From: Alphaproteobacteria bacterium
GTDB taxonomy: Bacteria; Pseudomonadota; Alphaproteobacteria; Micropepsales; Micropepsaceae
DNA length: 64,000 bases
NCBI GenBank assembly: GCA_016124635.1
Contig: WGNJ01000012.1
Span: 62,001-126,000 of the forward strand
Reading direction: 5' to 3'
The notes below the pieces were generated by a model, which saw nothing but the letters and a program-made list of their open reading frames with translations, made no database searches and was not told where the DNA came from. The position numbers and the translations under genes were made by a program. Positions 1 to 64,000 of this stretch are shown here, one piece after another (the first letter of the stretch is position 1; every line of letters starts with the position of its first letter).

Positions 1-54
1 GAAACCCGCGATTTCGTAGCGGTACCCGACATCAAAGATCCCGACGCAATCCTC

Positions 55-84
55 TTGACAGCCGACCTTTGCATAATTTTTACT
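55..84 (+). promoter_or_regulatory. Candidate sigma-70 type promoter for the acyl-CoA catabolic operon
   Basis: An exact TTGACA hexamer lies at 55-60. A TTTACT hexamer (four of six matches to the -10 consensus) follows at 79-84 after an 18-base spacer in an AT-richer patch. The site sits about 60 bases upstream of the likely ATG of the acyl-CoA dehydrogenase. The TTG of the -35 box also opens the coding frame, which would give a spurious long N-terminus. No operator half-sites were recognised. Confidence 0.4.
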
Positions 85-141
85 TACCGGACAGAAGAAA
101 ATAATTCAGGTGGAAACGCGGCTGTGCACGACGCCAGGTGG

Positions 142-1275
142 ATGACCGAAGACTTGCGCCTGCTCAGCGACGGCGCGCGCCGTTTCCTTGAGCGTGAGTT
201 GGTTCCGCACGCCGAAGAGTGGGAACGCGCGGGCGTCGTCAGCCGCGACGCATGGCGCAAAGCGGGTGAGGCTGGTCTCCTCTGCGCCAGTATTCCTGAG
301 GAGTACGGTGGCGGTGGCGGCACGCGCGGCCACGATCTGGTTATCGCATCCGAGATTTCGCGCGCAGGCCTCGGCGGCGGCTTCGGCACGGGCGCCGGCG
401 TGCACTCGACCATCGTCGCGCATTACGTGTTCGCCTACGGCACTGAGGAGCAGAAGCGGCGCTGGCTGCCCGCGATGGCGCAGGGCCGAATGATCGGCGC
501 CATCGCCATGACGGAGCCCGGCACCGGCTCGGATCTCCAATCCGTGCGCACGACGGCGCGGCGCAACGGCGACGCTTACATTGTGAACGGGCAGAAGACC
601 TTCATCACCAACGGCCAGAACGCCGATCTCGTCATCGTGGTTGCCAAAACCGATCCGGCCGCGCGCAGCCACGGTATCTCGCTCGTCGTCGTCGAGACGG
701 CCGAGGCGCAAGGCTTCCGCCGCGGTCGCAACCTCGACAAGATCGGCATGCATGCGCAGGACACGTCGGAGCTGTTCTTCGACGAAGTGCGCGTGCCCGT
801 CGAAAATCTTCTTGGCGGAACCGAGGGGCAGGGTTTCGCGCAGCTCATGGTCCAGCTCGCATGGGAGCGCTTGTCCTGCGCGCATGGCGCGGTCGTCGCG
901 ATGGAGCGCGCGGTCGAGCTGACGAGCGCCTATGTCAAAGAGCGCACGGCCTTCGGCAAGAAACTGCTCGACTTTCAGAACACACAGTTCAAGCTGGCCG
1001 AAGCCAAAACCCAAGCCGTCGTCGCGCGCACCTTCGTCGACGACCTGATTGTGCGTCTGCTCGGCGGCACGCTCGACCCGACGACGGCGGCGATGGCAAA
1101 GTGGTGGACGACGGAGACGAACTGCCGCGTCGTCGATGAGTGCCTGCAACTCTTCGGCGGCTACGGCTACATGACCGAGTATCCGATCGCGCGTTTGTGG
1201 GCCGACGCTCGCGTACAGAAGATTTTCGCCGGCACCAACGAAATCATGAAGCTGTTGATCGCGCGCACGCTCTGA
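142..1275 (+). CDS. Acyl-CoA dehydrogenase
   Basis: This is a 377-residue FAD-dependent acyl-CoA dehydrogenase, the usual family length, expected to make the alpha,beta double bond of an acyl-CoA and pass electrons to ETF. Visible landmarks are the FAD/substrate motif MTEPGTGSD near residue 120, an arginine/phenylalanine segment ERTAFGK near 270, and the C-terminal GGYGYMTEYP and AGTNEIMK segments. The glutamate of the short/medium-chain enzymes (YEGT) is alanine here (FAGT). Glu242 in the WERLS segment sits where long-chain and isovaleryl-CoA dehydrogenases carry their base, so the enzyme looks like that subtype. ATG142 is preferred; GTG124 is possible, and TTG55 overlaps the -35 box. It is the first gene of a six-gene plus-strand operon. 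The substrate is not deducible. Confidence 0.9.
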   Translation: MTEDLRLLSDGARRFLERELVPHAEEWERAGVVSRDAWRKAGEAGLLCASIPEEYGGGGGTRGHDLVIASEISRAGLGGGFGTGAGVHSTIVAHYVFAYGTEEQKRRWLPAMAQGRMIGAIAMTEPGTGSDLQSVRTTARRNGDAYIVNGQKTFITNGQNADLVIVVAKTDPAARSHGISLVVVETAEAQGFRRGRNLDKIGMHAQDTSELFFDEVRVPVENLLGGTEGQGFAQLMVQLAWERLSCAHGAVVAMERAVELTSAYVKERTAFGKKLLDFQNTQFKLAEAKTQAVVARTFVDDLIVRLLGGTLDPTTAAMAKWWTTETNCRVVDECLQLFGGYGYMTEYPIARLWADARVQKIFAGTNEIMKLLIARTL

Positions 1276-1316
1276 CGCGCGGCGGTATTCGAAATTTAGG
1301 CAAGGAGGAAATGAAA

Positions 1317-2495
1317 ATGACAGGCAAAGCCCAAGTCGCAGGCGTCGGCATGATCCCTTTCACCAAACCCGGCGCGAGCGAAAGTTACGATGTCATGGGC
1401 GCGAACGCCGTGAGCATCGCGCTCAAAGACGCCGATCTGACCTACGACAAGATTCAACAGGCCTATGTCGGCTACGTCTACGGCGACTCGACCTGCGGTC
1501 AGTCGGCGCTTTATCCGGTCGGCCTCACCGGCATTCCGATCGTCAACGTCAACAACAATTGCTCAACCGGTTCGACTGCGCTCTTTCTCGCGCGTCAAGC
1601 GGTTGAGAGCGGCGCCGTCGATTGTGCCCTTGCGCTGGGTTTTGAGCAGATGAACCCGGGCGCGCTCGGCTCGAGCTTCAGAGACCGCAAACCGCCGATG
1701 GCGATGCACACAGCCGGCATGCTGCGCGCGCAAGGCTATGACAAGAACGCCCCCGGCGCCGCGCAATATTTCGGCGGCGCGGGCCGCGAGTATTCCGAGA
1801 AATACGGTACCAAGGCCGAGACCTTCGCCAAGATCTCCGAAAAAGCGCGCAAGCACGCCGCCAACAATCCCTTCGCCATCTTCCGCGATCCGCTGACGGT
1901 CGAGGAGATCATGGCCTCGAAACACATCTTCGGACCGCTGACGCGCTATCAGTGCTGCCCGCCGACCTGCGGCGCCGCAGCGGCGATCGTCGTCTCGCCC
2001 GCCTTCGCCAAGAAGCACGGGATCAAGGGCGTCGAGATCGCGGCGCAGACGATGACGACCGACACCCAGAAAGCCTTCGACGGCGATTCGATGATCCACC
2101 TCATCGGCTACGACATGGCTCGCGACGCCGCGAACTATGTCTATGAGAAGTCGGGCATCGGCCCCGACGAGGTCGACGTCGTCGAACTGCACGATTGCTT
2201 CACCGCCAACGAGCTTCTGACCTACGAGGCGTTGCAGTTGACGGGCGAGGGCACGGCCGAGAAGTTCATTTGGGACGGCGACAACAGCTACGGCGGCAAG
2301 GTCGTGACCAATCCGTCCGGCGGCCTTCTGTCGAAGGGTCATCCGCTCGGCGCAACCGGCCTCGCGCAATGCACGGAGCTCGTGTGGCAGCTCCGCGGCA
2401 AAGCCGACAAGCGCCAGGTCGACGGCGCCAAGGTTGCGCTCCAGCACAATCTTGGGCTGGGCGGCGCCTGCGTCGTCACCATGTACCGCGCCTAA
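1317..2495 (+). CDS. SCP-x-type thiolase / lipid-transfer acyltransferase
   Basis: This 392-residue protein belongs to the thiolase superfamily, SCP-x branch, which cleaves 3-oxoacyl-CoA, often with branched or steroid-like chains. The nucleophile is Cys82 in NNCSTGS, a CCPPTCGAAAA segment lies mid-protein, and the C-terminal GHPLGATG (341-348) carries the active-site His. The HDCFTANE motif near 285 is typical of the SCP-x branch rather than of FadA. The AAGGAGG ribosome site at 1302-1308 favours ATG1317 (8-base spacing) over ATG1311. It lies 41 bases downstream of the dehydrogenase and 12 bases before the first MaoC gene, consistent with one transcript. No C-terminal SCP2 sterol-binding domain is present. 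Confidence 0.9.
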   Translation: MTGKAQVAGVGMIPFTKPGASESYDVMGANAVSIALKDADLTYDKIQQAYVGYVYGDSTCGQSALYPVGLTGIPIVNVNNNCSTGSTALFLARQAVESGAVDCALALGFEQMNPGALGSSFRDRKPPMAMHTAGMLRAQGYDKNAPGAAQYFGGAGREYSEKYGTKAETFAKISEKARKHAANNPFAIFRDPLTVEEIMASKHIFGPLTRYQCCPPTCGAAAAIVVSPAFAKKHGIKGVEIAAQTMTTDTQKAFDGDSMIHLIGYDMARDAANYVYEKSGIGPDEVDVVELHDCFTANELLTYEALQLTGEGTAEKFIWDGDNSYGGKVVTNPSGGLLSKGHPLGATGLAQCTELVWQLRGKADKRQVDGAKVALQHNLGLGGACVVTMYRA

Positions 2496-2507
2496 AGGAG
2501 AAGCACG

Positions 2508-2960
2508 ATGATCGATAAGAAATTCATCGGCACGGAATCGCCGCCGGTCTCGATCGAAGTGGAGAAATATCCGATCCGCCTCTTCGCGCTGTCGATCGGC
2601 GAGACCAATCCGATCCACACCGATGAAGCGGCCGCCAAGGCCGCGGGCTACGCCTCGCTCGTCGCGCCGCCGACCTACGCCTTCTGTTTGAACAGCATGG
2701 CAGCCCAAGGCGGCGGCGCTCGTAACACGCTCTATCAGGACATGGGCGTGAACATGGCGCGCGTTCTCCACGGCGAGCAGAGCTTCACCTATCACAAGCC
2801 CATCGTCGCCGGTGACGTTCTGACCTTCCGCCCGAAGATCGTCGACATCTACGACAAGAAGAACGGCACCCTCGACTTCATCGTCCAGGAGACGGCGGTG
2901 ACCAATCAACGCGGCGAGCGCGTGGTCGACACGCGCACAGTCATCGTCGTGCGCAACTAG
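2508..2960 (+). CDS. MaoC-like hydratase, N-terminal (non-catalytic) half
   Basis: This 150-residue hot-dog protein resembles the N-terminal MaoC domain (MaoC_dehydrat_N) of (R)-specific enoyl-CoA hydratases. The segment IGETNPIHTD at 30-39 has Glu32 where catalytic hot-dog hydratases carry Asp, followed by the typical VAPPTYAF motif. The next gene supplies a domain with a complete Asp/His pair, so the two proteins probably form a heterodimeric hydratase in which this subunit shapes the acyl pocket. Similar split pairs are known in steroid side-chain degradation in actinobacteria. The ribosome site AAAGGAGAAG precedes ATG2508. Gaps of 12 bases on both sides indicate tight co-transcription. 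Confidence 0.82.
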   Translation: MIDKKFIGTESPPVSIEVEKYPIRLFALSIGETNPIHTDEAAAKAAGYASLVAPPTYAFCLNSMAAQGGGARNTLYQDMGVNMARVLHGEQSFTYHKPIVAGDVLTFRPKIVDIYDKKNGTLDFIVQETAVTNQRGERVVDTRTVIVVRN

Positions 2961-2972
2961 AGGAGAGCGAAC

Positions 2973-3389
2973 ATGAGCTTACCCAAATTCGATTCGCTCA
3001 AGGTCGGCGACACGATTCCGGTGCTGACGACGAAGCCGATCTCGCGCACGACGCTCGCGCTCTATTGCGGCGGCTCGGGTGATCACAATCCGCTCCACGT
3101 CGATACCGACTTCGCCAAGAAGGCGGGCCTGCCCGACGTTATCGCGCACGGCATGCTGTCGATGGCTTATCTGGGTCGTGCCGTCACCAACTGGGTGCCG
3201 CAGAACCGCCTCCGCAGCTACAGCGTTCGCTTCGCCGCGATGACGCAAGTCCACGATGTCGTGACTTGTTCCGGCCGTATCGCCGAGAAGATGACCGTCG
3301 ACGGCGAGAACCGCGTGCGCCTCGAACTCGAAGCCAAAACACAAGGCGGCACGGTCACGCTGCAAGGCGATGCCGTCGTCGCGCTATAG
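2973..3389 (+). CDS. MaoC-like enoyl-CoA hydratase, catalytic half
   Basis: This is a 138-residue single hot-dog-domain MaoC protein. The catalytic D-x4-H motif is intact: Asp37 and His42 in GDHNPLH. HGMLSMAYLGR, the usual helix of this family, lies at about 57-67. It should add water to the enoyl-CoA made by the dehydrogenase in this operon, probably together with the upstream MaoC half. The ribosome site GAGGAGAG precedes ATG2973, and the SDR gene follows 11 bases after the stop. The stereochemistry and chain-length preference are not readable from sequence. Confidence 0.85.
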   Translation: MSLPKFDSLKVGDTIPVLTTKPISRTTLALYCGGSGDHNPLHVDTDFAKKAGLPDVIAHGMLSMAYLGRAVTNWVPQNRLRSYSVRFAAMTQVHDVVTCSGRIAEKMTVDGENRVRLELEAKTQGGTVTLQGDAVVAL

Positions 3390-3400
3390 GGAGAACCGAA

Positions 3401-4240
3401 ATGGCAAAAGGAAAACTCGACGGCAAAGTCGCGCTCGTCACCGGCTCGGGCCGCGGCATCGGCCAAGCGATCGCCTTGAAGCTTGCGAGCGAAGGCGCGC
3501 GCGTCGTCGTCAACGATCTCGACGCGGGACCTGCCGAGGAAACGGCGCACGCGATCTCGAAGCTCGGTAGTGAGGCGGCGGTTTGCGCCGGCAGCGTCGC
3601 ACAAGCCGATTTTGGCGATCGCTTCGTCAAGACCGCGCTCGATCGCTTCGGCGGTCTCGACATCATCGTCAACAACGCGGGCTACACCTGGGACAATGTC
3701 ATCCAAAAGATGACCGACGAGCAGTTCCAAGCGATGATCGACGTTCACTTGATGGGCCCGTTCCGCATCCTGCGTGCCGCCGCCGAACCGATCCGCATCT
3801 TCGCCAAGAAAGAAGCGGACGAAGGTCGCGAAAACTTCCGCAAGGTCGTGAACATCTCCTCGATTGCCGGCACCGGCGGCAATCCGGGCCAAGCGAACTA
3901 CTCCTCCGCCAAGATGGCGATCTTGGGGTTGACCAAGACGCTGTCGAAGGAATGGGGCCGCTACAAAGTCAACGTCAACGCGGTCGCCTACGGCTACATC
4001 CAGACGCGCTTGACGCAGCCGCTGCAGAACGAAGAGGCGACGATCAACGTCGAGGGCCGCGAGATCAAAGTCGGCGTGCAAGCCGCCGGCCTGCAGATGA
4101 TGAGCCGTATGATCCCGATCGGCCGCGGCGGCACGCCGGAGGAAGCGGCGGGCGCTGTCTATCTCTTCTGCATTCCCGAATCGAACTACGTCTCGGGCCA
4201 GACGATCGTGTGCGGCGGCGGTTATGGCCAGGTCTTCTGA
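3401..4240 (+). CDS. Short-chain dehydrogenase/reductase, probable 3-hydroxyacyl-CoA dehydrogenase
   Basis: This 279-residue classical SDR has a Rossmann fold. It has the nucleotide motif TGSGRGIG (14-21), NNAG at 91-94 and the catalytic Tyr167-x3-Lys171 in YSSAK. It is longer than FabG (about 245 residues) because of an insert after the active site, as in the SDR part of peroxisomal multifunctional enzyme type 2. By position, directly after the hydratase pair and before the CoA ligase, it most likely oxidises the 3-hydroxyacyl-CoA to the substrate of the thiolase. The start is ATG3401 behind GGGAGAA. A ketoacyl reductase acting in the opposite direction cannot be excluded. Confidence 0.85.
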   Translation: MAKGKLDGKVALVTGSGRGIGQAIALKLASEGARVVVNDLDAGPAEETAHAISKLGSEAAVCAGSVAQADFGDRFVKTALDRFGGLDIIVNNAGYTWDNVIQKMTDEQFQAMIDVHLMGPFRILRAAAEPIRIFAKKEADEGRENFRKVVNISSIAGTGGNPGQANYSSAKMAILGLTKTLSKEWGRYKVNVNAVAYGYIQTRLTQPLQNEEATINVEGREIKVGVQAAGLQMMSRMIPIGRGGTPEEAAGAVYLFCIPESNYVSGQTIVCGGGYGQVF

Positions 4241-4253
4241 GCAGGTTCTCTAG

Positions 4254-5807
4254 ATGCATCTGACGCAAGGCCTGCACCGTGCCGTTCAAACACGCGGTCG
4301 CGAAACCGCGACGATCTTCGGCGACCGCCGCAGAACGTGGAGCGAGCTGCGCGACCGCGTGGCTCGCCTTGCCGCGGCACTCGTCGCGCGCGGCTTGAAG
4401 CCGGGCGACCGCGTCGGCGTGATCTCGCTCAACAGCGATCGCTTCGTGGAAGCGTACTTCGCGACCTGGTGGGCGGGCGGCGTCATCATGCCGTCGAACA
4501 CGCGTTGGGCCGTCCCCGAGCACAACTACGCGCTCGCCGACAGCGGCACCACGATCCTGTTGCTGGATCGCAATTTCGCAAAACTGCTGCCGGAGCTCGC
4601 GGCCGCCAATGAATTCCGCGCCGTGATCCTCCTCGACGACGGCGAAGCGCCGCCCGGCACGGAATCCGTCGACGCGATCATCGCGTCGTCGCAGCCGATG
4701 CCCGACACCTGCGGCAACGGCAACGAGCTCGCGGGGCTGTTCTACACTGGCGGCACGACGGGCCGTTCGAAGGGCGTGATGCTGAGCCACGACAGCCTCA
4801 TCTCGAACTTTCTCTGCGCCAGCGGCATGCTGCCCTACAGCAGCGAGCCGATCTTTCTGCATTCGCCGCCGATGTTTCACTTGGCCGACGCCGCCGCTGT
4901 GATCGGCGTGACGATGCGCGCCGGCCAGCACGTCGTCATCCCCTTTTTCAGCCCGGAGAACGTCGTCAAGGCGATCGAACGCCACCGCTGCACCGATGCC
5001 GTCTTCGTGCCGACGATGTTCGCCATGCTGCGCGATTATCTCGCCGCGCATCCGGCCGACCTCACCAGCATGCGTCACATCCGCTACGGTGCATCGCCGA
5101 TCTCCGAGACGCTGCTGCGCGATGCGATGGCGATGTTTCCGAATGCCGAGTTCGCCCAAGCCTACGGCCAGACCGAACTCTCGCCCGCCGCCACCGCGCT
5201 CGAGTGGCGCTTCCACAAGGAGCGAAACGGCAAGTCGTATCTGCGCTCCGCCGGCCGCGCGATCTTCGGCATCGATGTGCGCATCGTCGACGAGGAGATG
5301 CGCGAATGCCCGACGGGCACCGTCGGCGAAATCGCTGTGCGCAGCCCCGGCAATATGCTCGGCTACTGGAATCAGCCGGAACTCACGGAACGCACGATTG
5401 TCGACGGCTGGGTTCGCACGGGCGATGCCGGCTACATGGACGAGGAAGGCTTCGTCTATCTCGTCGATCGCGTGAAGGACATGATCGTCTCGGGCGGCGA
5501 GAACGTCTATTCGGCCGAGGTCGAGAACGCGCTCGCCTCACATCCCGCGGTCGCCGAGTGCGCCGTCATCGGTGTCCCCGACGACAAATGGGGCGAGCGT
5601 GTGCACGCGATCGTGCGCCTCAAAGCCGACGCGCGCGCGAGCGAGACCGAGCTTATCGATCACTGCAAGAGAGCGATCGCGGGATACAAATGCCCGCGCT
5701 CGGTGGAATTGCGCGCCGAACCTCTTCCGCTCTCCGGCGCCGGAAAGATTCTAAAAACAGACCTACGTGCGCCCTATTGGGTCGGCCATTCCCGCCGGGT
5801 CAATTGA
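4254..5807 (+). CDS. AMP-forming acyl-CoA synthetase
   Basis: This 517-residue ANL-family ligase activates a carboxylic acid to its CoA thioester via acyl-AMP. The P-loop-like core motif is at 163-174 (FYTGGTTGRSKG). AYGQTE lies near residue 305, the hinge region TGDAGYMDEEGF near 386-397, and the C-terminal catalytic lysine lies in GAGKILK close to the end. It is the last gene of the operon, 13 bases after the SDR stop, and supplies the CoA ester consumed by the genes upstream. The family is too broad to name the acid. The gene ends convergently with dapD, 19 bases apart. Confidence 0.88.
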   Translation: MHLTQGLHRAVQTRGRETATIFGDRRRTWSELRDRVARLAAALVARGLKPGDRVGVISLNSDRFVEAYFATWWAGGVIMPSNTRWAVPEHNYALADSGTTILLLDRNFAKLLPELAAANEFRAVILLDDGEAPPGTESVDAIIASSQPMPDTCGNGNELAGLFYTGGTTGRSKGVMLSHDSLISNFLCASGMLPYSSEPIFLHSPPMFHLADAAAVIGVTMRAGQHVVIPFFSPENVVKAIERHRCTDAVFVPTMFAMLRDYLAAHPADLTSMRHIRYGASPISETLLRDAMAMFPNAEFAQAYGQTELSPAATALEWRFHKERNGKSYLRSAGRAIFGIDVRIVDEEMRECPTGTVGEIAVRSPGNMLGYWNQPELTERTIVDGWVRTGDAGYMDEEGFVYLVDRVKDMIVSGGENVYSAEVENALASHPAVAECAVIGVPDDKWGERVHAIVRLKADARASETELIDHCKRAIAGYKCPRSVELRAEPLPLSGAGKILKTDLRAPYWVGHSRRVN

Positions 5808-5826
5808 GCGGACGCGCCGCCCCGGT

Positions 5827-6654
5827 CTAATCGCGCAGCAATTCGTTGATGCTCGTCTTCGAACGCGTGCGTTCGTCGACGGTCTTCACGATCACCGCGC
5901 AATAGAGCGATGGCTTGTTCGGCGCGCCGGGCAGCGTTCCGGCGACGACGACGGAATAAGGCGGCACGCGGCCCATATGGATTTGTCCCGTGTGGCGATC
6001 CACGATCTTCGTCGATTGCCCGAGATAGACGCCCATGCCGAGCACCGCACCTTCGCCCACGATCACGCCCTCGGCGACTTCGGAGCGCGCGCCGATGAAG
6101 CAGTTGTCCTCGATGATCACCGGGTTCGCTTGCAACGGCTCAAGCACGCCGCCGATGCCGGCGCCCCCCGATATATGGCAATTCGCGCCGATCTGCGCGC
6201 AGCTGCCGACGGTCGCCCAGGTGTCGACCATCGTTGCTTCGCCGACGCGCGCGCCGACATTGACGAAGCTCGGCATCAAGACGGCGCCGCGCGCGATGAA
6301 GGCCGAGTGCCGCACGATCGCGCCCGGCACCGCGCGAAAGCCCGCGCGCGCGAAATCGGCGTCGGACCAGCCGACGAATTTCGATGGCACCTTGTCGTAC
6401 CAGGGCGCGCCGCCGGGCCCGCCTTCGATCGGCGCCATCGGCGACAAGCGGAACGAGAGCAGCACCGCCTTCTTGATCCATTGATGCGTGTGCCATTCGC
6501 CGCCCGCTTTCTCGGCGACGCGAAAGTCGCCGCAGTCGAGCGCAGCAAGCGTCTCGTCCACCGCCTTGCGCACCGGCCCTTGATAGCTCGCCGACAATCC
6601 GTCGCGCGCCTCCCAAGCCTCGTCGATCGCCGCTTGCAGACTGATCCAGCTCAT
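5827..6654 (-). CDS. dapD: 2,3,4,5-tetrahydropyridine-2,6-dicarboxylate N-succinyltransferase
   Basis: This 275-residue enzyme has the length of characterised DapD proteins. It succinylates tetrahydrodipicolinate in the succinylase branch of lysine and meso-diaminopimelate synthesis in the cytosol. The middle of the protein is a left-handed beta-helix built of hexapeptide repeats rich in small residues and V/I (about 105-230), preceded by a helical N-terminal domain and the conserved [14 protein letters not shown] segment near the C-terminus. Its ATG overlaps the stop of the upstream nucleotidase gene by four bases (ATGA), implying translational coupling. The pairing of dapD with this HAD nucleotidase is common in alphaproteobacteria. 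Confidence 0.95.
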
Positions 6655-7379
6655 GTCGTGTTCCGTAGGCGGATGGTCGAAAGAAATGCCGCGAGATCTT
6701 GCGTGCGATAATGCACGTGCGGCGCATCGGGTCCAGCTTCGCCCCAGCTGCGCACGGCGGGATCCGCGTGCCCGTCGTCGGCGCGCACCAGCACGGTCGT
6801 CATGCCGAGCGCATGCGCCGGCTCCAGGTTGCGGTCGAGGTCCTCGAACATCGCGGCGCGGCCCGGCTCCACACCGTGCGTTCGCAAGAACCGCTCGTAG
6901 GTCGCGACGTGCGGCTTGGGCACGAACTCCGCGTGCACGATATCGAAGATCTCCTCGACGTGGTCTTGAACGCCGATCTGATTGAGCACGCGCGTGGCGT
7001 GCGCAACGGTGCCGTTGGTGAACACCAGCCGCCGCCCTGGCAGGCTCGCCAGCGCTTTCGCGAGGGCGGGGTTGGGCGGGATTACCGTGACGTCGATGTC
7101 ATGCACGACGGAGAGGAAATCGTCGGGGTTCACATTGTGCAGCTTCATCAGCCCCGCGAGCGTCGTGCCGTGGCCGCGGTAATATTCCTTCTGCACGCGA
7201 TAGGCCTCGTCGGGTCCGACGTTGAGCAGCTTGCAGATGAAGCCGCGCATCTTGGCGTCGATCTGCGCGAAGAGATTGCACGACGGCGGATAGAGCGTGT
7301 TGTCGAGATCGAACACCCACGCCTCGACATGGGTGAAGTCGGGGGCCGGATCCGGCTCGAGCGGCAGGGGGCGGGTCAT
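6651..7379 (-). CDS. HAD-family pyrimidine 5'-nucleotidase
   Basis: This is a 242-residue cytosolic HAD phosphatase. Motif I is FDLDNTLYP (about 23-31), with the nucleophile and acid aspartates. Motif II is the FTNGT segment near 120, and motif III lies in the [17 protein letters not shown] region near 180. The combination matches the pyrimidine 5'-nucleotidase (SDT1/Phm8-like) subfamily found upstream of dapD in many alphaproteobacteria. It probably salvages or detoxifies pyrimidine monophosphates. It shares an ATGA overlap with dapD and its start faces the divergent PAS gene across about 150 bases. Confidence 0.85.
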
Positions 7380-7528
7380 GAGCGGCGGCGAAGATGCGCG
7401 ATGCAGACGCCCTTCGCAACCTGATCTTAACCACGATGTGTCTGTCGACCTTTAGTAGGCCTTAATTGCCTAGCCAATAACATCGGCGAATTCGCGAAGA
7501 AACGTTGCGAAACGAGGACGCTCGGGTA

Positions 7529-8650
7529 ATGGGCCAGCCGGCCGCCATATCCACAGCGTGCGAGGACGCCATGATCCCGGTGCCCGTGCGCACAGACGGT
7601 TTGCCGCTCGCGCAATCCGCGATGGCGGGATTGCCGGCGCTCGTCGTCGACGCCGACGGCGATCTGAAATTCTCGACGCCGCAAGCCAGTGCCTTGAAGG
7701 ACGGCGATGGTCTGAAGCCAATCGTCCGCCAGCACGTCGCAGCGACACTCGCCGACGGCCACGCGCAGCTCGTCCGCGTCGACATCGACGACAACGGCGA
7801 GCCGCGCCGCTTCGATCTGACGCTGATGCCCTCCGTCAACGGCGAAGTCTTGATCATCGCGCGCGAGACGAGCTTCGAGGCCAATCTGATCACGGCGTTG
7901 ACGAACTCGCGCGAGCTCTTCCGCGATCTCGCCGCGTGCAACGTCGATTTTGCCTTCGAGACCGACGAAGACGGCATCTTCACTTGGGTCAGCCCGCGCG
8001 GCGCCTTGGGCTTCAGCGCCGCCGAGATCGGCGGCACGCATCCGACCACCGTCTTCGGCGAGGTTGCGGGCGTCGAGCTTTTCGCCGCGGTCGAAGCGGT
8101 CGAGAACGTCGAGGTCTGGCTTCTCGGCAAAGACGGCCAGAGGCATTGCCTTCTCATCACCGCGATCCCGGTCAAGGGCGCAAACGGTACGCACAGAGCG
8201 ACGCGCGGCGTCGCCCGCGATGTCACGGTCTTACGCACGCACGAGCGCCAAGCTTGGCGCAGCAAGCGCCGCGACGATCTGGCCGCCGCGATCATCGAGG
8301 CGATGCGCGCCGAGATCGATCCGCAGCGCATGCTCAACGTCACCGCGGCGGCGCTCTGCCGCGCGACGAAATCGGACGCCGTCTCGATCGTCTGCCACAA
8401 CGGCCCGCTGCGTGCCGACGCAGGCGCGGCACCCGGCGAGAGCGCGCTCAAGCTCCACGCCAATTCGATTTATCACGGTGCCTACAACGGAACGATCACG
8501 CTCTTTCGCGACGCGGGCGTCGATCCCTTCGGCGATGAGGAACGCCAACTCCTCGCCGCCGTCATGCCGCAGCTCGGCGTCGCGATCGCCTTAGGGGAAT
8601 CCATGGTTGAACGCGGCGCCGCGCCGCGTGCGGGGGAAGTGTCATGTTAA
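7529..8650 (+). CDS. PAS-domain protein with C-terminal GAF-like region
   Basis: The 373-residue soluble protein has a PAS-like domain at about 135-245 (FAFETDEDGIFTWVSPRG, then a segment ending in ARDVTVLR) and a GAF-like region at about 265-355 (LNVTAAALCRATKSDAVSIV ... DEERQLLAAVMPQLGVAIA). No kinase, GGDEF or HTH output domain is present. Its last seven bases overlap the start of the downstream DUF2336 gene, so the two products are made together and may form a sensor/effector pair. ATG7529 is preferred to TTG7505 because no good ribosome site precedes the latter. The ligand and output are unknown. Confidence 0.7.
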   Translation: MGQPAAISTACEDAMIPVPVRTDGLPLAQSAMAGLPALVVDADGDLKFSTPQASALKDGDGLKPIVRQHVAATLADGHAQLVRVDIDDNGEPRRFDLTLMPSVNGEVLIIARETSFEANLITALTNSRELFRDLAACNVDFAFETDEDGIFTWVSPRGALGFSAAEIGGTHPTTVFGEVAGVELFAAVEAVENVEVWLLGKDGQRHCLLITAIPVKGANGTHRATRGVARDVTVLRTHERQAWRSKRRDDLAAAIIEAMRAEIDPQRMLNVTAAALCRATKSDAVSIVCHNGPLRADAGAAPGESALKLHANSIYHGAYNGTITLFRDAGVDPFGDEERQLLAAVMPQLGVAIALGESMVERGAAPRAGEVSC

Positions 8651-9915
8651 AGCGTCTCTTAGCCCGAGTGACGGGCGCCGATACGCCGCACAAGATGAGC
8701 TACGAGGAAGCGCGCACCGCGCTCGAGACGCATGCGCACAAAGCGCGTCTCTTCCTCTCGAAGCAGACTGAAGTCGAGCCGGAGATTCTCTACTACCTTG
8801 CGACCGACGATTCGCCCGACGTGCGCCGCAACGTCGCCGCCAATTCCTCGACGCCGCACAAGGCCGATCACATCCTGACGCGCGACACCGACGACGAAGT
8901 GCGCTGCGAGCTCGCCAAGAAGATCGGCCGCCTCGTGCCGGGCCTCGGCCACGACGAAGCTCATCGCGTTCGCGAGCTTGCGATCGAAGTGATGGAGCGT
9001 CTCGCCAACGACGCTCTGCCGCGCGTGCGCGCCATTCTGGCCGAGGAGATCAAGGCCGCGCAAAACGTGCCGGCACACATCGTCAAGCGCTTGGCGCGGG
9101 ACGTGGAGCTGATCGTCTCGGCGCCGATCCTCGAATATTCGCCGCTGCTGTCCGACGACGATCTGATCGAGATCATCGCCGGTGCGCGCGTGGAAGGCCA
9201 GCTCGCGGCCATCGCGCGCCGCGCCTCGGTCGGCGCCAAGGTCTCGGATGCGATCGTCGCCACGCTCGACGTATCGGCCATCGCCGCGCTGCTCGCCAAC
9301 CCGAATGCGCAGATCCGCGAGGACACGCTCGACCAAGTCGTCGAAAGCGCGGCGGAAGTCGAGGCCTGGCACCTGCCGGTGGTCTTGCGCGCCGATTTGA
9401 GCTTGCGCGCCGTGCGCCGCATCGCGGGCTTCGTGAGTTCCTCGCTCATCGAGCAATTGCAGCAGCGCAGCGATCTCGACGACGAAACCGCCTCGATGCT
9501 GTCGAAGCGCGTGCGCGAGCGTATCGAGGTCGAGAAGTTGAGCGAAGACAGCGAGGCCGCGGACAACGCCGCCGCCGTCGCGGTGCAGGAAGCGATGGCC
9601 GAGGGCCGTCTCGACGACGAATTCGTTCTGACCGCCGTCGATGCCAACGATCGCCGCCTTGTCGCCTTTGCGCTCGCCGCGCTTGCCAAGGTGCCGAAGC
9701 CGACGGTCGATCGCATTTTGATGAGCCAGAGCGGCAAGGCGATCACGGCGTTGATCTGGCGCTGCGGCCTGTCGATGCGCGCCGCGGTCAAGATTCAGAC
9801 GACGCTCGCGCACCTGACGACGGCCAAGATGATCTTGGCGCGCGAAGGCGTCGACTTCCCGATGCCCGCCGAAGAGATGGCCTGGCATCTGCGCTTCTTC
9901 GGCCTCAAGGACTAG
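8644..9915 (+). CDS. DUF2336 domain protein
   Basis: This 423-residue protein matches the alphaproteobacterial DUF2336 family. The N-terminus contains HEAT-like paired helices (SPDVRRNVAANS, DDEVRCELAKKIG) repeated through residues 45-330, and the C-terminus has the family's closing segment KMILAREGVDFPMPAEEMAWHLRFFG (residues about 390-420). No signal peptide or membrane segment is visible. Members are often encoded near two-component or PAS genes. Here the ATG overlaps the PAS gene stop by seven bases (8644-8650), which suggests that this helical scaffold works with that sensor. Confidence 0.75.
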   Translation: MLKRLLARVTGADTPHKMSYEEARTALETHAHKARLFLSKQTEVEPEILYYLATDDSPDVRRNVAANSSTPHKADHILTRDTDDEVRCELAKKIGRLVPGLGHDEAHRVRELAIEVMERLANDALPRVRAILAEEIKAAQNVPAHIVKRLARDVELIVSAPILEYSPLLSDDDLIEIIAGARVEGQLAAIARRASVGAKVSDAIVATLDVSAIAALLANPNAQIREDTLDQVVESAAEVEAWHLPVVLRADLSLRAVRRIAGFVSSSLIEQLQQRSDLDDETASMLSKRVRERIEVEKLSEDSEAADNAAAVAVQEAMAEGRLDDEFVLTAVDANDRRLVAFALAALAKVPKPTVDRILMSQSGKAITALIWRCGLSMRAAVKIQTTLAHLTTAKMILAREGVDFPMPAEEMAWHLRFFGLKD

Positions 9916-9953
9916 CGCGCCAGCTTAGCGTCCCGGCAGCAATGCATCATTGC

Positions 9954-9973
9954 CCTTCTCCCGTGGGAGAAGG
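9954..9973. repeat. Intergenic palindrome of a dispersed GC-rich element
   Basis: A perfect nine-base inverted repeat (CCTTCTCCC, two-base centre, GGGAGAAGG) begins a stretch to about 10060 that resembles the dispersed intergenic palindromic elements widespread in alphaproteobacterial genomes (CCTTCTCCC...GGGAGAAGG...GGATGAGGG). It sits 38 bases after the DUF2336 stop and could also end that transcript, though no T-run follows. Nothing else was found between 9916 and 10102. Confidence 0.6.
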
Positions 9974-10102
9974 TGGCGCGCTGGTGCAAGCAGCGCGACG
10001 GATGAGGGCGGCAGCTCGCACAAACTCTTTCCCCCGATGCCGCTTCGTCGCGGGGCGGTACCAGCCGCGCGTCGTTCTGAACTGAAGCAGTGGAGGTGAG
10101 AC

Positions 10103-10294
10103 TTACCGCCGGTCGCTGGCGGCTCGACCGTTGAGCCCCAACACGGCGCCGATGGCGAGCCCGAGCGCTGGCCCGAACGAAATGCCCATCGCCACGCCGA
10201 GTCCCACATTGCCGAACGCGGCGCCGAATGCGGCTCCCAAAGCCACGCCCAATCCGGCGCCGATCGCCAGTCCAAGACCAAGGTGCAGACCCAT
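10103..10294 (-). CDS. Small glycine-zipper-like membrane protein
   Basis: The 63-residue product is almost entirely glycine, alanine and small hydrophobics from residue 4 to 53, with repeated GxxxG and GxxxA spacing (GLGLAIGAGLGVALGA and similar). This forms one long or two short membrane helices followed by a polar tail (NGRAASDRR). Glycine-zipper proteins of this kind oligomerise in membranes. A GAAGGA ribosome site lies ten bases upstream of the ATG. No homologous function is recognised. The low-complexity composition means the coding call rests on the ribosome site and open frame. Confidence 0.45.
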   Translation of the reverse strand: MGLHLGLGLAIGAGLGVALGAAFGAAFGNVGLGVAMGISFGPALGLAIGAVLGLNGRAASDRR

Positions 10295-10502
10295 CGCCGC
10301 AACGTCCTTCGTTCAGCCGCAGACAGTGGGAATATAGGGCTGCACGCAGCCCATTTACACCCTGAGACATGCTGCAATACGCGCCGCCCCTTCGCTGGAT
10401 TTGTTCTTCTCGGTGTGTGAGTCGTTTTGACTCATGGACGCGGGGGGCACCGCCGACTCAACGTCGCCCGACGCATGCGGAACGCGAGGGGATGCGCGCG
10501 AT

Positions 10503-11099
10503 ATGCCCGACGCTACCTATCATCTGAACGGCGCCTTCAAGCCGACGCTGAAGCGCGTCGCCGATCTCGACGGCCCTGATTACTTTCCGACGCCGCGTTG
10601 GGCGACGCACGCGCTCGTCGACAACGAACACTTCGACAGCGAGATCTGGGAATGCGCGTGCGGCGACGGTGCGATGGCCGAGGTGCTCGCGCGGACCGGC
10701 AACGCCGTCGTCGCAACCGATCTTTATCCGCGCGGCTACGGCGCATCCGGCCACGACTTCCTGAAATCCGAGCGCCGCATCGCGAACATTGTCACCAATC
10801 CGCCCTACAACGTCGCCGAAGCATTCGTCGCGCAAGGCTTGAAACTCGCTGAGAAGAAGCTCGCGCTATTGCTGCGCCTCGCCTTCCTCGAAGGCACGAA
10901 CCGCGCCAACACGATCTTCGCCGAGACGCCGCCCGCGCGCGTCTGGGTGTTTTCGGAGCGCATCACCTTCTACATGGCTGGCGCGAAACGCGCCGGCGGC
11001 GGCACCACCGCATACGCTTGGTTCGTGTGGGACAAAGCGCATGCCGGCGCGACGCAACTCCACTGGCTCAGGCCCGGCTACAAAGCGAAATACGGCTGA
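10503..11099 (+). CDS. Phage-type DNA (adenine-N6) methyltransferase
   Basis: This 198-residue class I SAM-dependent methyltransferase carries the NPPY catalytic motif of adenine-N6 DNA methylases (TNPPYN near residue 101). The SAM-binding motif is the CACGDGAMAEVLA segment near 57-69, and a conserved ATDLYPRGYG loop follows. The C-terminal LLRLAFLEG and RVWVFSERITFY segments are shared with orphan methylases of tailed phages and gene-transfer agents. No restriction enzyme is adjacent and no target-recognition domain is visible, so it is an orphan methylase. ATG10503 (AGGGG eight bases upstream) is preferred to ATG10434. It may be a phage relic or a domesticated methylase. Confidence 0.72.
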   Translation: MPDATYHLNGAFKPTLKRVADLDGPDYFPTPRWATHALVDNEHFDSEIWECACGDGAMAEVLARTGNAVVATDLYPRGYGASGHDFLKSERRIANIVTNPPYNVAEAFVAQGLKLAEKKLALLLRLAFLEGTNRANTIFAETPPARVWVFSERITFYMAGAKRAGGGTTAYAWFVWDKAHAGATQLHWLRPGYKAKYG

Positions 11100-11196
11100 C
11101 GTCATGGAGGTTGGAGAGCGAAAAACGCCGGGGATTTCAAAATTTCGCCGCTGGCCACTTGATCTTCGATTGAAACGCTCGAGCAGTGCCGTCCGC

Positions 11197-11724
11197 TCAG
11201 GCGCCGCTGACCTGGCTTTCGAGTACAATGCGCTCGACCCGTCCATCCTTGGTCCGGACGCGATACTGGAATTCGCTGCGCTCGGCCGGAAGCTGCCGCA
11301 CGACCTCGTAGATCAAGCCGTCCACGGGCAAGCCCATCAGCGTTCGGCAAAGCTTGACCGTCGCGCCAAGCGCGAATTTGTGTGCTGGTGCCCTGGTCTT
11401 GCGCTCGGGCGACGCGACCTCGGGCGAAATCGCCGGGGATACAGCGGCAACGGCCGCCGGTTCGATCACGCGTGCTGCGTTGCGCCGGGCGCGCGGCGAT
11501 GCGGCAAGTTCCTTGGCGCGACGAGTTGTGAGCTCCGCCTCGATCGCCGGTATCAAGGCGTCGGCTGAAGCGCGCTGCCGCTCACTGCCGTTTTGCGCGA
11601 GGCGCATAGCATTCGCGTGCAGCGTATCGAGTTCGCCGTCACTCAAGCCACCTACGCGCTCGCGCATGTCGACGACGACGATCGGTTTGCTTTCGACGGG
11701 AATTCGCGCCGGCTTAATCTTCAT
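11197..11724 (-). CDS. Hypothetical protein with C-terminal FQYR-type small domain
   Basis: The 175-residue protein is soluble. Its N-terminal half (1-75) is helical and basic and its middle is alanine/proline-rich. The C-terminal 60 residues contain a compact domain with the pattern G-x-V...Y-E-V-x-R-x-L-P-A-E...F-Q-Y-R-V-R...R-V-E-R-I-V-L-E-S. The same pattern recurs in the 65-residue protein at 16915-17112, where it stands alone. The domain occurs in small proteins of many rhizobia-like genomes, but I know of no assigned role. The gene lies downstream of cspA on the same strand, separated by a strong hairpin at 11763-11792. Confidence 0.6.
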   Translation of the reverse strand: MKIKPARIPVESKPIVVVDMRERVGGLSDGELDTLHANAMRLAQNGSERQRASADALIPAIEAELTTRRAKELAASPRARRNAARVIEPAAVAAVSPAISPEVASPERKTRAPAHKFALGATVKLCRTLMGLPVDGLIYEVVRQLPAERSEFQYRVRTKDGRVERIVLESQVSGA

Positions 11725-11762
11725 GTGCAGTCCTTGAGCCGGCGTCGCGAGAACTTCGGCGA

Positions 11763-11792
11763 GGGAAGGCGCGATATCTCGCGCGCCTTCCC
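11763..11792 (-). terminator. Strong hairpin ending the cspA transcript
   Basis: An eleven-base perfect inverted repeat (GGGAAGGCGCG / CGCGCCTTCCC, eight-base loop) lies 26 bases downstream of the cspA stop in the minus-strand direction. No clear T-run follows, so termination could be Rho-assisted, or the hairpin could protect the 3' end of the cspA message. It separates cspA from the FQYR-domain gene. Confidence 0.55.
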
Positions 11793-11817
11793 CCTTACTC
11801 AGTCCTTAGAACGGCGA

Positions 11818-12024
11818 TCAAGCCTCGGAGAGGTTGACGGCCTTCGAGCCGCGCGCGTCCGGTTGCACCTCGAACTTGATGCGTTGGCCTTCCGACAGCG
11901 CGCGCATGCCGGCTTGTTCGACGGCGGTGGCGTGGACGAAGATGTCCTTGCCGCCGGCGTCCGGCGTGATGAAACCAAAACCTTTGGATGTATTGAAGAA
12001 CTTCACCGTTCCGGTGATCGACAT
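11818..12024 (-). CDS. cspA: Cold-shock protein, CspA family
   Basis: This is a 68-residue single cold-shock domain protein, the standard length. RNP1 (KGFGFI) and RNP2 (DIFVHA) are both present, which indicates binding of single-stranded RNA or DNA as an RNA chaperone. The start is ATG at 12022-12024 with an AAGGAA ribosome site. The frame stays open upstream, but the domain begins here. The untranslated leader contains a GC-rich hairpin at 12051-12076. Whether the gene is cold-induced or growth-phase controlled cannot be told from sequence. Confidence 0.95.
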   Translation of the reverse strand: MSITGTVKFFNTSKGFGFITPDAGGKDIFVHATAVEQAGMRALSEGQRIKFEVQPDARGSKAVNLSEA

Positions 12025-12050
12025 AGTCACATTCCTTGCAAGCGAGTGTT

Positions 12051-12076
12051 GCCGCCCCGGCGACATGCCCGGGCGG
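12051..12076 (-). promoter_or_regulatory. GC-rich hairpin in the cspA leader
   Basis: A seven-base stem (GCCGCCC / GGGCGGC) with a twelve-base loop lies 26 bases upstream of the cspA ATG. Long structured leaders that refold at low temperature are known for cspA genes. Here only this one stable stem is evident, so a thermosensor role is an inference. Confidence 0.3.
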
Positions 12077-12252
12077 CGTGATAAGCCAACCAACCGTTGA
12101 GAAGGATTTTAAGCCGTCTTAAGCGAAAGAGCCCTTGAACCGGTTTTGGTTATGCGGGCGTGCAGCCGTCACGGGCCGCAATATAGTCTGCGTGCCGGTC
12201 TTTGACCACCGAAATCGCCGCAAGCGCCGGGATAGCGCCCATTGTCCGCTGT

Positions 12253-12450
12253 TCAGAGCAGCGTGTACTGCCCCAATTCGCGCCCGGTTTCATTGAAAAT
12301 CTTGAAGCTGTCGGGCGCGTTGCCGCGGTGGCGCGAGCTGACGTCGGCGGCACAGCGCCGCGCCGCAGCCACGACCTCGCTGAGCAGCGCGAGCTCGCTC
12401 GTTTGCTTCTCGACGAGCTTGCGGCCATTGAGCCAGTGGATGCCGAACAT
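12253..12450 (-). CDS. Small conserved protein, IHWL family, copy 1
   Basis: The 65-residue soluble protein starts MFGIHWL and ends with FKIFNETGRELGQYTLL. A helix of about 25 residues (SELALLSEVVAAARRCAADV) links the two. The protein at 18228-18431 is a clear paralog with the same start, spacing, SRHR motif and closing FKIF...GRELG-Y segment. A ribosome site AGAGGTG precedes the ATG by six bases. The function is unknown. The conserved ends around a helix suggest a small folded domain rather than a spurious frame. Its neighbours are cspA and a small membrane protein. Confidence 0.6.
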   Translation of the reverse strand: MFGIHWLNGRKLVEKQTSELALLSEVVAAARRCAADVSSRHRGNAPDSFKIFNETGRELGQYTLL

Positions 12451-12570
12451 GGAATCACCTCTCGTTGGTTGAGAGCCACGCTACGCCTGCCGCGCGCGGA
12501 AAGCATCGATCGAATCTCTAAGACGCGAGTTCGATCGGCTTTGCCGCCACGCGCTAAAGCCATGCTGTCG

Positions 12571-12768
12571 TCAGGAATGCGAATCCGCGTGCGACCAGCG
12601 CAGCAGCATCACCGCGATGATCCCGAAGATGCCAGCCGTGAACCAGCCCGCGAGCGCCGGCACGTCGTACGTGCCAATTCTGACCACAAGGTTGAAGTAG
12701 CCGATATAGCCGCCGAGCGCCGCGACGAGGAAAAGCAGCACGGCTCCAGTGAACGCAACACGATGCAT
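12571..12768 (-). CDS. Small two-helix inner-membrane protein
   Basis: The 65-residue product has two predicted membrane helices: residues 7-29 (GAVLLFLVAALGGYIGYFNLVV) and about 36-56 (DVPALAGWFTAGIFGIIAVMLL). A short polar tail follows. The very good ribosome site AGGAAGGA precedes the ATG with eight-base spacing, which supports real translation. No family is recognised. It is transcribed towards the IHWL gene about 120 bases away and could share its transcript. Confidence 0.6.
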   Translation of the reverse strand: MHRVAFTGAVLLFLVAALGGYIGYFNLVVRIGTYDVPALAGWFTAGIFGIIAVMLLRWSHADSHS

Positions 12769-13457
12769 GAACGATATCCTTCCTGAGTTGTGTCGTTGTG
12801 TGTTTGAGGCGATGCGAGAAAAGAGTGCAGTCCGCGCGCGCGGTTCGCTCGCGCGGGCAGCGACGACGCGGCTGAAATTGGACAGAGCGGCTCTAGGGAC
12901 AGCGCGTCACGCGCGCGAAGAGGCGGTCGGCCAACAATGGTTATGTGGAAATCGACTGCAAACGAGGCGGCCGCAACAGCGCAGCCCAATCGTCGATCCC
13001 ACCGGGCCTGTTCCCAAGGGTCAAAATTATCTTAGCGCTTTTCGCAAGCTGGCGCCATCCTGGCCGGTATCGTCGAATGCGCCAGGCCGTCAGCCTTAAC
13101 GCGGGCTGAACACAGCGCCATCCCTCGGGTCGCTGCCGACTGCTTCAGATTTCGGCCGCCGTCCCGTAGCGTCATCCCGTCCGCCGCTCCAGACAAATGC
13201 GGATGGACCCATTCGCGTGCGCAAGCTTTGGACCGCGTCCGATCCGAGTGAAGTGGTCGGCGACCTTCACTGCGCCGTTCACTGACGCGGTGGGTGCCGA
13301 GTGTCAACTGCCGTGGAATTGTCGCGGCAAGATGGATGCGGCAGCGTCCACATTGATTGCGCGACGGCCTTGTAATCACCGAAAGCGTGCCTAGTTTCCA
13401 CCTTGGTTTGGATGACAGTCATTCAAATTTTTTTCCTTAGATTTTGGAGATTTCAAA
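12769..13457. other. 690-base stretch without a supportable gene
   Basis: Short open frames occur on both strands, but none has a good ribosome site, coding-like codon bias or a recognisable motif. The stretch must contain the promoters for the divergent small membrane protein and CsbD-like gene. I searched for the GGAAC-N16/17-CGTT promoter of EcfG-type sigma factors, which might link these genes to the sigma gene at 14376, and found no convincing copy. No tRNA or stable RNA structure was recognised. Confidence 0.5.
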
Positions 13458-13673
13458 ATGACGAACCCGTCGCCGATTACGCCGAGCGCAGACAATGGCA
13501 AGCAAGCCGTGCTCAAAGACATTCACGCGAAATGGAACAAGTTCTCCGAACAGGAGTTGGCCGCGCTGACCGGACGCGACGATCTGGTGACCCAGGTGGC
13601 TGCGAAATACGGTCAGGAGAAGGGCTTGGCGCAACGCGACGTTGATGCGCTGCTCAAGGGCCGCACGATCTAA
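13458..13673 (+). CDS. CsbD-like small stress protein
   Basis: The 71-residue, highly charged helical protein has the CsbD layout: an N-terminal K-x-I-H-A-K-W-N-K-F segment, a central helix (EQELAALTGRDDLVTQVAAKYG) and a short closing helix. CsbD-like proteins are typically induced by general stress or osmotic shock, but their molecular role is unsettled. The ATG is preceded by GGAG with ten-base spacing. A good intrinsic terminator follows at 13699-13722, so the gene is probably monocistronic. The nearby EcfG-like sigma gene makes stress control plausible but unproven. Confidence 0.65.
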   Translation: MTNPSPITPSADNGKQAVLKDIHAKWNKFSEQELAALTGRDDLVTQVAAKYGQEKGLAQRDVDALLKGRTI

Positions 13674-13698
13674 GCGGGCATTCACGTCCAGGATTGGA

Positions 13699-13722
13699 AG
13701 CAGGTTCCCGGCGGAACCTGCT
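13699..13722 (+). terminator. Intrinsic terminator after the CsbD-like gene
   Basis: A ten-base perfect stem (AGCAGGTTCC / GGAACCTGCT) with a four-base CGGC loop starts 26 bases after the CsbD-like stop. It is followed by CCTTTCT, a short pyrimidine tract. The position and symmetry fit a factor-independent terminator. Confidence 0.75.
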
Positions 13723-13933
13723 CCTTTCTCACGAACGCACGGTCAAAAGACACGGCCGCAGCTGTATGCTGATAGGCGCTCTCGCCGCTAGTGACCATTC
13801 GATCAGATACCGCGACGTCGGGACTTCGGCTGCTCCCTCAAAAGCCCGAGCGCGTGCCGATCTAGCTATCTCATAGATGGGATCTCGGCATCGAGCATTT
13901 ACTCACAAAACAAGGGATCGTTGGTGCGGCGCC

Positions 13934-14146
13934 ATGGCAAAGAATTTCTGTTTCGATCGCGTCACCTGGATTCCTGCGACGATTGACCTCAAACACACGT
14001 ATTTGGCACGCAGAATATCGGAGGCACAGCGCGGACTCTGGGCGGTCAAGCAAGGCATGGCGCCGAGCGCATCGTGGGAACAGATCATTGATCGCAGATC
14101 GCAGCGGACTGCAGAGGATCGATTTGTCTCGGAAGCCGCGCCCTAG
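13934..14146 (+). CDS. Possible small hypothetical protein
   Basis: An open frame of 70 codons starts at ATG13934 (an earlier start at 13877 is also possible). The product is basic and soluble (MAKNFCFDRVTWIP...) with tryptophans spread along it, and no motif is recognised. Codon third positions are less GC-biased than in neighbouring core genes and no convincing ribosome site is present. It is included because the flanking 700 bases (13674-14375) otherwise hold only the CsbD terminator and the sigma-gene leader. It may be noise. Confidence 0.25.
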   Translation: MAKNFCFDRVTWIPATIDLKHTYLARRISEAQRGLWAVKQGMAPSASWEQIIDRRSQRTAEDRFVSEAAP

Positions 14147-14375
14147 CCGTTTGAAAGGCTGTCGTGGCTTCGAAACGGCCGCAAAGAGCGATCTTCCGCG
14201 CAGTCGAACGTGCCGGCCCTACTTAAAGAACTGAGCCGTCGGTCAACGAAGACGTTGTCGGACTTCGCGACACGACAGATTTGAAAATGGTGTGGGAAGG
14301 CGTCGAATTTTCCCTTCCTGCGCCTGCGCGCGAGACGTGCAGCACGACGCTTGACAACCTTCTCGGAGAAAGCAC

Positions 14376-15005
14376 TTGAACGCTCGATTGATCGACTTCC
14401 TTGACGACAGCGATTCCGCGCGCGTGCTACCCAATTTCTCGGACGAATTGGTCGCGGTCATTCCGCATCTTCGGGCGTTTTCACGTGCGTTGTGTCGGGA
14501 GCGAGGCTTGGCCGACGAAATGACCCAGGAGGTGCTGGCGAAAGCTTGGCGATCGCGCCGTTCGTTCGAGCCCGGCACGAACCTAAGAGCCTGGGCCTTC
14601 ACCATACTCAGAAACGAGTTCTACTCCGGGCTACGGCGCAGCTGGCGCGAGGTGGGTTGGGAGGCGGGTAAGTTCGCGCTCGTCGCAGGTCCCGGCAACG
14701 TTCAACAATCGGCGATAGAGCTCAGCGATACGGTGCGGGCTATGAGCGTATTGCCACGTGCTCAGCGTGACGCGCTGATCCTCGTCGGAGCCGGCGGCTT
14801 CAGCTATGAGGAGGCTGCGGCGATCTCCGGCACGCGTAGTGGCACAATGAAGAGTCGGGTGGCGCGTGCGCGCATTGCAATACGCGCGATGCTTGACGGC
14901 CATGCGCCGATGCCCGTCCGATCATCGATAAATGTAAGCGGCGCCTACGGCGATGTGCTGGCGCAACTGAGCACTCTACAAGCCAATAGCCACGCACTGC
15001 GTTAG
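14376..15005 (+). CDS. ECF sigma factor, EcfG-like
   Basis: This 209-residue sigma-70 family factor has region 2 at about 28-95 (LRAFSRALCRERGLADEMTQEVLAKAWRS and NLRAWAFTILRNEFYS) and region 4 at about 120-175 (LPRAQRDALILVGAGGFSYEEAA, then GTMKSRVARAR). The FSYEEAA segment and the ILRNEFYSGLRR stretch resemble EcfG, the general-stress sigma factor of alphaproteobacteria. It starts at TTG14376, seven bases after a GGAG site; no ATG lies in a better position. About 30 residues after region 4 are non-conserved. No NepR anti-sigma or PhyR gene lies nearby, so it is probably a secondary EcfG paralog. Confidence 0.85.
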   Translation: MNARLIDFLDDSDSARVLPNFSDELVAVIPHLRAFSRALCRERGLADEMTQEVLAKAWRSRRSFEPGTNLRAWAFTILRNEFYSGLRRSWREVGWEAGKFALVAGPGNVQQSAIELSDTVRAMSVLPRAQRDALILVGAGGFSYEEAAAISGTRSGTMKSRVARARIAIRAMLDGHAPMPVRSSINVSGAYGDVLAQLSTLQANSHALR

Positions 15006-15117
15006 CGCAGAAAAAGAAGTTTTGACGCTTGGCAACTTTGCGACGGTGGCGTCGCTGGTTCATGGACTGCTGCAGCACGAAGCACCGTCAACAACAATTC
15101 GCACTCCAGAAGACCCC

Positions 15118-15339
15118 ATGCGCAACGATTTGAAGTCGGCTTACAAGGGCGACCTTACGATAACGATGTTCGTTTTGACGGTCGCCGCCGTCGGCGTCGT
15201 TTTCTTTCTTCGCTATGCGGGCGATCTGCCTTCATCCGATACCCGAGTTACAGAAGAGGCCTCGAACCTCGGCTGTCATGAGATCATCGAGCGAACGATG
15301 AGCGGTCCCCGTCAAAGCTGCGGCAGCGTCCTCGTCTAG
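15118..15339 (+). CDS. Possible small single-pass membrane protein
   Basis: A 73-codon frame from ATG15118 encodes a short charged N-terminus (MRNDLKSAYKGD), one membrane helix at about 13-33 (TITMFVLTVAAVGVVFFLRYA) and a short polar C-terminal tail with two cysteines. The ribosome site is weak. It lies 112 bases downstream of the sigma-factor gene on the same strand, which would be the position of an anti-sigma partner. The protein has none of the features of NepR or of zinc-finger anti-sigma factors, so no role is assigned. Confidence 0.35.
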   Translation: MRNDLKSAYKGDLTITMFVLTVAAVGVVFFLRYAGDLPSSDTRVTEEASNLGCHEIIERTMSGPRQSCGSVLV

Positions 15340-15544
15340 CGAAAGCGTTGCTTCGGCCCGGCAAATCGCGCCGCCTGTTGCGGGCACGAAGAAGCGGCGG
15401 TGAACTCAAGGCCAAGGGATGTACGCGATCGCGGGAGCTGCGCCGGTCCGATTGCTGTTCGCAACTAATCAAGTGATGCTGTCGAACAAGTGCTAGGGTC
15501 TTCCCAGCCTTCGGCATTTTCGATTCCCTGTGCCGCGGGTCTGG

Positions 15545-15574
15545 GCCGATGGAAGGTGCGGACTTTCCATCGGC
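15545..15574. other. Perfect inverted repeat in the 15340-15691 gap
   Basis: GCCGATGGAA at 15545-15554 and TTCCATCGGC at 15565-15574 form a perfect ten-base inverted repeat with a ten-base spacer. It could be an operator or a hairpin terminator for either flanking gene. It has no T-run. The rest of the 350-base gap 15340-15691 shows no supportable gene. Confidence 0.4.
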
Positions 15575-15691
15575 TCAAATTGTTCGAAGAGCCATGCGGT
15601 AGGGCGAATGTCCGCGCCCCAAGCAGCAGCGCGCGTGCCGCAACTTTGGCAAATCCGCGCATCGTTGAGCGCGCGCTTCTATCGGCAGAGG

Positions 15692-15979
15692 TCAGTGGGC
15701 GGCGTCGCGCCGTTGCGCGCGAGCGAGGTCTGCAGGTGCGATGCGCACGACTTCGACTGATTCGAAGCGGTCCGCCCTCGCCGAGATCGAGCGTCGTTCG
15801 AGATAAATGGGCAGCACGATTGAAGTCGAGACACGGCGATAGGCCAGAAACGATAGGCCTTGGATGGGCTCCTCCTCGGTCATGATCCGATAATCGCCTG
15901 GCGGCAGTTCACGATCGATGCCCTCGATCGTGAACGAATGAGCGAAGCGGACGACGCTCTCGGTGGTGCGCATTGTCAT
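15692..15979 (-). CDS. Conserved hypothetical protein (small, beta-rich)
   Basis: The 95-residue soluble protein has the pattern F-x-I-x-G-x-x-x-x-L-P-P-G-D-Y-R-I-x-T-E-E-E-x-I-x-G-L-S-F-x-A-Y-R-R, which I recognise as recurring in unannotated proteins of rhizobia-like genomes. Alternating hydrophobics suggest a small beta fold. Its ATG overlaps the stop of the upstream coiled-coil gene by four bases (15976-15979), so the two are translationally coupled. The function is unknown. Confidence 0.65.
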   Translation of the reverse strand: MTMRTTESVVRFAHSFTIEGIDRELPPGDYRIMTEEEPIQGLSFLAYRRVSTSIVLPIYLERRSISARADRFESVEVVRIAPADLARAQRRDAAH

Positions 15980-16296
15980 GCGTCCGGCGTGCGCTTGTCG
16001 ATGCCGTCTTCGGTGAGGCGGCGCAAGTCCTCAAGGACGTTGGCAATGAGGGTTTTGCGCCGCGGATCGCGGGCCGCGGGCGTGGCGGCCAACAGGGAGA
16101 TCAGATACCGCGCTTTTTCACCCGCCTCGACCCATGTTGCGGACGGGGCGGCTACGAGCAGCTTCTCGAGTTCTTCCTGGCGGGCCTTTAGCGCGGCTTG
16201 ATCGGCTTGGATCTCGGCCAGCTCACGACGAAGCACCGTGGCTTTTTGCGCTGCCATGCCGCGATGTGCGTCGAGTTTGATTGTCTCAGAGGTCAT
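15976..16296 (-). CDS. Coiled-coil hypothetical protein
   Basis: The 106-residue protein has a strong predicted coiled coil at about 15-48 (KATVLRRELAEIQADQAALKARQEELEKLL is split by no proline) followed by a helical C-terminal half with basic residues. An excellent AAGGAG ribosome site precedes the ATG by seven bases. It is the first gene of a two-gene minus-strand operon with an ATGA overlap to the next. The coupling suggests a complex between the two products. No family name is recognised. Confidence 0.65.
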   Translation of the reverse strand: MTSETIKLDAHRGMAAQKATVLRRELAEIQADQAALKARQEELEKLLVAAPSATWVEAGEKARYLISLLAATPAARDPRRKTLIANVLEDLRRLTEDGIDKRTPDA

Positions 16297-16396
16297 TCGA
16301 TAGCTCCTTGAACGCGTTCGACGCGGAACTCAAGCGCGCGCTGAAATCCGGGTTCATCTTCCGCAAACGGTAGAATTCAAAGTGCAAAATAGTACT

Positions 16397-16462
16397 GTTC
16401 AAAAAAACATCGAGGGCATTTGCGAGCAATATTTCAAATACTTGATATTTTATTTTTTGAAC
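16397..16462. repeat. Ten-base inverted repeat in an AT-rich patch
   Basis: GTTCAAAAAA at 16397-16406 and TTTTTTGAAC at 16453-16462 are exact inverted copies 46 bases apart. They lie inside a patch (about 16375-16520) far richer in A and T than anything else in the window. The patch sits between the divergent coiled-coil gene and the gene at 16496. It may hold promoters or operators, or be foreign DNA. Confidence 0.5.
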
Positions 16463-16495
16463 GGGCGATTTTCATCTCGACAAACAAGGGTGCGG

Positions 16496-16783
16496 ATGCT
16501 AATTATTACCGAACTATTCCAACAAATCATTGCAGATGCGGCTTTCTCCGCCGCCGAGGACTTGTTTTTGCGAATCACGGAAATCTTAGAATTGGGCTAC
16601 GAATTGCGGCGCAAGGCCGAGCACAGCGGCGTGGACGTGAACGCCTCGCATCTCATGGTACATGCCGTGATGGTGCGCGCGTTCCGAGACGAGCCTGGCT
16701 CGTTCAAGCGTAGCGACTTGCAGGAGGCGCTCTCGGCTGAGTTGCGCAGCAGACTCACGCGGCACGACATCGCGAGCCCCTAG
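16496..16783 (+). CDS. Small helical hypothetical protein
   Basis: The 95-residue product from ATG16496 is mostly alpha-helical, with hydrophobic heptads at 5-40 and the segment VNASHLMVHAVMVRAFRDEPGS near 50-70. The frame is open up to 16382, but that part translates an AT-rich patch with unlikely codon use, so the internal ATG (AAGG seven bases upstream) is preferred. No domain is recognised. It is followed after 130 bases by the small FQYR-domain gene. Confidence 0.45.
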   Translation: MLIITELFQQIIADAAFSAAEDLFLRITEILELGYELRRKAEHSGVDVNASHLMVHAVMVRAFRDEPGSFKRSDLQEALSAELRSRLTRHDIASP

Positions 16784-16914
16784 ATGCGCAGTCATCAAGC
16801 GTGCCGCAGCGGGCGCCTCATCTGGGCGACCTGCGCATTGGCCGCGCACGGCTGCCTTCCGGACGTTCCGGTCCGGCGGGCGAAAACCGTGTGCGCGCAC
16901 GGATCGAGGTATTC

Positions 16915-17112
16915 ATGAGCAGCGGAAGCCGACACAAATTCAAGATCGGTTGCAAGGTTCGCATCGACCGGAGCGCATTCGGCGCGCCGCTCGAAGCTGG
17001 CATGTTTGAGGTGACGCGACTCTTGCCCGCCGCCAACGGTGACTTTCAGTATCGCATCAGGTCGCTCGACGGGCGCATTCAACGCGTGGTTTTGGAGAGC
17101 TGCTTGCTGTGA
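16915..17112 (+). CDS. Stand-alone FQYR-type small domain protein
   Basis: The 65-residue product consists of only the compact domain found at the C-terminus of the protein at 11197-11724. Shared features are the K/G-x-x-V start, L-E/V-x-G-x-F-E-V-x-R-L-L-P-A, D-F-Q-Y-R-I-R-S and R-I/V-x-R-V/I-V-L-E-S. ATG16915 is preceded by GAGG with six-base spacing. Its stop overlaps the GTG of the desaturase gene (GTGA, 17109-17112), so it is translationally coupled to a membrane enzyme and could be a regulatory or accessory partner. The function is unknown. Confidence 0.6.
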   Translation: MSSGSRHKFKIGCKVRIDRSAFGAPLEAGMFEVTRLLPAANGDFQYRIRSLDGRIQRVVLESCLL

Positions 17113-18125
17113 GCGACATCGCGACCTCGGGTGCCCTTCGTTTGGCGGTGGCGAAGTTTCGAACCCCCACGGTCGCTAAGAGTGTAAGTCAGCTTGTCAC
17201 GGCTTTTGTCCCGCTGATCGCCCTCTATGCGGCTTCCTACATCGCCGTCACCTATCAAGCGCCGTGGTGGGTCGTTGCGGCGCTAGCGGTTCCGGCCGCG
17301 GCGTTCATCGTACGAATTTTCATTTTTCAGCATGATTGCGGTCACGGCGCGTTCTTCCGCTCGGCGCGCGCGAATCGCTGGACCGGCATGCTGTGCAGCC
17401 TGGTGACGCTCACACCGTATGAGAGCTGGCGTCGGCAACATGCCGGGCATCATTTGCATTGGAACGACTTGGACAACCGCAACAGCGGCACCGACATCTA
17501 CTCGACGTGCCTGACAATGAAGGAATTTGAGGCGCTGAGCCCGTCGCAGCGCCTTTTCTACCGCTTCATTTGGCATCCGCTCGTCTCATTAATGTTGCTG
17601 CCGCCGCTCGTGTTCCTCGTTCTTTATCGGCTGCCGTTCGACATGCCGCGCAGCTGGAAGCGCGAACGTCGATCCGTCATGGTGACGAACATTGCCTTGG
17701 CCGTCCTGTTCGGAGCGCTGGTCGCCATTTTCGGTTGGCGCACGGTTGCGGTCGTTCACCTGCCGATTGCGGCGATCGCCGCAATGATCGGCGTGTGGAT
17801 GTTTTCGCTCCAGCATCGTTTCGACGGCGCCATCTGGGCGCGCGCCGACACATGGAGCTCGGAATCGGCTTCGCTTGCCGGCAGCTCCCATCTCGTATTG
17901 CCCAGAGTGCTGCAATGGTTCACCGGCAACATCGGCTTTCACCACATCCATCATTTGGATCCGCGGGTGCCGAACTACCGTCTCGAGGCGTGTCACCGCT
18001 CCGATCCGGTTTTCGCAGCGGCACCAACGGTGACGTTGGGCCAGGGTTTGTCGGCGATGCGCTACTGCCTGTGGGACGAAGACCGTCAGGCTCTGGTGCG
18101 CATGCCGAAGTTGAATTGGCGCTGA
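17109..18125 (+). CDS. Membrane fatty acid desaturase
   Basis: This 338-residue integral-membrane di-iron desaturase has three histidine boxes: HDCGH at 75-79, HAGHH at 111-115 and HHIHH at 278-282, the last in the NIGFHHIHHLDPRVPNY signature of delta-12/omega-type acyl desaturases. Membrane helices are at about 28-48, 52-72 and pairs near 155-175 and 190-225. It should introduce a double bond into membrane acyl chains using oxygen and ferredoxin or a similar donor. It begins at GTG17109 overlapping the FQYR-domain gene. Adjustment of membrane fluidity would fit the cold-shock and stress genes nearby, but that link is inference. Confidence 0.85.
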   Translation: MSDIATSGALRLAVAKFRTPTVAKSVSQLVTAFVPLIALYAASYIAVTYQAPWWVVAALAVPAAAFIVRIFIFQHDCGHGAFFRSARANRWTGMLCSLVTLTPYESWRRQHAGHHLHWNDLDNRNSGTDIYSTCLTMKEFEALSPSQRLFYRFIWHPLVSLMLLPPLVFLVLYRLPFDMPRSWKRERRSVMVTNIALAVLFGALVAIFGWRTVAVVHLPIAAIAAMIGVWMFSLQHRFDGAIWARADTWSSESASLAGSSHLVLPRVLQWFTGNIGFHHIHHLDPRVPNYRLEACHRSDPVFAAAPTVTLGQGLSAMRYCLWDEDRQALVRMPKLNWR

Positions 18126-18227
18126 CGGGCGGCGGCTATGCCCGACAGCCCTTCGATCTCGGCGAGTAAGGTGCCGATGAATTTGCGAAACGCTGACGTT
18201 TGGGGCGCGCTCGCGGAAAGGAAGCAA

Positions 18228-18431
18228 ATGTTCTCCATCCACTGGTTGCACGAGCGCACGGTCGTCCAGCGGCAAGACAGCGAGTTCTCGCTGCTTGCCG
18301 ACATCCTGTCGGAGGCTCGCGAGAGCGTCGATGCAGTCAGGTCGCGGCATCGCTGCAACAAGCCGCAGACGTTCAAGATATTCGATCCGGGTGGTCGCGA
18401 GCTCGGCCACTATCCTGTTTGGAACGATTGA
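18228..18431 (+). CDS. Small conserved protein, IHWL family, copy 2
   Basis: The 67-residue paralog of the protein at 12253-12450 starts MFSIHWL and ends with FKIFDPGGRELGHYPVWND. It keeps the central helix and the S-R-H-R motif. ATG18228 has an AAAGGAAG ribosome site, and the frame open further upstream is unlikely to be translated. It lies 102 bases after the desaturase stop and overlaps no other gene. The pair of paralogs shows about half identical positions, so the duplication is old or the copies were acquired separately. Confidence 0.6.
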   Translation: MFSIHWLHERTVVQRQDSEFSLLADILSEARESVDAVRSRHRCNKPQTFKIFDPGGRELGHYPVWND

Positions 18432-18465
18432 CCTCGCCCGCCGTCAGCGACGCACAGGGGCGCCG

Positions 18466-18990
18466 GTGAAACGCGCCACCGTGCATCTCGTCGCCAAGAC
18501 CTTCGTCGGGTTTGCGGTGCTGGCGCTGGGCATGATGTTCTTGTCAAAAGCCGGCCCGGCCTGGGCTGAGCCGCAAGAAATAGGATCGTGGTCGCTCTCG
18601 CGGCTATACGATGGTGGGTACAGCAACGGCGCCGGCGGTCTGAACCGCGACATCACGAGCGATCTCTTTCGGCTCGCGATCACCGCGGACGCGGGCACAC
18701 TTCACATCGAAGAGACGATTACGATTTCATCGCTTGCCGGCAGCAGTGAGAAGACCGAACGGTATTCGATCGCGATATCGAACATAAAAGCGGTTTCTGT
18801 GCACCCGCCGACTCGGCCAAATCGCGGCCCGTTCCTGCAAATCGAGATGTTCTCGAACGATCTGGTCGTGCGAAGCGACCCGAGTGCGATCGCCGTTGTC
18901 GCGTCCTCGGTGAATTTGGACTTTGATGTCGGCGACGGCGCGACGGCCGCTGCCGTTCAACAGAAACTCCAAAGCCTGGTGAATCGATAG
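18466..18990 (+). CDS. Exported hypothetical protein
   Basis: The 174-residue product begins at GTG18466 (AGGGG five bases upstream) with a Sec signal peptide: basic start, hydrophobic core FVGFAVLALGMMFL, and a probable cleavage after AWA near residue 34. The mature part is beta-rich with repeated hydrophobic alternation (FRLAITADAGTLHIEETITIS, then IEMFSNDLVVRS), compatible with a small periplasmic domain. No cysteines or metal motifs stand out and no family is recognised. It is followed by 1 kb of decayed mobile DNA. Confidence 0.6.
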   Translation: MKRATVHLVAKTFVGFAVLALGMMFLSKAGPAWAEPQEIGSWSLSRLYDGGYSNGAGGLNRDITSDLFRLAITADAGTLHIEETITISSLAGSSEKTERYSIAISNIKAVSVHPPTRPNRGPFLQIEMFSNDLVVRSDPSAIAVVASSVNLDFDVGDGATAAAVQQKLQSLVNR

Positions 18991-19036
18991 CGCGAGACAA
19001 CTTGCGTTGACGCAGCTATCCCGTAGTTCTTTCTCT

Positions 19037-19180
19037 CTACGGAATGTCTCGTATGGGCCATCTCGCGCCGAAACTCAGATTTCGGCGAATGGCCTTGAGC
19101 CCTTCGCCTTTCTTCCAACGCTCCCAGAGCTCGGCGCTCTGCGCTGCTGTGAACCCTACGCGACGATATTTGCGCCTCAT
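19037..19180 (-). pseudogene. IS30-family transposase, N-terminal fragment
   Basis: A 47-codon frame from ATG (19178-19180) gives a product starting MRRKYRRVGFTAAQSAELWE, followed by RWKKGEGLKAIRR. This matches the N-terminal helix-turn-helix region of the IS30 transposases common in alphaproteobacteria (TAAQ-x-AELW-x-RW-x-x-GE-x-x-KAI). The frame then loses similarity and stops, and no DDE catalytic region follows, so only about a tenth of the gene remains. The sequence upstream in the minus direction (19200-19235) may be the left end of the element. The insertion site itself is not resolvable. Confidence 0.65.
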
Positions 19181-19417
19181 GGCTGCCGCTCCACGTCCTC
19201 AAACCAAGGTACGTGTTGCGTCGATCAGTTGAACTCACCCCCCAAAAGCGGACAGATGGCTGGATCGTTACGAATGACAGAATGCGGATGTATTGCGGCC
19301 AGTCGGCACGCGCGCGCAATGCCTGTTTCCTTATGGAGGGTCCATCTGATGGTGCGTAGGCAGTTTGGCGGCGCCGACCTTCGAAAGGTAGCCAATCACG
19401 AAAACTACTTGATTGCG

Positions 19418-19700
19418 CATTGCGAATATAGCAATATGATCGCAAATTGCGCCGGCCAGAACCGGCGTCGCTCATTGAACCTGTGAATAGGTGCTGGTCA
19501 CCCGCTTGGGCTTTCGCTCTTGCTGACGGGAACGTGGACCGCGCGCAGCCGTCGGATGTCGCTTTCGATCTGTGCAGCCGAGTGGCCGGGTAAAGCCCGT
19601 CCATGACGAACATTTTTGTGCGAGCTTCATCCGTCACGCGTGCGAGCTTTCGTGACGCTTTTTTCGGCTGAAATCTGCCCTTGTGCGAATGTGCGAACTT
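19418..19700. repeat. Dispersed repeat, copy 1 (same family as 45555-45794)
   Basis: This stretch shares a chain of matching blocks, in the same order and orientation, with 45555-45794. They begin with CATTGCGAATATAGCAA and pass through CGCTCATTGA, GCTCTTGCTGACGGGA and ATCCGTCACGCGTG. They end in TTGTGCGAATGTGCGAACTT, the longest exact block at 20 bases. The two copies have diverged and differ by insertions. The first block contains an inverted ATTGC / GCAAT pair resembling a regulator-binding site. No gene is convincing in either copy, although copy 1 is open on the minus strand. Confidence 0.65.
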
Positions 19701-19856
19701 GAGGTGCGTTTTGCGCGCGGCCCGCTCCATCCGCCCCGTCTGTGCATACACTTGTGTGAGGATATGTAGCGGATGAAATGGCGGAATTCCGCCGATGTAG
19801 CGGATAAACGGGGGCATGGGTGAATCCTACGCATGGTGGTCTGCGCCACCCCCTCC

Positions 19857-19944
19857 GTCGCGCTTCGCGCGACACCTCCCCCGCTTGCAGGGGAGGAAAC
19901 AACGGCTGCGGCAAGCGACGCGTCCCGCAAGCAGGGGAGGAAAC
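19857..19944. repeat. Cluster of GC-rich intergenic palindromes
   Basis: Two adjacent hairpins, GTCGCGC-TTC-GCGCGAC (19857-19873) and CCTCCCC / GGGGAGG (19875-19896), are followed by a second partial copy of GCAGGGGAGGAAACAA (19888-19903 and 19929-19944). Similar palindromic blocks are scattered between genes in many alphaproteobacteria. The rest of 18991-19998 contains the IS30 fragment and a dispersed repeat but no intact gene. Confidence 0.55.
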
Positions 19945-19998
19945 AAAGGGTGCGTGGGAAGAGAGTAGGCCTCGAAAGCGTCGGGGCCTGATCGCAGA

Positions 19999-21219
19999 TC
20001 ACTGCGCCGGCGGTTGCTGCCCTGGTTCTTCCTTACGGAATTCGAAGGTGACGCCGGGCCGGTCGCCGGTGTCGATTTGCAGGAAGCCGGTCTTGCGGAA
20101 GCCGCGCCCCTCGCAATCCTCCGCCCCCTCGATCTCGAAGATCTGCGCGCGCGTGCAGAAATTGAACGCGCCCGACCACGGCTTGTCTTGGGCATCGCCG
20201 CCGCGCTCGGCGAACGCGTAGACGAAGCGCTCGCTCAGGCGGTCGCGGATCACCTTCTCGCATTGGCCGGGCTGCAAGTGCCACCAGCCTTTGCTGACCT
20301 TCTTGCCTTGCGTTTCCTGCGCCAGCGCCGCCCACACCGCGTCCGGCGTCCGGTTGCAGAACGTCAGGCCGAGCAGCGCCTGCGCGTTCTTCGCCGCGTC
20401 GTGCAGCTTGTTGTAGGTCGTCGCCGCATCGGCGGTCGCCGGAATGTCATACGCGGTGCGCGCCGCCGCCAGCGCTTCGGCGAGCTTCGGCGATTGCGAG
20501 CCGTCGATCTCGCCTTGATATTGGCCGAGATCGGAGAGCAAGCGCTGATAGCCCGCAATGCGCGCCTGCTCGAGCGTTTTGAAGGTGCCGTTCTCCGACA
20601 GCGTCGTCGTCCAGCCCGGTTTGCCGCCGGTGTCGACTTTCGCAAAGCCTTGCGCTTCGAGGCCCGGACCGCAGGTGTCGCTGCCGTCGCTCGTTGCCTC
20701 GAACTGCAGCTTGCCGATGCACAGCGTCTGCGTTCCGCCCCACGTGCGGATCGGTCCCGAATGCGCGAACGATGTGCGCGCGAAGGTGTAGTAGGCCTGC
20801 TGCGAGAGCTTGCCCTTGATCACCGTCGTGCATTGTCCGGCGGGCACCGGCCACCAGCCGCGCGTCGCCCAAAAGCCCGAGCTCTGGCGGATGCCGACGG
20901 AGACCTGCAGCTCGTACGAGGTGAGATTGCAGAAGCGATAGTCGGTGTCGTGCTTCGCGGTGAGCATGCTCTCCGGCGAGCCTGCGGTCGGGATGCTCAC
21001 GATCTTGGCGCCGTGCGAGCGCGGCTTCGCGGGCTTCTCCGGCTTCTCTTGCGCGGGCTGCGCCGCCGTCGACGTCGATGCGCCGGGCTTGATCGGAAGC
21101 AATACGGGCCGCGCCGGCTCGCCCGCTGCCGGCGTCTGCTCGTCCGGCTGCGCCCACGCAACGCTCGTTGCGCAAACAATACCGGCGACAGTTGCTCGAA
21201 GCGCGGATGAAAGCGTCAC
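19999..21219 (-). CDS. Exported protein with two DUF1036-like domains
   Basis: The 406-residue product starts at GTG21219 with a signal peptide ending near residue 23 (SVAWA). A proline/alanine-rich linker follows to about residue 85. Two related modules come next, near 90-200 and 285-400, each with F-C-N-x-T, a W-W-x-x-x-P-G-Q-C segment and a later C-x-G or F-C pair. This is the cysteine pattern of DUF1036. A helical segment at 215-280 separates them. The protein is periplasmic or surface-exposed, and the cysteines probably form disulfides. It lies 26 bases downstream of argB on the same strand and may be the last gene of the rpmH operon. The function is unknown. Confidence 0.75.
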   Translation of the reverse strand: MTLSSALRATVAGIVCATSVAWAQPDEQTPAAGEPARPVLLPIKPGASTSTAAQPAQEKPEKPAKPRSHGAKIVSIPTAGSPESMLTAKHDTDYRFCNLTSYELQVSVGIRQSSGFWATRGWWPVPAGQCTTVIKGKLSQQAYYTFARTSFAHSGPIRTWGGTQTLCIGKLQFEATSDGSDTCGPGLEAQGFAKVDTGGKPGWTTTLSENGTFKTLEQARIAGYQRLLSDLGQYQGEIDGSQSPKLAEALAAARTAYDIPATADAATTYNKLHDAAKNAQALLGLTFCNRTPDAVWAALAQETQGKKVSKGWWHLQPGQCEKVIRDRLSERFVYAFAERGGDAQDKPWSGAFNFCTRAQIFEIEGAEDCEGRGFRKTGFLQIDTGDRPGVTFEFRKEEPGQQPPAQ

Positions 21220-21245
21220 GCGGCCGTGCCTTGGGATGGGACGAA

Positions 21246-22196
21246 CTACTCGGCTGTGATCATCGTCCCTGCGCCGTGCTCGGTAAAGAGCTCGATCAAC
21301 AGGACGTGTTGAATACGCCCGTCCAAAATGACAGCCGCGTGTACCCCGCGCTCGACCGCGTCGATGCAGGTCTCAACCTTGGGTATCATGCCCCCGGAAA
21401 TCGTCCCGTCGGCGATGAGCGCCCGGGCCTCCTTGGCCGTCAGCTTATCGATCAGATTGCCTTGCCGGTCCATCACGCCGGGCACATCGGTGAGGAGGAG
21501 CAGGCGATCGGCGTTGAGCGCGCCCGCGACCGCGCCCGCGACCGTATCGGCATTGATGTTGTAGGTCTCGCCGTGCTCGCCGACGCCAATGGGCGCGATG
21601 ACCGCGATCATGTCGGCCTTGACGATGGTGTCGATGACCTCGGTATTGATCTTGAAAGGCTCGCCCACGAAGCCGAGATCAACGGTTTCGATCTGCCCCG
21701 TCTGCGGGTTCTTCCGCGTACGGACGGCCTTCTTGGCGACGATCATGTGACCGTCCTTGCCCGAGATGCCGACCGCGCGCCCGCCTTCGGTGTTGATCGC
21801 GTTGACGATCTGCTTGTTGACGGTGCCCGTCAGCACCATCTCGACGACGTCGATCGCCGCTTGATCGGTGACGCGCAAGCCGTCGACGAAGCTCGACTTG
21901 ATCTCGAGCTTCTTGAGCATGGCGCCGATCTGCGGTCCGCCGCCGTGCACGACCACGGGCTCGATGCCTGTCTGGCGCATCAGCACGACGTCTTGCGCGA
22001 AGTGCTCCGCGACACCCGTCTCGCCGATCGCGTTGCCGCCGTACTTCACGACGACGGTCTTCTGGTCGTAGCGCAGGATGTGGGGCAGGGCTTCGGTCAG
22101 AACGCGTGCAGTCGCGCGCCACTTCGCGAGCTGGCGCAAGCTCTGAACGCGTTCGTCCCGGCCTTGGAAATGTGGCTCGTCGCCTTGCGAACTCAT
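21246..22196 (-). CDS. argB: Acetylglutamate kinase
   Basis: This 316-residue amino-acid kinase phosphorylates N-acetylglutamate in arginine synthesis. The ATP-site motif VVKYGGNA lies near 49-56, the substrate-binding VVHGGGPQI near 82-90, and the C-terminal SGGMIPKVE segment near 268-276 is diagnostic. An N-terminal extension of about 40 residues before the kinase core resembles that of arginine-feedback-sensitive, hexameric enzymes, so inhibition by arginine is likely. Its ATG overlaps the engB stop by four bases. It is the distal conserved gene of the rpmH-rnpA-yidD-yidC-engB-argB block. Confidence 0.96.
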   Translation of the reverse strand: MSSQGDEPHFQGRDERVQSLRQLAKWRATARVLTEALPHILRYDQKTVVVKYGGNAIGETGVAEHFAQDVVLMRQTGIEPVVVHGGGPQIGAMLKKLEIKSSFVDGLRVTDQAAIDVVEMVLTGTVNKQIVNAINTEGGRAVGISGKDGHMIVAKKAVRTRKNPQTGQIETVDLGFVGEPFKINTEVIDTIVKADMIAVIAPIGVGEHGETYNINADTVAGAVAGALNADRLLLLTDVPGVMDRQGNLIDKLTAKEARALIADGTISGGMIPKVETCIDAVERGVHAAVILDGRIQHVLLIELFTEHGAGTMITAE

Positions 22197-22849
22197 GAGC
22201 GCGGCTTATAGCCGGAATTGGGCGCGAGCGCCACGGCGGCCAAGGCGGCGCGCAACTCGGGAATGCCCGCGCCCGTCTCCGCAGACGTGACGAAGACTTG
22301 CGGATGTCCGGCCGTATGCTTGCTCGCCGCGGCGCTCACTGCATTAAGGACGTTTGCGTTTTCTGCTTGGTCGATCTTGTCGGCCTTTGTCAGCACCGCG
22401 TGGAACGACACCGCAGCGCCGTCGAGCAAGCTCATCATCTCTTCGTCGCTCTCTCTGATGCCGTGGCGCGCGTCGATCAGCACGCAGACGCGCGCGAGCT
22501 GCGGCCGCCCCTTGAGATAGCCGTTGATCAGCCGCCGCCACGCCGCGCTCTCCGTCTTCGACACGCGCGCGAAGCCGTAGCCCGGCAGGTCGACGAGCAT
22601 GAGCCGGTGGCCGAGCTCGAAGAGGTTGATCTGGCGCGTGCGCCCCGGCGTGTTCGAAACCCGCGCCAGCGCATTGCGTCCGGTGAGCGCGTTGATCAAG
22701 CTCGACTTGCCGACGTTCGACCGCCCGATGAACGCGACCTCGGGCAGCTCCGTGTCCGGCACGTCGTCGAGCGATACGATCGGCCGCACGAAGCGGCAGT
22801 CCTGTGCGAACAGGATGCGCCCCTGCTCGATCGCGTCGCTCTGGCTCAT
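22193..22849 (-). CDS. engB: Ribosome-biogenesis GTPase EngB (YsxC/YihA)
   Basis: This 218-residue TrmE-Era-EngA-EngB family GTPase is needed for large-subunit maturation. The G1 loop GRSNVGKSS (42-50), the G2/switch threonine region with TPGRTR (about 67-72), G3 DLPGYG (about 86-91), G4 TKAD near 155 and G5 TSAE near 188 are all present. The length is normal. It overlaps argB by ATGA and follows yidC by 16 bases, so it is part of the rpmH operon. Confidence 0.95.
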   Translation of the reverse strand: MSQSDAIEQGRILFAQDCRFVRPIVSLDDVPDTELPEVAFIGRSNVGKSSLINALTGRNALARVSNTPGRTRQINLFELGHRLMLVDLPGYGFARVSKTESAAWRRLINGYLKGRPQLARVCVLIDARHGIRESDEEMMSLLDGAAVSFHAVLTKADKIDQAENANVLNAVSAAASKHTAGHPQVFVTSAETGAGIPELRAALAAVALAPNSGYKPRS

Positions 22850-22865
22850 GGGTCGAGGCGCCCGG

Positions 22866-24668
22866 CTATTCGCCGGGCGAGGCCGGCTTCGGCTTCAGCT
22901 TCAGCCACGCCGGCAGGTTCAGCTGCACCGGCACCTTCATCCGCCGCATGATGATGTACTGTTGCGACATCGACAGGATGTTGTTCCACGTCCAGTAGAT
23001 GACGAGGCCCGCCGGGAACGCGCTCATCAAGTAGGTCATGAAGAACGGCATGAACGTCATCATCTGCTGCTGCACCGGGTCGGTCGCCGGCGGGTTCAGC
23101 CGCATCTGCAGCCACATCGTAAAGCCCATGAGCAGCGGCCAGATGCCCAGATGCAGCCATACCGGCGCGGTGAAGGGCAGCAGGCCGAACAGCGTGAACA
23201 CGTTCGTCGGATCGGCCGACGCCAGATCGTGAATCCAGCCGAAGAACGGCGCGTGCCGCATCTCGATCGTGACGTAGAGAACCTTGTAGAGCGAGAAGAA
23301 CACCGGGATCTGCACCACGATCGGCAGGCAACCCATCATCGGATTGATCTTCTCGCGTCGGAACAGCTCCATCTGCTCCTGCTGGAGCTTGACCTTGTCC
23401 TCTTTCCAGCGCTCCTGCAGCTCTTTGATCTGCGGTTGGATCTTTTTCATCTTCGTCATCGACTCGTATGAGCGATTGGCGAGCGGGAAGAGCGCCGCCT
23501 TGATGACGACGGTCAGCGCCAGAATGGCGATGCCGAAATTGCCGATCAGATGGTAGAGCCAGTCGAGCAGGAGGAACATCGGCTTCGTGAGGAAGAAGAA
23601 CCAGCCCCAATCGATCGCCATATTGAAACGGTAGATGCCGAGCTTGTCCTCGTAAGCATTGACCAGTGAATTGATCTTCGGCCCGGCGAAGAAGCGGTGC
23701 ATGATCTGCGTCCGGCCGGCCGGAGCGACGGTCCGCGCCCCCATCAAGTAGTCGGCGCGGAACACGTCCACGCCGGCGACTTGCGTCTCCGAATAGCGCC
23801 CGGTGAACTTCTCGCCCTGCGGCGGGATGACGGCCGCCATCCAGTACTTGTCGGTAATGCCGAGCCAGCCGTTGCTGCTGTCCGTCTTGATCTCGTGCTT
23901 GTCCCGCACGTCGCCGTAGCTCGGATCGCTGAGCGTCCCGTCGAGCACGCCGACCGGGCCCTCATGCAAGACCCACGTCGTGCGTTCCTTCGGCTCGCCG
24001 TGCCGCGCGACGCTCGCATAAGGATAGAGCGTCACCGCGCTCCCAGACTTGTTCTCGACCGTGTCGGTGATCGTGAACATGTAATCTTTGTCGAGCTCGA
24101 TCTTGCGCGTGAACAAAAGCCCTTGGCCGTTGTCCCACGTCAAAGTCACCGGCGTCGTCGGCGTCAGCGTCTGATTGCCGCGCACCGTCCACAGAGTCTT
24201 CGCAGTCGGCACGGCGACGTTCGATGTCCCGCCCGTCGTCCAACCCATCTCGCCATAGGTCGACAGATTGGCGCCTTGCGGTGTCAGAAAGACGATCTCC
24301 GGGCTCTTCGGGTCGACGTCCTCGTGATACGCCTTGAGACGTAGATCATCGAACCGCGCGCCGGTCAGTCGGATCGAACCGTCGACCGTGTCGCTGTCAA
24401 GCGTCACGCGCGCCGCGTCGCCGGCGAGGATGGCTTCTGGCTGTTGCGCGGTGGGGGCGCTCGCCGTTCCCGCCAGGCTCGGTGGTGCGACGCCAGGCGC
24501 CGATGGCGTCTGCGTCTGTGCCTCACGCGCCTCTTGCTGTTCGATCTGTTGTTGGCGCTGCGCTTCCTGCTGCGGCCGCACGATAAAATATTCCCAACCG
24601 ACAAACACGATCATGCTGAGCACGACCGCGAGGATGATGTTGCGGTTGTCGGGAGCGTTCTTGTTCAT
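22866..24668 (-). CDS. yidC: Membrane protein insertase YidC
   Basis: The 600-residue protein inserts and folds inner-membrane proteins, alone or with SecYEG. Its N-terminal anchor helix is at about 7-25 (NIILAVVLSMIVFVGWEYF). A large periplasmic beta domain (about 75-330) follows, then the five-helix insertase core from about 340 to the end with the positively charged coiled loop (KKIQPQIKELQERWKEDK region). ATG24668 is used; a longer frame upstream only covers yidD in another register. The start overlaps the yidD stop by one base (TAATG). Confidence 0.95.
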   Translation of the reverse strand: MNKNAPDNRNIILAVVLSMIVFVGWEYFIVRPQQEAQRQQQIEQQEAREAQTQTPSAPGVAPPSLAGTASAPTAQQPEAILAGDAARVTLDSDTVDGSIRLTGARFDDLRLKAYHEDVDPKSPEIVFLTPQGANLSTYGEMGWTTGGTSNVAVPTAKTLWTVRGNQTLTPTTPVTLTWDNGQGLLFTRKIELDKDYMFTITDTVENKSGSAVTLYPYASVARHGEPKERTTWVLHEGPVGVLDGTLSDPSYGDVRDKHEIKTDSSNGWLGITDKYWMAAVIPPQGEKFTGRYSETQVAGVDVFRADYLMGARTVAPAGRTQIMHRFFAGPKINSLVNAYEDKLGIYRFNMAIDWGWFFFLTKPMFLLLDWLYHLIGNFGIAILALTVVIKAALFPLANRSYESMTKMKKIQPQIKELQERWKEDKVKLQQEQMELFRREKINPMMGCLPIVVQIPVFFSLYKVLYVTIEMRHAPFFGWIHDLASADPTNVFTLFGLLPFTAPVWLHLGIWPLLMGFTMWLQMRLNPPATDPVQQQMMTFMPFFMTYLMSAFPAGLVIYWTWNNILSMSQQYIIMRRMKVPVQLNLPAWLKLKPKPASPGE

Positions 24669-24961
24669 TACTGCGACCTGACGTGATGCGTGTGCACGTG
24701 CGTGCGCGCCGGCGGCACTGGGTCGTAGCCCTCGCCCCCGCCAAGCCATTTGATTGGATGACAGCGCGCCAAGCGCCGCGCTGTAAGCCACAGCCCCTTG
24801 ATCGGCCCATGTCGCTCGAGAGCTTCAAGCGCATAGGCTGAGCACGTTGGTTCGTAGCGGCAAACCGGCCCGATCATCGGCGAAATACAATAGCGGTAGG
24901 CCAGGATCGGGGCGCGCAACAATTGCGTCGCGGCGCGGCGGAGTAGCATCGTCCCTGTCAT
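24668..24961 (-). CDS. yidD: Membrane protein insertion efficiency factor YidD
   Basis: This 97-residue YidD has the diagnostic segment Y-R-Y-x-I-S-P-x-x-G-P-x-C-R-Y-x-P-T-C-S-x-Y-A at 22-45 followed by a [15 protein letters not shown] helix and the G-G-x-G-Y-D-P-V-P motif. The protein is amphipathic and peripheral to the inner membrane, where it assists YidC. It overlaps rnpA by four bases and yidC by one base, so translation is coupled through the operon. The C-terminal histidine-rich tail is not conserved in the family. Confidence 0.93.
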
Positions 24962-25305
24962 CCTTGTTCCGCCTTGCGTCCTGAACTGCTGTGAACCTTG
25001 CGGAGAGCGGTCTTCAAGTCTTCGATCAGATCCGCGAAAGGCCGCGTCAGCGTAGCGTCGCGACCAATGAGAACATAGTCAGTGCCCCCCACCCCATAAA
25101 GGGGGAGCACCGCCCGTGCAACCTCGCGGAGCCGCCGTTTTGCGCGATTGCGGCGAACGGCGTCACCCACCTTCTTGGTGACTGTGAACCCGACGCGGAT
25201 GGTGTCGATTTTGTGAATCTCGGGAGGGCAGGGCTGCATTTGCAGGACAAATCCTGCGGTCGACCATTTGCGCCCGCGTGCCAACCGCAAAAAATCACCT
25301 CGCAC
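24958..25305 (-). CDS. rnpA: Ribonuclease P protein component
   Basis: The 115-residue basic protein binds RNase P RNA. The RNR signature is present in [17 protein letters not shown] (46-62), preceded by GFTVTKKVG. The GTG at 25305 is the only standard start codon available, but it falls inside the conserved RL-x-x-R-x-x-F-L segment. In-frame homologous sequence continues upstream (VSRL before the GTG) without any ATG, GTG or TTG before the rpmH stop. Translation may therefore begin at a rare codon such as CTG or ATA, possibly coupled to rpmH. Otherwise the N-terminus is short. Confidence 0.9.
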
Positions 25306-25355
25306 CCTCAGGCGCGAGACGGCGATCTTGGCATCGCTGGCGATGAGGGGACCCG

Positions 25356-25496
25356 TTATGCCGACAGCTTCTTGCGGCCGTGCGCGCGGCGCTTCGCAAG
25401 CACTTTGCGGCCGCCCGCGGTCGACTTGCGGGCGCGAAAGCCGTGGCGGCGCTTTCTTACGATCTTACTTGGCTGATAGGTGCGCTTCGACGTCAC
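25356..25496 (-). CDS. rpmH: 50S ribosomal protein L34
   Basis: A 46-codon gene starting at GTG (25494-25496) encodes the very basic L34, with the invariant [18 protein letters not shown] and [14 protein letters not shown] stretches and the end KKLSA. The ribosome site is AAGGACGAAG. It is the first gene of the block continuing through rnpA, yidD, yidC, engB and argB, the order typical of alphaproteobacteria. A near-consensus promoter lies about 45 bases upstream (25538-25566). Confidence 0.95.
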
Positions 25497-25537
25497 GGGT
25501 CTTCGTCCTTCGGAAACGGGCGGATTTTGGAGCGCGG

Positions 25538-25566
25538 CCTATAAGGAAATCCGCCTCTGAAGTCAA
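25538..25566 (-). promoter_or_regulatory. Promoter of the rpmH-rnpA-yidD-yidC-engB-argB operon
   Basis: Read on the minus strand, TTGACT (25566-25561) and TATAGG (25543-25538) are separated by exactly 17 bases, and transcription would start about 35 bases before the rpmH GTG. Both hexamers match the sigma-70 consensus well, as expected for a strongly expressed ribosomal-protein operon. Confidence 0.75.
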
Positions 25567-25652
25567 ATTTCCGCCATTGCCCCCGAGCGCTGGTTCTGGG
25601 AGGCCTCCTACGTTAGCATTTTCTCCGACCCACAATTTGTGGACGTTGCAAC

Positions 25653-26183
25653 ATGCGGCTTTTGTATCTCTATGGTGTGGCATTTGCGATGACAGGGTTA
25701 GCGACCTCGGCGGCTCAAGCCGCCGACGCGCCGCCGAACGTCGAGCACGTGACCGTCATCGGCCAGCGGCTGGGAAATCTGCGCAACTTGCTTGCCGGCT
25801 ACACCTTTCGCGGTACCGAAGGGTTCGTTGACGGCTCCGCTCCTGAGGATCGGGACAATCGCACGGCATTTCCCTGGCAAGTTTACTACAGCCCCGACGG
25901 CCGCCTTGAGGCTCACTTTCGCCGTATCGGTTCACGGGTACCGCACGCCGCGATGGAGGATTTGGATTACGTCGACTTCGGCACCTGGACGATCGACAAC
26001 GGAGATCTTTGTCAGACGATACCGCATGTCGCCTCGGGTTCGACGGTGTGTTTCGAAATGCGCCGCACCAGCCGCACCAAGATTCAAATGTACTACACGC
26101 GTTGCGGAGCGATGACGCGCTGCTATGAGGGCCGCCTCGGTCCGGACGGCGAACTCTTCCCCGGGCGCGTGTTTACACAATAA
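25653..26183 (+). CDS. Exported hypothetical protein
   Basis: The 176-residue product has a signal peptide (core LYGVAFAMTGLATS, cleavage after AQA near residue 23). The mature protein has no membrane helix. Its four cysteines, two of them in a C-G-A-M-T-R-C segment near the end, could form disulfides in the periplasm. The pattern W-Q-V-Y-Y-S-P-D-G-R-L-E-A and the closing GRLGPDGELFPG suggest a small beta-sheet domain. No family is recognised. It is divergent from rpmH and 21 bases upstream of an MHS-type transporter gene on the same strand. Confidence 0.6.
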   Translation: MRLLYLYGVAFAMTGLATSAAQAADAPPNVEHVTVIGQRLGNLRNLLAGYTFRGTEGFVDGSAPEDRDNRTAFPWQVYYSPDGRLEAHFRRIGSRVPHAAMEDLDYVDFGTWTIDNGDLCQTIPHVASGSTVCFEMRRTSRTKIQMYYTRCGAMTRCYEGRLGPDGELFPGRVFTQ

Positions 26184-26204
26184 GCAGATCAAAAGAGGGG
26201 ATCG

Positions 26205-27527
26205 ATGACGGCGGTAACGGCAGAAACAAAGGACGCGTCCCCACCCATTTCTGCTCGATCGATTGTAGCGGTCGTTATCGGCAACTGGTTCGAGTTTTAC
26301 GATTTCATCGTCTACACGTTTTTTGCCGTGATGATCGCCGAGGCGTTCTTCCCGGGTACCGACAGCTTTCTGAAGTTGCTGGGTTCGCTCATCACCTTCG
26401 GCGTCGGCTTTGCGACCCGACCGCTCGGCGCCGCGATTATCGGCGCCTACGCCGATCGCGCCGGGCGCAGAGCCGCGTTGACGCTCACGCTTGTCTTGAT
26501 GGCGATCGGGTCGGCCGTCGTCGGCCTGACGCCAAGCTATGCTTCGATCGGCATCTGGGCGCCGATCATCCTTCTTGCCGGCCGACTGCTCCAAGGCTTT
26601 TCGTGCGGCGGCGAAGTTGGTCCAGCCACCGCCTATCTGATGGAAGCGGCGCCGGCTCATCGCCGCGCGGCGCTCACATCATGGCAGGCGCAGAGCCAGC
26701 AAATGGCGTCGATCATTGGTGCAGGCGTCGGCGTAATTCTGGCGTTCACGTTGGACCACGATCAGCTCTACGCCTGGGGCTGGCGTATCCCATTCCTGCT
26801 CGGCATCTTGATCGCGCCGCTCGGTCTCTACATTCGCAGTCAATTGCCGGAGACGATCGAAAAGCACGAGACGCACGACTCGGCGTCGGCGGTGCTTTGG
26901 ACCCTGCTGAAGCATCATTGGTGGACCGTCCTCCTCGGCATCTTCATCATCTGCGGCGGTACCGTCTCGACATACGTGTTCAACTTCATGACCACGTACG
27001 CGATCAACACGCTCCACATCTGCGAGAAGATCGCCACGACCTTGACCTTCACCGGCGCCATCGCCTCCATCGTCGGTTTGTGGCTCGGAGCCTGGGCGGC
27101 GGATCGCTTTCCCCGCAAGCCGGTCCTGGTGATTACGCGTATCGTCTTCATCGTTGCGATCTACCCGGCGTGGCAAATACTTGCGTCTGTTCGGGGGACC
27201 GGCGATTGTGCGTCGATCGACCAGAGCGCCATGACCCTGATCGGCCTCAACATGGCGCTCAACTTCCTATTCGCGACCGGGATCGGCGGCTCGTACGCCT
27301 TCCTTACGGAGGCGTTTCCGAAGGCGGTACGTTCCAGCGGTCTGGCGATACTTTATGCGCTCGGCGTTATGATCTTTGGTGGAACGACTCAACCGATCAT
27401 CCTGTGGCTCATCGAAAAGCTTCACGATCCGCTCGCGCCGGCCTGGTATCAGATCGCCGCAAACATCGCGGCCACGATCGCGGTTATCTTGCTTCGTCCG
27501 AACAAGGAAAACGTCGCGCAAGCGTGA
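26205..27527 (+). CDS. MFS transporter, metabolite:H+ symporter type
   Basis: This is a 440-residue twelve-helix major-facilitator protein. The N-terminal GNWFEFYDFIVYTFFA helix and the loop GAYADRAGRR between helices 2 and 3 match the metabolite:H+ symporter subfamily, which includes citrate, shikimate, alpha-ketoglutarate and proline/betaine carriers. The QGFSCGGEVGPATAYLMEAAP segment in helix 4-5 is also typical. It probably imports an organic acid or compatible solute with protons. The ribosome site AGAGGGG precedes ATG26205. The substrate is not deducible. Confidence 0.85.
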   Translation: MTAVTAETKDASPPISARSIVAVVIGNWFEFYDFIVYTFFAVMIAEAFFPGTDSFLKLLGSLITFGVGFATRPLGAAIIGAYADRAGRRAALTLTLVLMAIGSAVVGLTPSYASIGIWAPIILLAGRLLQGFSCGGEVGPATAYLMEAAPAHRRAALTSWQAQSQQMASIIGAGVGVILAFTLDHDQLYAWGWRIPFLLGILIAPLGLYIRSQLPETIEKHETHDSASAVLWTLLKHHWWTVLLGIFIICGGTVSTYVFNFMTTYAINTLHICEKIATTLTFTGAIASIVGLWLGAWAADRFPRKPVLVITRIVFIVAIYPAWQILASVRGTGDCASIDQSAMTLIGLNMALNFLFATGIGGSYAFLTEAFPKAVRSSGLAILYALGVMIFGGTTQPIILWLIEKLHDPLAPAWYQIAANIAATIAVILLRPNKENVAQA

Positions 27528-27636
27528 TTGGATGGTGTGACGCCGACGTGCCCTTTCTCGTTGATGAGGCCGTTGACACCGTTTCTTGCGATCAAGCGGA
27601 TCGCGCGCAGGGAAGGCGCAGCGGCGGAGACGACTG

Positions 27637-28365
27637 ATGGCTGACAAACCCCGCTTCACACTGACGCGCCTGTTGCCGTTGCTGCTCCTCGTGGCGGGCT
27701 TCGCTGCGTTTTTCGCTCTTGGCCTTCAGCACTATCTCAATCTCGATCTGCTGCAGCAGAACCATGTAGCCCTCAAGCAGTGGGTCGACGCACATCTGCT
27801 CGAAGCGGCCGGTGTTTTCGTTGTCGCTTATATCGTCGCTGCCGCGTTTTCGTTGCCGGTCGCCTCGTTGCTTTCGATCGCGGGCGGCTTTCTCTTCGGC
27901 ACGGTCTATGGCTCGCTTTGGATCATCATCGGCGCGACGATCGGGGCTTCGATCCTGTTTCTCGCGGCGAAGACGGCGCTAGGCGATCCGCTGCGGGCGC
28001 GCTTCGCGGATCGCATCAAGGGGATGGAGGAGGGATTCCGCGCCAACGCCTTCAGCTATCTCCTGCTGCTGCGACTGGTGCCGCTCTTCCCCTTCTTCCT
28101 GGTCAACCTGGCGGCTGCGTTTACCGGCGTAAGCCTCGGGCTCTTTGTTCTCACCACGGCGGTCGGCATCATCCCCGGCGCATTTGTCTTCGCGAGCATC
28201 GGCAACGGCATCGGCGCGTTGTTCGAAGCCGGCGCCCAGCCCGATCTCAGCCTCACGGCTCTGCTCTCAAGGCCGGACTTCTACATCCCGATCATCGGCT
28301 TCGCACTGTTGTCCCTGCTTCCCATCATCTACCGCGCGTTGGTGCCGCGGAAGAGCGCACCATGA
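27637..28365 (+). CDS. TVP38/TMEM64 (DedA-like) membrane protein
   Basis: This 242-residue inner-membrane protein has five or six helices and the VTT/SNARE-associated domain: G-G-F-L-F-G-T-x-Y-G near 85-95, the re-entrant R-L-V-P-L-F-P-F-F-L-V-N motif near 147-158, and P-G-A-F-V-F-A-S-I-G near 180. Proteins of this fold scramble or flip phospholipids. ATG27637 with GGAG upstream is used. Its stop overlaps the ATG of the flavin disulfide reductase (28362-28365). This TVP38-reductase pair recurs as neighbours or fusions in many bacteria. Confidence 0.85.
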   Translation: MADKPRFTLTRLLPLLLLVAGFAAFFALGLQHYLNLDLLQQNHVALKQWVDAHLLEAAGVFVVAYIVAAAFSLPVASLLSIAGGFLFGTVYGSLWIIIGATIGASILFLAAKTALGDPLRARFADRIKGMEEGFRANAFSYLLLLRLVPLFPFFLVNLAAAFTGVSLGLFVLTTAVGIIPGAFVFASIGNGIGALFEAGAQPDLSLTALLSRPDFYIPIIGFALLSLLPIIYRALVPRKSAP

Positions 28366-29786
28366 CGGAAGTTGTTCGCGCCGATCTCTGCATCATTGGT
28401 GCGGGCTCAGGTGGACTGTCGTTTGCCGCCGGCGCAGCTCAGCTCGGGCGCAACGTCGTGCTGATCGAGCGCCACAAGATGGGCGGCGATTGTTTGAACT
28501 ATGGCTGTGTGCCGTCGAAGGCCCTGATCGCAGCCGCCCAGCGCGCACAAACCGTTCGCGACAGTGCGCCATTCGGCGTGACGGCAGGAGAGCCGAAGAT
28601 CGACTTTCCGCGCGTCATCGCGCACGTCCGCGAGGTCATCGCGGCGATCGAGCCCAACGATTCGGTGGAACGGTTCGAGAAGTTGGGTGTTCGCGTCATC
28701 AAAGCGAACGCTCGCTTCAAAAGCTCGACTGAAGTCGAAGCGGGCGAGTTTCGCGTTCAAGCGAAGCGGTTCATCGTCGCTGCAGGCTCGTCACCATTGG
28801 TGCCGCCGATCCCGGGGCTTGCGGAGGCCAAGTTCTTCACCAACGAAACGATTTTCGACAATGAGATATTGCCTTACCATTTGTTGGTCATCGGCGGCGG
28901 GCCTATCGGAATCGAGCTTGCCCAAGCCTATCGCCGACTCGGCTCTCGGGTCACCGTCCTCGAAGCCAAGCAGATCATGCCGAAGGACGATGCGGAGGCG
29001 GTAGCGGTCGTCCGCGATACCTTGTCGGGTGAAGGCGTGACGATCCGCGAAAATTGCAAGGTGGTCGCCGTATCGCAGACCTCGACCGGCCCCAGCGTAC
29101 AGATCGAAACCGCGACCGGCCCGGAAACCGTTTCAGGCTCGCATCTTCTTTTGGCGGTGGGACGGAGCGCGAATGTTGCCGATCTGAGTTTGGAGGCCGC
29201 CGGCGTCGAGTACACGCGCACGGGCGTAACCGTCGACCGGCGCCTTCGTTCGTCGAACCCGCGCGTTTATGCGATCGGCGACGTCGCCGGGGGGCTGCAG
29301 TTCACTCATGTCGCGGGTTATCACGCCGCGCTGCTCGTCCGCAGCTTGTTGTTCAAGGTATCGGGCAAGGTGGATACGGCGGCGATTCCTTGGTGCACCT
29401 ATACCGACCCGGAGGTTGCGCAAGCTGGCTTCACAGAAGCGGCGGCGCGTGAACGGTTCGGCAAGATAGACGTCACGCGCTGGCCGGTTCACGACAATGA
29501 CCGTGCGCAGGCCGAACGCGTCACCCGCGGCTTCATCAAGGTGATCACGGCGAGGGGGGCACGTGTTGTCGGCGCGACGATCGTGGCGCCGAACGCAGGC
29601 GATCTCATTCTGCCGTGGGTGCTCGCGATCGGCCAGAAGTTCGCGATGAGCACGATGGCGGCCATCATCGCGCCTTATCCCACGATCAGCGAGATTTCGA
29701 AGCGCGTCGCAGGCGCCTACTACACGCCGACACTCTTTTCAGCGCGCACCAAGCGACTGGTGCGATGGCTGTCCGCATTGGGTTAA
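28362..29786 (+). CDS. FAD-dependent pyridine nucleotide-disulfide oxidoreductase
   Basis: The 474-residue class I flavoprotein has an FAD-binding GAGSGGLS (13-20), redox-active CLNYGC (Cys44 and Cys49), an NAD(P)-binding GGGPIGIE near residue 180, a second FAD motif YAIGDVAGG near 305, and a dimerisation domain from about 345. It resembles mercuric reductase and dihydrolipoamide dehydrogenase. The His of the C-terminal His-Glu pair is replaced (APYPTISE), and no mercury-binding cysteines follow, so it is neither a standard Lpd nor MerA. The substrate is unknown. Translation is coupled to the TVP38 gene. Confidence 0.85.
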   Translation: MTEVVRADLCIIGAGSGGLSFAAGAAQLGRNVVLIERHKMGGDCLNYGCVPSKALIAAAQRAQTVRDSAPFGVTAGEPKIDFPRVIAHVREVIAAIEPNDSVERFEKLGVRVIKANARFKSSTEVEAGEFRVQAKRFIVAAGSSPLVPPIPGLAEAKFFTNETIFDNEILPYHLLVIGGGPIGIELAQAYRRLGSRVTVLEAKQIMPKDDAEAVAVVRDTLSGEGVTIRENCKVVAVSQTSTGPSVQIETATGPETVSGSHLLLAVGRSANVADLSLEAAGVEYTRTGVTVDRRLRSSNPRVYAIGDVAGGLQFTHVAGYHAALLVRSLLFKVSGKVDTAAIPWCTYTDPEVAQAGFTEAAARERFGKIDVTRWPVHDNDRAQAERVTRGFIKVITARGARVVGATIVAPNAGDLILPWVLAIGQKFAMSTMAAIIAPYPTISEISKRVAGAYYTPTLFSARTKRLVRWLSALG

Positions 29787-29842
29787 CCGCGTCGGTCCAA
29801 AGGATGCGCAATCCCGGGCACCCATGCTAATGCTCCCACCCT

Positions 29843-31273
29843 ATGTGGAACCGGCTGAAGCGTCTGCCCGACGCGATCGCGAGCACCGTGACGCAGAGCC
29901 TGTCCGGGCGCCTGCTGTTGTTCACGATCGCCTTCGTCATGCTGGCGGAGGCTTTGCTCTATTTCCCGTCGCTCGCGCGCTTTTATCAGGATCAGATCTC
30001 GAACCGCTTGGCCGCTGCGCAGATCGCGGTTCTCGCGCTTGATCAGGGCGATCCTCAAGCGATCTCGCCGCAATTGAAGGTCGAGCTTCTCGCCAACGCT
30101 GGCGTGCGCGCCGTTGCTCTAAAGCGCAATAATACCAGGCGCCTCTATCTCGCCGAAGCGATGCCGCCGGAAATCTCGATGTCGGTAGACTTGCGCGATG
30201 TCACGCTGGTGGGGTTGGCCAGCTACGCAGTCGACTCGATGATCATGGGTGACGGCCGAACGCTACGCATCGTCGGCAAACCGAGGTTGCAGGGCGGCGA
30301 ATTCATCGAGGCTGTCGTCGACGAAGCGCCGCTCCGCGAGGAATTGCTGTCCTACTCCGCGCGGATATTCGAATTGTCCCTCTTCATCTCGATCGTCACC
30401 GCGAGCCTCGTATTCGCCACACTTTATTTCACGCTCGTGCGGCCTATGCAGCGTTTGACGCAGTCGATGGTGTCGTTTCAGGAAAAGCCGGAAGACGCGC
30501 AACGCATCATCATTCCCTCGCAGCGTGAGGACGAGATCGGCCAGTCCGAGCGGGTGCTGGCCACGATGCAGGGCGAAATCCGCCAAGCCCTGCAGCAGCG
30601 CGAACATCTCGTCGCGCTCGGTTCGGCCGTCGCAAAAATCCAGCACGACCTGCGCAACATCTTGTCGAGCGCGCAGCTCGCGTCCGACCGCCTCGCCGCG
30701 AGCAACGATCCGGCCGTGCAGCGCCTAGCGCCGCGCCTCATGAAATCGATCGACCGCGCCATCGACCTCGCAACCAACACGCTCAAATACGGCCGCGCCG
30801 AAGAAGCGCCGAAGCAGCGGCACCGCCAACCCTTGCTGCCGCTCGCCGAGGAGGCGATGCATGCGGCACTTGCCGCTGGTGACGGCCGCGTTGCGTGGCG
30901 CAACGATTTTCCGGCCGACCTCGAGGTCGACGCCGACGGCGATCAGATGCTGCGCATCCTGGTCAATCTGGGTCGAAATGCGGTTGAAGCCCTCGAAGGC
31001 CGAAACGAAGCGCAGATCGCCGTGTCCGCTCAACGAGGCGACGATGGTGTCACGATCGACGTATCGGATAACGGCGGAGGGATTCCGGAGGAGGTGCTGA
31101 AGCATCTCTTCGAAGCCTTTGCCGGGCGCGGTCGGGTGGGCGGCACAGGTCTCGGTCTGGCGATCGCGCGCGAACTGGCGCGCGGTCACGGCGGCGATGT
31201 GGTGATGCTGCGAACAGGCCCTGAGGGCACAACGTTCCGTATTACAATTCCCGACGCACAAGCGACGGCGTAG
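29843..31273 (+). CDS. Membrane sensor histidine kinase (HAMP)
   Basis: The 476-residue kinase has membrane helices at about 19-38 and 178-200 that flank a 140-residue periplasmic sensor domain. A HAMP region follows, then the phosphoacceptor His268 in KIQHDLRN, and an ATPase domain with N-box NLGRNAVEAL, DNGGGIP and GTGLGLA. No receiver domain or response-regulator gene is adjacent. The methyltransferase gene follows two bases after the stop. The periplasmic ligand is unknown. The KIQHDLRN H-box is of the variant (D-L-R-N) class often linked to fused or orphan regulators. Confidence 0.88.
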   Translation: MWNRLKRLPDAIASTVTQSLSGRLLLFTIAFVMLAEALLYFPSLARFYQDQISNRLAAAQIAVLALDQGDPQAISPQLKVELLANAGVRAVALKRNNTRRLYLAEAMPPEISMSVDLRDVTLVGLASYAVDSMIMGDGRTLRIVGKPRLQGGEFIEAVVDEAPLREELLSYSARIFELSLFISIVTASLVFATLYFTLVRPMQRLTQSMVSFQEKPEDAQRIIIPSQREDEIGQSERVLATMQGEIRQALQQREHLVALGSAVAKIQHDLRNILSSAQLASDRLAASNDPAVQRLAPRLMKSIDRAIDLATNTLKYGRAEEAPKQRHRQPLLPLAEEAMHAALAAGDGRVAWRNDFPADLEVDADGDQMLRILVNLGRNAVEALEGRNEAQIAVSAQRGDDGVTIDVSDNGGGIPEEVLKHLFEAFAGRGRVGGTGLGLAIARELARGHGGDVVMLRTGPEGTTFRITIPDAQATA

Positions 31274-31275
31274 TC

Positions 31276-32040
31276 ATGTCCTGGGATCCTTCCATCTATC
31301 TGAGTTTCGATGCCGAGCGAACGAGACCTGCGGTCGACTTGACGAGCCGCATTCCAACGGCATCGCCGCGCGTCGTCATCGATCTCGGCTGCGGGCCCGG
31401 CAACTCGACGGCCATCTTGGCGCGTCGTTGGCCGTCGACGCGCCTAATCGGTGTCGACAACTCGGCGGAGATGCTGGCGGCCGCCGCCAAGTCGTCCGTT
31501 CGTGCCGAATGGCAGGAAGCCGACCTGCGCGATTGGTCGGCGAGCGAGCCGGCCTCCGTTATTTTTTCGAATGCCGCATTCCAGTGGTTGGACGGTCACG
31601 CGGCGATCTTTCCGCGTCTAATACGGTCGCTCGAACCGAACGGCGTTCTCGCGATCCAAATGCCGCGCAATTTTGACGCGCCGTCGCACGTTCTATTGCG
31701 CGAAATTGCAAATGATCCGCGCTGGTCGTCCAAGGTCGCGCGCTTCAATCGCACCGATCCCGTCGCTTCGCCTGCCGCTTACTATGCGATGCTCTGCGGC
31801 GATGCGGCGAGCTTGGATATTTGGCAGACGGAATATCAGCACGTGCTCGACGGCGAAGACGCCGTCTTCAAATGGGTCTCCGGAACGGCGCTCGTGCCGT
31901 ATGTCGCGGCGCTCGACGGCGGAGATCGTAAAGAATTCCTTAACGTCTACCGCGAGCGGTTGGCGCGCGCCTATCCGCGCCAGTCGAACGGCAAGACTCT
32001 CTTCCCGTTCAAACGCATCTTCATCGTCGCAACGCGATGA
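31276..32040 (+). CDS. tam: Trans-aconitate 2-methyltransferase
   Basis: The 254-residue class I SAM methyltransferase has motif I DLGCGPGNST at 36-45 and motif II VDNSAEML near 59. The family-specific N-terminal W-D-P-x-x-Y-x-x-F and the segment FSNAAFQWLDGH near 97 match Tam. The enzyme methylates trans-aconitate, a spontaneous isomer of cis-aconitate that inhibits aconitase, so it is a metabolite-repair enzyme. It is nearly contiguous with the kinase gene (two bases), suggesting shared transcription. Confidence 0.85.
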   Translation: MSWDPSIYLSFDAERTRPAVDLTSRIPTASPRVVIDLGCGPGNSTAILARRWPSTRLIGVDNSAEMLAAAAKSSVRAEWQEADLRDWSASEPASVIFSNAAFQWLDGHAAIFPRLIRSLEPNGVLAIQMPRNFDAPSHVLLREIANDPRWSSKVARFNRTDPVASPAAYYAMLCGDAASLDIWQTEYQHVLDGEDAVFKWVSGTALVPYVAALDGGDRKEFLNVYRERLARAYPRQSNGKTLFPFKRIFIVATR

Positions 32041-32118
32041 GTTTCGCGCTTTGAGTGTGACGCATCGCGGACCTAAGCTGAACCTTCGATGATTCGTGCA
32101 TTGTTGGGGGAATTTGAG

Positions 32119-32778
32119 ATGGCCTACATCGTCACGATTGCCCAGCACAAAGGCGGAGCTGGAAAAACCTCTTTGGCCGCCCATCTTGCAGCGACATGGT
32201 CGGTCGATAAGGGACGCCGCGTCGCCTTATTCGACCTCGACCCGCAGAAAAGCCTGACGCAGTGGTTCCAAATGCGCCGGGAAAAGCTGGGTGAGGAAAA
32301 CACCATGACGCTATGCCCGTCGCAAGGCTGGCGCGTTCAAGCCGAATTGACGAAGGCCAAGCGCGACGCCGACGTGATCGTGATCGACAGCCCAGGCCGC
32401 GACGATCTTGGAACGCGCACGGCCGTTCGCCTGGCAAATATCGTCGTCATGCCGGTGCAGCCGTCGCCGATCGATGTCTGGGCCTCGAAGCCGACGCTTG
32501 AGATGATCGCAAAAGAGGGAACCTCGGCGCTCATCGTGCTCAACCGTTTGCCTTCGCGTGCCAAGCTGACCGAAAATCTAATCGTCGATCTGAAGCGCGG
32601 TTCGGTTCCGATCGCCCGCTCCGCTCTTGGCAATCGCATTTCCTTCGCATCGAGCTTGGTGGAAGGCAGAGGCATCACCGAGACGGAGCCGCACTCCGTC
32701 GCCTCGGCCGAGATCAAGCTGCTCGCCGACGAGATCTGGCGCAAACTCGCGCAGAGCGGCCGCAGGGCCGCCGCCTGA
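32119..32778 (+). CDS. ParA-family ATPase
   Basis: The 219-residue deviant Walker-A ATPase has KGGAGKTS at 11-18, with the second lysine of ParA-type proteins, FDLDPQKS (about 45-52) and IDSPGRDD near 87. No ParB, centromere-like repeat or replication gene lies nearby, so it is an orphan ParA. Such proteins position protein cargoes or plasmids on the nucleoid or pole. ATG32119 is preferred to ATG32089. Seven bases separate it from the glucokinase gene, which suggests co-transcription but not a shared role. Confidence 0.8.
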   Translation: MAYIVTIAQHKGGAGKTSLAAHLAATWSVDKGRRVALFDLDPQKSLTQWFQMRREKLGEENTMTLCPSQGWRVQAELTKAKRDADVIVIDSPGRDDLGTRTAVRLANIVVMPVQPSPIDVWASKPTLEMIAKEGTSALIVLNRLPSRAKLTENLIVDLKRGSVPIARSALGNRISFASSLVEGRGITETEPHSVASAEIKLLADEIWRKLAQSGRRAAA

Positions 32779-32785
32779 TGCCGCC

Positions 32786-33739
32786 GTGAAGCGCCACGGT
32801 CTGCTCGCCGATATCGGTGGCACGAATGTGCGCTTCGCGACGCTCACGCCAGACGGCAAGATCGGCGCCATCGAAGCCTGGCTGACGGCGCTCTATCCCG
32901 ATTTCGCGACAGCGGTAAAAGCGTATGCCGAGGTCGCCGGTGTCTCGCTGCCGTTCGGCAACGCCGCGATCTGCGCCGCAGGTCCGCTTGAAGGCGATCA
33001 CATCGATCTCACCAATTGTCCGTGGAAGATCTCTGTGGCCGAGATCGCGTCGGCGACCGGCGCGAAGAAGCCGGTCTTGGTCAACGACTTCGCCGCCGTC
33101 GCGCGCGCCTTGCCGGTGCTCGGCGAGAAGGATCTCGTCCACTTTGGCGGCACGCTGCCGCTCGATCTCGCGCCGAAAGTCGTGCTCGGACCGGGCACCG
33201 GTCTTGGTGTTGCGGGCCTCGTGCCGAACCGCGCGGGCGAATGGACCGTCGTCGCGGGCGAGGGCGGCCACGTCGATCTCGCGCCACACGACGATCGCGA
33301 AATCGCCGTCATCTTTCATCTGATCCGTGAGCATGGCCACGTCTCGGTCGAGCGCGTGCTCTCGGGCCCGGGACTTGAGACGCTCTATTTGGCGCTCGCT
33401 GCGCTCGATGGCGTGAGTGTGAAGGCAAAGCCGATCGCCGCCGAGATCGCCAAGTCCGCGCGCAGCAAGATCGATCCGCTCGCCGTCGAAACCGTGAAGC
33501 TCTTCACCGGATGGCTCGGCTCCGTCGCCGGCAATCTCGCGCTCTCATATGGCGGCAGGGGCGGCGTCTACATCGCAGGCGGCATCGTCCCGCAATGGGG
33601 CGACCTCTTCGACGCAAAGCTGTTCCGTCACCGCTTCGAAGCGAAAGGCCGGATGCGCAATTTCTTGCACCCCATTCCGACCTATCTGATCAAAGCCAAG
33701 GACCTGGCCTTCCGCGGCCTCGCCGAAATGCTCCGCTAG
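32786..33739 (+). CDS. glk: Glucokinase
   Basis: The 317-residue product matches the bacterial Glk family (ATP-dependent glucose 6-phosphorylation) in length and motifs. These include the N-terminal phosphate loop ADIGGTNVRFA (8-18), LVNDFAAVARA near 97, GPGTGLGVAGL near 137 with the catalytic Asp upstream, and a GGxxxH substrate region (AGEGGHVDLAP near 155). The start is GTG32786; in-frame sequence further upstream lies within parA in another register. The 3' end overlaps the convergent gamma-glutamyltransferase gene by four bases. Confidence 0.88.
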   Translation: MKRHGLLADIGGTNVRFATLTPDGKIGAIEAWLTALYPDFATAVKAYAEVAGVSLPFGNAAICAAGPLEGDHIDLTNCPWKISVAEIASATGAKKPVLVNDFAAVARALPVLGEKDLVHFGGTLPLDLAPKVVLGPGTGLGVAGLVPNRAGEWTVVAGEGGHVDLAPHDDREIAVIFHLIREHGHVSVERVLSGPGLETLYLALAALDGVSVKAKPIAAEIAKSARSKIDPLAVETVKLFTGWLGSVAGNLALSYGGRGGVYIAGGIVPQWGDLFDAKLFRHRFEAKGRMRNFLHPIPTYLIKAKDLAFRGLAEMLR

Positions 33740-35460
33740 TCGCCGCCAACCTCGCCTTCGCGCCGCGGATCGGCCGCGCCTTCATAGCCGTCGTCGCGCA
33801 CGCGGATCGCGTTGAGACCGCTCTCCATCTCCAGCGCCGACACGTCATGTCCAAGTCCCCGCAGCGCAGGTATCAGGGCCTCGAGCCCCTTGCCGGCCTC
33901 GATTTGCACGTTTGCGTCGCGCGCGGCGACATGCGGCATGTTGATTGCGGTTGCCATGTCCATGCGCCAATCGATCAAGCCGATCAGCGTCTGCGTGACA
34001 TAGGTGATGATGCGCCATCCGCCGGGCGAACCGAGAACGGCGAAGAGCCTACCGTTCGGATCGAACACCAGCGTCGGCGACATCGCCGATAACGGCCGCT
34101 TTCCGCCTTGCGGTGCATTGGCGAAGCGCGTGTTGTCCAACTGTGGCTCGAACGAAAAGTCGGTGAGCTGATTGTTCAGGATGAAGCCGGCGGCCATCAG
34201 GTGGCTGCCGAACGGCCCTTCGACTGACGTCGTCATCGACACCGCACGGCCATCACCGTCGATGACGCTGATTTGCGCCGTCGAAGGCTTCGAATGATCG
34301 GGAACGCGCAGATTTCGCAAAAACCCGTTGCTTCCGGGTGGCCGACCGGGTCTTGCCACGGCCGAGCTCAGCGCCGCGTCCAGATCGATCATCGCCCCGC
34401 GCGCGGTCAGATATTTGCGGTTGATCAATCCCTTCACCGGCACCGGCACGAAATCCGGATCGGCCTCGTAGGCGGCGCGGTCGGCGAACGCCAGGCGCTC
34501 GGCGTCGGCCATCAGATGCACGGCGCTGACCGAATTGGGCGCAATGTTGATCACGTCGTGCTGTTCGATCATGCCCAATATCTGCAGCACCGTGATGCCG
34601 CCTGAGCTCGGCGGGCCCATGCCGCAGATGTGATAGTCGCGATAGACGCCGCACACCGGCTTGCGCTTCACCGCGTGATAGCGCGTCATATCGGAGAGCG
34701 TCAGCTTCTGCGGTCCGCGCGGCGCGTTCTGCACGGCGCGCACCACCGCCTCAGCGACTTCGCCCTTGTAGAAGCCGTCGGGTCCCAATGCTGCGATCAG
34801 CCTGAGCGTTGCGGCGTAGGCCGGATTCTTCAGCGTATCGCCAACTCTGATCGGCTTGCCGCCGGGCAGGAAATAGGCGGCGCTCTCAGGCACGAGCGGC
34901 AGGCCTGGATCGCGCGCCACGGCCGCAGCCAATCGCTCCGATACGGGAAATCCGTCTTCGGCGAGCCGGATCGCATCCTCGAAAAGCTCCGCCCACGGAC
35001 GAACGCCGTGCTGCTTGTGCGCCATCCACAGCATCGCCACGACGCCCGGCACGCCGACCGAGCGTCCGCCCAGCACCGCCTCGAGGAATGGCATCGGCGT
35101 CCCGTCTTCGCGCAGGAAAAGATTGGGCTTCACCGCCATCGGCGCGGTCTCGCGCCCGTCATAGGACTCGATGCTGTTCGTTGCTGGGTCCCAGTGCATC
35201 ATGAAGGCGCCGCCGCCCACGCCCGACGATTGCGGCTCGACGAGCCCCATCACCATCTGCGCGGCGATCGCGGCATCGACGGCGCTGCCGCCGCGCCGCA
35301 GCTCCTTGAGCCCCGCTTCCGTTGCCAGAGGTTCGGATGCGACGATGATATATTTCGTCGGCAGCGTCGCGACGTAGCCCTCGGCGTGCGCCGTAGCGGC
35401 ACCCACGATCAGCAGCACTGCTGCGATCAGCACGCGCCATTTGCCTTTGAAAATATCCAT
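33736..35460 (-). CDS. ggt: Gamma-glutamyltransferase (periplasmic)
   Basis: The 574-residue N-terminal-nucleophile hydrolase is made as a precursor. A signal peptide (core VLIAAVLLIVGAATAHA) directs it to the periplasm. The autoprocessing nucleophile is Thr394 in STAQISVID, which aligns with TTHYSVVD of the Escherichia coli enzyme, and the small subunit follows. The large-subunit GGGAFMMHWD and the ISGRE-like YDGRETAP regions are present, as is SAMSPTLV near the end. It cleaves or transfers the gamma-glutamyl group of glutathione. The ATG at 35460 is preferred to one at 35478, which would overlap the divergent gene's start. Confidence 0.9.
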   Translation of the reverse strand: MDIFKGKWRVLIAAVLLIVGAATAHAEGYVATLPTKYIIVASEPLATEAGLKELRRGGSAVDAAIAAQMVMGLVEPQSSGVGGGAFMMHWDPATNSIESYDGRETAPMAVKPNLFLREDGTPMPFLEAVLGGRSVGVPGVVAMLWMAHKQHGVRPWAELFEDAIRLAEDGFPVSERLAAAVARDPGLPLVPESAAYFLPGGKPIRVGDTLKNPAYAATLRLIAALGPDGFYKGEVAEAVVRAVQNAPRGPQKLTLSDMTRYHAVKRKPVCGVYRDYHICGMGPPSSGGITVLQILGMIEQHDVINIAPNSVSAVHLMADAERLAFADRAAYEADPDFVPVPVKGLINRKYLTARGAMIDLDAALSSAVARPGRPPGSNGFLRNLRVPDHSKPSTAQISVIDGDGRAVSMTTSVEGPFGSHLMAAGFILNNQLTDFSFEPQLDNTRFANAPQGGKRPLSAMSPTLVFDPNGRLFAVLGSPGGWRIITYVTQTLIGLIDWRMDMATAINMPHVAARDANVQIEAGKGLEALIPALRGLGHDVSALEMESGLNAIRVRDDGYEGAADPRREGEVGGD

Positions 35461-35476
35461 CGCTAGCGTCACCCTC

Positions 35477-36508
35477 ATGAGCAAACCTGGCCCCTTGAAT
35501 CTCATCACCGACGTCGAAGGTATCACGGTCGGCAACGCTGAAAATGCGACAGCCTTGACCGGCACGACCGTCCTTTTAACAGGCACGCGCGCGATTGGCG
35601 GCTGTGATGTGCGTGGCGGGGCTCCGGGATCGCGCGAGACGGAATCGCTGAGGCCTGAGGGACTGGGCACCGGCGTCGATGCGATCACGTTGTCGGGAGG
35701 CTCTGTTTACGGCCTCGACGCGGCATCCGGCGCGCTTGCTTGGCTCGCATCCCGCAAGATCGGATTTCGTCTTCCGCAATCCGACATCGCGCTGCCGATC
35801 GTGCCAGGTGCGATTCTCTTCGACATCGCGAACGGCGGCGACAAGAACTGGGGATACGAGCCGCCCTATCGCCGTCTCGCCGAAGAAGCATGCGAGCGTG
35901 CCGGCAAGCAATTCGCGCTCGGCAACGCGGGTGCCGGCTACGGCGCTGTCGCGGGCGCCTACAAGGGCGGCCTTGGTTCGGCGTCTGCGGTGACGGAGGA
36001 CAGTTATACGATCGGCGCGCTCGCCGCGGTGAACGCGTTCGGCTCACCTGTGATTCCTGGCACCTCGGCATTGTGGGCCTGGACGTTCGAACAGAACGGC
36101 GAGCTCGGGCGGCAGAAGCCGCCGCGTCCGAGCGAGATCGCGATGGACTTCCCCGACGATATCAAACGTCCGCCGCAACCTGCCGCCAACACCGCGATTG
36201 CCATCGTGGCGACCGATGCCGCGCTGACGCCGTCGCAAGCGCGCCGCGTCGCCGTGATGGCGCACGACGGATTTGCGCGCTCGCTGCGTCCCGTCCACAC
36301 GCCGGTCGACGGCGACATCGTCTTTGCCGTTTCGACCGGAGCGAAGCCGCTCGCCGACCCCTGGCAATTCACCGTCGGCCGTATCGGTTCGATCGCGGCG
36401 GACTGCTTGGCGCGAGCCGTCGCTCGCGGCGTCTTCGAGGCCGAACCCCTTGGCCGCTTCCAAAGCTATCGCGCTGCGCACGCCGCAGGATTCGAGCAAC
36501 GCCGCTGA
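35477..36508 (+). CDS. P1-family peptidase (DmpA/aminopeptidase type)
   Basis: The 343-residue Ntn-fold self-processing aminopeptidase has the family signatures G-G-S-V-Y-G-L-D near 72-79, G-N-A-G-A-G-Y-G-A near 152-160, K-G-G-L-G-S-A-S with the nucleophilic serine near 165-172, and A-x-N-A-F-G near 189. P1 peptidases hydrolyse N-terminal beta- or D-amino acids or amides. The ATG (35477) faces the ggt ATG (35460) with 16 bases between, so the promoters must lie within the opposite coding regions or the true starts are further inside. Its transcript may run into the EF-Tu leader region. Confidence 0.85.
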   Translation: MSKPGPLNLITDVEGITVGNAENATALTGTTVLLTGTRAIGGCDVRGGAPGSRETESLRPEGLGTGVDAITLSGGSVYGLDAASGALAWLASRKIGFRLPQSDIALPIVPGAILFDIANGGDKNWGYEPPYRRLAEEACERAGKQFALGNAGAGYGAVAGAYKGGLGSASAVTEDSYTIGALAAVNAFGSPVIPGTSALWAWTFEQNGELGRQKPPRPSEIAMDFPDDIKRPPQPAANTAIAIVATDAALTPSQARRVAVMAHDGFARSLRPVHTPVDGDIVFAVSTGAKPLADPWQFTVGRIGSIAADCLARAVARGVFEAEPLGRFQSYRAAHAAGFEQRR

Positions 36509-36537
36509 ATTCGTTCGCGCACAGACGATGCGTGCCC

Positions 36538-36566
36538 TTGATTTGTGGCGCTTGCGCTGTTATTTG
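36538..36566 (+). promoter_or_regulatory. Candidate promoter for the EF-Tu paralog leader
   Basis: TTGATT (36538-36543) and TTATTT or TATTTG (from 36560-36561) are spaced 16-17 bases apart, about 25 bases before the first short ORF. Both boxes are only partial matches, so the call rests mainly on position. Confidence 0.3.
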
Positions 36567-36590
36567 CCCCGCCGAAATCAGGCGACAGTG

Positions 36591-36671
36591 ATGATCAAGG
36601 TGGCATTCGGACAGGCATTCGGCGCGGCGGCTTTGGCCGGCGCATCCGAATCCTATTGCCTCATCGCATAA
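36591..36671 (+). CDS. Possible 26-residue leader peptide (module 1)
   Basis: A 27-codon frame, ATG36591 to TAA36671, encodes a small hydrophobic peptide beginning MIKVAFGQAF and ending YCLIA. The ribosome site is weak (CAGG nine to ten bases upstream). It is followed after one base by GCCTC (36673-36677), which can pair with GAGGC (36689-36693). That element can instead pair with GCCTC at 36699-36703, and an intrinsic terminator starts at 36718. The arrangement copies that of a transcription attenuator. The codon content gives no obvious amino-acid bias. Confidence 0.35.
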   Translation: MIKVAFGQAFGAAALAGASESYCLIA

Positions 36672-36717
36672 CGCCTCTTGGCATTCGGGAGGCTCAAGGC
36701 CTCTCCGCAGCGTGACG

Positions 36718-36752
36718 AACCCCGGAAAGGCCAGCGGCCTCCGGGGTTTTTT
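36718..36752 (+). terminator. Intrinsic terminator 1 upstream of the EF-Tu paralog
   Basis: AACCCCGG pairs with CCGGGGTT, with an inner AGGCC / GGCCT stem and an AGC loop. Six T residues follow. It is a textbook factor-independent terminator. It may simply end the P1-peptidase transcript 210 bases upstream, or act as the attenuator of module 1. Confidence 0.85.
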
Positions 36753-36789
36753 CATGCGCGCCGAGCGGCGCGCGAACGAAGGAAAGAGC

Positions 36790-36843
36790 ATGCGCACGGC
36801 TGTGCGACGAAGCGGCTTGTCTCGCCGCCGATTTGATACCTGA
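36790..36843 (+). CDS. Possible arginine-rich 17-residue leader peptide (module 2)
   Basis: An 18-codon frame starts at ATG36790 behind a strong GAAGGAAAG ribosome site with appropriate spacing and ends in TGA at 36841-36843. The peptide [17 protein letters not shown] contains six arginines, three of them consecutive at 12-14. The stop lies three bases before the first arm of a pair of mutually exclusive hairpins, so a ribosome stalled at the arginines or paused at the stop would change folding of the transcript. Translation is inferred from the ribosome site only. Confidence 0.5.
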
Positions 36844-36846
36844 ACG

Positions 36847-36888
36847 CCTTGGTGCGCATCCGCCCAAGGTGAACGGTCGACCTTGGGC
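36847..36888 (+). promoter_or_regulatory. Mutually exclusive hairpins (attenuator-like switch)
   Basis: Arm 1 (CCTTGGTGCG, 36847-36856) can pair with arm 2 (CGCCCAAGG, 36861-36869) as a nine-pair stem with one bulged T and a four-base loop. Arm 2 can instead pair with arm 3 as GCCCAAGGT (36862-36870) to ACCTTGGGC (36880-36888), a perfect nine-base stem. The two structures share arm 2 and cannot coexist. The short ORF stop at 36843 places a terminating ribosome over arm 1. How this affects the terminator at 36905 is not evident, since arm 3 does not overlap it. Confidence 0.6.
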
Positions 36889-36904
36889 TCACGTTCTCCA
36901 AACG

Positions 36905-36937
36905 AACTCGCTCCAGGTCACTGGCGGCGAGTTTTTT
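36905..36937 (+). terminator. Intrinsic terminator 2 in the EF-Tu paralog leader
   Basis: AACTCGC / GCGAGTT form the outer stem, CCAG-GTCA-CTGG the inner stem, and T residues run to 36937. A competing short pairing, GTTC (36893-36896) with GAAC (36904-36907), overlaps the left arm and could act as an antiterminator. The terminator lies 124 bases upstream of the EF-Tu paralog ATG, with no intact gene before it except the short ORF. Confidence 0.8.
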
Positions 36938-36943
36938 GTTTTC

Positions 36944-37038
36944 GGGCTGAACGCGAAGCGAAACGCGAACAGCCCACTGAGAGTTGGCGCGCCGATGCCA
37001 ACGCTCGCATGCGCCGGCCTGGCCAGCCGGAGCATGCG
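36944..37038 (+). promoter_or_regulatory. Three consecutive hairpins in the 5' leader of the EF-Tu paralog
   Basis: Three stems follow the second terminator: GGGCTG / CAGCCC (36944-36975, inner CGCG/CGCG), GTTGGC / GCCAAC (36983-37002), and a long imperfect stem CGCATGC-CCGGC / GCCGG-GCATGCG (37006-37038) ending ten bases before the AAGGAG ribosome site. The leader is therefore structured almost end to end. Its role could be message stability, translational control or protein binding. Confidence 0.5.
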
Positions 37039-37060
37039 GGCACCACAAAGGAGAAGTGAA

Positions 37061-38245
37061 ATGATGAAGACGCATGTGAATGTCGGAACGATCGGCCACG
37101 TCGATCACGGCAAGACGACCTTGACCTCCGCGATCACGCAGGTTCAGGCGGCTCGCCTCGGCGGCAAGGCGCTCGCTTTCGACGAGATCGACAAGGCGCC
37201 GGAAGAGCGTGCGCGCGGGATCACGATCAACACCGCGCATGTCGAGTACGAGTCGGAAAAGCGCCACTACGCGCACATCGACTGCCCGGGCCATGCCGAC
37301 TACGTGAAGAACATGATCATCGGCGCCTCGCAGATGGACGGCGCGATTTTGCTCGTCGACGCGACCAAAGGCGCGGCGAAGCAGACGATCGAGCACATCC
37401 TGCTGGCGGCCCAAGTCGGCGTGCGCCACATGGTCGTGTTCGTCAATAAGATGGACATGCTCGACGAGGCTGAGCGCGAGGATATGAAGGCGCTGATCGA
37501 GCTCGAGACACGTGGCCTCTTGGCGGCGCAAGGTTTTGAGAACGTGCCCTTCGTCTTCGGCAGTGCGCTGAAGGCGCAGGAAGCGGTCGCGCGCGGCGAT
37601 CTCGCCGACCCGGACGTGCAGGCGATCGCCGACCTCGTCGCGGCGCTCGATGCGCACATTCCGGACCCGGTCCGCGACTACGCAGCGCCGTTCCTGATGC
37701 CGATCGAGGGCGTGAGCACGATCCCCGGCCGCGGCACGGTTGTGACCGGCCGTGTCGAGCGCGGCACGCTCAAAATCGGCGACGTCGTCGAGATCGTCGG
37801 TCTCGACAACGAAGGGACCGAGGTCGTGGTGACGAGCGCGCAGTCCTTTCATAAGGACATCCCGGAAGCGCGCGCCGGCATGAATGTCGGGCTGCTGTTG
37901 CGCGGTCTGAAGCGCGATGACGTGCAGCGCGGCCAAGTCTTGTCCGCACGCGGCGCCATCAAGGCGCACACCAAGGGCAAGGCGCAGATCTTCGTGTTGA
38001 CGAAGGAGGAGGGCGGTCGCCACACGCCGTTCGCGAGCGGCTACGCTCCGCAATTCTTCTTCGGCGTCACCGACGTGATGGGCGTCGTCCGGCTCGACGA
38101 CGGGGCGCTCGTCATGCCCGGCGACCAAGCCGAGATCGGCTTCGAGCTGCAGAAGCCCGTCGGGATGGAGAAGGGCGTCCGCTTTGCCATCCGCGAGGGC
38201 GGCAAGACCGTCGGCGCCGGTCTCGTTACCGAAGTGACGGCCTGA
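37061..38245 (+). CDS. Divergent elongation factor Tu paralog
   Basis: This 394-residue translational GTPase has all five G motifs: GHVDHGKT (12-19), RGITIN (52-57), DCPGH (74-78, with the catalytic His78), NKMD (129-132) and SAL (168-170). Domains 2 and 3 follow and end in the EF-Tu tail [10 protein letters not shown]. It differs from canonical EF-Tu in lacking the usual N-terminal AKEKFxRTKP segment. The segment after switch II reads [14 protein letters not shown] instead of VSAADGPMPQTREH. In domain 3, GYAPQFFFG (327-335) replaces GYRPQFYFR, losing two conserved arginines at A329 and G335. It is not next to rpsL, rpsG or fusA. The start is ATG37061 or 37064 behind AAGGAG. It may be a specialised or stress-linked EF-Tu. 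Confidence 0.88.
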
Positions 38246-38254
38246 AAACGAAAG

Positions 38255-38285
38255 CTCCCGATCCACCTGAGCCGTGGATCGGGAG
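38255..38285 (+). terminator. Terminator after the EF-Tu paralog
   Basis: A perfect twelve-base stem (CTCCCGATCCAC / GTGGATCGGGAG) with a seven-base loop starts ten bases after the stop codon. Only a weak TTC tail follows. The perfect stem also serves the convergent lipoprotein gene, whose stop is at 38312. Confidence 0.75.
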
Positions 38286-38311
38286 TTCAACGCATTCCAA
38301 GAATTAGGAAA

Positions 38312-39355
38312 TCAATGTGCGTAGATGCGCACTTCCGGCGTCGATACCGCCGTGCTGATACCCGTCATCAACCGCACCTTCGAGGCGCTGACGCCGAGCG
38401 TCGTCAGCGTCTGCGCGACCTGCGTTGTGCGCGTGAGGTTGTCGTCGGGGTTCGAACGCGGCGCCATCACGCCGACGACGTCGAAGGCGGCATCCGGCTT
38501 GCGCTTCAGCGCGGCCGTCACCGCATTCTGCAGCGCGTCCTTATAGACCATGTTCGGCCGGTCGAATTTGATTGTCACGAACGCCGGCGCCGCGAGCAAC
38601 GCGGGTGTCGCGGGCACGGCTTGCGGCAATACCGCGACGCCGTTCGGGTTCGGGGTCATGCCGGGTACGCCGGTGCCGAGGCTGGCGAGCGCAGCGCGCT
38701 CCTTCGCCAGGAAGGCGCTCTGCAGCGCGCTCTCGGTCGAGAGATCGTTGACGAGCCTGTCGGCTTGGTTCGCCGTCTGACCGATCTCGCCGCGCAGCGT
38801 GTTGATCTGATCTTGATCTTCGTTGCTGCCGCCGCGGATGGTGTCCGCCTCGGTCATGAGCTTGTTGGCGTCCGCGGCGCCTTTGGCGAAGGCACGCACT
38901 TCGCCGTCCAGCGCCGTGGTATCGGCGGCAAATCGCTCGAGCGCGCTTTGCGCCGCCGACATCTTGGCGCTGGCGGGCGGCGTGCCGCTTGCCACCGCAT
39001 CACCTTTGGCAATGCGATAGAGCGCGCCGTCGGCCGCGGCCCTCTGGCGGATATCGGAAAGCGTCGCGTTGTGCGACGCGAGCGAGCCTTGCACCGCGAC
39101 GAGCCGTGAGCGCAACGATACGATCCTGGCACCTTCGGGCGTGCCGGTCGGCGTGCCCGGCGCGACGGCGACCGGCGCGAATACCGACGTTCCGGCGGAC
39201 GGCAGCGTCGCAACCGGTGCCGTCGTTGCCGGCGTTCCGCTGTTCGCGGGCGTCGTGTCGGCCGGAAAGATCGCGGTCCCGACGCTGGAGCAGGCGGCGG
39301 TAGATGCGGCGAGCGCCACCGCAGCCGCGCTGCGCAGGAAATTGGAACGGCGCAT
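38312..39355 (-). CDS. Coiled-coil lipoprotein with OmpA-like C-terminal fold
   Basis: The 347-residue product begins at ATG39355 (AGGGGG six bases upstream; a TTG five codons earlier is less likely). It has a lipoprotein signal peptide with a lipobox ending AASTAAC near residue 22. A proline/threonine-rich linker (about 25-75) leads to a helical, coiled-coil region at 80-240 with few aromatic residues. A C-terminal domain (FVTIKFDRPNMVYKDALQNAV ... DNLTRTTQVAQTLTTLG) looks like the OmpA-type peptidoglycan-associated fold. Such proteins tether the outer membrane or form secretion scaffolds. The function is not assigned. It stands alone. Confidence 0.7.
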   Translation of the reverse strand: MRRSNFLRSAAAVALAASTAACSSVGTAIFPADTTPANSGTPATTAPVATLPSAGTSVFAPVAVAPGTPTGTPEGARIVSLRSRLVAVQGSLASHNATLSDIRQRAAADGALYRIAKGDAVASGTPPASAKMSAAQSALERFAADTTALDGEVRAFAKGAADANKLMTEADTIRGGSNEDQDQINTLRGEIGQTANQADRLVNDLSTESALQSAFLAKERAALASLGTGVPGMTPNPNGVAVLPQAVPATPALLAAPAFVTIKFDRPNMVYKDALQNAVTAALKRKPDAAFDVVGVMAPRSNPDDNLTRTTQVAQTLTTLGVSASKVRLMTGISTAVSTPEVRIYAH

Positions 39356-39627
39356 GAAAGTCCCCCTCAAGGCGGTGTGCTTGTGCGCTGATTTGGTTCG
39401 CGCGCGACTCTACGCGACGCGCCCCGCGATGCAATCGGCGTTGGTCACGGCGAGCCGAGGTCCCGCGCGAACTGTGTCGCGAGCGGCGCCGTTTCCGGAC
39501 CTTTTGCCGCGCCGTTGCGGCGAAATGAAGGCCGCGAACCAACGCTTGCGCTCAGGCGCCCATGCCACTAATTTCCGCGCCTCTTGAAGGGCGGCCCGCT
39601 GTCGGTTATCGGCGCCGCCATGGCGCT

Positions 39628-39704
39628 GCACCCGTAGCTCAGCTGGATAGAGCACCAGACTACGAATCTGGGGGTCAGAGGTTCGAATCCTTTCGGGTGC
39701 GCCA
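39628..39704 (+). tRNA. tRNA-Arg (anticodon ACG)
   Basis: The cloverleaf is complete: acceptor stem GCACCCG / CGGGTGC, D-arm with GCTCAGCTGGATAGAGC, anticodon stem CCAGA / TCTGG with loop CTACGAA (anticodon ACG), and T-arm GGTTCGAATCC. The CCA end is encoded (39702-39704). The ACG anticodon, normally modified to inosine at position 34 by TadA, reads CGU, CGC and CGA. The 3' half of this tRNA is a common integration site for islands, and the following 4-6 kb look accessory. Confidence 0.98.
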
Positions 39705-40067
39705 GCCTTCTCAATGAGTTGGTGCCGTTTGATCGTGATGATGTTTCCCAGCGAGTGAGATTGGGAAGCAATCGGGAAACAGTTTCAGCGACCTGGGACT
39801 CCTGCCGAGTGCCGAAATTTTCTGAGGCACCCCCACCGGCACCCCGGCCCCCCTCTTGCTCGGTTGGTACCATCGGCACTTCCCTGCATACGAGTCCGCT
39901 GAGACGGAGCTTTCCACAAATCGAACGGGCGTTGTGTCAGCGGGCCTTAGTGCACAGGTCCGTGAGGGCTCGCTCGGCTGGACAGTAGCGTTCGGGTGAT
40001 TGATTGGCGCACGCTGAGCCTCGTTGATTTCGCGAGGGCGCCACCTAGGTAACATTGGAGGGATTTC
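39705..40067. other. 360-base gap after the tRNA gene, possible island junction
   Basis: No supportable gene is present. Overlapping frames on the minus strand that read through the tRNA are artefacts. No integrase gene and no repeated copy of the tRNA 3' end were found by eye further downstream, so an attachment site is not proven. The next gene (40068) and those up to about 45.5 kb have lower GC and accessory character. Confidence 0.35.
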
Positions 40068-41270
40068 ATGGGTGCCGCCAAACTGCCGCTGTACGCGTAC
40101 GTCGATGAGACGGGCAACACCGGCCACAATTTGTTCGATGAAGATCAGCCTGATTTCTACACGGCGGCGTTAATCACCAAGGGTGATTTCGACGTAGCGT
40201 TTGGGTCACCGACTTCAGCCATCGCTACACGCCTGGGAACTCTGAGCTTGCACGGCAAAGAACTGGGGCTGAAGAAGCTTGAGTCCGTGGCACCTGAAAT
40301 CCTTCGCCTTCTGCATGCTGCGAATGCGACCTTCTTCGTGTCCCGAGTGGAGAAGAGGTATCTGCTAACCACGAAAGCCTTCGACTCGCTGTTCGATTCG
40401 GGTGAGAACGCCGCCGTCGCTTGGCACCACTACAACCTCCGGCCCCTGAAAATAGCGCTCGCCTTCAGGATGGCGCATCTGTTGGACGACGAGACGTCGA
40501 GGGCGTTTTGGGCCTGCATCTTAGAACCCGATAAGGACAAAGCGCTCGAAATGCTGAAGTGCGTCTGTATGCGGCTTCTGAGCAATCTAGACCGCTTACC
40601 GGGCGAGGGTTGGCGCGAGATTTTCCGGCGAGGATTGGAATGGGCGCGCGACCACCCCGAGTCAATTCAGATCCACATGGATCGTAGAAGCGCCCGCCAA
40701 GGTCACTTTCCGAACCTGGTAGCGTTTGCGAATTTGCTCGAAGGACTGGAGGACCACTCCCGACGAGTGAAGAGGCGCGTCGCCCGCATCACGCATGACA
40801 CGCAAAGCGAGTTCGAACAAACGCTAGCTGCCTGGCACGACCTGCTCTCGAATGCTTCGCCTGAAGAAATAAAGTGGGCTGGAGAGACACACTCAATGCA
40901 GCGAGTGGCTGGGTCCGAGTTCGAGGTGAAGGCCGACGAGACGAGTGCCGGACTGCAGATTGTCGATATCGTTCTTTGGCTCTATCGGCAGTATCTCAAG
41001 GAGAAGCCACTATCGCCGGGCTGCAAGGCGATTCTGACCTACGTGTTCGAGCACGGTTGGGAGAGCGATTTCTCCTTTGTCGGTGTCGGGCGCATGTATC
41101 ATGAGAAGTGGGACACCATCATCAATACGCCACTTACGGACGAGCAGGAGGTTCAGGCGCGGAAGATGCTCGCTGAATCGGAGCAGGCCAGGCAGGATTC
41201 GATGGCACGCTACGATAGAGACGGCCTTCCGCCGTTCATGCGTCAAGTGGAGCAACTGAAGGGTGGCTGA
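40068..41270 (+). CDS. DUF3800 protein (RNase-H-like fold)
   Basis: The 400-residue protein carries the DUF3800 marks: an N-terminal YAYVDETGN (Asp13 and Glu14) and a later D-E-T-S-A-G-L-Q-I-V-D (Asp300), with an LHGKEL segment near 64. The spacing of acidic residues matches the RNase-H-like nuclease fold proposed for the family, so a metal-dependent nuclease is possible. DUF3800 genes are frequent in genomic islands and defence regions. The ribosome site GGAGGG precedes ATG40068. It lies directly after tRNA-Arg in DNA of lower GC, suggesting acquisition. There is no partner gene with a known defence domain. Confidence 0.75.
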   Translation: MGAAKLPLYAYVDETGNTGHNLFDEDQPDFYTAALITKGDFDVAFGSPTSAIATRLGTLSLHGKELGLKKLESVAPEILRLLHAANATFFVSRVEKRYLLTTKAFDSLFDSGENAAVAWHHYNLRPLKIALAFRMAHLLDDETSRAFWACILEPDKDKALEMLKCVCMRLLSNLDRLPGEGWREIFRRGLEWARDHPESIQIHMDRRSARQGHFPNLVAFANLLEGLEDHSRRVKRRVARITHDTQSEFEQTLAAWHDLLSNASPEEIKWAGETHSMQRVAGSEFEVKADETSAGLQIVDIVLWLYRQYLKEKPLSPGCKAILTYVFEHGWESDFSFVGVGRMYHEKWDTIINTPLTDEQEVQARKMLAESEQARQDSMARYDRDGLPPFMRQVEQLKGG

Positions 41271-41595
41271 TGCGCCTCAGTTGCTTGCGGCCGCCATCCG
41301 CGTGTCACGCTGGGTCACGTGTAGAACCGATAGGATGGGTTGGGAATCTGATTGTCGCTCATCTCGATCTTGATCGTGCACACCTTGCGCGCGAAGGAGT
41401 GAGGTAGTCGGACCGAATTAGAGCTGCTGAAGGAAGCTCCCCCAGCGGGCTGATGCTACGGGCTATCGGGTACGCACCAAGCCTCTGATCGACTCCTTGG
41501 ATGGTCTGAGAGTCAACGCGGCAGGTTGCGGGGAAAGGAGCCGACGGCCCTGCTGCGAACGGCGCTCTGCGCAGGCGTCGGTCTAGCGCTTCGTC
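41271..41595. other. 325-base gap with one half of a 35-base direct repeat
   Basis: No convincing gene. A 35-base element at 41481-41515 (GCCTCTGATCGACTC ... GAGAGTCA) recurs with 27 identical positions at 43526-43560, on the other side of the next two genes. Each copy contains an inverted GACTC / GAGTC pair. Confidence 0.4.
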
Positions 41596-42324
41596 CTAGG
41601 TGGTGCGGTTTGTAGATGTGTTTGGAGTTTGCGATTCGCGATCCGCCGATGTGGTGTCAGCTTTTCGCCTGGTTGCGCGCACAACGAGCCGCCACACAAG
41701 TACGGTAAGCAGGCAGAGGCCGCCCCACAGCGTCGCGACGAATATCTGGAATGTTGTGTCATCGCTTACTTCGCCATCTTTTCCCCTGGTGGCAATCCAG
41801 CGTAGCTCACCAAGTGCACTCTTCATTATGTCCCACGTTGTAGCCAGCGTGTCATAGGCGGCGTTGGGCTCATACGAGGTATCAGTCTTGTTGGCGTGGT
41901 CTGCAGCCGACGGATCGATTGATCTCAAGCCCGCTAAAGCCGCGGCCGGGTCGGAGGATGTGGCGACGACCTCGTTGATGTCACAGTTCTGCGCCCGCCG
42001 ACACTGGACGACCAGCGCCTTGGTGAGGGCGTCAACTTGTGTCAGGCGCTCTTCGTAGGCTGCACGCATGTGCGCGTAGCGTTGGTTTTTCGCCACTATG
42101 ATTTGATCTTTGAACAGCACCACCACCGTGGCATACGCGACCCAACCAAGGATAAGCAGGCTGCCGACGGCGACTGTCAGCTGGAACGTCGGTGCAATCT
42201 CGAAGAACTGCACGGACCTCCTGGAGCGGAGGTAGAACTGTCTAGTCGGAAATAGTCGCGCTAGCGCCTTCAAGACGGCGCCATGCAATGCAATTCGATG
42301 AGGCGTTTGCGGCGTATTGGTCAT
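41596..42324 (-). CDS. Two-helix membrane protein with M23-peptidase-like N-terminal region
   Basis: The 242-residue product (ATG42324; an upstream start would add 21 hydrophobic residues) has membrane helices at about 49-71 and 198-222, enclosing a soluble helical domain with two cysteines. The first helix and its flanks (F-Y-L-R-S-R-R-S-V-Q-F-F ... G-W-V-A-Y-A-T ... I-I-V-A-K-N ... A-A-Y-E-E-R-L) resemble the N-terminal membrane segment of alphaproteobacterial M23 endopeptidases (DUF5930-type), but no peptidase domain follows. It is divergent from the membrane-protein gene at 42563. The function is unknown. Confidence 0.55.
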   Translation of the reverse strand: MTNTPQTPHRIALHGAVLKALARLFPTRQFYLRSRRSVQFFEIAPTFQLTVAVGSLLILGWVAYATVVVLFKDQIIVAKNQRYAHMRAAYEERLTQVDALTKALVVQCRRAQNCDINEVVATSSDPAAALAGLRSIDPSAADHANKTDTSYEPNAAYDTLATTWDIMKSALGELRWIATRGKDGEVSDDTTFQIFVATLWGGLCLLTVLVWRLVVRATRRKADTTSADRESQTPNTSTNRTT

Positions 42325-42562
42325 GCTGATGCCTACGTCACCTGCGACGGCACAGATGAGACTGGCCGCCAGCAAACGCAAGTCCAAGGCGACGTTTACC
42401 CCGACAGAATCCGACTAGATCGACAAGTTGGCCCAAGATAGGAATGTTCTTCCGAATAGCTGGCAGAAATCGGTCAATTCCAACTCGGCAAACGGGTCGA
42501 AAGCCGGGCAAGGCGGGTAGGGTGCGATCATGAGCTAGCTCATTCGCCCTAATGATGCCCCA

Positions 42563-43393
42563 ATGGAGCTGACAAACTCCATTCCGCAAACGGGCAGGGC
42601 AATGAGCGCAGACAGCACAACCGCACCGCCACCAACTCGATCTAGCTCCAGCTTTTGGACTCTGCTCCGGATTGCCGGGATTGTGGTCGGCGTCGCAACG
42701 CTGCTGCGTCTTGCGACCATCGGCTTTAACATTGAGTACAAAGAGTTCTTCCAGGAGTTCCTCGATCAGGTGAGGAATATCGTCGAACTGGGCTTCCTTG
42801 TGGACCCAATCGACAAACTGGTTCACGGTTTTCTCGAATGGGTGCGTAGCTTTGGCTGGCACATACCTGATCTTCAACCGCATTGGCAGCAGGTGTTCAC
42901 GTTGAGCTGGTTGTTGATGGCTGCCATTGCACGCAACTGGTCGGGCGCACTTGAGGCGAGGATGGTATTGGCGTTCGCCTGCGCACTGGCATCCGGCGTT
43001 GCGGCGGGCACCGCGCCGCCGGATAGCGTTGCCATATTTTTCTATCCCGCCGCAGGCTTCGTTCTGTTCTTTGGCTTGGCAGGCTTGCCCGACTTCGTCG
43101 TCAATCGTCATCGAGCAGTCCTTGGGCTGATGACGCTTTTTCAGTTTATTGTAATGGCCATTGCCGCCTACGTCTCTAGTGATACCAAGTCGGTCGCCGG
43201 GGCAGTCCAAAACCCTGCCTTGCTGCTTCTTGTGCTTAGTGTTGGTTTTTCAGGGATAGTTTCCATCATCGCAGGCCAAATTGGCCGACTGATTTGGAGG
43301 GAGAAAAGAGACAGTGAAATCGCGGCCACTGGCTTCGACATCGTAGCCGTCATGGGCCTCGCCTTGGCTATCGGTTACGTGATGATGAAATAG
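42563..43393 (+). CDS. Multi-pass membrane protein, unknown function
   Basis: The 276-residue protein has about six or seven helices, beginning with RIAGIVVGVATLLRLATIGF near 36-55 and ending with a helix over the last 20 residues. A 60-residue extracytoplasmic or cytoplasmic segment with F-F-Q-E-F-L-D-Q-V and L-E-W-V-R-S separates the first helix from the rest. No known family is recognised. ATG42563 and ATG42602 are both possible; neither has a strong ribosome site. GC and codon use are lower than in core genes, as for the DUF3800 gene. Confidence 0.55.
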   Translation: MELTNSIPQTGRAMSADSTTAPPPTRSSSSFWTLLRIAGIVVGVATLLRLATIGFNIEYKEFFQEFLDQVRNIVELGFLVDPIDKLVHGFLEWVRSFGWHIPDLQPHWQQVFTLSWLLMAAIARNWSGALEARMVLAFACALASGVAAGTAPPDSVAIFFYPAAGFVLFFGLAGLPDFVVNRHRAVLGLMTLFQFIVMAIAAYVSSDTKSVAGAVQNPALLLLVLSVGFSGIVSIIAGQIGRLIWREKRDSEIAATGFDIVAVMGLALAIGYVMMK

Positions 43394-43525
43394 CCTGTCG
43401 CCGAAGGATGCCAGAGCATCATCAAGGCTGGACGGCAAATGCGCCTGACACATCCTGACAACCTCAATCGCAAGAGAGAGTCGCCGCGGGGGATTGCCGT
43501 CCCGCGGCTGTTCAGGCACTGAACA

Positions 43526-43560
43526 GCCTTTGATCGACTCTCAGGCTGCGCTGTGAGTCA
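43526..43560. repeat. Second copy of the 35-base direct repeat at 41481-41515
   Basis: The element (GCCTTTGATCGACTC ... GTGAGTCA) matches 41481-41515 at 27 of 35 positions in the same orientation. Together the copies bracket the genes at 41596-43393. A diverged insertion duplication, or two copies of a hairpin terminator, are both possible. Confidence 0.4.
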
Positions 43561-43581
43561 CTTGCACGGCGCGAAAAGCAT

Positions 43582-43602
43582 GAGGGCGCCTTCTGCGCCC
43601 TC
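43582..43602. terminator. Bidirectional hairpin between convergent genes
   Basis: GAGGGCGC / GCGCCCTC form a perfect eight-base stem with a five-base loop, and an outer CTTGCA (43561-43566) / TGCAAG (43603-43608) pair can extend it across an asymmetric bulge. It sits between the convergent membrane-protein gene and the small exported-protein gene. No T-run follows. Confidence 0.5.
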
Positions 43603-43666
43603 TGCAAGAAGTGACGGCAAAGATGGCGTTTGCGGACGCCTTCCGGCACCCTGGCGACCTTAATCG

Positions 43667-44020
43667 TCATTCCATGACAGCAGACCAGTGATATGGCCCA
43701 CCGTTTCTGCAGAAGTAGTCTCCAGAGACGCTGTCCGAATTGCGCGTCCAATAGAACATGCAGTCGTTCCCGTCGCTGCTGTTGGTTCGGTGGGCCGCAA
43801 CTGTGTCACCACGTTCAATGACTTCAATGTCGTAGCGCACTTCACCGCCGCCGCTTCTCACATACCCGTGGCCAGACCACGCACCACGACCTTCACTCGA
43901 CAGGATCCACCTGCCATGCCAGGCCCCCGTTTCGCGCACTGACCACGTCTCCGCAAACGCCCCTGTGGTGGCCAACGCCACGCCCGACGCAACAATTGCT
44001 GCTAACAAACGTCTCTTCAT
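43667..44020 (-). CDS. Small exported hypothetical protein
   Basis: The 117-residue product starts at ATG44020, six bases after a perfect AGGAGG site. A Sec signal peptide (RRLLAAIVASGVALATTGAFA) gives a mature protein of about 94 residues, rich in G, W, Y and S with two cysteines (DCMFYW and DYFCRN), suggesting one disulfide in a beta-sandwich-like fold. The GAWHGRW, GAWSGHGYVRS and related segments look like repeated strands. No family is recognised. It is convergent with the membrane-protein gene. Confidence 0.65.
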   Translation of the reverse strand: MKRRLLAAIVASGVALATTGAFAETWSVRETGAWHGRWILSSEGRGAWSGHGYVRSGGGEVRYDIEVIERGDTVAAHRTNSSDGNDCMFYWTRNSDSVSGDYFCRNGGPYHWSAVME

Positions 44021-44272
44021 CGATTTCCTCCTGGATTTCGCCACCACGCAGCACAACTGTGTAGGCTCTCGGCCTACAGAGACAATTCTGCTGGTTGAGT
44101 GGTCGAAGACGCTTGTAGCCAAATGAAGCCGTGGAATTTACTGTGGCAGGTCTGTGAACTCGCGAAGTATGCTGCCAACGCCGACTGCAACGATGCTGCA
44201 CGGTTCGACGAAGTGAGGCAGAAATGAATGGGGACCTTGAAGTAGGAACGAAGGTTCGAAGGACTGAGCTGC

Positions 44273-44782
44273 ATGAACGATATGGCGGGGGAGGTCAGGG
44301 CGGCATCAGTCCGTCAGCGCAATCCGGTGCGCGCCATCCTTTTCGACAAGCGGCCGGAATCGAATTGGACCTTGGGTTGGCATCAAGACCGAACGATCGC
44401 GGTGTGTGCGAGGGTCGAAACCAAAGGCTTCGGTCCATGGTCAGTGAAGGCCGGCATCCTTCATGTCGAGCCGCCCTTCGCGCTCATTGAACGGATGATT
44501 ACGCTGCGCGCTCATCTCGACGATTGCGGTGAAGACAACGCACCTCTTCTCATCGTGCCGGGATCGCATCGCTTGGGCCGCGTGCCTGCGAACGAAGTGT
44601 CGGCGTTGGCAGCGCGCTGTGGCTCGCTTCCCTGCCTCGCGAAAGCCGGAGACATCTGGCTCAATGCAACCGCGATCGTCCACGCCTCGAAGGCGGCCAT
44701 GCGCCCCGCTCGCCGCCGTGTGCTGCAAGTCGACTACAGCGCTGACGAATTGCCAAACGGTCTGAGGTGGCTCGGGGTCTAG
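44273..44782 (+). CDS. N-terminally truncated PhyH-type (2-oxoglutarate/Fe) dioxygenase
   Basis: The 169-residue product has the iron ligands of phytanoyl-CoA-type dioxygenases: His37-x-Asp39 in WHQD and a distal His137 in VHAS. Conserved features include A-I-L-F-D-K, PWSVKAGI, L-R-x-H-L-D-D and VPGSHRLG. Family members normally carry 50-70 more residues at the N-terminus. Here a TAG lies 13 codons upstream in frame, so the missing part is not encoded in this frame. The protein may be a degraded remnant, or a minimal active variant since all visible catalytic residues remain. Confidence 0.6.
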   Translation: MNDMAGEVRAASVRQRNPVRAILFDKRPESNWTLGWHQDRTIAVCARVETKGFGPWSVKAGILHVEPPFALIERMITLRAHLDDCGEDNAPLLIVPGSHRLGRVPANEVSALAARCGSLPCLAKAGDIWLNATAIVHASKAAMRPARRRVLQVDYSADELPNGLRWLGV

Positions 44783-45027
44783 GAACGGCGTTTCACGCTT
44801 TGCGCGCAAGCATGCACACCGCGGGCAATACGCTTCGCGCGATGCCGGCCATGATCGGCGCGTGGCTTCGGCCATTAGTGGCGGTCGGGTTGCTGCCTCT
44901 CGGGCATCCGCCGGAACATGAGTGCGATGGCGCGGAACCCGTGTTGGAGCACGCCCACGCGTCGCGTCGGGCGATGAGTGTGCACCTGCAATAATTCGAC
45001 AGCCGCTGCATCCGACATTGCAAGCTT

Positions 45028-45043
45028 ATTACAGCACTGTAAT
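45028..45043. promoter_or_regulatory. Palindromic operator-like site
   Basis: ATTACAG and CTGTAAT flank a two-base CA centre, a compact perfect dyad in an AT-rich spot 63 bases upstream of the membrane-protein ATG at 45107. The symmetry resembles TTACA-N-TGTAA operators of several regulator families. No regulator gene is adjacent. The rest of 44783-45106 contains no supportable gene. Confidence 0.45.
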
Positions 45044-45106
45044 CTTTCGAATCGGATGGGTGGCCGTTGGCCGCCAACGTCGCGCAACACAGCAGGAGGA
45101 AAGTCC

Positions 45107-45487
45107 ATGAGCGGACCGGTCACCAGCGTCAGCGATTCCGACAAGAAATTGGCCTCTCAGTTCATACTCGGCGCTGCGATCGTCATGGGCGTGATGGGAT
45201 TGATCGCCGTATTGCTCGGCGGGTTTGTTTGGGCCGTCGTCGACTGGGGAGTTGCCGGCGCGCTCGGTTATTTCGGCTACATGAAAATGAGCAGCGGTGA
45301 TCTGAACACGGTGAAGCTCGTAAGCTTGATCTGCGCGGGTATCATCTTGCTCCTCGGCCTGCTCGCACTGACGAACGCGACGGCGGGCGGCGGTCTCGGG
45401 TTTCTCATTGCGATCGTCGTCATCGGCGCCGGCTGCGGCCTCGTTTATGCCGCGATGCTGATTTCGCCGGGCCGCAAGCTGTTCTGA
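45107..45487 (+). CDS. Small inner-membrane protein
   Basis: The 126-residue protein starts at ATG45107, seven bases after a perfect AGGAGG site. Four hydrophobic helices are predicted, at about 18-40, 45-55, 69-87 and 93-115, rich in glycine, alanine and leucine. The frame open further upstream is not expected to be translated. No family is recognised; membrane-protein composition alone cannot separate a transporter subunit from a structural protein. It precedes the second dispersed repeat copy. Confidence 0.65.
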   Translation: MSGPVTSVSDSDKKLASQFILGAAIVMGVMGLIAVLLGGFVWAVVDWGVAGALGYFGYMKMSSGDLNTVKLVSLICAGIILLLGLLALTNATAGGGLGFLIAIVVIGAGCGLVYAAMLISPGRKLF

Positions 45488-45554
45488 GCGAATGGCGCCG
45501 GCATTGACCGGCGTCTCGCCACGAAACGCGTCCGCGAAGCTCATCTTGACTGAA

Positions 45555-45794
45555 CATTGCGAATATAGCAAGATAGGTGCAATGGCGCCTGGACCGCGTT
45601 TTCAGGCTCGCTCATTGACATGTGTATCGGTGTGCCGATCACCCCGCTTGAGCCAAGGCTCTTGCTGACGGGATCGGAGGGTCGCGTCGTTTTTCGGTCA
45701 TAATCGCCAATGTTTGAACTTTATCCGTCACGCGTGTGAACTTTCGTGGCGCATTTTTCGGCGGAAATCAGCCGTTGTGCGAATGTGCGAACTT
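45555..45794. repeat. Dispersed repeat, copy 2 (same family as 19418-19700)
   Basis: This copy holds the same ordered blocks as 19418-19700, from CATTGCGAATATAGCAA to TTGTGCGAATGTGCGAACTT, but is about 40 bases shorter. The minus frame open in copy 1 contains several stops here, which argues against a conserved protein. The rest of 45488-45881 has no supportable gene. Confidence 0.65.
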
Positions 45795-45881
45795 CAAAGA
45801 CATCATCTCTCGCACTATGCGGTAATCGCAATGAGAGTTTCGCCTGCAGCGTGCAAGGTCAAGTCCCCAGCTAAGGCTCGC

Positions 45882-47282
45882 CTACCCAACAAACAGCGCG
45901 CGCAGATACGGATTCATAAATCGCCCGCCCGGATCCTTCTCCGCCCGCATCGCCTGGAAGTCGCGGAAGTGCGGGTAGAGCGCCGCGAGGTCGGCGGCTT
46001 TCAGGCTGTGCAGCTTGCCCCAATGCGGCCGTCCTTCGACGCGTCGATAAATCGGCTCGATCTCGCTGAAGTAGAAGTCGTGGTTCTGCGTGTGCCCCAT
46101 GTGCACGGCGATCGACAGCGTCGGGCGTTTGTAGAACGGGCTCAGCCACGCGTCGTCCTCGGCCACGAAGCGCACTTCGATCGGAAAGTAGGCTTCGCTG
46201 TGCCGCTCGATCGCCGCGATCACTTGCGGCAGCACGCTCGTCAGCGCCTCGCGCGGCAGATGATATTCCATCTCGTTGAAGCGCATCGGCCGGTCGGTCG
46301 AGAGCAGACGCCAGGCGGGCCCGACGACGCTTTCCGTCTCCTGATTGGCGATCAGCCCCTTGCCGATCATGCGCCGCAGCCACGGCGCCCAGGAGAACCA
46401 GTCGCGCAGCGTCATCAGTTCCTCGGCGCCTTCGTTCTCGCTGTTCGGCTTGCGCGGCGTCACCGGCTCGTCCGTCTCCTCGTGGCTGATGCAATAGGCC
46501 ATGTCGGTGAAGGTGATGTAGTAGAACTCGTAATGGCGCAGCGTGCGCGCACGTTCCGGCGCCGCCGCGATCGCATCGCCGATCGGCTCGAACCAGGTCT
46601 TGCGCCTCAGCGTCAACGGTCCGCGGTTTTGCAGCTTGACTTGCGTGACGATACCGAGCGCGCCGACGGACACCCGCGCCGCGTCGAAGAGCTCGGCGTT
46701 CTTCGATGCATCGCAGTCGATGAGGGCGCCGTCGGCCGTCATCAGCTGGAGGCCCGCGATGGCGCTCGACAGCGACCCGAGATTGGCGCCTGCGCCGTGT
46801 GTCGCCGTGGCGATCGCGCCCGCAAGGCTCTGCTTGTTGATGTCGGGCAGCGCGTTCATCGCCTGGCCGATGCCGTCGAGCATCTCGCCGAGGTTGAAGA
46901 GGCGGACGCCCGCGCCGACGGTTGCCGTCATCGCTTGCGCGTCGTGCGCGGCGAGCGCGCTCAACCGGTCGAGCGAGACGATCGTGCCCTCTGTCGGCAC
47001 CAACGCCCCAAAACTATGGCCGGCGCCGACTGGCCGCACGACATCGCTCGAAGTGCGCAACAGGTGCTGCAATTCATTGATGTCGGCGGGAACGGCGATC
47101 GCCTTCGGAATGCAGGTTTGCAAGCCCGACCAATTGCTCCATCGCACTTTGCCCGGCGGCACCGGCGGCAGCTCGCGCTCCGGCGGATCGCCGGCGTTGA
47201 GCGCGAGCGTGGTGACGCCTGCGGCGCCGAGCGCGGCGATGCCGCCGCCCGCCAAAAGCAAATTGCGCCGCGTGACGATCAT
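45882..47282 (-). CDS. Aldonolactone/gulonolactone-oxidase-like flavoprotein
   Basis: The 466-residue VAO-family flavoprotein has an N-terminal twin-arginine-like signal (VTRRNLLLAGGGIAALG). The FAD-binding VGAGHSFG at 86-93 carries His89, the likely covalent attachment residue. Other landmarks are GAIATATHGAG near 149 and a C-terminal RPHWGKLH-type motif of the D-arabinono-1,4-lactone oxidase (ALO) domain near 430. It should oxidise an aldono-lactone or polyol. It overlaps the cytochrome c gene by four bases, so electrons probably pass to that cytochrome rather than to oxygen. The substrate is unknown. Confidence 0.85.
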   Translation of the reverse strand: MIVTRRNLLLAGGGIAALGAAGVTTLALNAGDPPERELPPVPPGKVRWSNWSGLQTCIPKAIAVPADINELQHLLRTSSDVVRPVGAGHSFGALVPTEGTIVSLDRLSALAAHDAQAMTATVGAGVRLFNLGEMLDGIGQAMNALPDINKQSLAGAIATATHGAGANLGSLSSAIAGLQLMTADGALIDCDASKNAELFDAARVSVGALGIVTQVKLQNRGPLTLRRKTWFEPIGDAIAAAPERARTLRHYEFYYITFTDMAYCISHEETDEPVTPRKPNSENEGAEELMTLRDWFSWAPWLRRMIGKGLIANQETESVVGPAWRLLSTDRPMRFNEMEYHLPREALTSVLPQVIAAIERHSEAYFPIEVRFVAEDDAWLSPFYKRPTLSIAVHMGHTQNHDFYFSEIEPIYRRVEGRPHWGKLHSLKAADLAALYPHFRDFQAMRAEKDPGGRFMNPYLRALFVG

Positions 47283-47659
47283 CGCGCCCCCTCCCGCTTG
47301 GCCATGAAAGCGATCAGCTGCTTCATATCTTCGTCGCTGCAGTCGAAGCACTGTCCGGACGCCGGCATCGCCTTGTAGCCGGTGCGCACATGGCCGAGCA
47401 GAACGGCTTCGCTTTGATTGAGCCGCGGCGACCAGGCATCGATGTCGCCGGCGAGCGGCGCACCCGAGTCCGGATTGGCGTGGCAGGCCTTGCAGGAGCG
47501 GCTGTATTTCTCTGCCAGCGTGGCATCGGCGGGTTGCATCGCCTCGGCAAAGGCGGTTCGTTCCGCCAAGCTCGGTTGCGGCTTCTGTTCGCAAGCGGCG
47601 ACCAAGATCGCGACGCCGGCCAGCGCAAGCGGCAGCGATAAACGATGCGCCATTCTCAT
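47279..47659 (-). CDS. c-type cytochrome lipoprotein (partner of the lactone oxidase)
   Basis: The 126-residue protein has a lipobox signal (ILVAAC, Cys23) and one haem-binding CKACH (56-60). A C-x-x-C pair (104-107) after Met98 (KAMPASGQCFDC) resembles cytochrome c5, in which the second cysteine pair forms a disulfide. The mature protein is expected on the periplasmic side of a membrane. Its stop overlaps the ATG of the flavoprotein gene, supporting a dehydrogenase-cytochrome unit. GGGGG precedes the ATG. Confidence 0.85.
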   Translation of the reverse strand: MRMAHRLSLPLALAGVAILVAACEQKPQPSLAERTAFAEAMQPADATLAEKYSRSCKACHANPDSGAPLAGDIDAWSPRLNQSEAVLLGHVRTGYKAMPASGQCFDCSDEDMKQLIAFMAKREGAR

Positions 47660-47771
47660 CCGGCCCCCGCCAAGATTGTCGACGTGACGTGCTAACACGA
47701 GGGGCCTAAGCGAGACCAGGATCGTGCGATAATGTCGCGGGGCCGAGCATAAGAGCAAAGGGAGATGCGTC

Positions 47772-49148
47772 ATGGAAGTCGTGGAGGATTTGCGCCGCAT
47801 TCTCGGCGACGCCGGTGTTCTGACCGCTGCCGAAGTGGCCGAGCGCGCCGCCGGTGTCTGGCGCGGCGATCGTCAGAAAGCGCTCGCCCTGGCGCGGCCG
47901 ACGAACACCGATGAGGTGAGCCAGGTCCTGCGCTACTGCAACGAGCACGATATCGCGGTCGTCACCCATGGCGGCTTGACCGGGCTTGTTCACGGCGCCG
48001 ACGTCGACAACGGCGAGCTCATTCTTTCGCTCGAACGTATGCGCGCGATCGAAGATATCGATCCGATCCAGCGCACGGCGACGGTGCAGGCGGGCGTCGT
48101 GTTGCAGACGCTGCAGGAAGCCGTCGCCGAACATGGCCTCGCATTCCCGCTCGATCTCGGCGCGCGCGGCAGCGCGACGCTCGGCGGCAACGCCTCCACC
48201 AACGCCGGCGGCAATCGCGTGATCCGCTACGGCATGATGCGCGAGATGGTGCTGGGCGTTGAGGCCGTGCTCGCCGACGGCACGATCGTCTCTTCGCTCA
48301 ACACGCTCATCAAAAACAACGCCGGCTACGACCTGAAGCAGCTCTTCGTCGGCTCCGAGGGCACGCTCGGCGTCATCACCCGGCTCGTGCTCAGGCTACG
48401 CGAAGCGCCGCTCTCGACGTCGATGGCCTTCGTCGGTGTTTCGGATTTCGGCGCCGTGGTGAAGTTCTTGAAGCACATGGACAGAGGGCTCGGCGGCGCG
48501 CTCTCAGCCTTCGAAGTCATGTGGCAACCGTTCTACCGCCTGGTGACCAGCCCGCCGGCCAAGGGCAAGCCGCCGATCCCGCAGACCTATCCCTTCTATG
48601 TGCTCGTCGAGGCGCAAGGCGCCGACCGCGCGCTCGACGGCAGACGCTTCGACGCCGCAATGGAGCAGGCGTTCGAGGCGGGCATCGTCGCCGACGCCGC
48701 CATCGCGCAGTCCGAAACCGATTGCCGCGCCTTCTGGTCGCTGCGCGACGATGTCGGGCAAGTCGCCGTCGGCGGCGCGCCGGTCGTTTTCGATATCTCG
48801 CTCCCCATCAAGGACATGGACGACTACACCCGCAATCTTGCAGCAGCCCTTGAGCGTGAGATCGGCGAGCACAAGCTTTGGATCTTCGGTCATTTGGGCG
48901 ACGGCAATCTGCACGTCATCGTGCAGGTCGCGCGCGAGAATTACATGCAGCTCCGCTCGAAGATCGAAGAGCTCGTCTATACACCGCTGCAAAAGCTCGG
49001 CGGTTCGGTCTCTGCCGAGCACGGCATCGGCCTCGAGAAGAAGCCCTATCTGGCGCTCAGCCGCACGGCGACGGAACTCGCGCTGATGCGCAAGCTCAAG
49101 ACCGCGCTGGATCCCAAGAGCATCCTCAACCCGGGGAAGATCCTGTGA
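47772..49148 (+). CDS. GlcD-type FAD-linked oxidase (D-2-hydroxyacid dehydrogenase type)
   Basis: The 458-residue VAO-family flavoprotein has a PP-loop FAD domain (THGGLTGLVHGAD near 57-69, NASTNAGGN near 143-151, SEGTLGVIT near 195-203). The C-terminal FAD-oxidase domain contains GHLGDGNLHVIVQ near 375-387 and AEHGIGLEKK near 416-425. This is the layout of D-lactate dehydrogenase (cytochrome-type), GlcD and D-2-hydroxyglutarate dehydrogenase. AAGGGAG precedes ATG47772. It is divergent from the cytochrome gene. No glcE or glcF partners are adjacent, so it probably passes electrons to a soluble or membrane carrier. Confidence 0.85.
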   Translation: MEVVEDLRRILGDAGVLTAAEVAERAAGVWRGDRQKALALARPTNTDEVSQVLRYCNEHDIAVVTHGGLTGLVHGADVDNGELILSLERMRAIEDIDPIQRTATVQAGVVLQTLQEAVAEHGLAFPLDLGARGSATLGGNASTNAGGNRVIRYGMMREMVLGVEAVLADGTIVSSLNTLIKNNAGYDLKQLFVGSEGTLGVITRLVLRLREAPLSTSMAFVGVSDFGAVVKFLKHMDRGLGGALSAFEVMWQPFYRLVTSPPAKGKPPIPQTYPFYVLVEAQGADRALDGRRFDAAMEQAFEAGIVADAAIAQSETDCRAFWSLRDDVGQVAVGGAPVVFDISLPIKDMDDYTRNLAAALEREIGEHKLWIFGHLGDGNLHVIVQVARENYMQLRSKIEELVYTPLQKLGGSVSAEHGIGLEKKPYLALSRTATELALMRKLKTALDPKSILNPGKIL

Positions 49149-49163
49149 TCGAGGCGCGCCTGA

Positions 49164-49460
49164 TCAATCCCTAATCCATCTGACGGAGGCAGTGCAGCGC
49201 CAGGTCTCGATGCTGCCGCCACGCAGCGTGCAGCTGCAGTTCTTGTCTTTGATCCTACTCGCGTGCTCGGCCGAGATGTTTTTCAGAGCATTGTCCTCGG
49301 CTGCCGAGCAGGCTTGCGCCCGTGTCGGGCCGTCCGCCGTGCCGACGCCGCCGGCGAAAACGCCGGATACGGTGTGCCATCCGAGGTCGGCGAGCGACAG
49401 ATCGCCGATGAACGCGAGGCTTAGGACGGCGACCGCACCGGCTACGAACTTTCTCTGCAT
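49164..49460 (-). CDS. Small exported hypothetical protein
   Basis: The 98-residue product has a signal peptide (RKFVAGAVAVLSLAFIGDLSLA, cleavage near 24). The mature protein has four cysteines (A-C-S, N-C-S-C, R-C-T), suggesting disulfides. The polar mature part (DKNCSCTLRGGSIETWRC) is characteristic of small periplasmic proteins in rhizobia-like genomes, but no function is known to me. The ribosome site is weak. It is convergent with the GlcD-type gene, 15 bases apart. Confidence 0.55.
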   Translation of the reverse strand: MQRKFVAGAVAVLSLAFIGDLSLADLGWHTVSGVFAGGVGTADGPTRAQACSAAEDNALKNISAEHASRIKDKNCSCTLRGGSIETWRCTASVRWIRD

Positions 49461-49723
49461 CTCTCGCTCCCCCGACCGATCAGCGAACCCGACTCGCTCG
49501 AACCTTTACATCGCTTGTTTGGCATTTGCGCGACGAAAACACACGCCACTTGCGCGCGAGGGCACAGATCGCTGCAACGACCGCGAAGGCGTCGGGTACC
49601 CGTTCGAATGCAAGGCGTCGAAGGCAGGCCGCCTCCGATTTCTGCAGGCTACTCGCCCGTCTTGAAAAGTGGCACTCGATGTGTCAATAGTTTGCCGACA
49701 GAAAAAGAAGACCAGGGAACGCC

Positions 49724-50752
49724 ATGATTCCGACACCGATCACGCTGAGCGGCGCGCCGGGCTCGCCCTATACGCGCAAGATGGTCTCGCTCCTGCGCTA
49801 CCGTCGCATCCCTTACAAGCTGCTGCATTTCGGATTGGCCGGCCCGCCGAATTTGCCGAAGGCGAAGGTTCAGCTCCTGCCGACCTTTTATCTTCCCGAT
49901 GCTCGCGGTGAGCTCGAGGCGGTCGTCGACTCGACGCCGATCATTCGCCGCTTGGAACGCGAGTTCGAGGGCCGCTCCGTATTGCCGCCGCATCCGGTGG
50001 TCGGCTTCATCGACTATCTTCTCGAAGACTATGCCGACGAGTGGCTGACCAAGGCGATGTTTCACTATCGCTGGTACTATCCGGCGGACGCTGAGAAGGC
50101 AGGCCAAATTCTACCGCGTTGGTCTCGTATCACGGAGCCGGAAGCCGAAACGCAGGCCGCCGCGAAGTTCATTGTCGAACGCCAAGTCTCGCGCCTCTAC
50201 GTCGTCGGTTCGAACGCAACGACGGCGCCCGTTATCGAGGCGAGCTACGAACGCTTTCTTTCGCTATTCGACGCCCACCTTTGCCGTTACCCGTTCCTGA
50301 TGGGAAATCGCCCAGGCGCCTCGGATTTCGCGGCGTTTGGACAACTCACGCAGCTGACGCACTTCGATCCGACGCCGACAGAGGTGACGCTCGAGAAATC
50401 GCCGCGCGTCTACGCGTGGGTCGAAGTGGCGGAAGACCTTTCAGGCCTCGAACCGGCAGACGGCGATTGGTTGCCCGCCGACGATATCCCGGCAACCACG
50501 ATTGCGCTGCTCAAGGCGCTTGGTCGCGTCTATGCGCCGGCTCTGCTGGCGAATGAAAGTGCAATCGCGACCGGCGCCTCGACCTTCGAGACTGAGATCG
50601 ATGGCAAGCCTTGGAAACAGCAGACGTTCCCATATCAAGCGAAGTGTCTGCAGTGGATCCGAAACGCCTACGCCGACCTGTCGGCGGACGATCGTGTTTC
50701 AATCGATAAGATTCTGTCGGGCACCGGCTGTGCCGTTCTTTTCCGAAAATAG
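49724..50752 (+). CDS. Glutathione S-transferase-like protein
   Basis: This 342-residue protein has an N-terminal thioredoxin-fold domain with SGAPGSPYTRKM near 9-20 and the cis-Pro region LPTFYLPD (52-59), where S-P-Y replaces the C-x-x-C of glutaredoxins. A helical C-terminal domain of GST type runs from about 95 (YLLEDYADEWLTKAMF). An additional C-terminal 90 residues (from about 250) extend beyond usual GSTs. It may conjugate or isomerise a substrate with glutathione, but active-site residues vary. It is six bases before the sulfatase gene on the same strand. Confidence 0.75.
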   Translation: MIPTPITLSGAPGSPYTRKMVSLLRYRRIPYKLLHFGLAGPPNLPKAKVQLLPTFYLPDARGELEAVVDSTPIIRRLEREFEGRSVLPPHPVVGFIDYLLEDYADEWLTKAMFHYRWYYPADAEKAGQILPRWSRITEPEAETQAAAKFIVERQVSRLYVVGSNATTAPVIEASYERFLSLFDAHLCRYPFLMGNRPGASDFAAFGQLTQLTHFDPTPTEVTLEKSPRVYAWVEVAEDLSGLEPADGDWLPADDIPATTIALLKALGRVYAPALLANESAIATGASTFETEIDGKPWKQQTFPYQAKCLQWIRNAYADLSADDRVSIDKILSGTGCAVLFRK

Positions 50753-50758
50753 GAGTGC

Positions 50759-52420
50759 ATGATGCGCAAGTGGCTTATCGGCGCAGCTGTTGTGGTTGCA
50801 GCTCTCGCTGTAACCGGATTCGTTCTCTTCCAGAACTACTGGTACTACCTGCCGGGGATCATGGCCTCGATCCGTGATCCGATTCAGCCGAACCAGCCGG
50901 TTGTTTGGGACAAAGGGCCCGCTGCAGCACCGACGCCGGCGGCCAGCCGTCCGCCGAACATCATCCTCATCTTGGCCGACGACCTTGGTTACAACGACAT
51001 CACCTTCAACGGCGGCGGCGTCGCCGGTGGCGCGGTGCCGACGCCCAATATCGACTCGATCGGCCATGACGGCGTCGACTTGAGCGAGTCTTACGCCGGG
51101 AACGCGACGTGCGCGCCGTCGCGCGCGGCGATTTTGACCGGCCGCTACGCGACGCGCTTCGGCTTCGAATTCACGCCGGTTCCGGTTCAGTTCTCGCGCC
51201 TCGTCGGTCACACGCAGACCGGCATCCATCCGCCGATTTACCATCAGGAAGTCGAAGCCGACGTTCCGGAAATGGCGCAGATGACCGTGCCGACCAGCGA
51301 AATAACGCTGCCCCAACTGCTCAAGACGGTCGGCTATCACACGATCGCGTTCGGCAAGTGGCACTTGGGCGAAACGGCGCAGACGCGTCCTGAAGCGCGC
51401 GGCTTCGATGAGTATCTGGGCTTCCTGGCCGGCGCTTCGATGTATTTTCCGGCCGGCGACCCGAGGGCCGAAGAGTCGCGCCAAGATTTCGATCCGATCG
51501 ACAAATTCCTTTGGGCGAATCTTCCCTACGCGGTCGTCAACAACAGCGGCCCGCATCGCTTCGCGCCGTCGGAATACATGACCGACTATCTGGCGGACGA
51601 AACCGTGAAGGCGATCGGCGCCAACAAGAACAGGCCGTTCTTCATGTACGTCGCGTTCAACGCGCCGCACACGCCGCTGCAGGCCTTGAAGTCGGATTAC
51701 GACGCGCTTCCGCAGATCCAGAACCACCGTCTGCGTGTCTATGCGGCGATGATCCGCGCGCTCGATCGCGGCGTCGGCAAGATCCTCGATGCCGTGAAAG
51801 CGAACGGTCTCGACGACAATACGCTCATCTTCTTCACCAGCGACAACGGTGGCGCCAACTACATCGGCCTTCCCGACATCAACAAGCCGTTCCGTGGCTG
51901 GAAGATGACGTTCTTCGAAGGCGGCATTCGCGTGCCGTTTTTCATAAAATGGCCGGCCAAGATCACCAAGGGCGACATGTATTCCGGCGCCGTCGGCCAC
52001 GTCGATATCTTCGCAACGGCCGCTGCCGCCGCGGGCGCCGCCATGCCGAGCGACCGCAAGATGGACGGCGTCAACTTGATGCCCTTCATCCTCGGCACAT
52101 CGCAAGGCTCACCGCACCAAACGATGTTCTGGCGCTCCGGCGGCTATCGCGTGCTGCGCGCGGGCGATTGGAAATTGCAGGTATCGGACGAACTCAAGAA
52201 GAGCTGGCTCTTCGACATGAAGAACGATCCAACCGAGAAAACCAATCTGGTCGACAGCCAGCCCGACAAACTTGCCGAGCTCAGGGCGGAGCTCGACAAG
52301 ATCAATGCCGAACAAGCAAAGCCGCTGTGGCCGTCTTTGCTTGAAGGTGCCGTTGCCATCGATCATCCGCTCGATGCGCCCGAGCAACCTGGTGAGGAAT
52401 ACATCTACTGGGCCAACTGA
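50759..52420 (+). CDS. Periplasm-facing type I sulfatase
   Basis: The 553-residue sulfatase has an N-terminal signal/anchor helix (WLIGAAVVVAALAVTGFVLF, about 5-24). Its ADDLGYND (73-80) motif binds calcium and Cys118-Ala-Pro-Ser-Arg followed by TGR is the substrate of formylglycine-generating enzymes. FGKWHLG near 199 and TSDNGG near 360 complete the fold. It should hydrolyse sulfate esters outside the cytoplasm. The next gene encodes the matching FGE, starting directly at the sulfatase stop, so the two are made together. The natural substrate is unknown, and the GST-like gene upstream may belong to the same transcript. Confidence 0.88.
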   Translation: MMRKWLIGAAVVVAALAVTGFVLFQNYWYYLPGIMASIRDPIQPNQPVVWDKGPAAAPTPAASRPPNIILILADDLGYNDITFNGGGVAGGAVPTPNIDSIGHDGVDLSESYAGNATCAPSRAAILTGRYATRFGFEFTPVPVQFSRLVGHTQTGIHPPIYHQEVEADVPEMAQMTVPTSEITLPQLLKTVGYHTIAFGKWHLGETAQTRPEARGFDEYLGFLAGASMYFPAGDPRAEESRQDFDPIDKFLWANLPYAVVNNSGPHRFAPSEYMTDYLADETVKAIGANKNRPFFMYVAFNAPHTPLQALKSDYDALPQIQNHRLRVYAAMIRALDRGVGKILDAVKANGLDDNTLIFFTSDNGGANYIGLPDINKPFRGWKMTFFEGGIRVPFFIKWPAKITKGDMYSGAVGHVDIFATAAAAAGAAMPSDRKMDGVNLMPFILGTSQGSPHQTMFWRSGGYRVLRAGDWKLQVSDELKKSWLFDMKNDPTEKTNLVDSQPDKLAELRAELDKINAEQAKPLWPSLLEGAVAIDHPLDAPEQPGEEYIYWAN

Positions 52421-53341
52421 ATGCGCACCGTCCTGATCCTGGCTTCACTCGTCGCGCTGACGGCGCTTGCTGCGGGAGCGTATTGGTGGCGCAGCGCGCC
52501 GCACGCGCTACCGACGCGGCTCGTCTGCTTGAGCGGACCGACCTCATCGGGCGCACACGCCGGCATGGTTTGGATTCCAGCCGGCACCTTTGAGATGGGA
52601 GACGACGTTTATCCGGAAGAAGGTCCACGGCATCGGGAAACCGCTGCCGGCTTTTGGATGGACCGGACCGAGGTCACCAATGCCGAGTTCGAAGCCTTCG
52701 TTGACGCAACGCATTACGTCACGACTGCCGAGCGCCCCGGCAAGGAAGGCGCCGCCGTCTTCGTGATGCCGTCGGGCGATGATGGCCTCGGCGATGTTTC
52801 GAAGTGGTGGCGTTACGTACCAGGGGCCAACTGGCGCCATCCAGGCGGACCGCACACATCGATTGAAGGCCGCGATCACTTTCCCGTCGTCGCGCTGACC
52901 TACGAGGACATCCAAGCCTACGCGAAATGGAAAGGCCGCGAGCTGCCGACAGAGGCGGAATGGGAATGGGCCGCGCGCGGCGGCGCATCTCGAATGCCGG
53001 ATCATGAACAACCGAAGGACGCCAACACATGGCAGGGCGTCTTTCCCATCATCGACACGGGCGAAGACGGCTTCGCGGGCGTAGCGCCGGTCGGTTGCTT
53101 CAAGGCGAACGCTTACGGCCTCTACGACATGATCGGCAACGTCTGGGAATGGACGGCAGACGAGTACCGCGACCACACGCCGAAGGCGCGGGTGATCAAG
53201 GGCGGCTCATATTTGTGCGCGCCGAACTATTGCATGCGCTATCGCGCCGGCGCGCGCCAACCTGAAGAAGACGATCTCGCGACGAGCCACGTCGGATTCC
53301 GCACGATTTTGCGCGCGTCCGACCGAGCCGCCGCGCCCTAA
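52421..53341 (+). CDS. Formylglycine-generating enzyme with N-terminal anchor
   Basis: The 306-residue SUMF1/FGE-family protein has the active-site pair Cys266 and Cys271 in GGSYLCAPNYC, matching the copper-binding cysteines of characterised FGEs. It also has the family core MVWIPAGTFEMGDD (49-62), ELPTEAEWEWAARGG and NVWEWTAD. Unlike most bacterial FGEs, it starts with a hydrophobic helix (LILASLVALTALAAGAYWW), so it appears exported or membrane-anchored. Its ATG lies immediately after the sulfatase TGA. Maturation of the sulfatase on the periplasmic face is therefore a reasonable inference. Confidence 0.88.
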   Translation: MRTVLILASLVALTALAAGAYWWRSAPHALPTRLVCLSGPTSSGAHAGMVWIPAGTFEMGDDVYPEEGPRHRETAAGFWMDRTEVTNAEFEAFVDATHYVTTAERPGKEGAAVFVMPSGDDGLGDVSKWWRYVPGANWRHPGGPHTSIEGRDHFPVVALTYEDIQAYAKWKGRELPTEAEWEWAARGGASRMPDHEQPKDANTWQGVFPIIDTGEDGFAGVAPVGCFKANAYGLYDMIGNVWEWTADEYRDHTPKARVIKGGSYLCAPNYCMRYRAGARQPEEDDLATSHVGFRTILRASDRAAAP

Positions 53342-53343
53342 GA

Positions 53344-54531
53344 TCAATTGCGTGTGTCCGCGGGCGCGAGATCGATTGGCGCCAACGGGATCGCACCGCT
53401 CAATCCTTTGTAATATCGCAGCAGCAGAACCAACGAAGCCGCGGCGCCGATGAGCGACAACAGAATCGCGACGCTCAACGATGCGCCGAGCGCGACAAGG
53501 CCCGCTGCAACAAAACAGCTCGCCGCGCAGCCCACGTCCCAAGCACCCTCCGTCGCGACGTGGAACCTGAGCGCGCATGGCGACTTCTTGGCCTCGTTGT
53601 AGACGGCCGTCATCACCGTCGGCACATAGAGGCAAAGGACGAGTGCGCCGAGCGCGTTGGCGATCACCGCCATCGTGGCGCCGCTGCTTGCCGCGCGCAC
53701 GACCGTCGTCAGCAGCAGCACGCCGAACGCGAGCCAGACAGCGCGCACGCCGTGGCCCGCGTCGATCAAGCGCCCGAGCGCCATACCTGAGATGGCGCCG
53801 GCCAAAGCCGCAATCGCCATCGCACCGCCGAACGCTGTGAAGCTTTGGCTGAGTGAGAAGAACAACACCATCTGCCAGACGAAGTAATAGCCCGCCGCGA
53901 TCCAGCCGTCGCACACGAAGAGCAACACGCCGCGCCAGGCCGCTTTGAAGGCGCCAGGCGCGCTCGGCGCGATTGCGATCGCCGGCGCGCGCAACAACGG
54001 AAGCGCGGCCACAAATTGCACGCCGGCCGTGGCGTTGAATGCGACCACCGGCCCGAGTGTCGCCAGCGTCCAACCGCCGACCACCGGAGCCACGATACCG
54101 ACGACTGCGGCCAAGGCCTCGCGCGCGCCGATTTGATGCCCGCGATGCTCGGCGTCGCCGAGCGTCGCGAAATAGGCGTGATAGGACGTCCAATAGAACG
54201 TGTCGCCGATCGACGCGATCAAGATGAAGCCCGCGAGCATCAGGTCGACGCCGTGCACGAACGGCAGGAACGGGTACTGCAAGCCGGTGACGACCGTTCC
54301 GAATATGACGACGGCTTTGACGCCGAACCGCTTTGCTGCGACGAGCACGAGCGGCCGCAGCACAAAGCGCCCGGCGAGAATGAGCGCGACCGTCACCAGC
54401 ACGAGCGGCACGGACAACCCTGCTTTCAGCAAAAACACCCGGAAGAAGACGCCGCCGCCTTCGAGCGCAAAGGTGTGAATGCCGTAGTGCAGATTTAGAC
54501 GATTGATGGTCGTGTTTCGGAGATAGGCCAT
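53344..54531 (-). CDS. MFS-type transporter of unknown substrate
   Basis: The 395-residue protein has about eleven or twelve membrane helices with the MFS layout, including the loop VAAKRFGVKAV between helices 2 and 3 and GMALGRLIDAGHG between helices 8 and 9. The start is ATG54531, and the frame opened further upstream on this strand is noncoding. It is convergent with the FGE gene, two bases apart, so transcripts must overlap or terminate tightly. No substrate can be inferred, and a link to sulfated compounds would be speculation from neighbourhood alone. Confidence 0.8.
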   Translation of the reverse strand: MAYLRNTTINRLNLHYGIHTFALEGGGVFFRVFLLKAGLSVPLVLVTVALILAGRFVLRPLVLVAAKRFGVKAVVIFGTVVTGLQYPFLPFVHGVDLMLAGFILIASIGDTFYWTSYHAYFATLGDAEHRGHQIGAREALAAVVGIVAPVVGGWTLATLGPVVAFNATAGVQFVAALPLLRAPAIAIAPSAPGAFKAAWRGVLLFVCDGWIAAGYYFVWQMVLFFSLSQSFTAFGGAMAIAALAGAISGMALGRLIDAGHGVRAVWLAFGVLLLTTVVRAASSGATMAVIANALGALVLCLYVPTVMTAVYNEAKKSPCALRFHVATEGAWDVGCAASCFVAAGLVALGASLSVAILLSLIGAAASLVLLLRYYKGLSGAIPLAPIDLAPADTRN

Positions 54532-54744
54532 GGATCACCGGAGAGAGCGTGCGTGCGCGAAAGATCGCCGGCGTCGCGGCGGGGCGCGCGGAGGTCGCAA
54601 GTGCGGTGGTGATCAAGCCAACATGGCGCGCAGTGGTAGGTCGCGCCGGGGCTCCTGTCAATCGCGCGCCCTGGTCATCCGGCCGATACCAGGCACTGCG
54701 TGCAAATCTCAAATTACGCTCTATCTAAATATTGGAGCACCCGC

Positions 54745-55638
54745 ATGACCAACCCCTTGAGCCAATTTTCGACGGCCCTCGCCGAGCGCGCTGCCGGGGC
54801 CGCACTATTGATCGGCGCGATCAAGCTCCTCGACGGCCGGCATTTGACGGCGACGCTGTGGCGCCCTGATTTGCTGGTCGTCTCGGAACAGGCGTTGCCG
54901 TCGCGAGCTGAGTTTGAGGTCGTTCTGTCGGGCGGCGCGTCCGCCAAAGCAATGCTCGCCGGCCGCGATGCCGGTACCAACGTGGCGCTCCTCAGACTCG
55001 CGCAGCCGGTATCGTTCGCAGTGCGGCCGCAAGTTGGGCCAGTTCTTGGTTCTCTTGTGCTGGCGATCGGTGCGGACGGAGGCGGCGGCGCCACGGCGCG
55101 CCTTGGGCTCGTCAATCAAGCAGGCCCGGAGTGGATCTCGAGCCGCGGCGGTCGTGTCGATCGGCGGATCGTTCTTGATGCTCACGTCGCGCGCAGTGAA
55201 GAGGGTGGCCCCGTGATCGACGCGAACGGCGCGCTGCTCGGCATTTCGACCCTCGGCCCCAGGCGCCAAGTGTTGGTGATCCCTGCCGCCACGATCGAGC
55301 GCGTTGTTCCCTTGCTTCAAAGTGAGGGTCGCGTCGCGCGCGGTTGGCTCGGCGTTGCGGTACAGCCCGTTGCGGTGCCGGACGCGCTTCGTGACAAGGC
55401 CGGACAAGCGCACGGCTTCATGGTGATGTCGGCGGTCGCCGATGGGCCCGCGGCGAAGGCCGGTGTCGTGCCCGGCGATATCGTCGTGGCCATCGACGGC
55501 GAACCTATCCGCCGCTACCGCAAATTCGCGGCGTGCTTGGGGCCTGAAAGTATCGGCCGAACGACGGAGCTTTCTGTCATCCGCGGCGGCGCTGTCGTCA
55601 GTGTAAAGGCGACGGTCACCGCAAGGCCCGCTGCATGA
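54745..55638 (+). CDS. HtrA-like PDZ protein with degenerate catalytic triad
   Basis: The 297-residue protein has the trypsin-like fold of S1C (HtrA/DegP) peptidases from about 15 to 190 and a PDZ domain from about 197 to 295 (GWLGV ... GPAAKAGVVPGDIVVAIDGEPI). All three catalytic positions differ. The His of T-N-x-H-V is Ala50 (VSEQALP), the Asp of T-D-I-A-L is Asn79 (TNVALL), and the Ser of G-N-S-G-G is Glu153 (SEEGGP). It has no signal peptide or membrane helix, so it is probably cytoplasmic and should bind rather than cleave. GGAG lies upstream of ATG54745. Its stop overlaps the ATG of the LuxR-type regulator gene. Confidence 0.85.
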   Translation: MTNPLSQFSTALAERAAGAALLIGAIKLLDGRHLTATLWRPDLLVVSEQALPSRAEFEVVLSGGASAKAMLAGRDAGTNVALLRLAQPVSFAVRPQVGPVLGSLVLAIGADGGGGATARLGLVNQAGPEWISSRGGRVDRRIVLDAHVARSEEGGPVIDANGALLGISTLGPRRQVLVIPAATIERVVPLLQSEGRVARGWLGVAVQPVAVPDALRDKAGQAHGFMVMSAVADGPAAKAGVVPGDIVVAIDGEPIRRYRKFAACLGPESIGRTTELSVIRGGAVVSVKATVTARPAA

Positions 55639-56165
55639 GTGTTCCGGCGCTTCGCGTGCGACGTCCTTTGCGTGTCCAAGTGAACGCGCACGATCCTGCA
55701 CGCCGCGCCGCACTCGAAGTGATCGTGACCGGCTTCGGTCACATGCTTGCGTCGAGCGATACCGACGTCATCTTGAGCGACGGCGATCACGAGTTGTCGC
55801 CTCAAGCGCCAACGGTCGTTCTTGGCAGCCGCGATGATCATTGCGCCGGCTTGCTTCCGTCGGATGCAACGCCTGCTCAAATCGATGCGGCACTTCATGC
55901 TGTCGCCGCGGGCCTCATTGTGCGCGCAAACACCGAGGTCGCGTTCGGCGAACTCTCAGAGCCATGCCAGGCGCTCCTGACGCCGCGCGAGACTGAGGTG
56001 CTCGTCGCAATCTCCGAAGGCCTCAACAACAAGGAGATCGCCCGCCGCCTGGAGATATCGCACCACACCGTCAAATTTCACATTGAGTCACTTTTGCGAA
56101 AGTTGGGTGCGCGCTCGCGTGCGGAAGCGGTGGCCGTAGGCATGAAGCACCGGAACGAAGTCTAG
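55635..56165 (+). CDS. LuxR-type regulator with degenerate receiver-like N-terminus
   Basis: The 176-residue protein has a C-terminal LuxR/NarL helix-turn-helix at about 113-172 (LTPRETEVLVAISEGLNNKEIARRLEIS, then HHTVKFHIESLLRKL). The first 105 residues have receiver-like alternating strands and helices, with a DVILSD segment but no clear phosphoacceptor triad. It probably works without conventional phosphorylation. The four-base overlap with the dead-protease gene suggests that the PDZ protein modulates it. No kinase is adjacent. Confidence 0.82.
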   Translation: MSVPALRVRRPLRVQVNAHDPARRAALEVIVTGFGHMLASSDTDVILSDGDHELSPQAPTVVLGSRDDHCAGLLPSDATPAQIDAALHAVAAGLIVRANTEVAFGELSEPCQALLTPRETEVLVAISEGLNNKEIARRLEISHHTVKFHIESLLRKLGARSRAEAVAVGMKHRNEV

Positions 56166-56477
56166 GCGTCACCTCCTGTCGGTTGAATTCAGTCTGAACA
56201 TTCGCGCGCCACGTGTCGTAGCGACCAACGCCAAATCGAGCGGCGGTGTTCGCAAGTGATCGGCAGTTCACCTTGGATTCGAAGGCCCGCCACCGTACCC
56301 TTGTTGTCGGGTTGTGGGGGCGGCGATGCGAACGATCGCGCTGCAAAAGGCGTCGCAGGCAATCGTCAATAGTCACGATATCGGATGGGTCTGCGGCAAC
56401 CGTCGCGGCGCTAACTCGGCACATCGTGAACCGGGTCAACACCACGACACTGCACGCGACGAACGAAGCGTGGTGCC
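56166..56477. other. 312-base gap without a supportable gene
   Basis: No good ribosome site, motif or stable hairpin stands out. It should contain the promoter of the patatin gene. Confidence 0.4.
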
Positions 56478-59400
56478 ATGAGCGAGGAGCAAGCGCCGCG
56501 CGAAGACACCGACGTGACACCGGACGCGATCGTCCCCGACGGGCCGCATTCCGAGTGGCCGCGGGTCTATCCCTGGCCGCAGGTCGTCGCCCGATATCGC
56601 AGCCAGGAGGCGCGCTCCGAAGAAGGCGCGAACGACGAAGGCTACAGAGATCGCACGCTTCTCGCCTCGCCGCGAACGATGGGTGCCGCCTCGCACATCT
56701 TCATCCTGGCGCGTCTACAGCTGATGGTGACGGCCGTCGTCGGCGCCGTGCTCCTCGACTTTCTGATCGCCGGATCGATGCGTGAGGCGCTGCGCTATTC
56801 CGTTGTCGACGCGCCCTGGCAATTTCCCGCGATCGTCATCGCGCTTCTCTTGGCTTGCGCAGCCGTAAGGTTTTCGACCGAAGCGATGATCGAGTTGGTC
56901 TCGCCCGATCTCTATGACGCGCGAGGGAACATAAGCCGCCTTGCGCACCTCTTGCCGCGCGTCCTGGCACTGTTCGTCGGCTGTGCGGCAGGTTACCCGT
57001 TGCTCAAGCTGGCGGCCGACACCGACATCGAGGCGCTTGGCAGTCTCGACAACCGAATATTCGCCGCGGTCTTCGGTGCCGTCTTCATTGCCGTGGGTCT
57101 GCTCGTCGCGATCGTCGGGCGGGGTCCGCACATCGGCAGTCGCACGGCGCTCATGCGGCGCTCATCGTTCCTCCTTCGCGCGACGCTCGCGTTGCTGCCG
57201 CTTGCAGCCGTGATCGCGCTCGCGGGAACCTTGTGGGGCCTATTCCCCGGTGACGAGCCATCACGCTATTTGGGCATTCCACACGGCGCGCTCGATCGCT
57301 ACCTCGCGCTCGACACGGAGCACGTGTTTATTCAAGCGGCCATAGAGGCGCTCGCAATCTTTCTGACAGCGATCGTCACGCGCCTCGCATTCAACGTGAT
57401 CATCTATCTGATCGCGCCGACCGCGATGAGCTCGCCAGGTTTGATCGGCGCCGTCGCTGCCTGGATACCGCGGTTGGCGGCGGCGGCAATTGGTTTCGTG
57501 CTGACGGTGCGCGTGATCGCGTTGTACGGCGCGCCGTCATTGTCCGAGACCTCGGGATATTGGCTGCTTGCCATCGCGCTCGGCTATTCGATCGTCGGCT
57601 TGATCGCGGCACTCATCGACGGTTCGTTCGGGGTGGTCACCGACTCGAGCACGATCTTTCAGCGTACGGGCAGCCGCTGGCTCATGGGAGCGGAGCGCAT
57701 GGCCGCCCTCGATCCGAGTTGGCGCCGCTTCTTCGCCCTTCTCGTGATCGGCGCCATCGCGATCTTCTTCGTCTTCTATGACGTCTCGAAGGTCAATTAC
57801 GCGCAGAGCATCGGTCCGATCGCCATCGTACTTCTCTGGGCATTCGCGGCGATCGCGCTCTTCTTCCCGTTCGCTTACATGTCCCATGCAACCAAGATGC
57901 CGCTTCTGCTGATCATCTTGGTCGCCGCCGTGTCGTTCGCGGGGTTCGACATCAACGACAATCATCAGCTACGCGGCGCCGGCACGGCCATTCCGACGGT
58001 CGAAGAAGCGATCGCCGCGAGCGCTCAAGCGGCGCCGACCTATTACCGCGAGACCGTGGATATCGGCGACTGGCTCGCAAGCCGCCGTGATTGGCAGCAA
58101 TACGAACATTATCCGATCTTCCTCGTCGCCACCGAAGGCGGCGGCATCCGTGCGGCATATTTCACGGCCTCCGTTCTGGCCGCGTTTCAGGAGAAGTGTC
58201 CGGCCTTCGCCCAGCATGTATTGGCGATCAGCAGCGTCTCCGGCGGCAGCGTCGGCGCTGCCGTTTTCGCGGCGGAAGCTGCGGACCAGCTTTCCAATGT
58301 ACGCGGCGTCGGCTGCAATCTCGGTGCGATTGAAACCGGCGTGCTCGTTGATCGCGCGCGCAGCGTCTTGGCGACCGACTTGTTGTCGCCGCTTCTTGGT
58401 GCGGCGCTCTTCCCCGACGCCCTGCAGCGCATTCTTCCCTTCCCGGTCGAGCGCTTCGATCGCGCGCGAGCGCTCGAATATGCGTTGGAAGACGCCTGGC
58501 GACGCGACACGCCGCCGTGCCGAACCTGTGATCCCGGGCGCATGTCGACCAAAGTCGCGGCCCTTTATCCGCGCGAGGACGTACGCCGTCCCGTGCCGCA
58601 TCTCTTCCTCAACACGACGGAAGCAGGCACAGGGCTGAGCAAGCCGTTTGCCACCTGGGACATCGGCGAATTGTCTCTACCCGACCGCCGGCGCTCGAAG
58701 CGTGAGACGAACGCGCTACCTGTCCCGCGTCTCGTTCCGCTTCAGGATCGCATCGCGGTCGACAACGTACCGCTCAGCGCCGCTGCTTTCGTCAGCGCCC
58801 GCTTCCCATATTTGACGCCGGCCGCCCGCGTGGGTGACGCCGGTCATTATGTCGACGGCGGCTATTTCGAGAACTCGGGCACTTGGCTTGTCGGCGGGGT
58901 CGCGCAGAATTTGATCGGCCAGCGGCTCAACTACCGCAACGAAAAGAACAAGGAGCTGGAACGCGCCGTCCGCAACTCCGTCATCGTTGCGATCGTCATC
59001 CGCTCGGCTCCCTGCAATCCTTGCGGGCCGCAAGGCACGGACGTGACGGGAGAGGATCTCGACGCGACCTTCAACGAGGCGCTCTCGCCAGTTCGCGCTT
59101 TGCTCAACGCACGCGACAAGCGCGCGGAATATTCGATCAACGATCTCGGCGCGATGACATCGCTCATTCAGCGTTTGACCGCTCGCCGCAATCGCATGGA
59201 ACGCGGGACCGAGCCAGCGGCGGCATTGGAAGAGCCGGAGGCAACGGCCGCCGAACGTGCACCGCGGGCGAGCGAATGCGCCAACACGATCTGCGCGGTG
59301 ACGGTCACGTTTCACAACAAGTCGACGGCTGAAGTACCTCTCTCATGGGTGCTCTCTAGTCGCGCTCGACAGGCGATGGACCAGGCGGTCGATCAGATCC

Positions 59401-59546
59401 TGAGCGAGGATTTGAAAACACCGATGCAGCCGCCGAACGAAGTCGAAGATGTGAACCGGCTCGAAGGTTCATACCGCCGCATCATGTGTCTGCTGCAGAA
59501 CGACTCTAAGTCGGTTGGTTGCGCGCCGTCGCCGCAGGCGGAATAG
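56478..59546 (+). CDS. Large multi-pass membrane protein with C-terminal patatin-like lipase
   Basis: The 1022-residue protein has a polar N-terminus of about 70 residues and then a membrane region of about ten to twelve helices (roughly 75-500). A patatin-type phospholipase domain follows from about 545 to 880. Its catalytic elements are the oxyanion glycine stretch EGGGIRA (553-559), the nucleophile Ser591 in SGGSVG, and Asp793 in VDGGYFENSG, so the Ser-Asp dyad is intact. The C-terminal 140 residues are helical, with two C-x-x-C pairs nearby (CNPC near 856). Patatin domains are usually soluble and 300-400 residues long; coupling to such a large membrane domain is unusual. The substrate is unknown. 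Confidence 0.82.
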   Translation: MSEEQAPREDTDVTPDAIVPDGPHSEWPRVYPWPQVVARYRSQEARSEEGANDEGYRDRTLLASPRTMGAASHIFILARLQLMVTAVVGAVLLDFLIAGSMREALRYSVVDAPWQFPAIVIALLLACAAVRFSTEAMIELVSPDLYDARGNISRLAHLLPRVLALFVGCAAGYPLLKLAADTDIEALGSLDNRIFAAVFGAVFIAVGLLVAIVGRGPHIGSRTALMRRSSFLLRATLALLPLAAVIALAGTLWGLFPGDEPSRYLGIPHGALDRYLALDTEHVFIQAAIEALAIFLTAIVTRLAFNVIIYLIAPTAMSSPGLIGAVAAWIPRLAAAAIGFVLTVRVIALYGAPSLSETSGYWLLAIALGYSIVGLIAALIDGSFGVVTDSSTIFQRTGSRWLMGAERMAALDPSWRRFFALLVIGAIAIFFVFYDVSKVNYAQSIGPIAIVLLWAFAAIALFFPFAYMSHATKMPLLLIILVAAVSFAGFDINDNHQLRGAGTAIPTVEEAIAASAQAAPTYYRETVDIGDWLASRRDWQQYEHYPIFLVATEGGGIRAAYFTASVLAAFQEKCPAFAQHVLAISSVSGGSVGAAVFAAEAADQLSNVRGVGCNLGAIETGVLVDRARSVLATDLLSPLLGAALFPDALQRILPFPVERFDRARALEYALEDAWRRDTPPCRTCDPGRMSTKVAALYPREDVRRPVPHLFLNTTEAGTGLSKPFATWDIGELSLPDRRRSKRETNALPVPRLVPLQDRIAVDNVPLSAAAFVSARFPYLTPAARVGDAGHYVDGGYFENSGTWLVGGVAQNLIGQRLNYRNEKNKELERAVRNSVIVAIVIRSAPCNPCGPQGTDVTGEDLDATFNEALSPVRALLNARDKRAEYSINDLGAMTSLIQRLTARRNRMERGTEPAAALEEPEATAAERAPRASECANTICAVTVTFHNKSTAEVPLSWVLSSRARQAMDQAVDQILSEDLKTPMQPPNEVEDVNRLEGSYRRIMCLLQNDSKSVGCAPSPQAE

Positions 59547-59549
59547 GCG

Positions 59550-59867
59550 TTAGTCGTCCGTGAATTGATAGACGTCCGCAGTGCACATATCGACGTTCTT
59601 CTTTTCCACCTGATGGCCGTCGTCGAACGTCGCGCGCAAATCGTAGAGACAATCGCTGGTGTCGAGCTCGACCTCTTTCACCTTGCCGACGCCGAGCGCC
59701 GTCTTGCCGAGCATGTCGGCATCCCACTCTTTCGCGGCGGGCTTCTTCGCCTGCAGTGAAACCATCGCGTAGTGTGTTGGATTGAAGACCTTAATGGTCT
59801 TGGCTTCGGCGATGCCACCGGATGCAGCAAGCATTGCGACGCATAAGAGCCAAAACTTCGAGCGCAT
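59550..59867 (-). CDS. Small exported hypothetical protein
   Basis: The 105-residue product starts at ATG59867 with a signal peptide (FWLLCVAMLAASGGIAEA). The mature part has an N-terminal strand pattern (KTIKVFNPTHYAMVSLQA), a central D-x-L-G-K-x-x-L-G segment and two cysteines in D-C-L-Y-D-L-R-A-x-F-D-D-G-H and D-M-C. This arrangement recurs in small alphaproteobacterial exported proteins of unknown role. The long frame extending upstream is noncoding. It is convergent with the patatin gene, and its stop lies three bases away. Confidence 0.65.
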   Translation of the reverse strand: MRSKFWLLCVAMLAASGGIAEAKTIKVFNPTHYAMVSLQAKKPAAKEWDADMLGKTALGVGKVKEVELDTSDCLYDLRATFDDGHQVEKKNVDMCTADVYQFTDD

Positions 59868-60107
59868 GGTTTCGTCCGTCTCGCGATAAGAGCGTAATCG
59901 ATCGTTCAGCCTTTGAACAACAAGCCCAATATTCAGGGCGAAATTGCGGCGTGTGAGCGTGGGACCGGGAGCGGCAGGTTCCAGCCGTGGCGGGTATTTT
60001 GCGCACCAAGACTTTGACAAACAAGGACTTCCCTGAAACCACCGATTTACCAACCTGAGCCTATCGTCAAGCCGAATACCCCGTCTCGCGATCCAAGGGT
60101 TTGACGA

Positions 60108-62120
60108 ATGCCGCAGCGCCAAAGGCTCACTGAGAGAGGGTTCGGCGCGCGCTATGCTCTGCTCGGGACATCTGTTGCCTTCTGCTTGGCGATCGTCGCG
60201 CCCGCGCGCGCGGAAGACGACGTCGATCCGTTCTCGCTCTCGCCGGAACAGCTCTTCGACGCGACGGTGATGTCCGTTTCGAAAAAGGATGAGACCGTCG
60301 CGACCTCGCCGGCCGCGGTCTTCGTGTTGACGAACGAAGACATCAAGCGCTCCGGCGCGACCTCGATACCCGAAGCGTTGCGTCTCGTGCCTGGCGTTCA
60401 GGTGGCGCGCACGGGCAACGCGGGTTGGGCGATCAGCGTTCGCGGCTTCAACAATGGCCTCGCCAACAAGCTGCTCGTACTCATCGACGGCCGGGAGGTG
60501 TACGACGCGCTCTTCTCAGGCGTCTATTGGGACATCCAAGACACGCCCCTTGCCGACGTTGAACGCATCGAAGTTATTCGCGGGCCCGGCGCCAGTCTTT
60601 GGGGCGCGAACGCCGTCAACGGCGTCATCAACGTCATCACCAAGTCGGCGGCATCGACGCAAGGTACGCTGCTCAGCGTCACCGCTGGCAACGAAGAACG
60701 CGATATCGTCACGGGGCGTTTTGGCGCCAAAACCGACAACGTGTCTTGGCGTCTCTATGCCAAATACTTCGATCGCGACGCGCAAGAAACGTCGCAAGGA
60801 ACCGGCGCACACGACGATTGGCACGCGTTGCGAGGCGGCTTTCGCGCCGATTGGGACGAAGACAGCAGCGGCAACCGCTTCACGCTGCAAGGCGACGTCT
60901 ACTCGAGCGACACGGCCGGGATTCGCTCCGTTCCGGAGCTGACGCCGCCTTACGCGGTAACGATACAAGACGACATCTCGGCGCGCGGGGGCAACGTGTT
61001 GGCCCGCTGGACGCGGGATTTGGACGAGGGAGCGAGCTTGAGCGTTCAAGCTTACGTCGACCTGCTCTCGCGCGAGCAATTCTCGCTCGACAACGATCGC
61101 AGCGTCTTCGACATCGAGGCGCAATACAATCTCCCCTCGCTGGGCGCTCACGAGATCATCACCGGCCTGCACTATCGCTATTCGCGGGAAGAGTTGACGG
61201 CAAGCCCGATCATCACCTTCACGAACTCGACGCGCGACGACCAGCTCATCAGCGGATTCATCCAGGACAAGATCACGCTCGAACCGAAGCGTTGGTTTCT
61301 CACTCTCGGCTCCAAGTTCGAGCACAACGATTATTCCGGCTTCGAGATGCAGCCCTCGGCCCGGCTGCAGTGGCAAGGGGACGGACAAATGGCCTGGGGC
61401 GCCGTCTCGCGGGCTGTGCGCACGCCGAGCATGCTCGAGCACAATCTGAACGCGGTGACCGGCGTCATCCCGCCGGGCGTTTTCCCTGTGCCGGTTAGTG
61501 TGGAGCTGACGCCAAGTCCGGGCTTCGACAGCGAAGAGCTGATCGCCTACGAACTCGGCTACCGGCGCGAGCTGACGCAAGGCTTGCAAATGGATCTGGC
61601 GGCCTTCTTCAACGACTACGATAAGCTGGCGACCTATACCTTGGCGCCGTCCTTCGTCGACTCGCCGCCGCTGCACCTCGTTCTGCCCATCGTCACCACC
61701 AACGACACGAAGGGTGAAACCTACGGCTTCGAACTCGTGCTCAACTGGCGCGCGGCGGACAATCTCAATCTGTCGGCCGCCTACAGTCTCCTCGAAATCG
61801 ATCTGCACGGGCCGCCCAGCGATCAGGCGATTGCCTCCGAGGCGGGCGAGGGTCAGTCGCCCGAGCAGCAGTTCAACCTGCGTGCGTTGTGGGACGTGAC
61901 CAACAAGCTCGCGTTCGACACGACGCTCTACTACGTCGACGCGTTGCCGTCTCTGGGTATCGACTCCTACTGGCGGTACGATACACGGCTCGGTTGGCAC
62001 GTCGCGGATGGTGTGGAACTGGAGCTGGTCGGACAGGATCTGTTCGATGACGCACACCCTGAATTCGGCGGCACGCAAATTCAGCGCAGCATTTATGCGC
62101 GCATGACGTGGCGCTCATGA
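60108..62120 (+). CDS. TonB-dependent outer-membrane receptor
   Basis: The 670-residue protein has a signal peptide ending near 35 (APARA). The plug domain (about 60-165) has the segment VTNEDIKRSGATSIPEALRLVPGV near 73 and VERIEVIRGPGASLWGANAVNGVINVITK near 145. A 22-strand beta-barrel follows to a C-terminal aromatic-rich strand. It imports a ligand through the outer membrane using TonB energy. No terminal helix for an anti-sigma signalling domain is present. The stop overlaps the start of the YfiR gene (ATGA), so the receptor, YfiR and a PAS sensor are coupled. The ligand is unknown. Confidence 0.9.
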   Translation: MPQRQRLTERGFGARYALLGTSVAFCLAIVAPARAEDDVDPFSLSPEQLFDATVMSVSKKDETVATSPAAVFVLTNEDIKRSGATSIPEALRLVPGVQVARTGNAGWAISVRGFNNGLANKLLVLIDGREVYDALFSGVYWDIQDTPLADVERIEVIRGPGASLWGANAVNGVINVITKSAASTQGTLLSVTAGNEERDIVTGRFGAKTDNVSWRLYAKYFDRDAQETSQGTGAHDDWHALRGGFRADWDEDSSGNRFTLQGDVYSSDTAGIRSVPELTPPYAVTIQDDISARGGNVLARWTRDLDEGASLSVQAYVDLLSREQFSLDNDRSVFDIEAQYNLPSLGAHEIITGLHYRYSREELTASPIITFTNSTRDDQLISGFIQDKITLEPKRWFLTLGSKFEHNDYSGFEMQPSARLQWQGDGQMAWGAVSRAVRTPSMLEHNLNAVTGVIPPGVFPVPVSVELTPSPGFDSEELIAYELGYRRELTQGLQMDLAAFFNDYDKLATYTLAPSFVDSPPLHLVLPIVTTNDTKGETYGFELVLNWRAADNLNLSAAYSLLEIDLHGPPSDQAIASEAGEGQSPEQQFNLRALWDVTNKLAFDTTLYYVDALPSLGIDSYWRYDTRLGWHVADGVELELVGQDLFDDAHPEFGGTQIQRSIYARMTWRS

Positions 62121-62671
62121 GGCACACGGCGCGCATACTGCTGATCGGTGCGTTCGGCGCGATGCTGGCGGCGTGGGCTCATGCCGACGAAAACGTGCAG
62201 CTCATCGAGCAAAAGATCAAAGCCGGCCTGATTTACAACTTCCTCAAATATACGCAGTGGCCGCTGGGTTCCCGGCAAATCACGGGACCGATTGTCGTCT
62301 GTATGCTCGGCGGCGATGCTTTCGACGGGAATCTCCAACCGATTGCCGGACGGACCGTCAACGAGCGTGCGATCGAATTGCACGAAGTGGCGAGCGCTGC
62401 CGAAGCCGCGCCTTGCGCGCTGCTCGTCGTGAATTCCGCGCGCCAATCGGACTGGCCGCAGCTCAAAACCGCGCTCGCCAACCAAAGCATCATGACCGTC
62501 AGCGATTTCGACGGCTTTGCGACTCAAGGTGGGATGATCGAATTCACGCACGAGGACAATCGCGTCGGCGTCACGATCAATGCCGACGCCGTTGCAACGG
62601 CTCATTTGGTGGTCCAGGACCGCCTGTTGAAGCTTGCGAGCGCCGTGCGCTCTGGTGGCAGCGGACCTTAG
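62117..62671 (+). CDS. YfiR-family periplasmic protein
   Basis: The 184-residue protein starts at ATG62117 with a signal peptide (ILLIGAFGAMLAAWAHA). The YfiR/DUF4154 features follow: I-K-A-G-L-I-Y-N-F-L-K-Y-T-Q-W-P near 35-50, C-M-L-G-G-D near 72, A-A-x-C-A-L-L-V-V near 99 and V-S-D-F-D-G-F-A-x-Q-G-G-M-I-E-F near 127-142. In Pseudomonas YfiR inhibits the membrane GGDEF enzyme YfiN. Here it lies between a TonB receptor and a membrane PAS sensor, so it could relay ligand occupancy to that sensor. Confidence 0.88.
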   Translation: MRHTARILLIGAFGAMLAAWAHADENVQLIEQKIKAGLIYNFLKYTQWPLGSRQITGPIVVCMLGGDAFDGNLQPIAGRTVNERAIELHEVASAAEAAPCALLVVNSARQSDWPQLKTALANQSIMTVSDFDGFATQGGMIEFTHEDNRVGVTINADAVATAHLVVQDRLLKLASAVRSGGSGP

Positions 62672-62673
62672 CC

Positions 62674-64000
62674 ATGCGCGCGCCGAACCTGTCCATCCGT
62701 GGCATGCTGCTGCTCACCGTTGGTGGGCTCACGGCGTTGATCGCGTTGTTTGCAGCGTATGACGTCTACGAGAACGGTCGTCGCTTGGTTCGCATCGAAT
62801 CATTGCGTGATGCATCCGTTCTCGGAGACCAAATCTTCGATGCGGTCGACAAGCTCGCGGTCGAACGCGACGTGGCTCTTTCGATGCTGCAGTCGACGGA
62901 CAAGGACGTCATTCAGGACCTTAAGCCCCGCCTTTTGGAGACCCGCAAGGCCGCGGATCTCGCGATGGCGGCCACGGTCGAAGGTCTCAAGCGCTACGCG
63001 TTCGCGGAGCTCGTCGACTTGCGTGATCGATCGCTTAAACGCCTCGCTGCGATTAAGGCGCTGCGTGCTCAGGTCGACCGCGATGCTGGCTTGGCGAAGG
63101 CGGCGCGTGACCACGCATTACCGGGCAAATGGTCCGGCGAGGTATCGGCGCTCATCGCCGACACTGATGGGCTTTGGGTCGCTTTCCTCAAGCACTTTAC
63201 CGACATTGATCCGATCGTTTCGCAGCACCTCCGTATCAAACACCTCCTGCGCGAGATCATCGAATACAGCGGCCGCGAGCGCTCGCAGATCGGTCAGTTG
63301 ATCACCGAAAACGTCGGCCCGACGCCCGCCCAAGTGGCGGCGCTGCTCCGCGGCAAGGGCGCCATCGATCTGAGCTGGCAAATGTCACGCGTAATCGCCG
63401 AACAGAGCGGCCTCTACAAGTCGATAGCGCCTGCCTTCGTCGACGCGCGAAGCCATTACGACACCATGCACGAAATGATCCAGGACATGTTTTACGTGCC
63501 TGGTGCTCGTCACGGCGCGGCCTATCCAATAAGCGTTGCGCTTTGGTTTGAGCTATCGACCGAAGCATCCGACTCGCTCGCCGCGTTGCGCGACGCCACG
63601 ATTCGCGAGGCCCGCAAATACACGGACAATCTGATGGCCGCGTCGCGGGCGTCGATCGTCTTTTGGGCCGCTGTTCTCGCCGCCGCCCTTGCGCTGTGCG
63701 CCTACAGCTTTTGGGTGATCGTCCGCCGCGTCATCAATCCGATCAATCGGATGATCGAAGCCCTGCTTGCCGCGGCCCGCGGAGAAACCGTCCAATTCGA
63801 CGTGGGCGAGGGCCGCGATGACGAGATCGGCAAGCTTGGCGATGTCTTGCACGCTTTCCATACGAATGCCGAAGAGATCAAGACGGCGGCAACGAAATTG
63901 GAACGCAGCGAAAGCAGGCTACGCGCGGTCGTCGATCACACGATTGACGGCATGATCACGATCGACGCGACCGGCGCGATCATTAGCTTCAATCCGGCCT
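62674..64000 (+). CDS. Membrane PAS/HAMP sensor protein (incomplete at window end)
   Basis: The reading frame starts at ATG62674, two bases after the YfiR stop, and is still open at the window end (442 codons). It has a membrane helix at about 11-29, a periplasmic helical sensor domain of about 300 residues rich in L-x-x-L repeats, a second helix near 330-350, a HAMP-like segment (RRVINPINRMIEALLAAARG) and the start of a PAS domain at about 418 (RAVVDHTIDGMITIDATGAI). The output domain lies beyond the window; histidine kinase or GGDEF/EAL are the likely options. The neighbours imply that it receives a signal from YfiR and the TonB receptor. Confidence 0.8.
   Translation, partial: MRAPNLSIRGMLLLTVGGLTALIALFAAYDVYENGRRLVRIESLRDASVLGDQIFDAVDKLAVERDVALSMLQSTDKDVIQDLKPRLLETRKAADLAMAATVEGLKRYAFAELVDLRDRSLKRLAAIKALRAQVDRDAGLAKAARDHALPGKWSGEVSALIADTDGLWVAFLKHFTDIDPIVSQHLRIKHLLREIIEYSGRERSQIGQLITENVGPTPAQVAALLRGKGAIDLSWQMSRVIAEQSGLYKSIAPAFVDARSHYDTMHEMIQDMFYVPGARHGAAYPISVALWFELSTEASDSLAALRDATIREARKYTDNLMAASRASIVFWAAVLAAALALCAYSFWVIVRRVINPINRMIEALLAAARGETVQFDVGEGRDDEIGKLGDVLHAFHTNAEEIKTAATKLERSESRLRAVVDHTIDGMITIDATGAIISFNPA

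Follow-up and report, generated by a model that had tools for sequence, protein, structure and literature searches.

The repeat that occurs twice in the window, as the whole 64,000-nucleotide stretch of DNA analysed here is called, is one ordered, non-coding unit present at 27 places in the genome. It couples a covarying leader, containing a block which matches the leaders of rRNA operons, with arrays of short repeated words, and diverged forms of it occur in two or more species of the genus. Where a comparison could be made, the element forms the right-hand border of accessory DNA. The two copies are tentatively read as belonging to a repeated transcription unit that encodes no protein, is controlled by a repressor and may serve accessory DNA as a mobile anchor; this reading is given a probability of roughly 0.45.

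The genome is a 4.51-Mb assembly of 35 contigs, 92.8% complete and 2.0% contaminated, and contamination is an unlikely source of the 27 places because they are spread over 17 contigs. These were obtained from whole-genome searches with copy 1, copy 2 and a model of the leader (R1, described below), after merging of the pieces, and copies are labelled by contig, copy 1 being C13a and copy 2 C13b. The preliminary description had noticed ordered blocks common to both window copies in the same orientation, the longest stretch of exact identity being 20 bases (TTGTGCGAATGTGCGAACTT), and the alignment bears this out; genome-wide searches retrieve copy 2 from copy 1 at E 1.4e-22 and copy 1 from copy 2 at E 1.2e-22, far beyond chance. 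The genome-wide count it called for thus returned both further copies and a significant alignment, the opposite of what would have spoken against a repeat. The limits first proposed, 19418-19700 and 45555-45794, proved too narrow, as the unit covers about 19409-19816 in copy 1 and about 45546-45800 in copy 2. The minus-strand frame reported over copy 1 is indeed there (18957-19817, 286 aa); it has no Pfam match, and its breakage in copy 2 therefore has little weight as evidence. Throughout the family the parts, named M5, M2 and M3, keep a constant orientation, with the leader M5 ahead of the arrays. Rfam returned nothing above the family cut-off in the window except a tRNA, and zero matches above cut-off in five loci; a search of ten loci at E up to 5 gave three sub-threshold matches, among them Cis8_sRNA (E 4.1), which covers the copy in locus L022.

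A promoter-like stretch, recognised by eye and in an alignment of 17 copies, opens the unit and follows a family pattern of a TTGACA-like hexamer, 17 nt and a CAATAT- or CAAGAT-like hexamer. It reads TTGATT - 17 nt - CAATAT in copy 1 (19409-19437, plus strand) and TTGACT - 17 nt - CAAGAT in copy 2 (45546-45574, plus strand). The dyad described earlier is likewise real: ATTGC-N7-GCAAT, operator-like in appearance, is found at 19419-19435 in copy 1 (core from 19420), and ATTGC-N7-GCAAG at 45556-45572 in copy 2 (core 45557-45571). A TTGC-N7-GCAA dyad overlaps the promoter-like stretch in 15 of the 27 copies. The proposed XRE-type operator has its dyad, placed over the putative promoter, and the protein that binds there may be of this or another type; in a congener, four of seven copies have a LexA-type box at this position instead. 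Strict consensus scans found neither a promoter nor a terminator site in copy 1 or copy 2, and because they were empty for both window copies, the promoter and the termination of the unit are treated here as putative.

M5 comprises the promoter-like stretch with its dyad, a first hairpin, a block of the form CGCTC(A/T)TTGA..GTGAAT and a second hairpin. In copy 1 the structured leader occupies 19447-19534 on the plus strand (84.6 bits with R1): hairpin 1, variable in sequence and conserved in pairing, at 19449-19468, the boxA-like block CGCTCATTGAACCTGTGAAT, located with a profile, at 19469-19488, and hairpin 2, of the form CCCGC..GGGC/GCTC..GC..GGG, at 19501-19530, all on the plus strand and both hairpins supported by covariation. 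The leader of copy 2 lies at 45585-45676 on the same strand (67.2 bits), with the boxA-like block at 45609-45628. R1, a covariance model of M5 built from 11 copies, recovers 19 M5 copies in the genome, all with E values of 4e-10 or lower, and E rises to 0.099 at the next match; 8 of the 27 places have no R1 match and hence no full leader. In the alignment of the 19 copies, which was fitted to R1 and is hence biased towards that model, 95.7% of cells are paired, compared with 77.8% in shuffles and 31-57% when the partner is slid by 1-3 columns. Compensatory change affects 10 of 16 pairs, double changes amount to 49 cells against 16.3 in shuffles, and in the predicted transcript six of the seven pairs of hairpin 1, just before the boxA-like block, show a double change. 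An earlier suggestion of a structured RNA is supported for the M5 part by this covariation, but individual copies show no folding advantage over shuffles (z 0.66, -1.81, 1.07, 0.20 and -0.93).

None of 95 other genomes of the family matched R1 at E 0.001; at E 0.01 a weak match appeared in three of 60 relatives, in or beside protein genes, and by eye these are tentatively read as chance. Taking this result as absence of the element from relatives is ruled out by the congener's own version, found with the boxA profile, and its existence means that R1 counts reflect the variant of this genome. The exact M5 pattern matched once among genome contigs, in a contig of a Synechococcus metagenome-assembled genome (L087, 4543-4582).

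The link to rRNA leaders comes from G020, a member of the same family with two rRNA operons, whose leaders differ upstream and both contain CGTTGATTGACATTGTAATTGC. In each leader, the boxA-like profile built on the 19 copies scores highest at precisely that sequence (22.5 bits), a value reached by none of 2000 letter shuffles per leader. On both strands of 1.59 Mb of the congener G002, only 2 of 3,171,334 positions score as high, and both belong to that congener's own elements. M5 accordingly contains a boxA-type sequence related to those of rRNA leaders. The published gamma-proteobacterial consensus is GYTCTTTAANA (PMC5725501), and the order boxB-boxA-boxC is described for rRNA leaders in PMC10250234. 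Of 12 relatives searched, 11 yielded no 16S gene, and neither did this genome, whose own rRNA leader for this reason does not enter the comparison. A lone boxA-like match (21.7 bits) lies at 44481-44500 of the window, 1.1 kb before copy 2, with the rest of the element absent.

Following the leader, M2 and M3 consist of related 11-12 bp words arrayed around a palindrome. In copy 1 the M2 array spans 19617-19703 (E 3.2e-25) and the M3 array, with the palindrome GGCGGAATTCCGCC, 19741-19816 (E 4.1e-24); copy 2 has M2 at 45711-45797 (E 1.5e-24) and lacks M3, all on the plus strand. Seven forward words were counted in the arrays of copy 1, and four forward words with one weak reverse match in copy 2. 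M2 occurs at 23 of the 27 places and M3 at 13, and the two match each other weakly (best E 0.001). Their order is M5-M3-M2 in five copies (C34b, C29b, C19b, C6 and C7, the M2 of C7 being weak) and M5-M2-M3 in another five (C13a, C11a, C25b, C25a and C9). The idea of an intrinsic terminator in M2 was set aside, as the terminator scan was empty and the words swap places between copies. The M3 and M2 patterns each had 0 matches in viral contigs, and a blastn search of plasmids and phages with copy 1 gave no match. The M2 array of C9 (L011/L025, contig C9 at about 15.2-17.3 kb) is interrupted by some 2 kb of IS-like DNA, which by eye is flanked by CTTGCGTG at either end.

The congener version was delineated with a profile iterated from two seeds, which yields seven copies in 1,585,800 bp of G002, none above E 4e-16, with the eighth match at E 0.017. 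Judged by eye, these copies have the boxA block, a second hairpin unlike that of the present genome, TGTAACGGC-like words in arrays, a tail rich in G and an end of the form TTCGCA..TTCGCAAC; a palindrome is often present as well. Four places in G002 (C7 51843, C24 97183 and 290240, C44 3839) contain, again by eye, extra words of the type GCTGTAAATTT..AATTTACAGCG between leader and array. In four of the seven copies GTTC-N7-GTTC stands 48-53 bp upstream of the boxA block, where 0.004 occurrences per 120 bp are expected; two reports give this motif as the SOS box of Caulobacter (PMC9578287, PMC4211646). None of the 27 copies of the present genome has this LexA-type box. The M2/M3 arrays are probably sites for a protein which differs from species to species.

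The surroundings of the element were compared with G002, for 8 of the 27 copies with both flanks collinear, at loci chosen for holding elements and over 39% of this one congener. Extra DNA lies to the left of the element in five of the eight, measuring 1.1 kb at C29a (against 61 bp in G002), 4.9 kb at C34a (379 bp), 5.4 kb at C34b (32 bp), 6.5 kb at C19a (79 bp) and 10.1 kb at C13a; the other three (C4a, C11b and C16) consist of the element only, without cargo, and no copy of the eight has a large block to its right. Unmatched DNA to the right of the arrays does not exceed about 0.35 kb except beside C11b, where it measures about 0.5 kb. For five of five extra blocks to fall on one side, p is 0.06 two-sided. 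The 10.1-kb block with copy 1 at its right end (9912-20014) is absent at the corresponding site in the congeners G002 (72 bp) and G001 (56 bp), and also in G004, where the left match stops earlier. Extra DNA without an element also exists at the same loci, in pieces of 1.8-2.7 kb (window 36492-38312, L114 4764-7451, L122 6068-8129). The piece at 36492-38312 of the window, 1.8 kb absent from G002, contains a 512-aa minus-strand ORF without Pfam match.

At C16 about 280 bp, element included, face 1 bp in G002. The earlier idea of a non-autonomous mobile element finds partial support in this insertion, in the lack of any recombinase among the 17 ORFs scanned in the copy-1 island and in the position of the nearest of six Phage_integrase matches in the genome, about 34 kb from a copy; against it, no terminal inverted repeats came to light, the ends of C16 showing none by eye, and a target duplication is suggested only by eye, by a 7-bp repeat, GGCGCGA, on either side of that copy. 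Partial duplicates of M5 further to the left were recorded for two copies, C25c/C25b (88% over 183 bp) and C11a (86% over 88 bp, at -6.3 kb). Immediately right of copy 1, at 19850-19955 of the window, are palindromic G+C-rich repeats of the CACCCCCTCC..GGGGAGG type, and stretches like these are found at many sites in congeners as well as beside other copies.

The composition of the flanks is asymmetric as well. Over 2 kb, the upstream side has a lower G+C content than the downstream side in 19 of 24 copies (60.0 vs 64.0%, Wilcoxon p 1.6e-5; C25b, C9 and C22 were dropped), and in G002 it is lower in five of seven, in one by 0.2 points only. The copy-1 block itself has a G+C content of 57-65%. 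Pieces of this island, e.g. 10504-11091, have 72-78% matches elsewhere in congeners, and its cargo is consequently not simply foreign. The right neighbour of C19b (92% protein identity), which by eye looks like guaA, has in G002 an element of its own at the same 3' edge, with different DNA to the left. C34c had been considered as a second site common with the congener, and the comparison gave no support for it.

Virus-defence genes occur in two of the tested blocks, namely the Avs2 gene of C34b, a single-gene insertion at L122 9615-14285 (PADLOC, 1662 bits), and a set of Mrr, MT-A70 and BglII-type genes in C34a, while a glyoxalase occupies C29a and glycosyltransferases C19a. In the copy-1 island, 2 of the 17 ORFs scanned had Pfam matches, which mark an ECF-type sigma factor and a desaturase of fatty acids. 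Candidate cargo without a mapped boundary includes a type III restriction system at C21a, a DUF2971 gene at C29b, at C19b a protein that has a cyclase domain and a ThsB-like match, and, 4.3 kb left of copy 2, a DUF3800 gene (40068-41267, plus strand, 28.4 bits at a cut-off of 21). Other copies have genes for ordinary enzymes beside them.

Under the preferred reading of a regulated unit serving as anchor, an operator would cover the promoter, a TTGCG-N5-CGCAA-type dyad in this genome and a LexA box in some congener copies, and the transcript leader would fold as hairpin - boxA - hairpin, which is the plan of an rRNA leader. Such a leader may convert RNA polymerase to its Nus antitermination form, and the antiterminated enzyme would then read through the untranslated M2/M3 arrays. 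The unit could insert alone; accessory DNA would subsequently settle and be exchanged upstream, and the downstream neighbour would remain a host gene. Direct observation covers the number of copies, the arrangement of their parts, covariation, the agreement of the boxA-like block with rRNA leaders, the congener's homologous family with its LexA-type boxes, and the one-sided extra DNA at the copies compared; transcription, Nus binding and mobility are inferred, as is the role of the unit, and not of chance, in causing the one-sidedness.

This order of events has to be weighed against the arrival of element and cargo together, the element being the right end of a mobile unit, either a cassette with a 3' site or a one-ended transposon whose right end stays constant and whose left end varies. 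The congener sites of C13a, C34b, C19a and C29a, which lack element and cargo alike with only the few bases given above between the flanks, are what joint arrival would leave, and for 20 of 26 copies the nearest upstream gene call shares the orientation of the element, on rough gene calls. However, C4a, C11b and C16 hold the element only, cargo differs at the site common to both species, and no recombinase appeared among the ORFs scanned. Nor was a common left end found: five left-end stretches of 390-400 bp contained four weak words, compared with a background of about 0.5 per 400 bp, and the same scan gave no support for a two-ended transposon with Tn7/Mu-type ends and mirrored words. Joint arrival is accordingly judged unlikely, if still deserving of attention. 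The element may also be an ordinary dispersed intergenic repeat of BOX or Correia type, its one-sidedness arising from small numbers and from a place downstream of genes. Its modular, multi-copy and intergenic nature agrees with this, as do the islands without elements and the choice of loci for the elements they hold, but the G+C asymmetry does not, and an rRNA-type leader behind a regulated promoter exceeds the needs of a passive repeat; this account seems slightly less likely still.

Two further explanations were weighed. A family of regulated small RNAs, acting as sponges or antisense RNAs and independent of the neighbouring DNA, would fit the covarying leader, the regulated promoter-like region and repeated words able to bind a protein as RNA; yet the word arrays recombine and are exchanged between copies and diverge between species, and the places without a full leader are at odds with it, making it a very improbable reading. 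The decayed toxin-antitoxin locus with an XRE-type operator, raised in the preliminary description, draws on the genuine dyad and on the ParE-type system under BoxA control in C. koseri, as related in PMC5725501. Against it stand the minus frame, which has no Pfam match, conservation that resides in structure and words, and the flanks of the copies, in which no common protein gene was found in a scan that covered part of the small frames; it is not supported on these grounds and is given hardly any chance.

A wider reading, more doubtful than the anchor itself, would place the element in a new, fast-evolving class: a transcription unit that codes for no protein and is governed by stress or a repressor, whose leader antiterminates in the manner of rRNA and whose arrays differ between species, and which acts as a landing pad where defence and other accessory genes are gained and exchanged upstream. 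Titles and abstracts in the literature searched, from which most subscription papers were absent, describe nothing of the kind. If the proposed explanation is true, rRNA-type antitermination operates in a dispersed element, outside rRNA, phage and CRISPR transcripts, and is tied there to SOS control; the element would offer a sequence handle on the entry points of accessory genes, including anti-phage systems, in these chromosomes, and the rapid change of words between congeners would point to an unknown protein evolving with them.

Several known systems share part of this design. The BOX elements of Streptococcus and the Correia elements are short, modular, intergenic and present in many copies, as is the element, which differs in its rRNA-type leader, its regulated promoter region and its one-sided extra DNA, no terminal inverted repeats being seen. 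Integron cassettes place a non-coding attC site at the 3' side of an accessory gene, and the element too has accessory genes followed by a non-coding site on that side; however, attC core motifs were not recognised in it by eye, no Phage_integrase gene is near the copies, and it has a promoter-like region of its own and a boxA-type leader. With SOS-controlled elements, such as LexA-repressed prophages and integron integrases, it shares the upstream LexA-type box seen in four of the seven congener copies, but no protein-coding gene was found under that putative promoter, and the box is absent from all 27 copies of this genome. The leader of rRNA operons is matched both in the order of promoter, GC-rich hairpin and boxA-type block and in sequence, through the two leaders of G020. 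In contrast to that leader, the element is not followed by rRNA: a second conserved hairpin and the word arrays stand in its place, and an operator-like dyad or a LexA-type box lies across its putative promoter.
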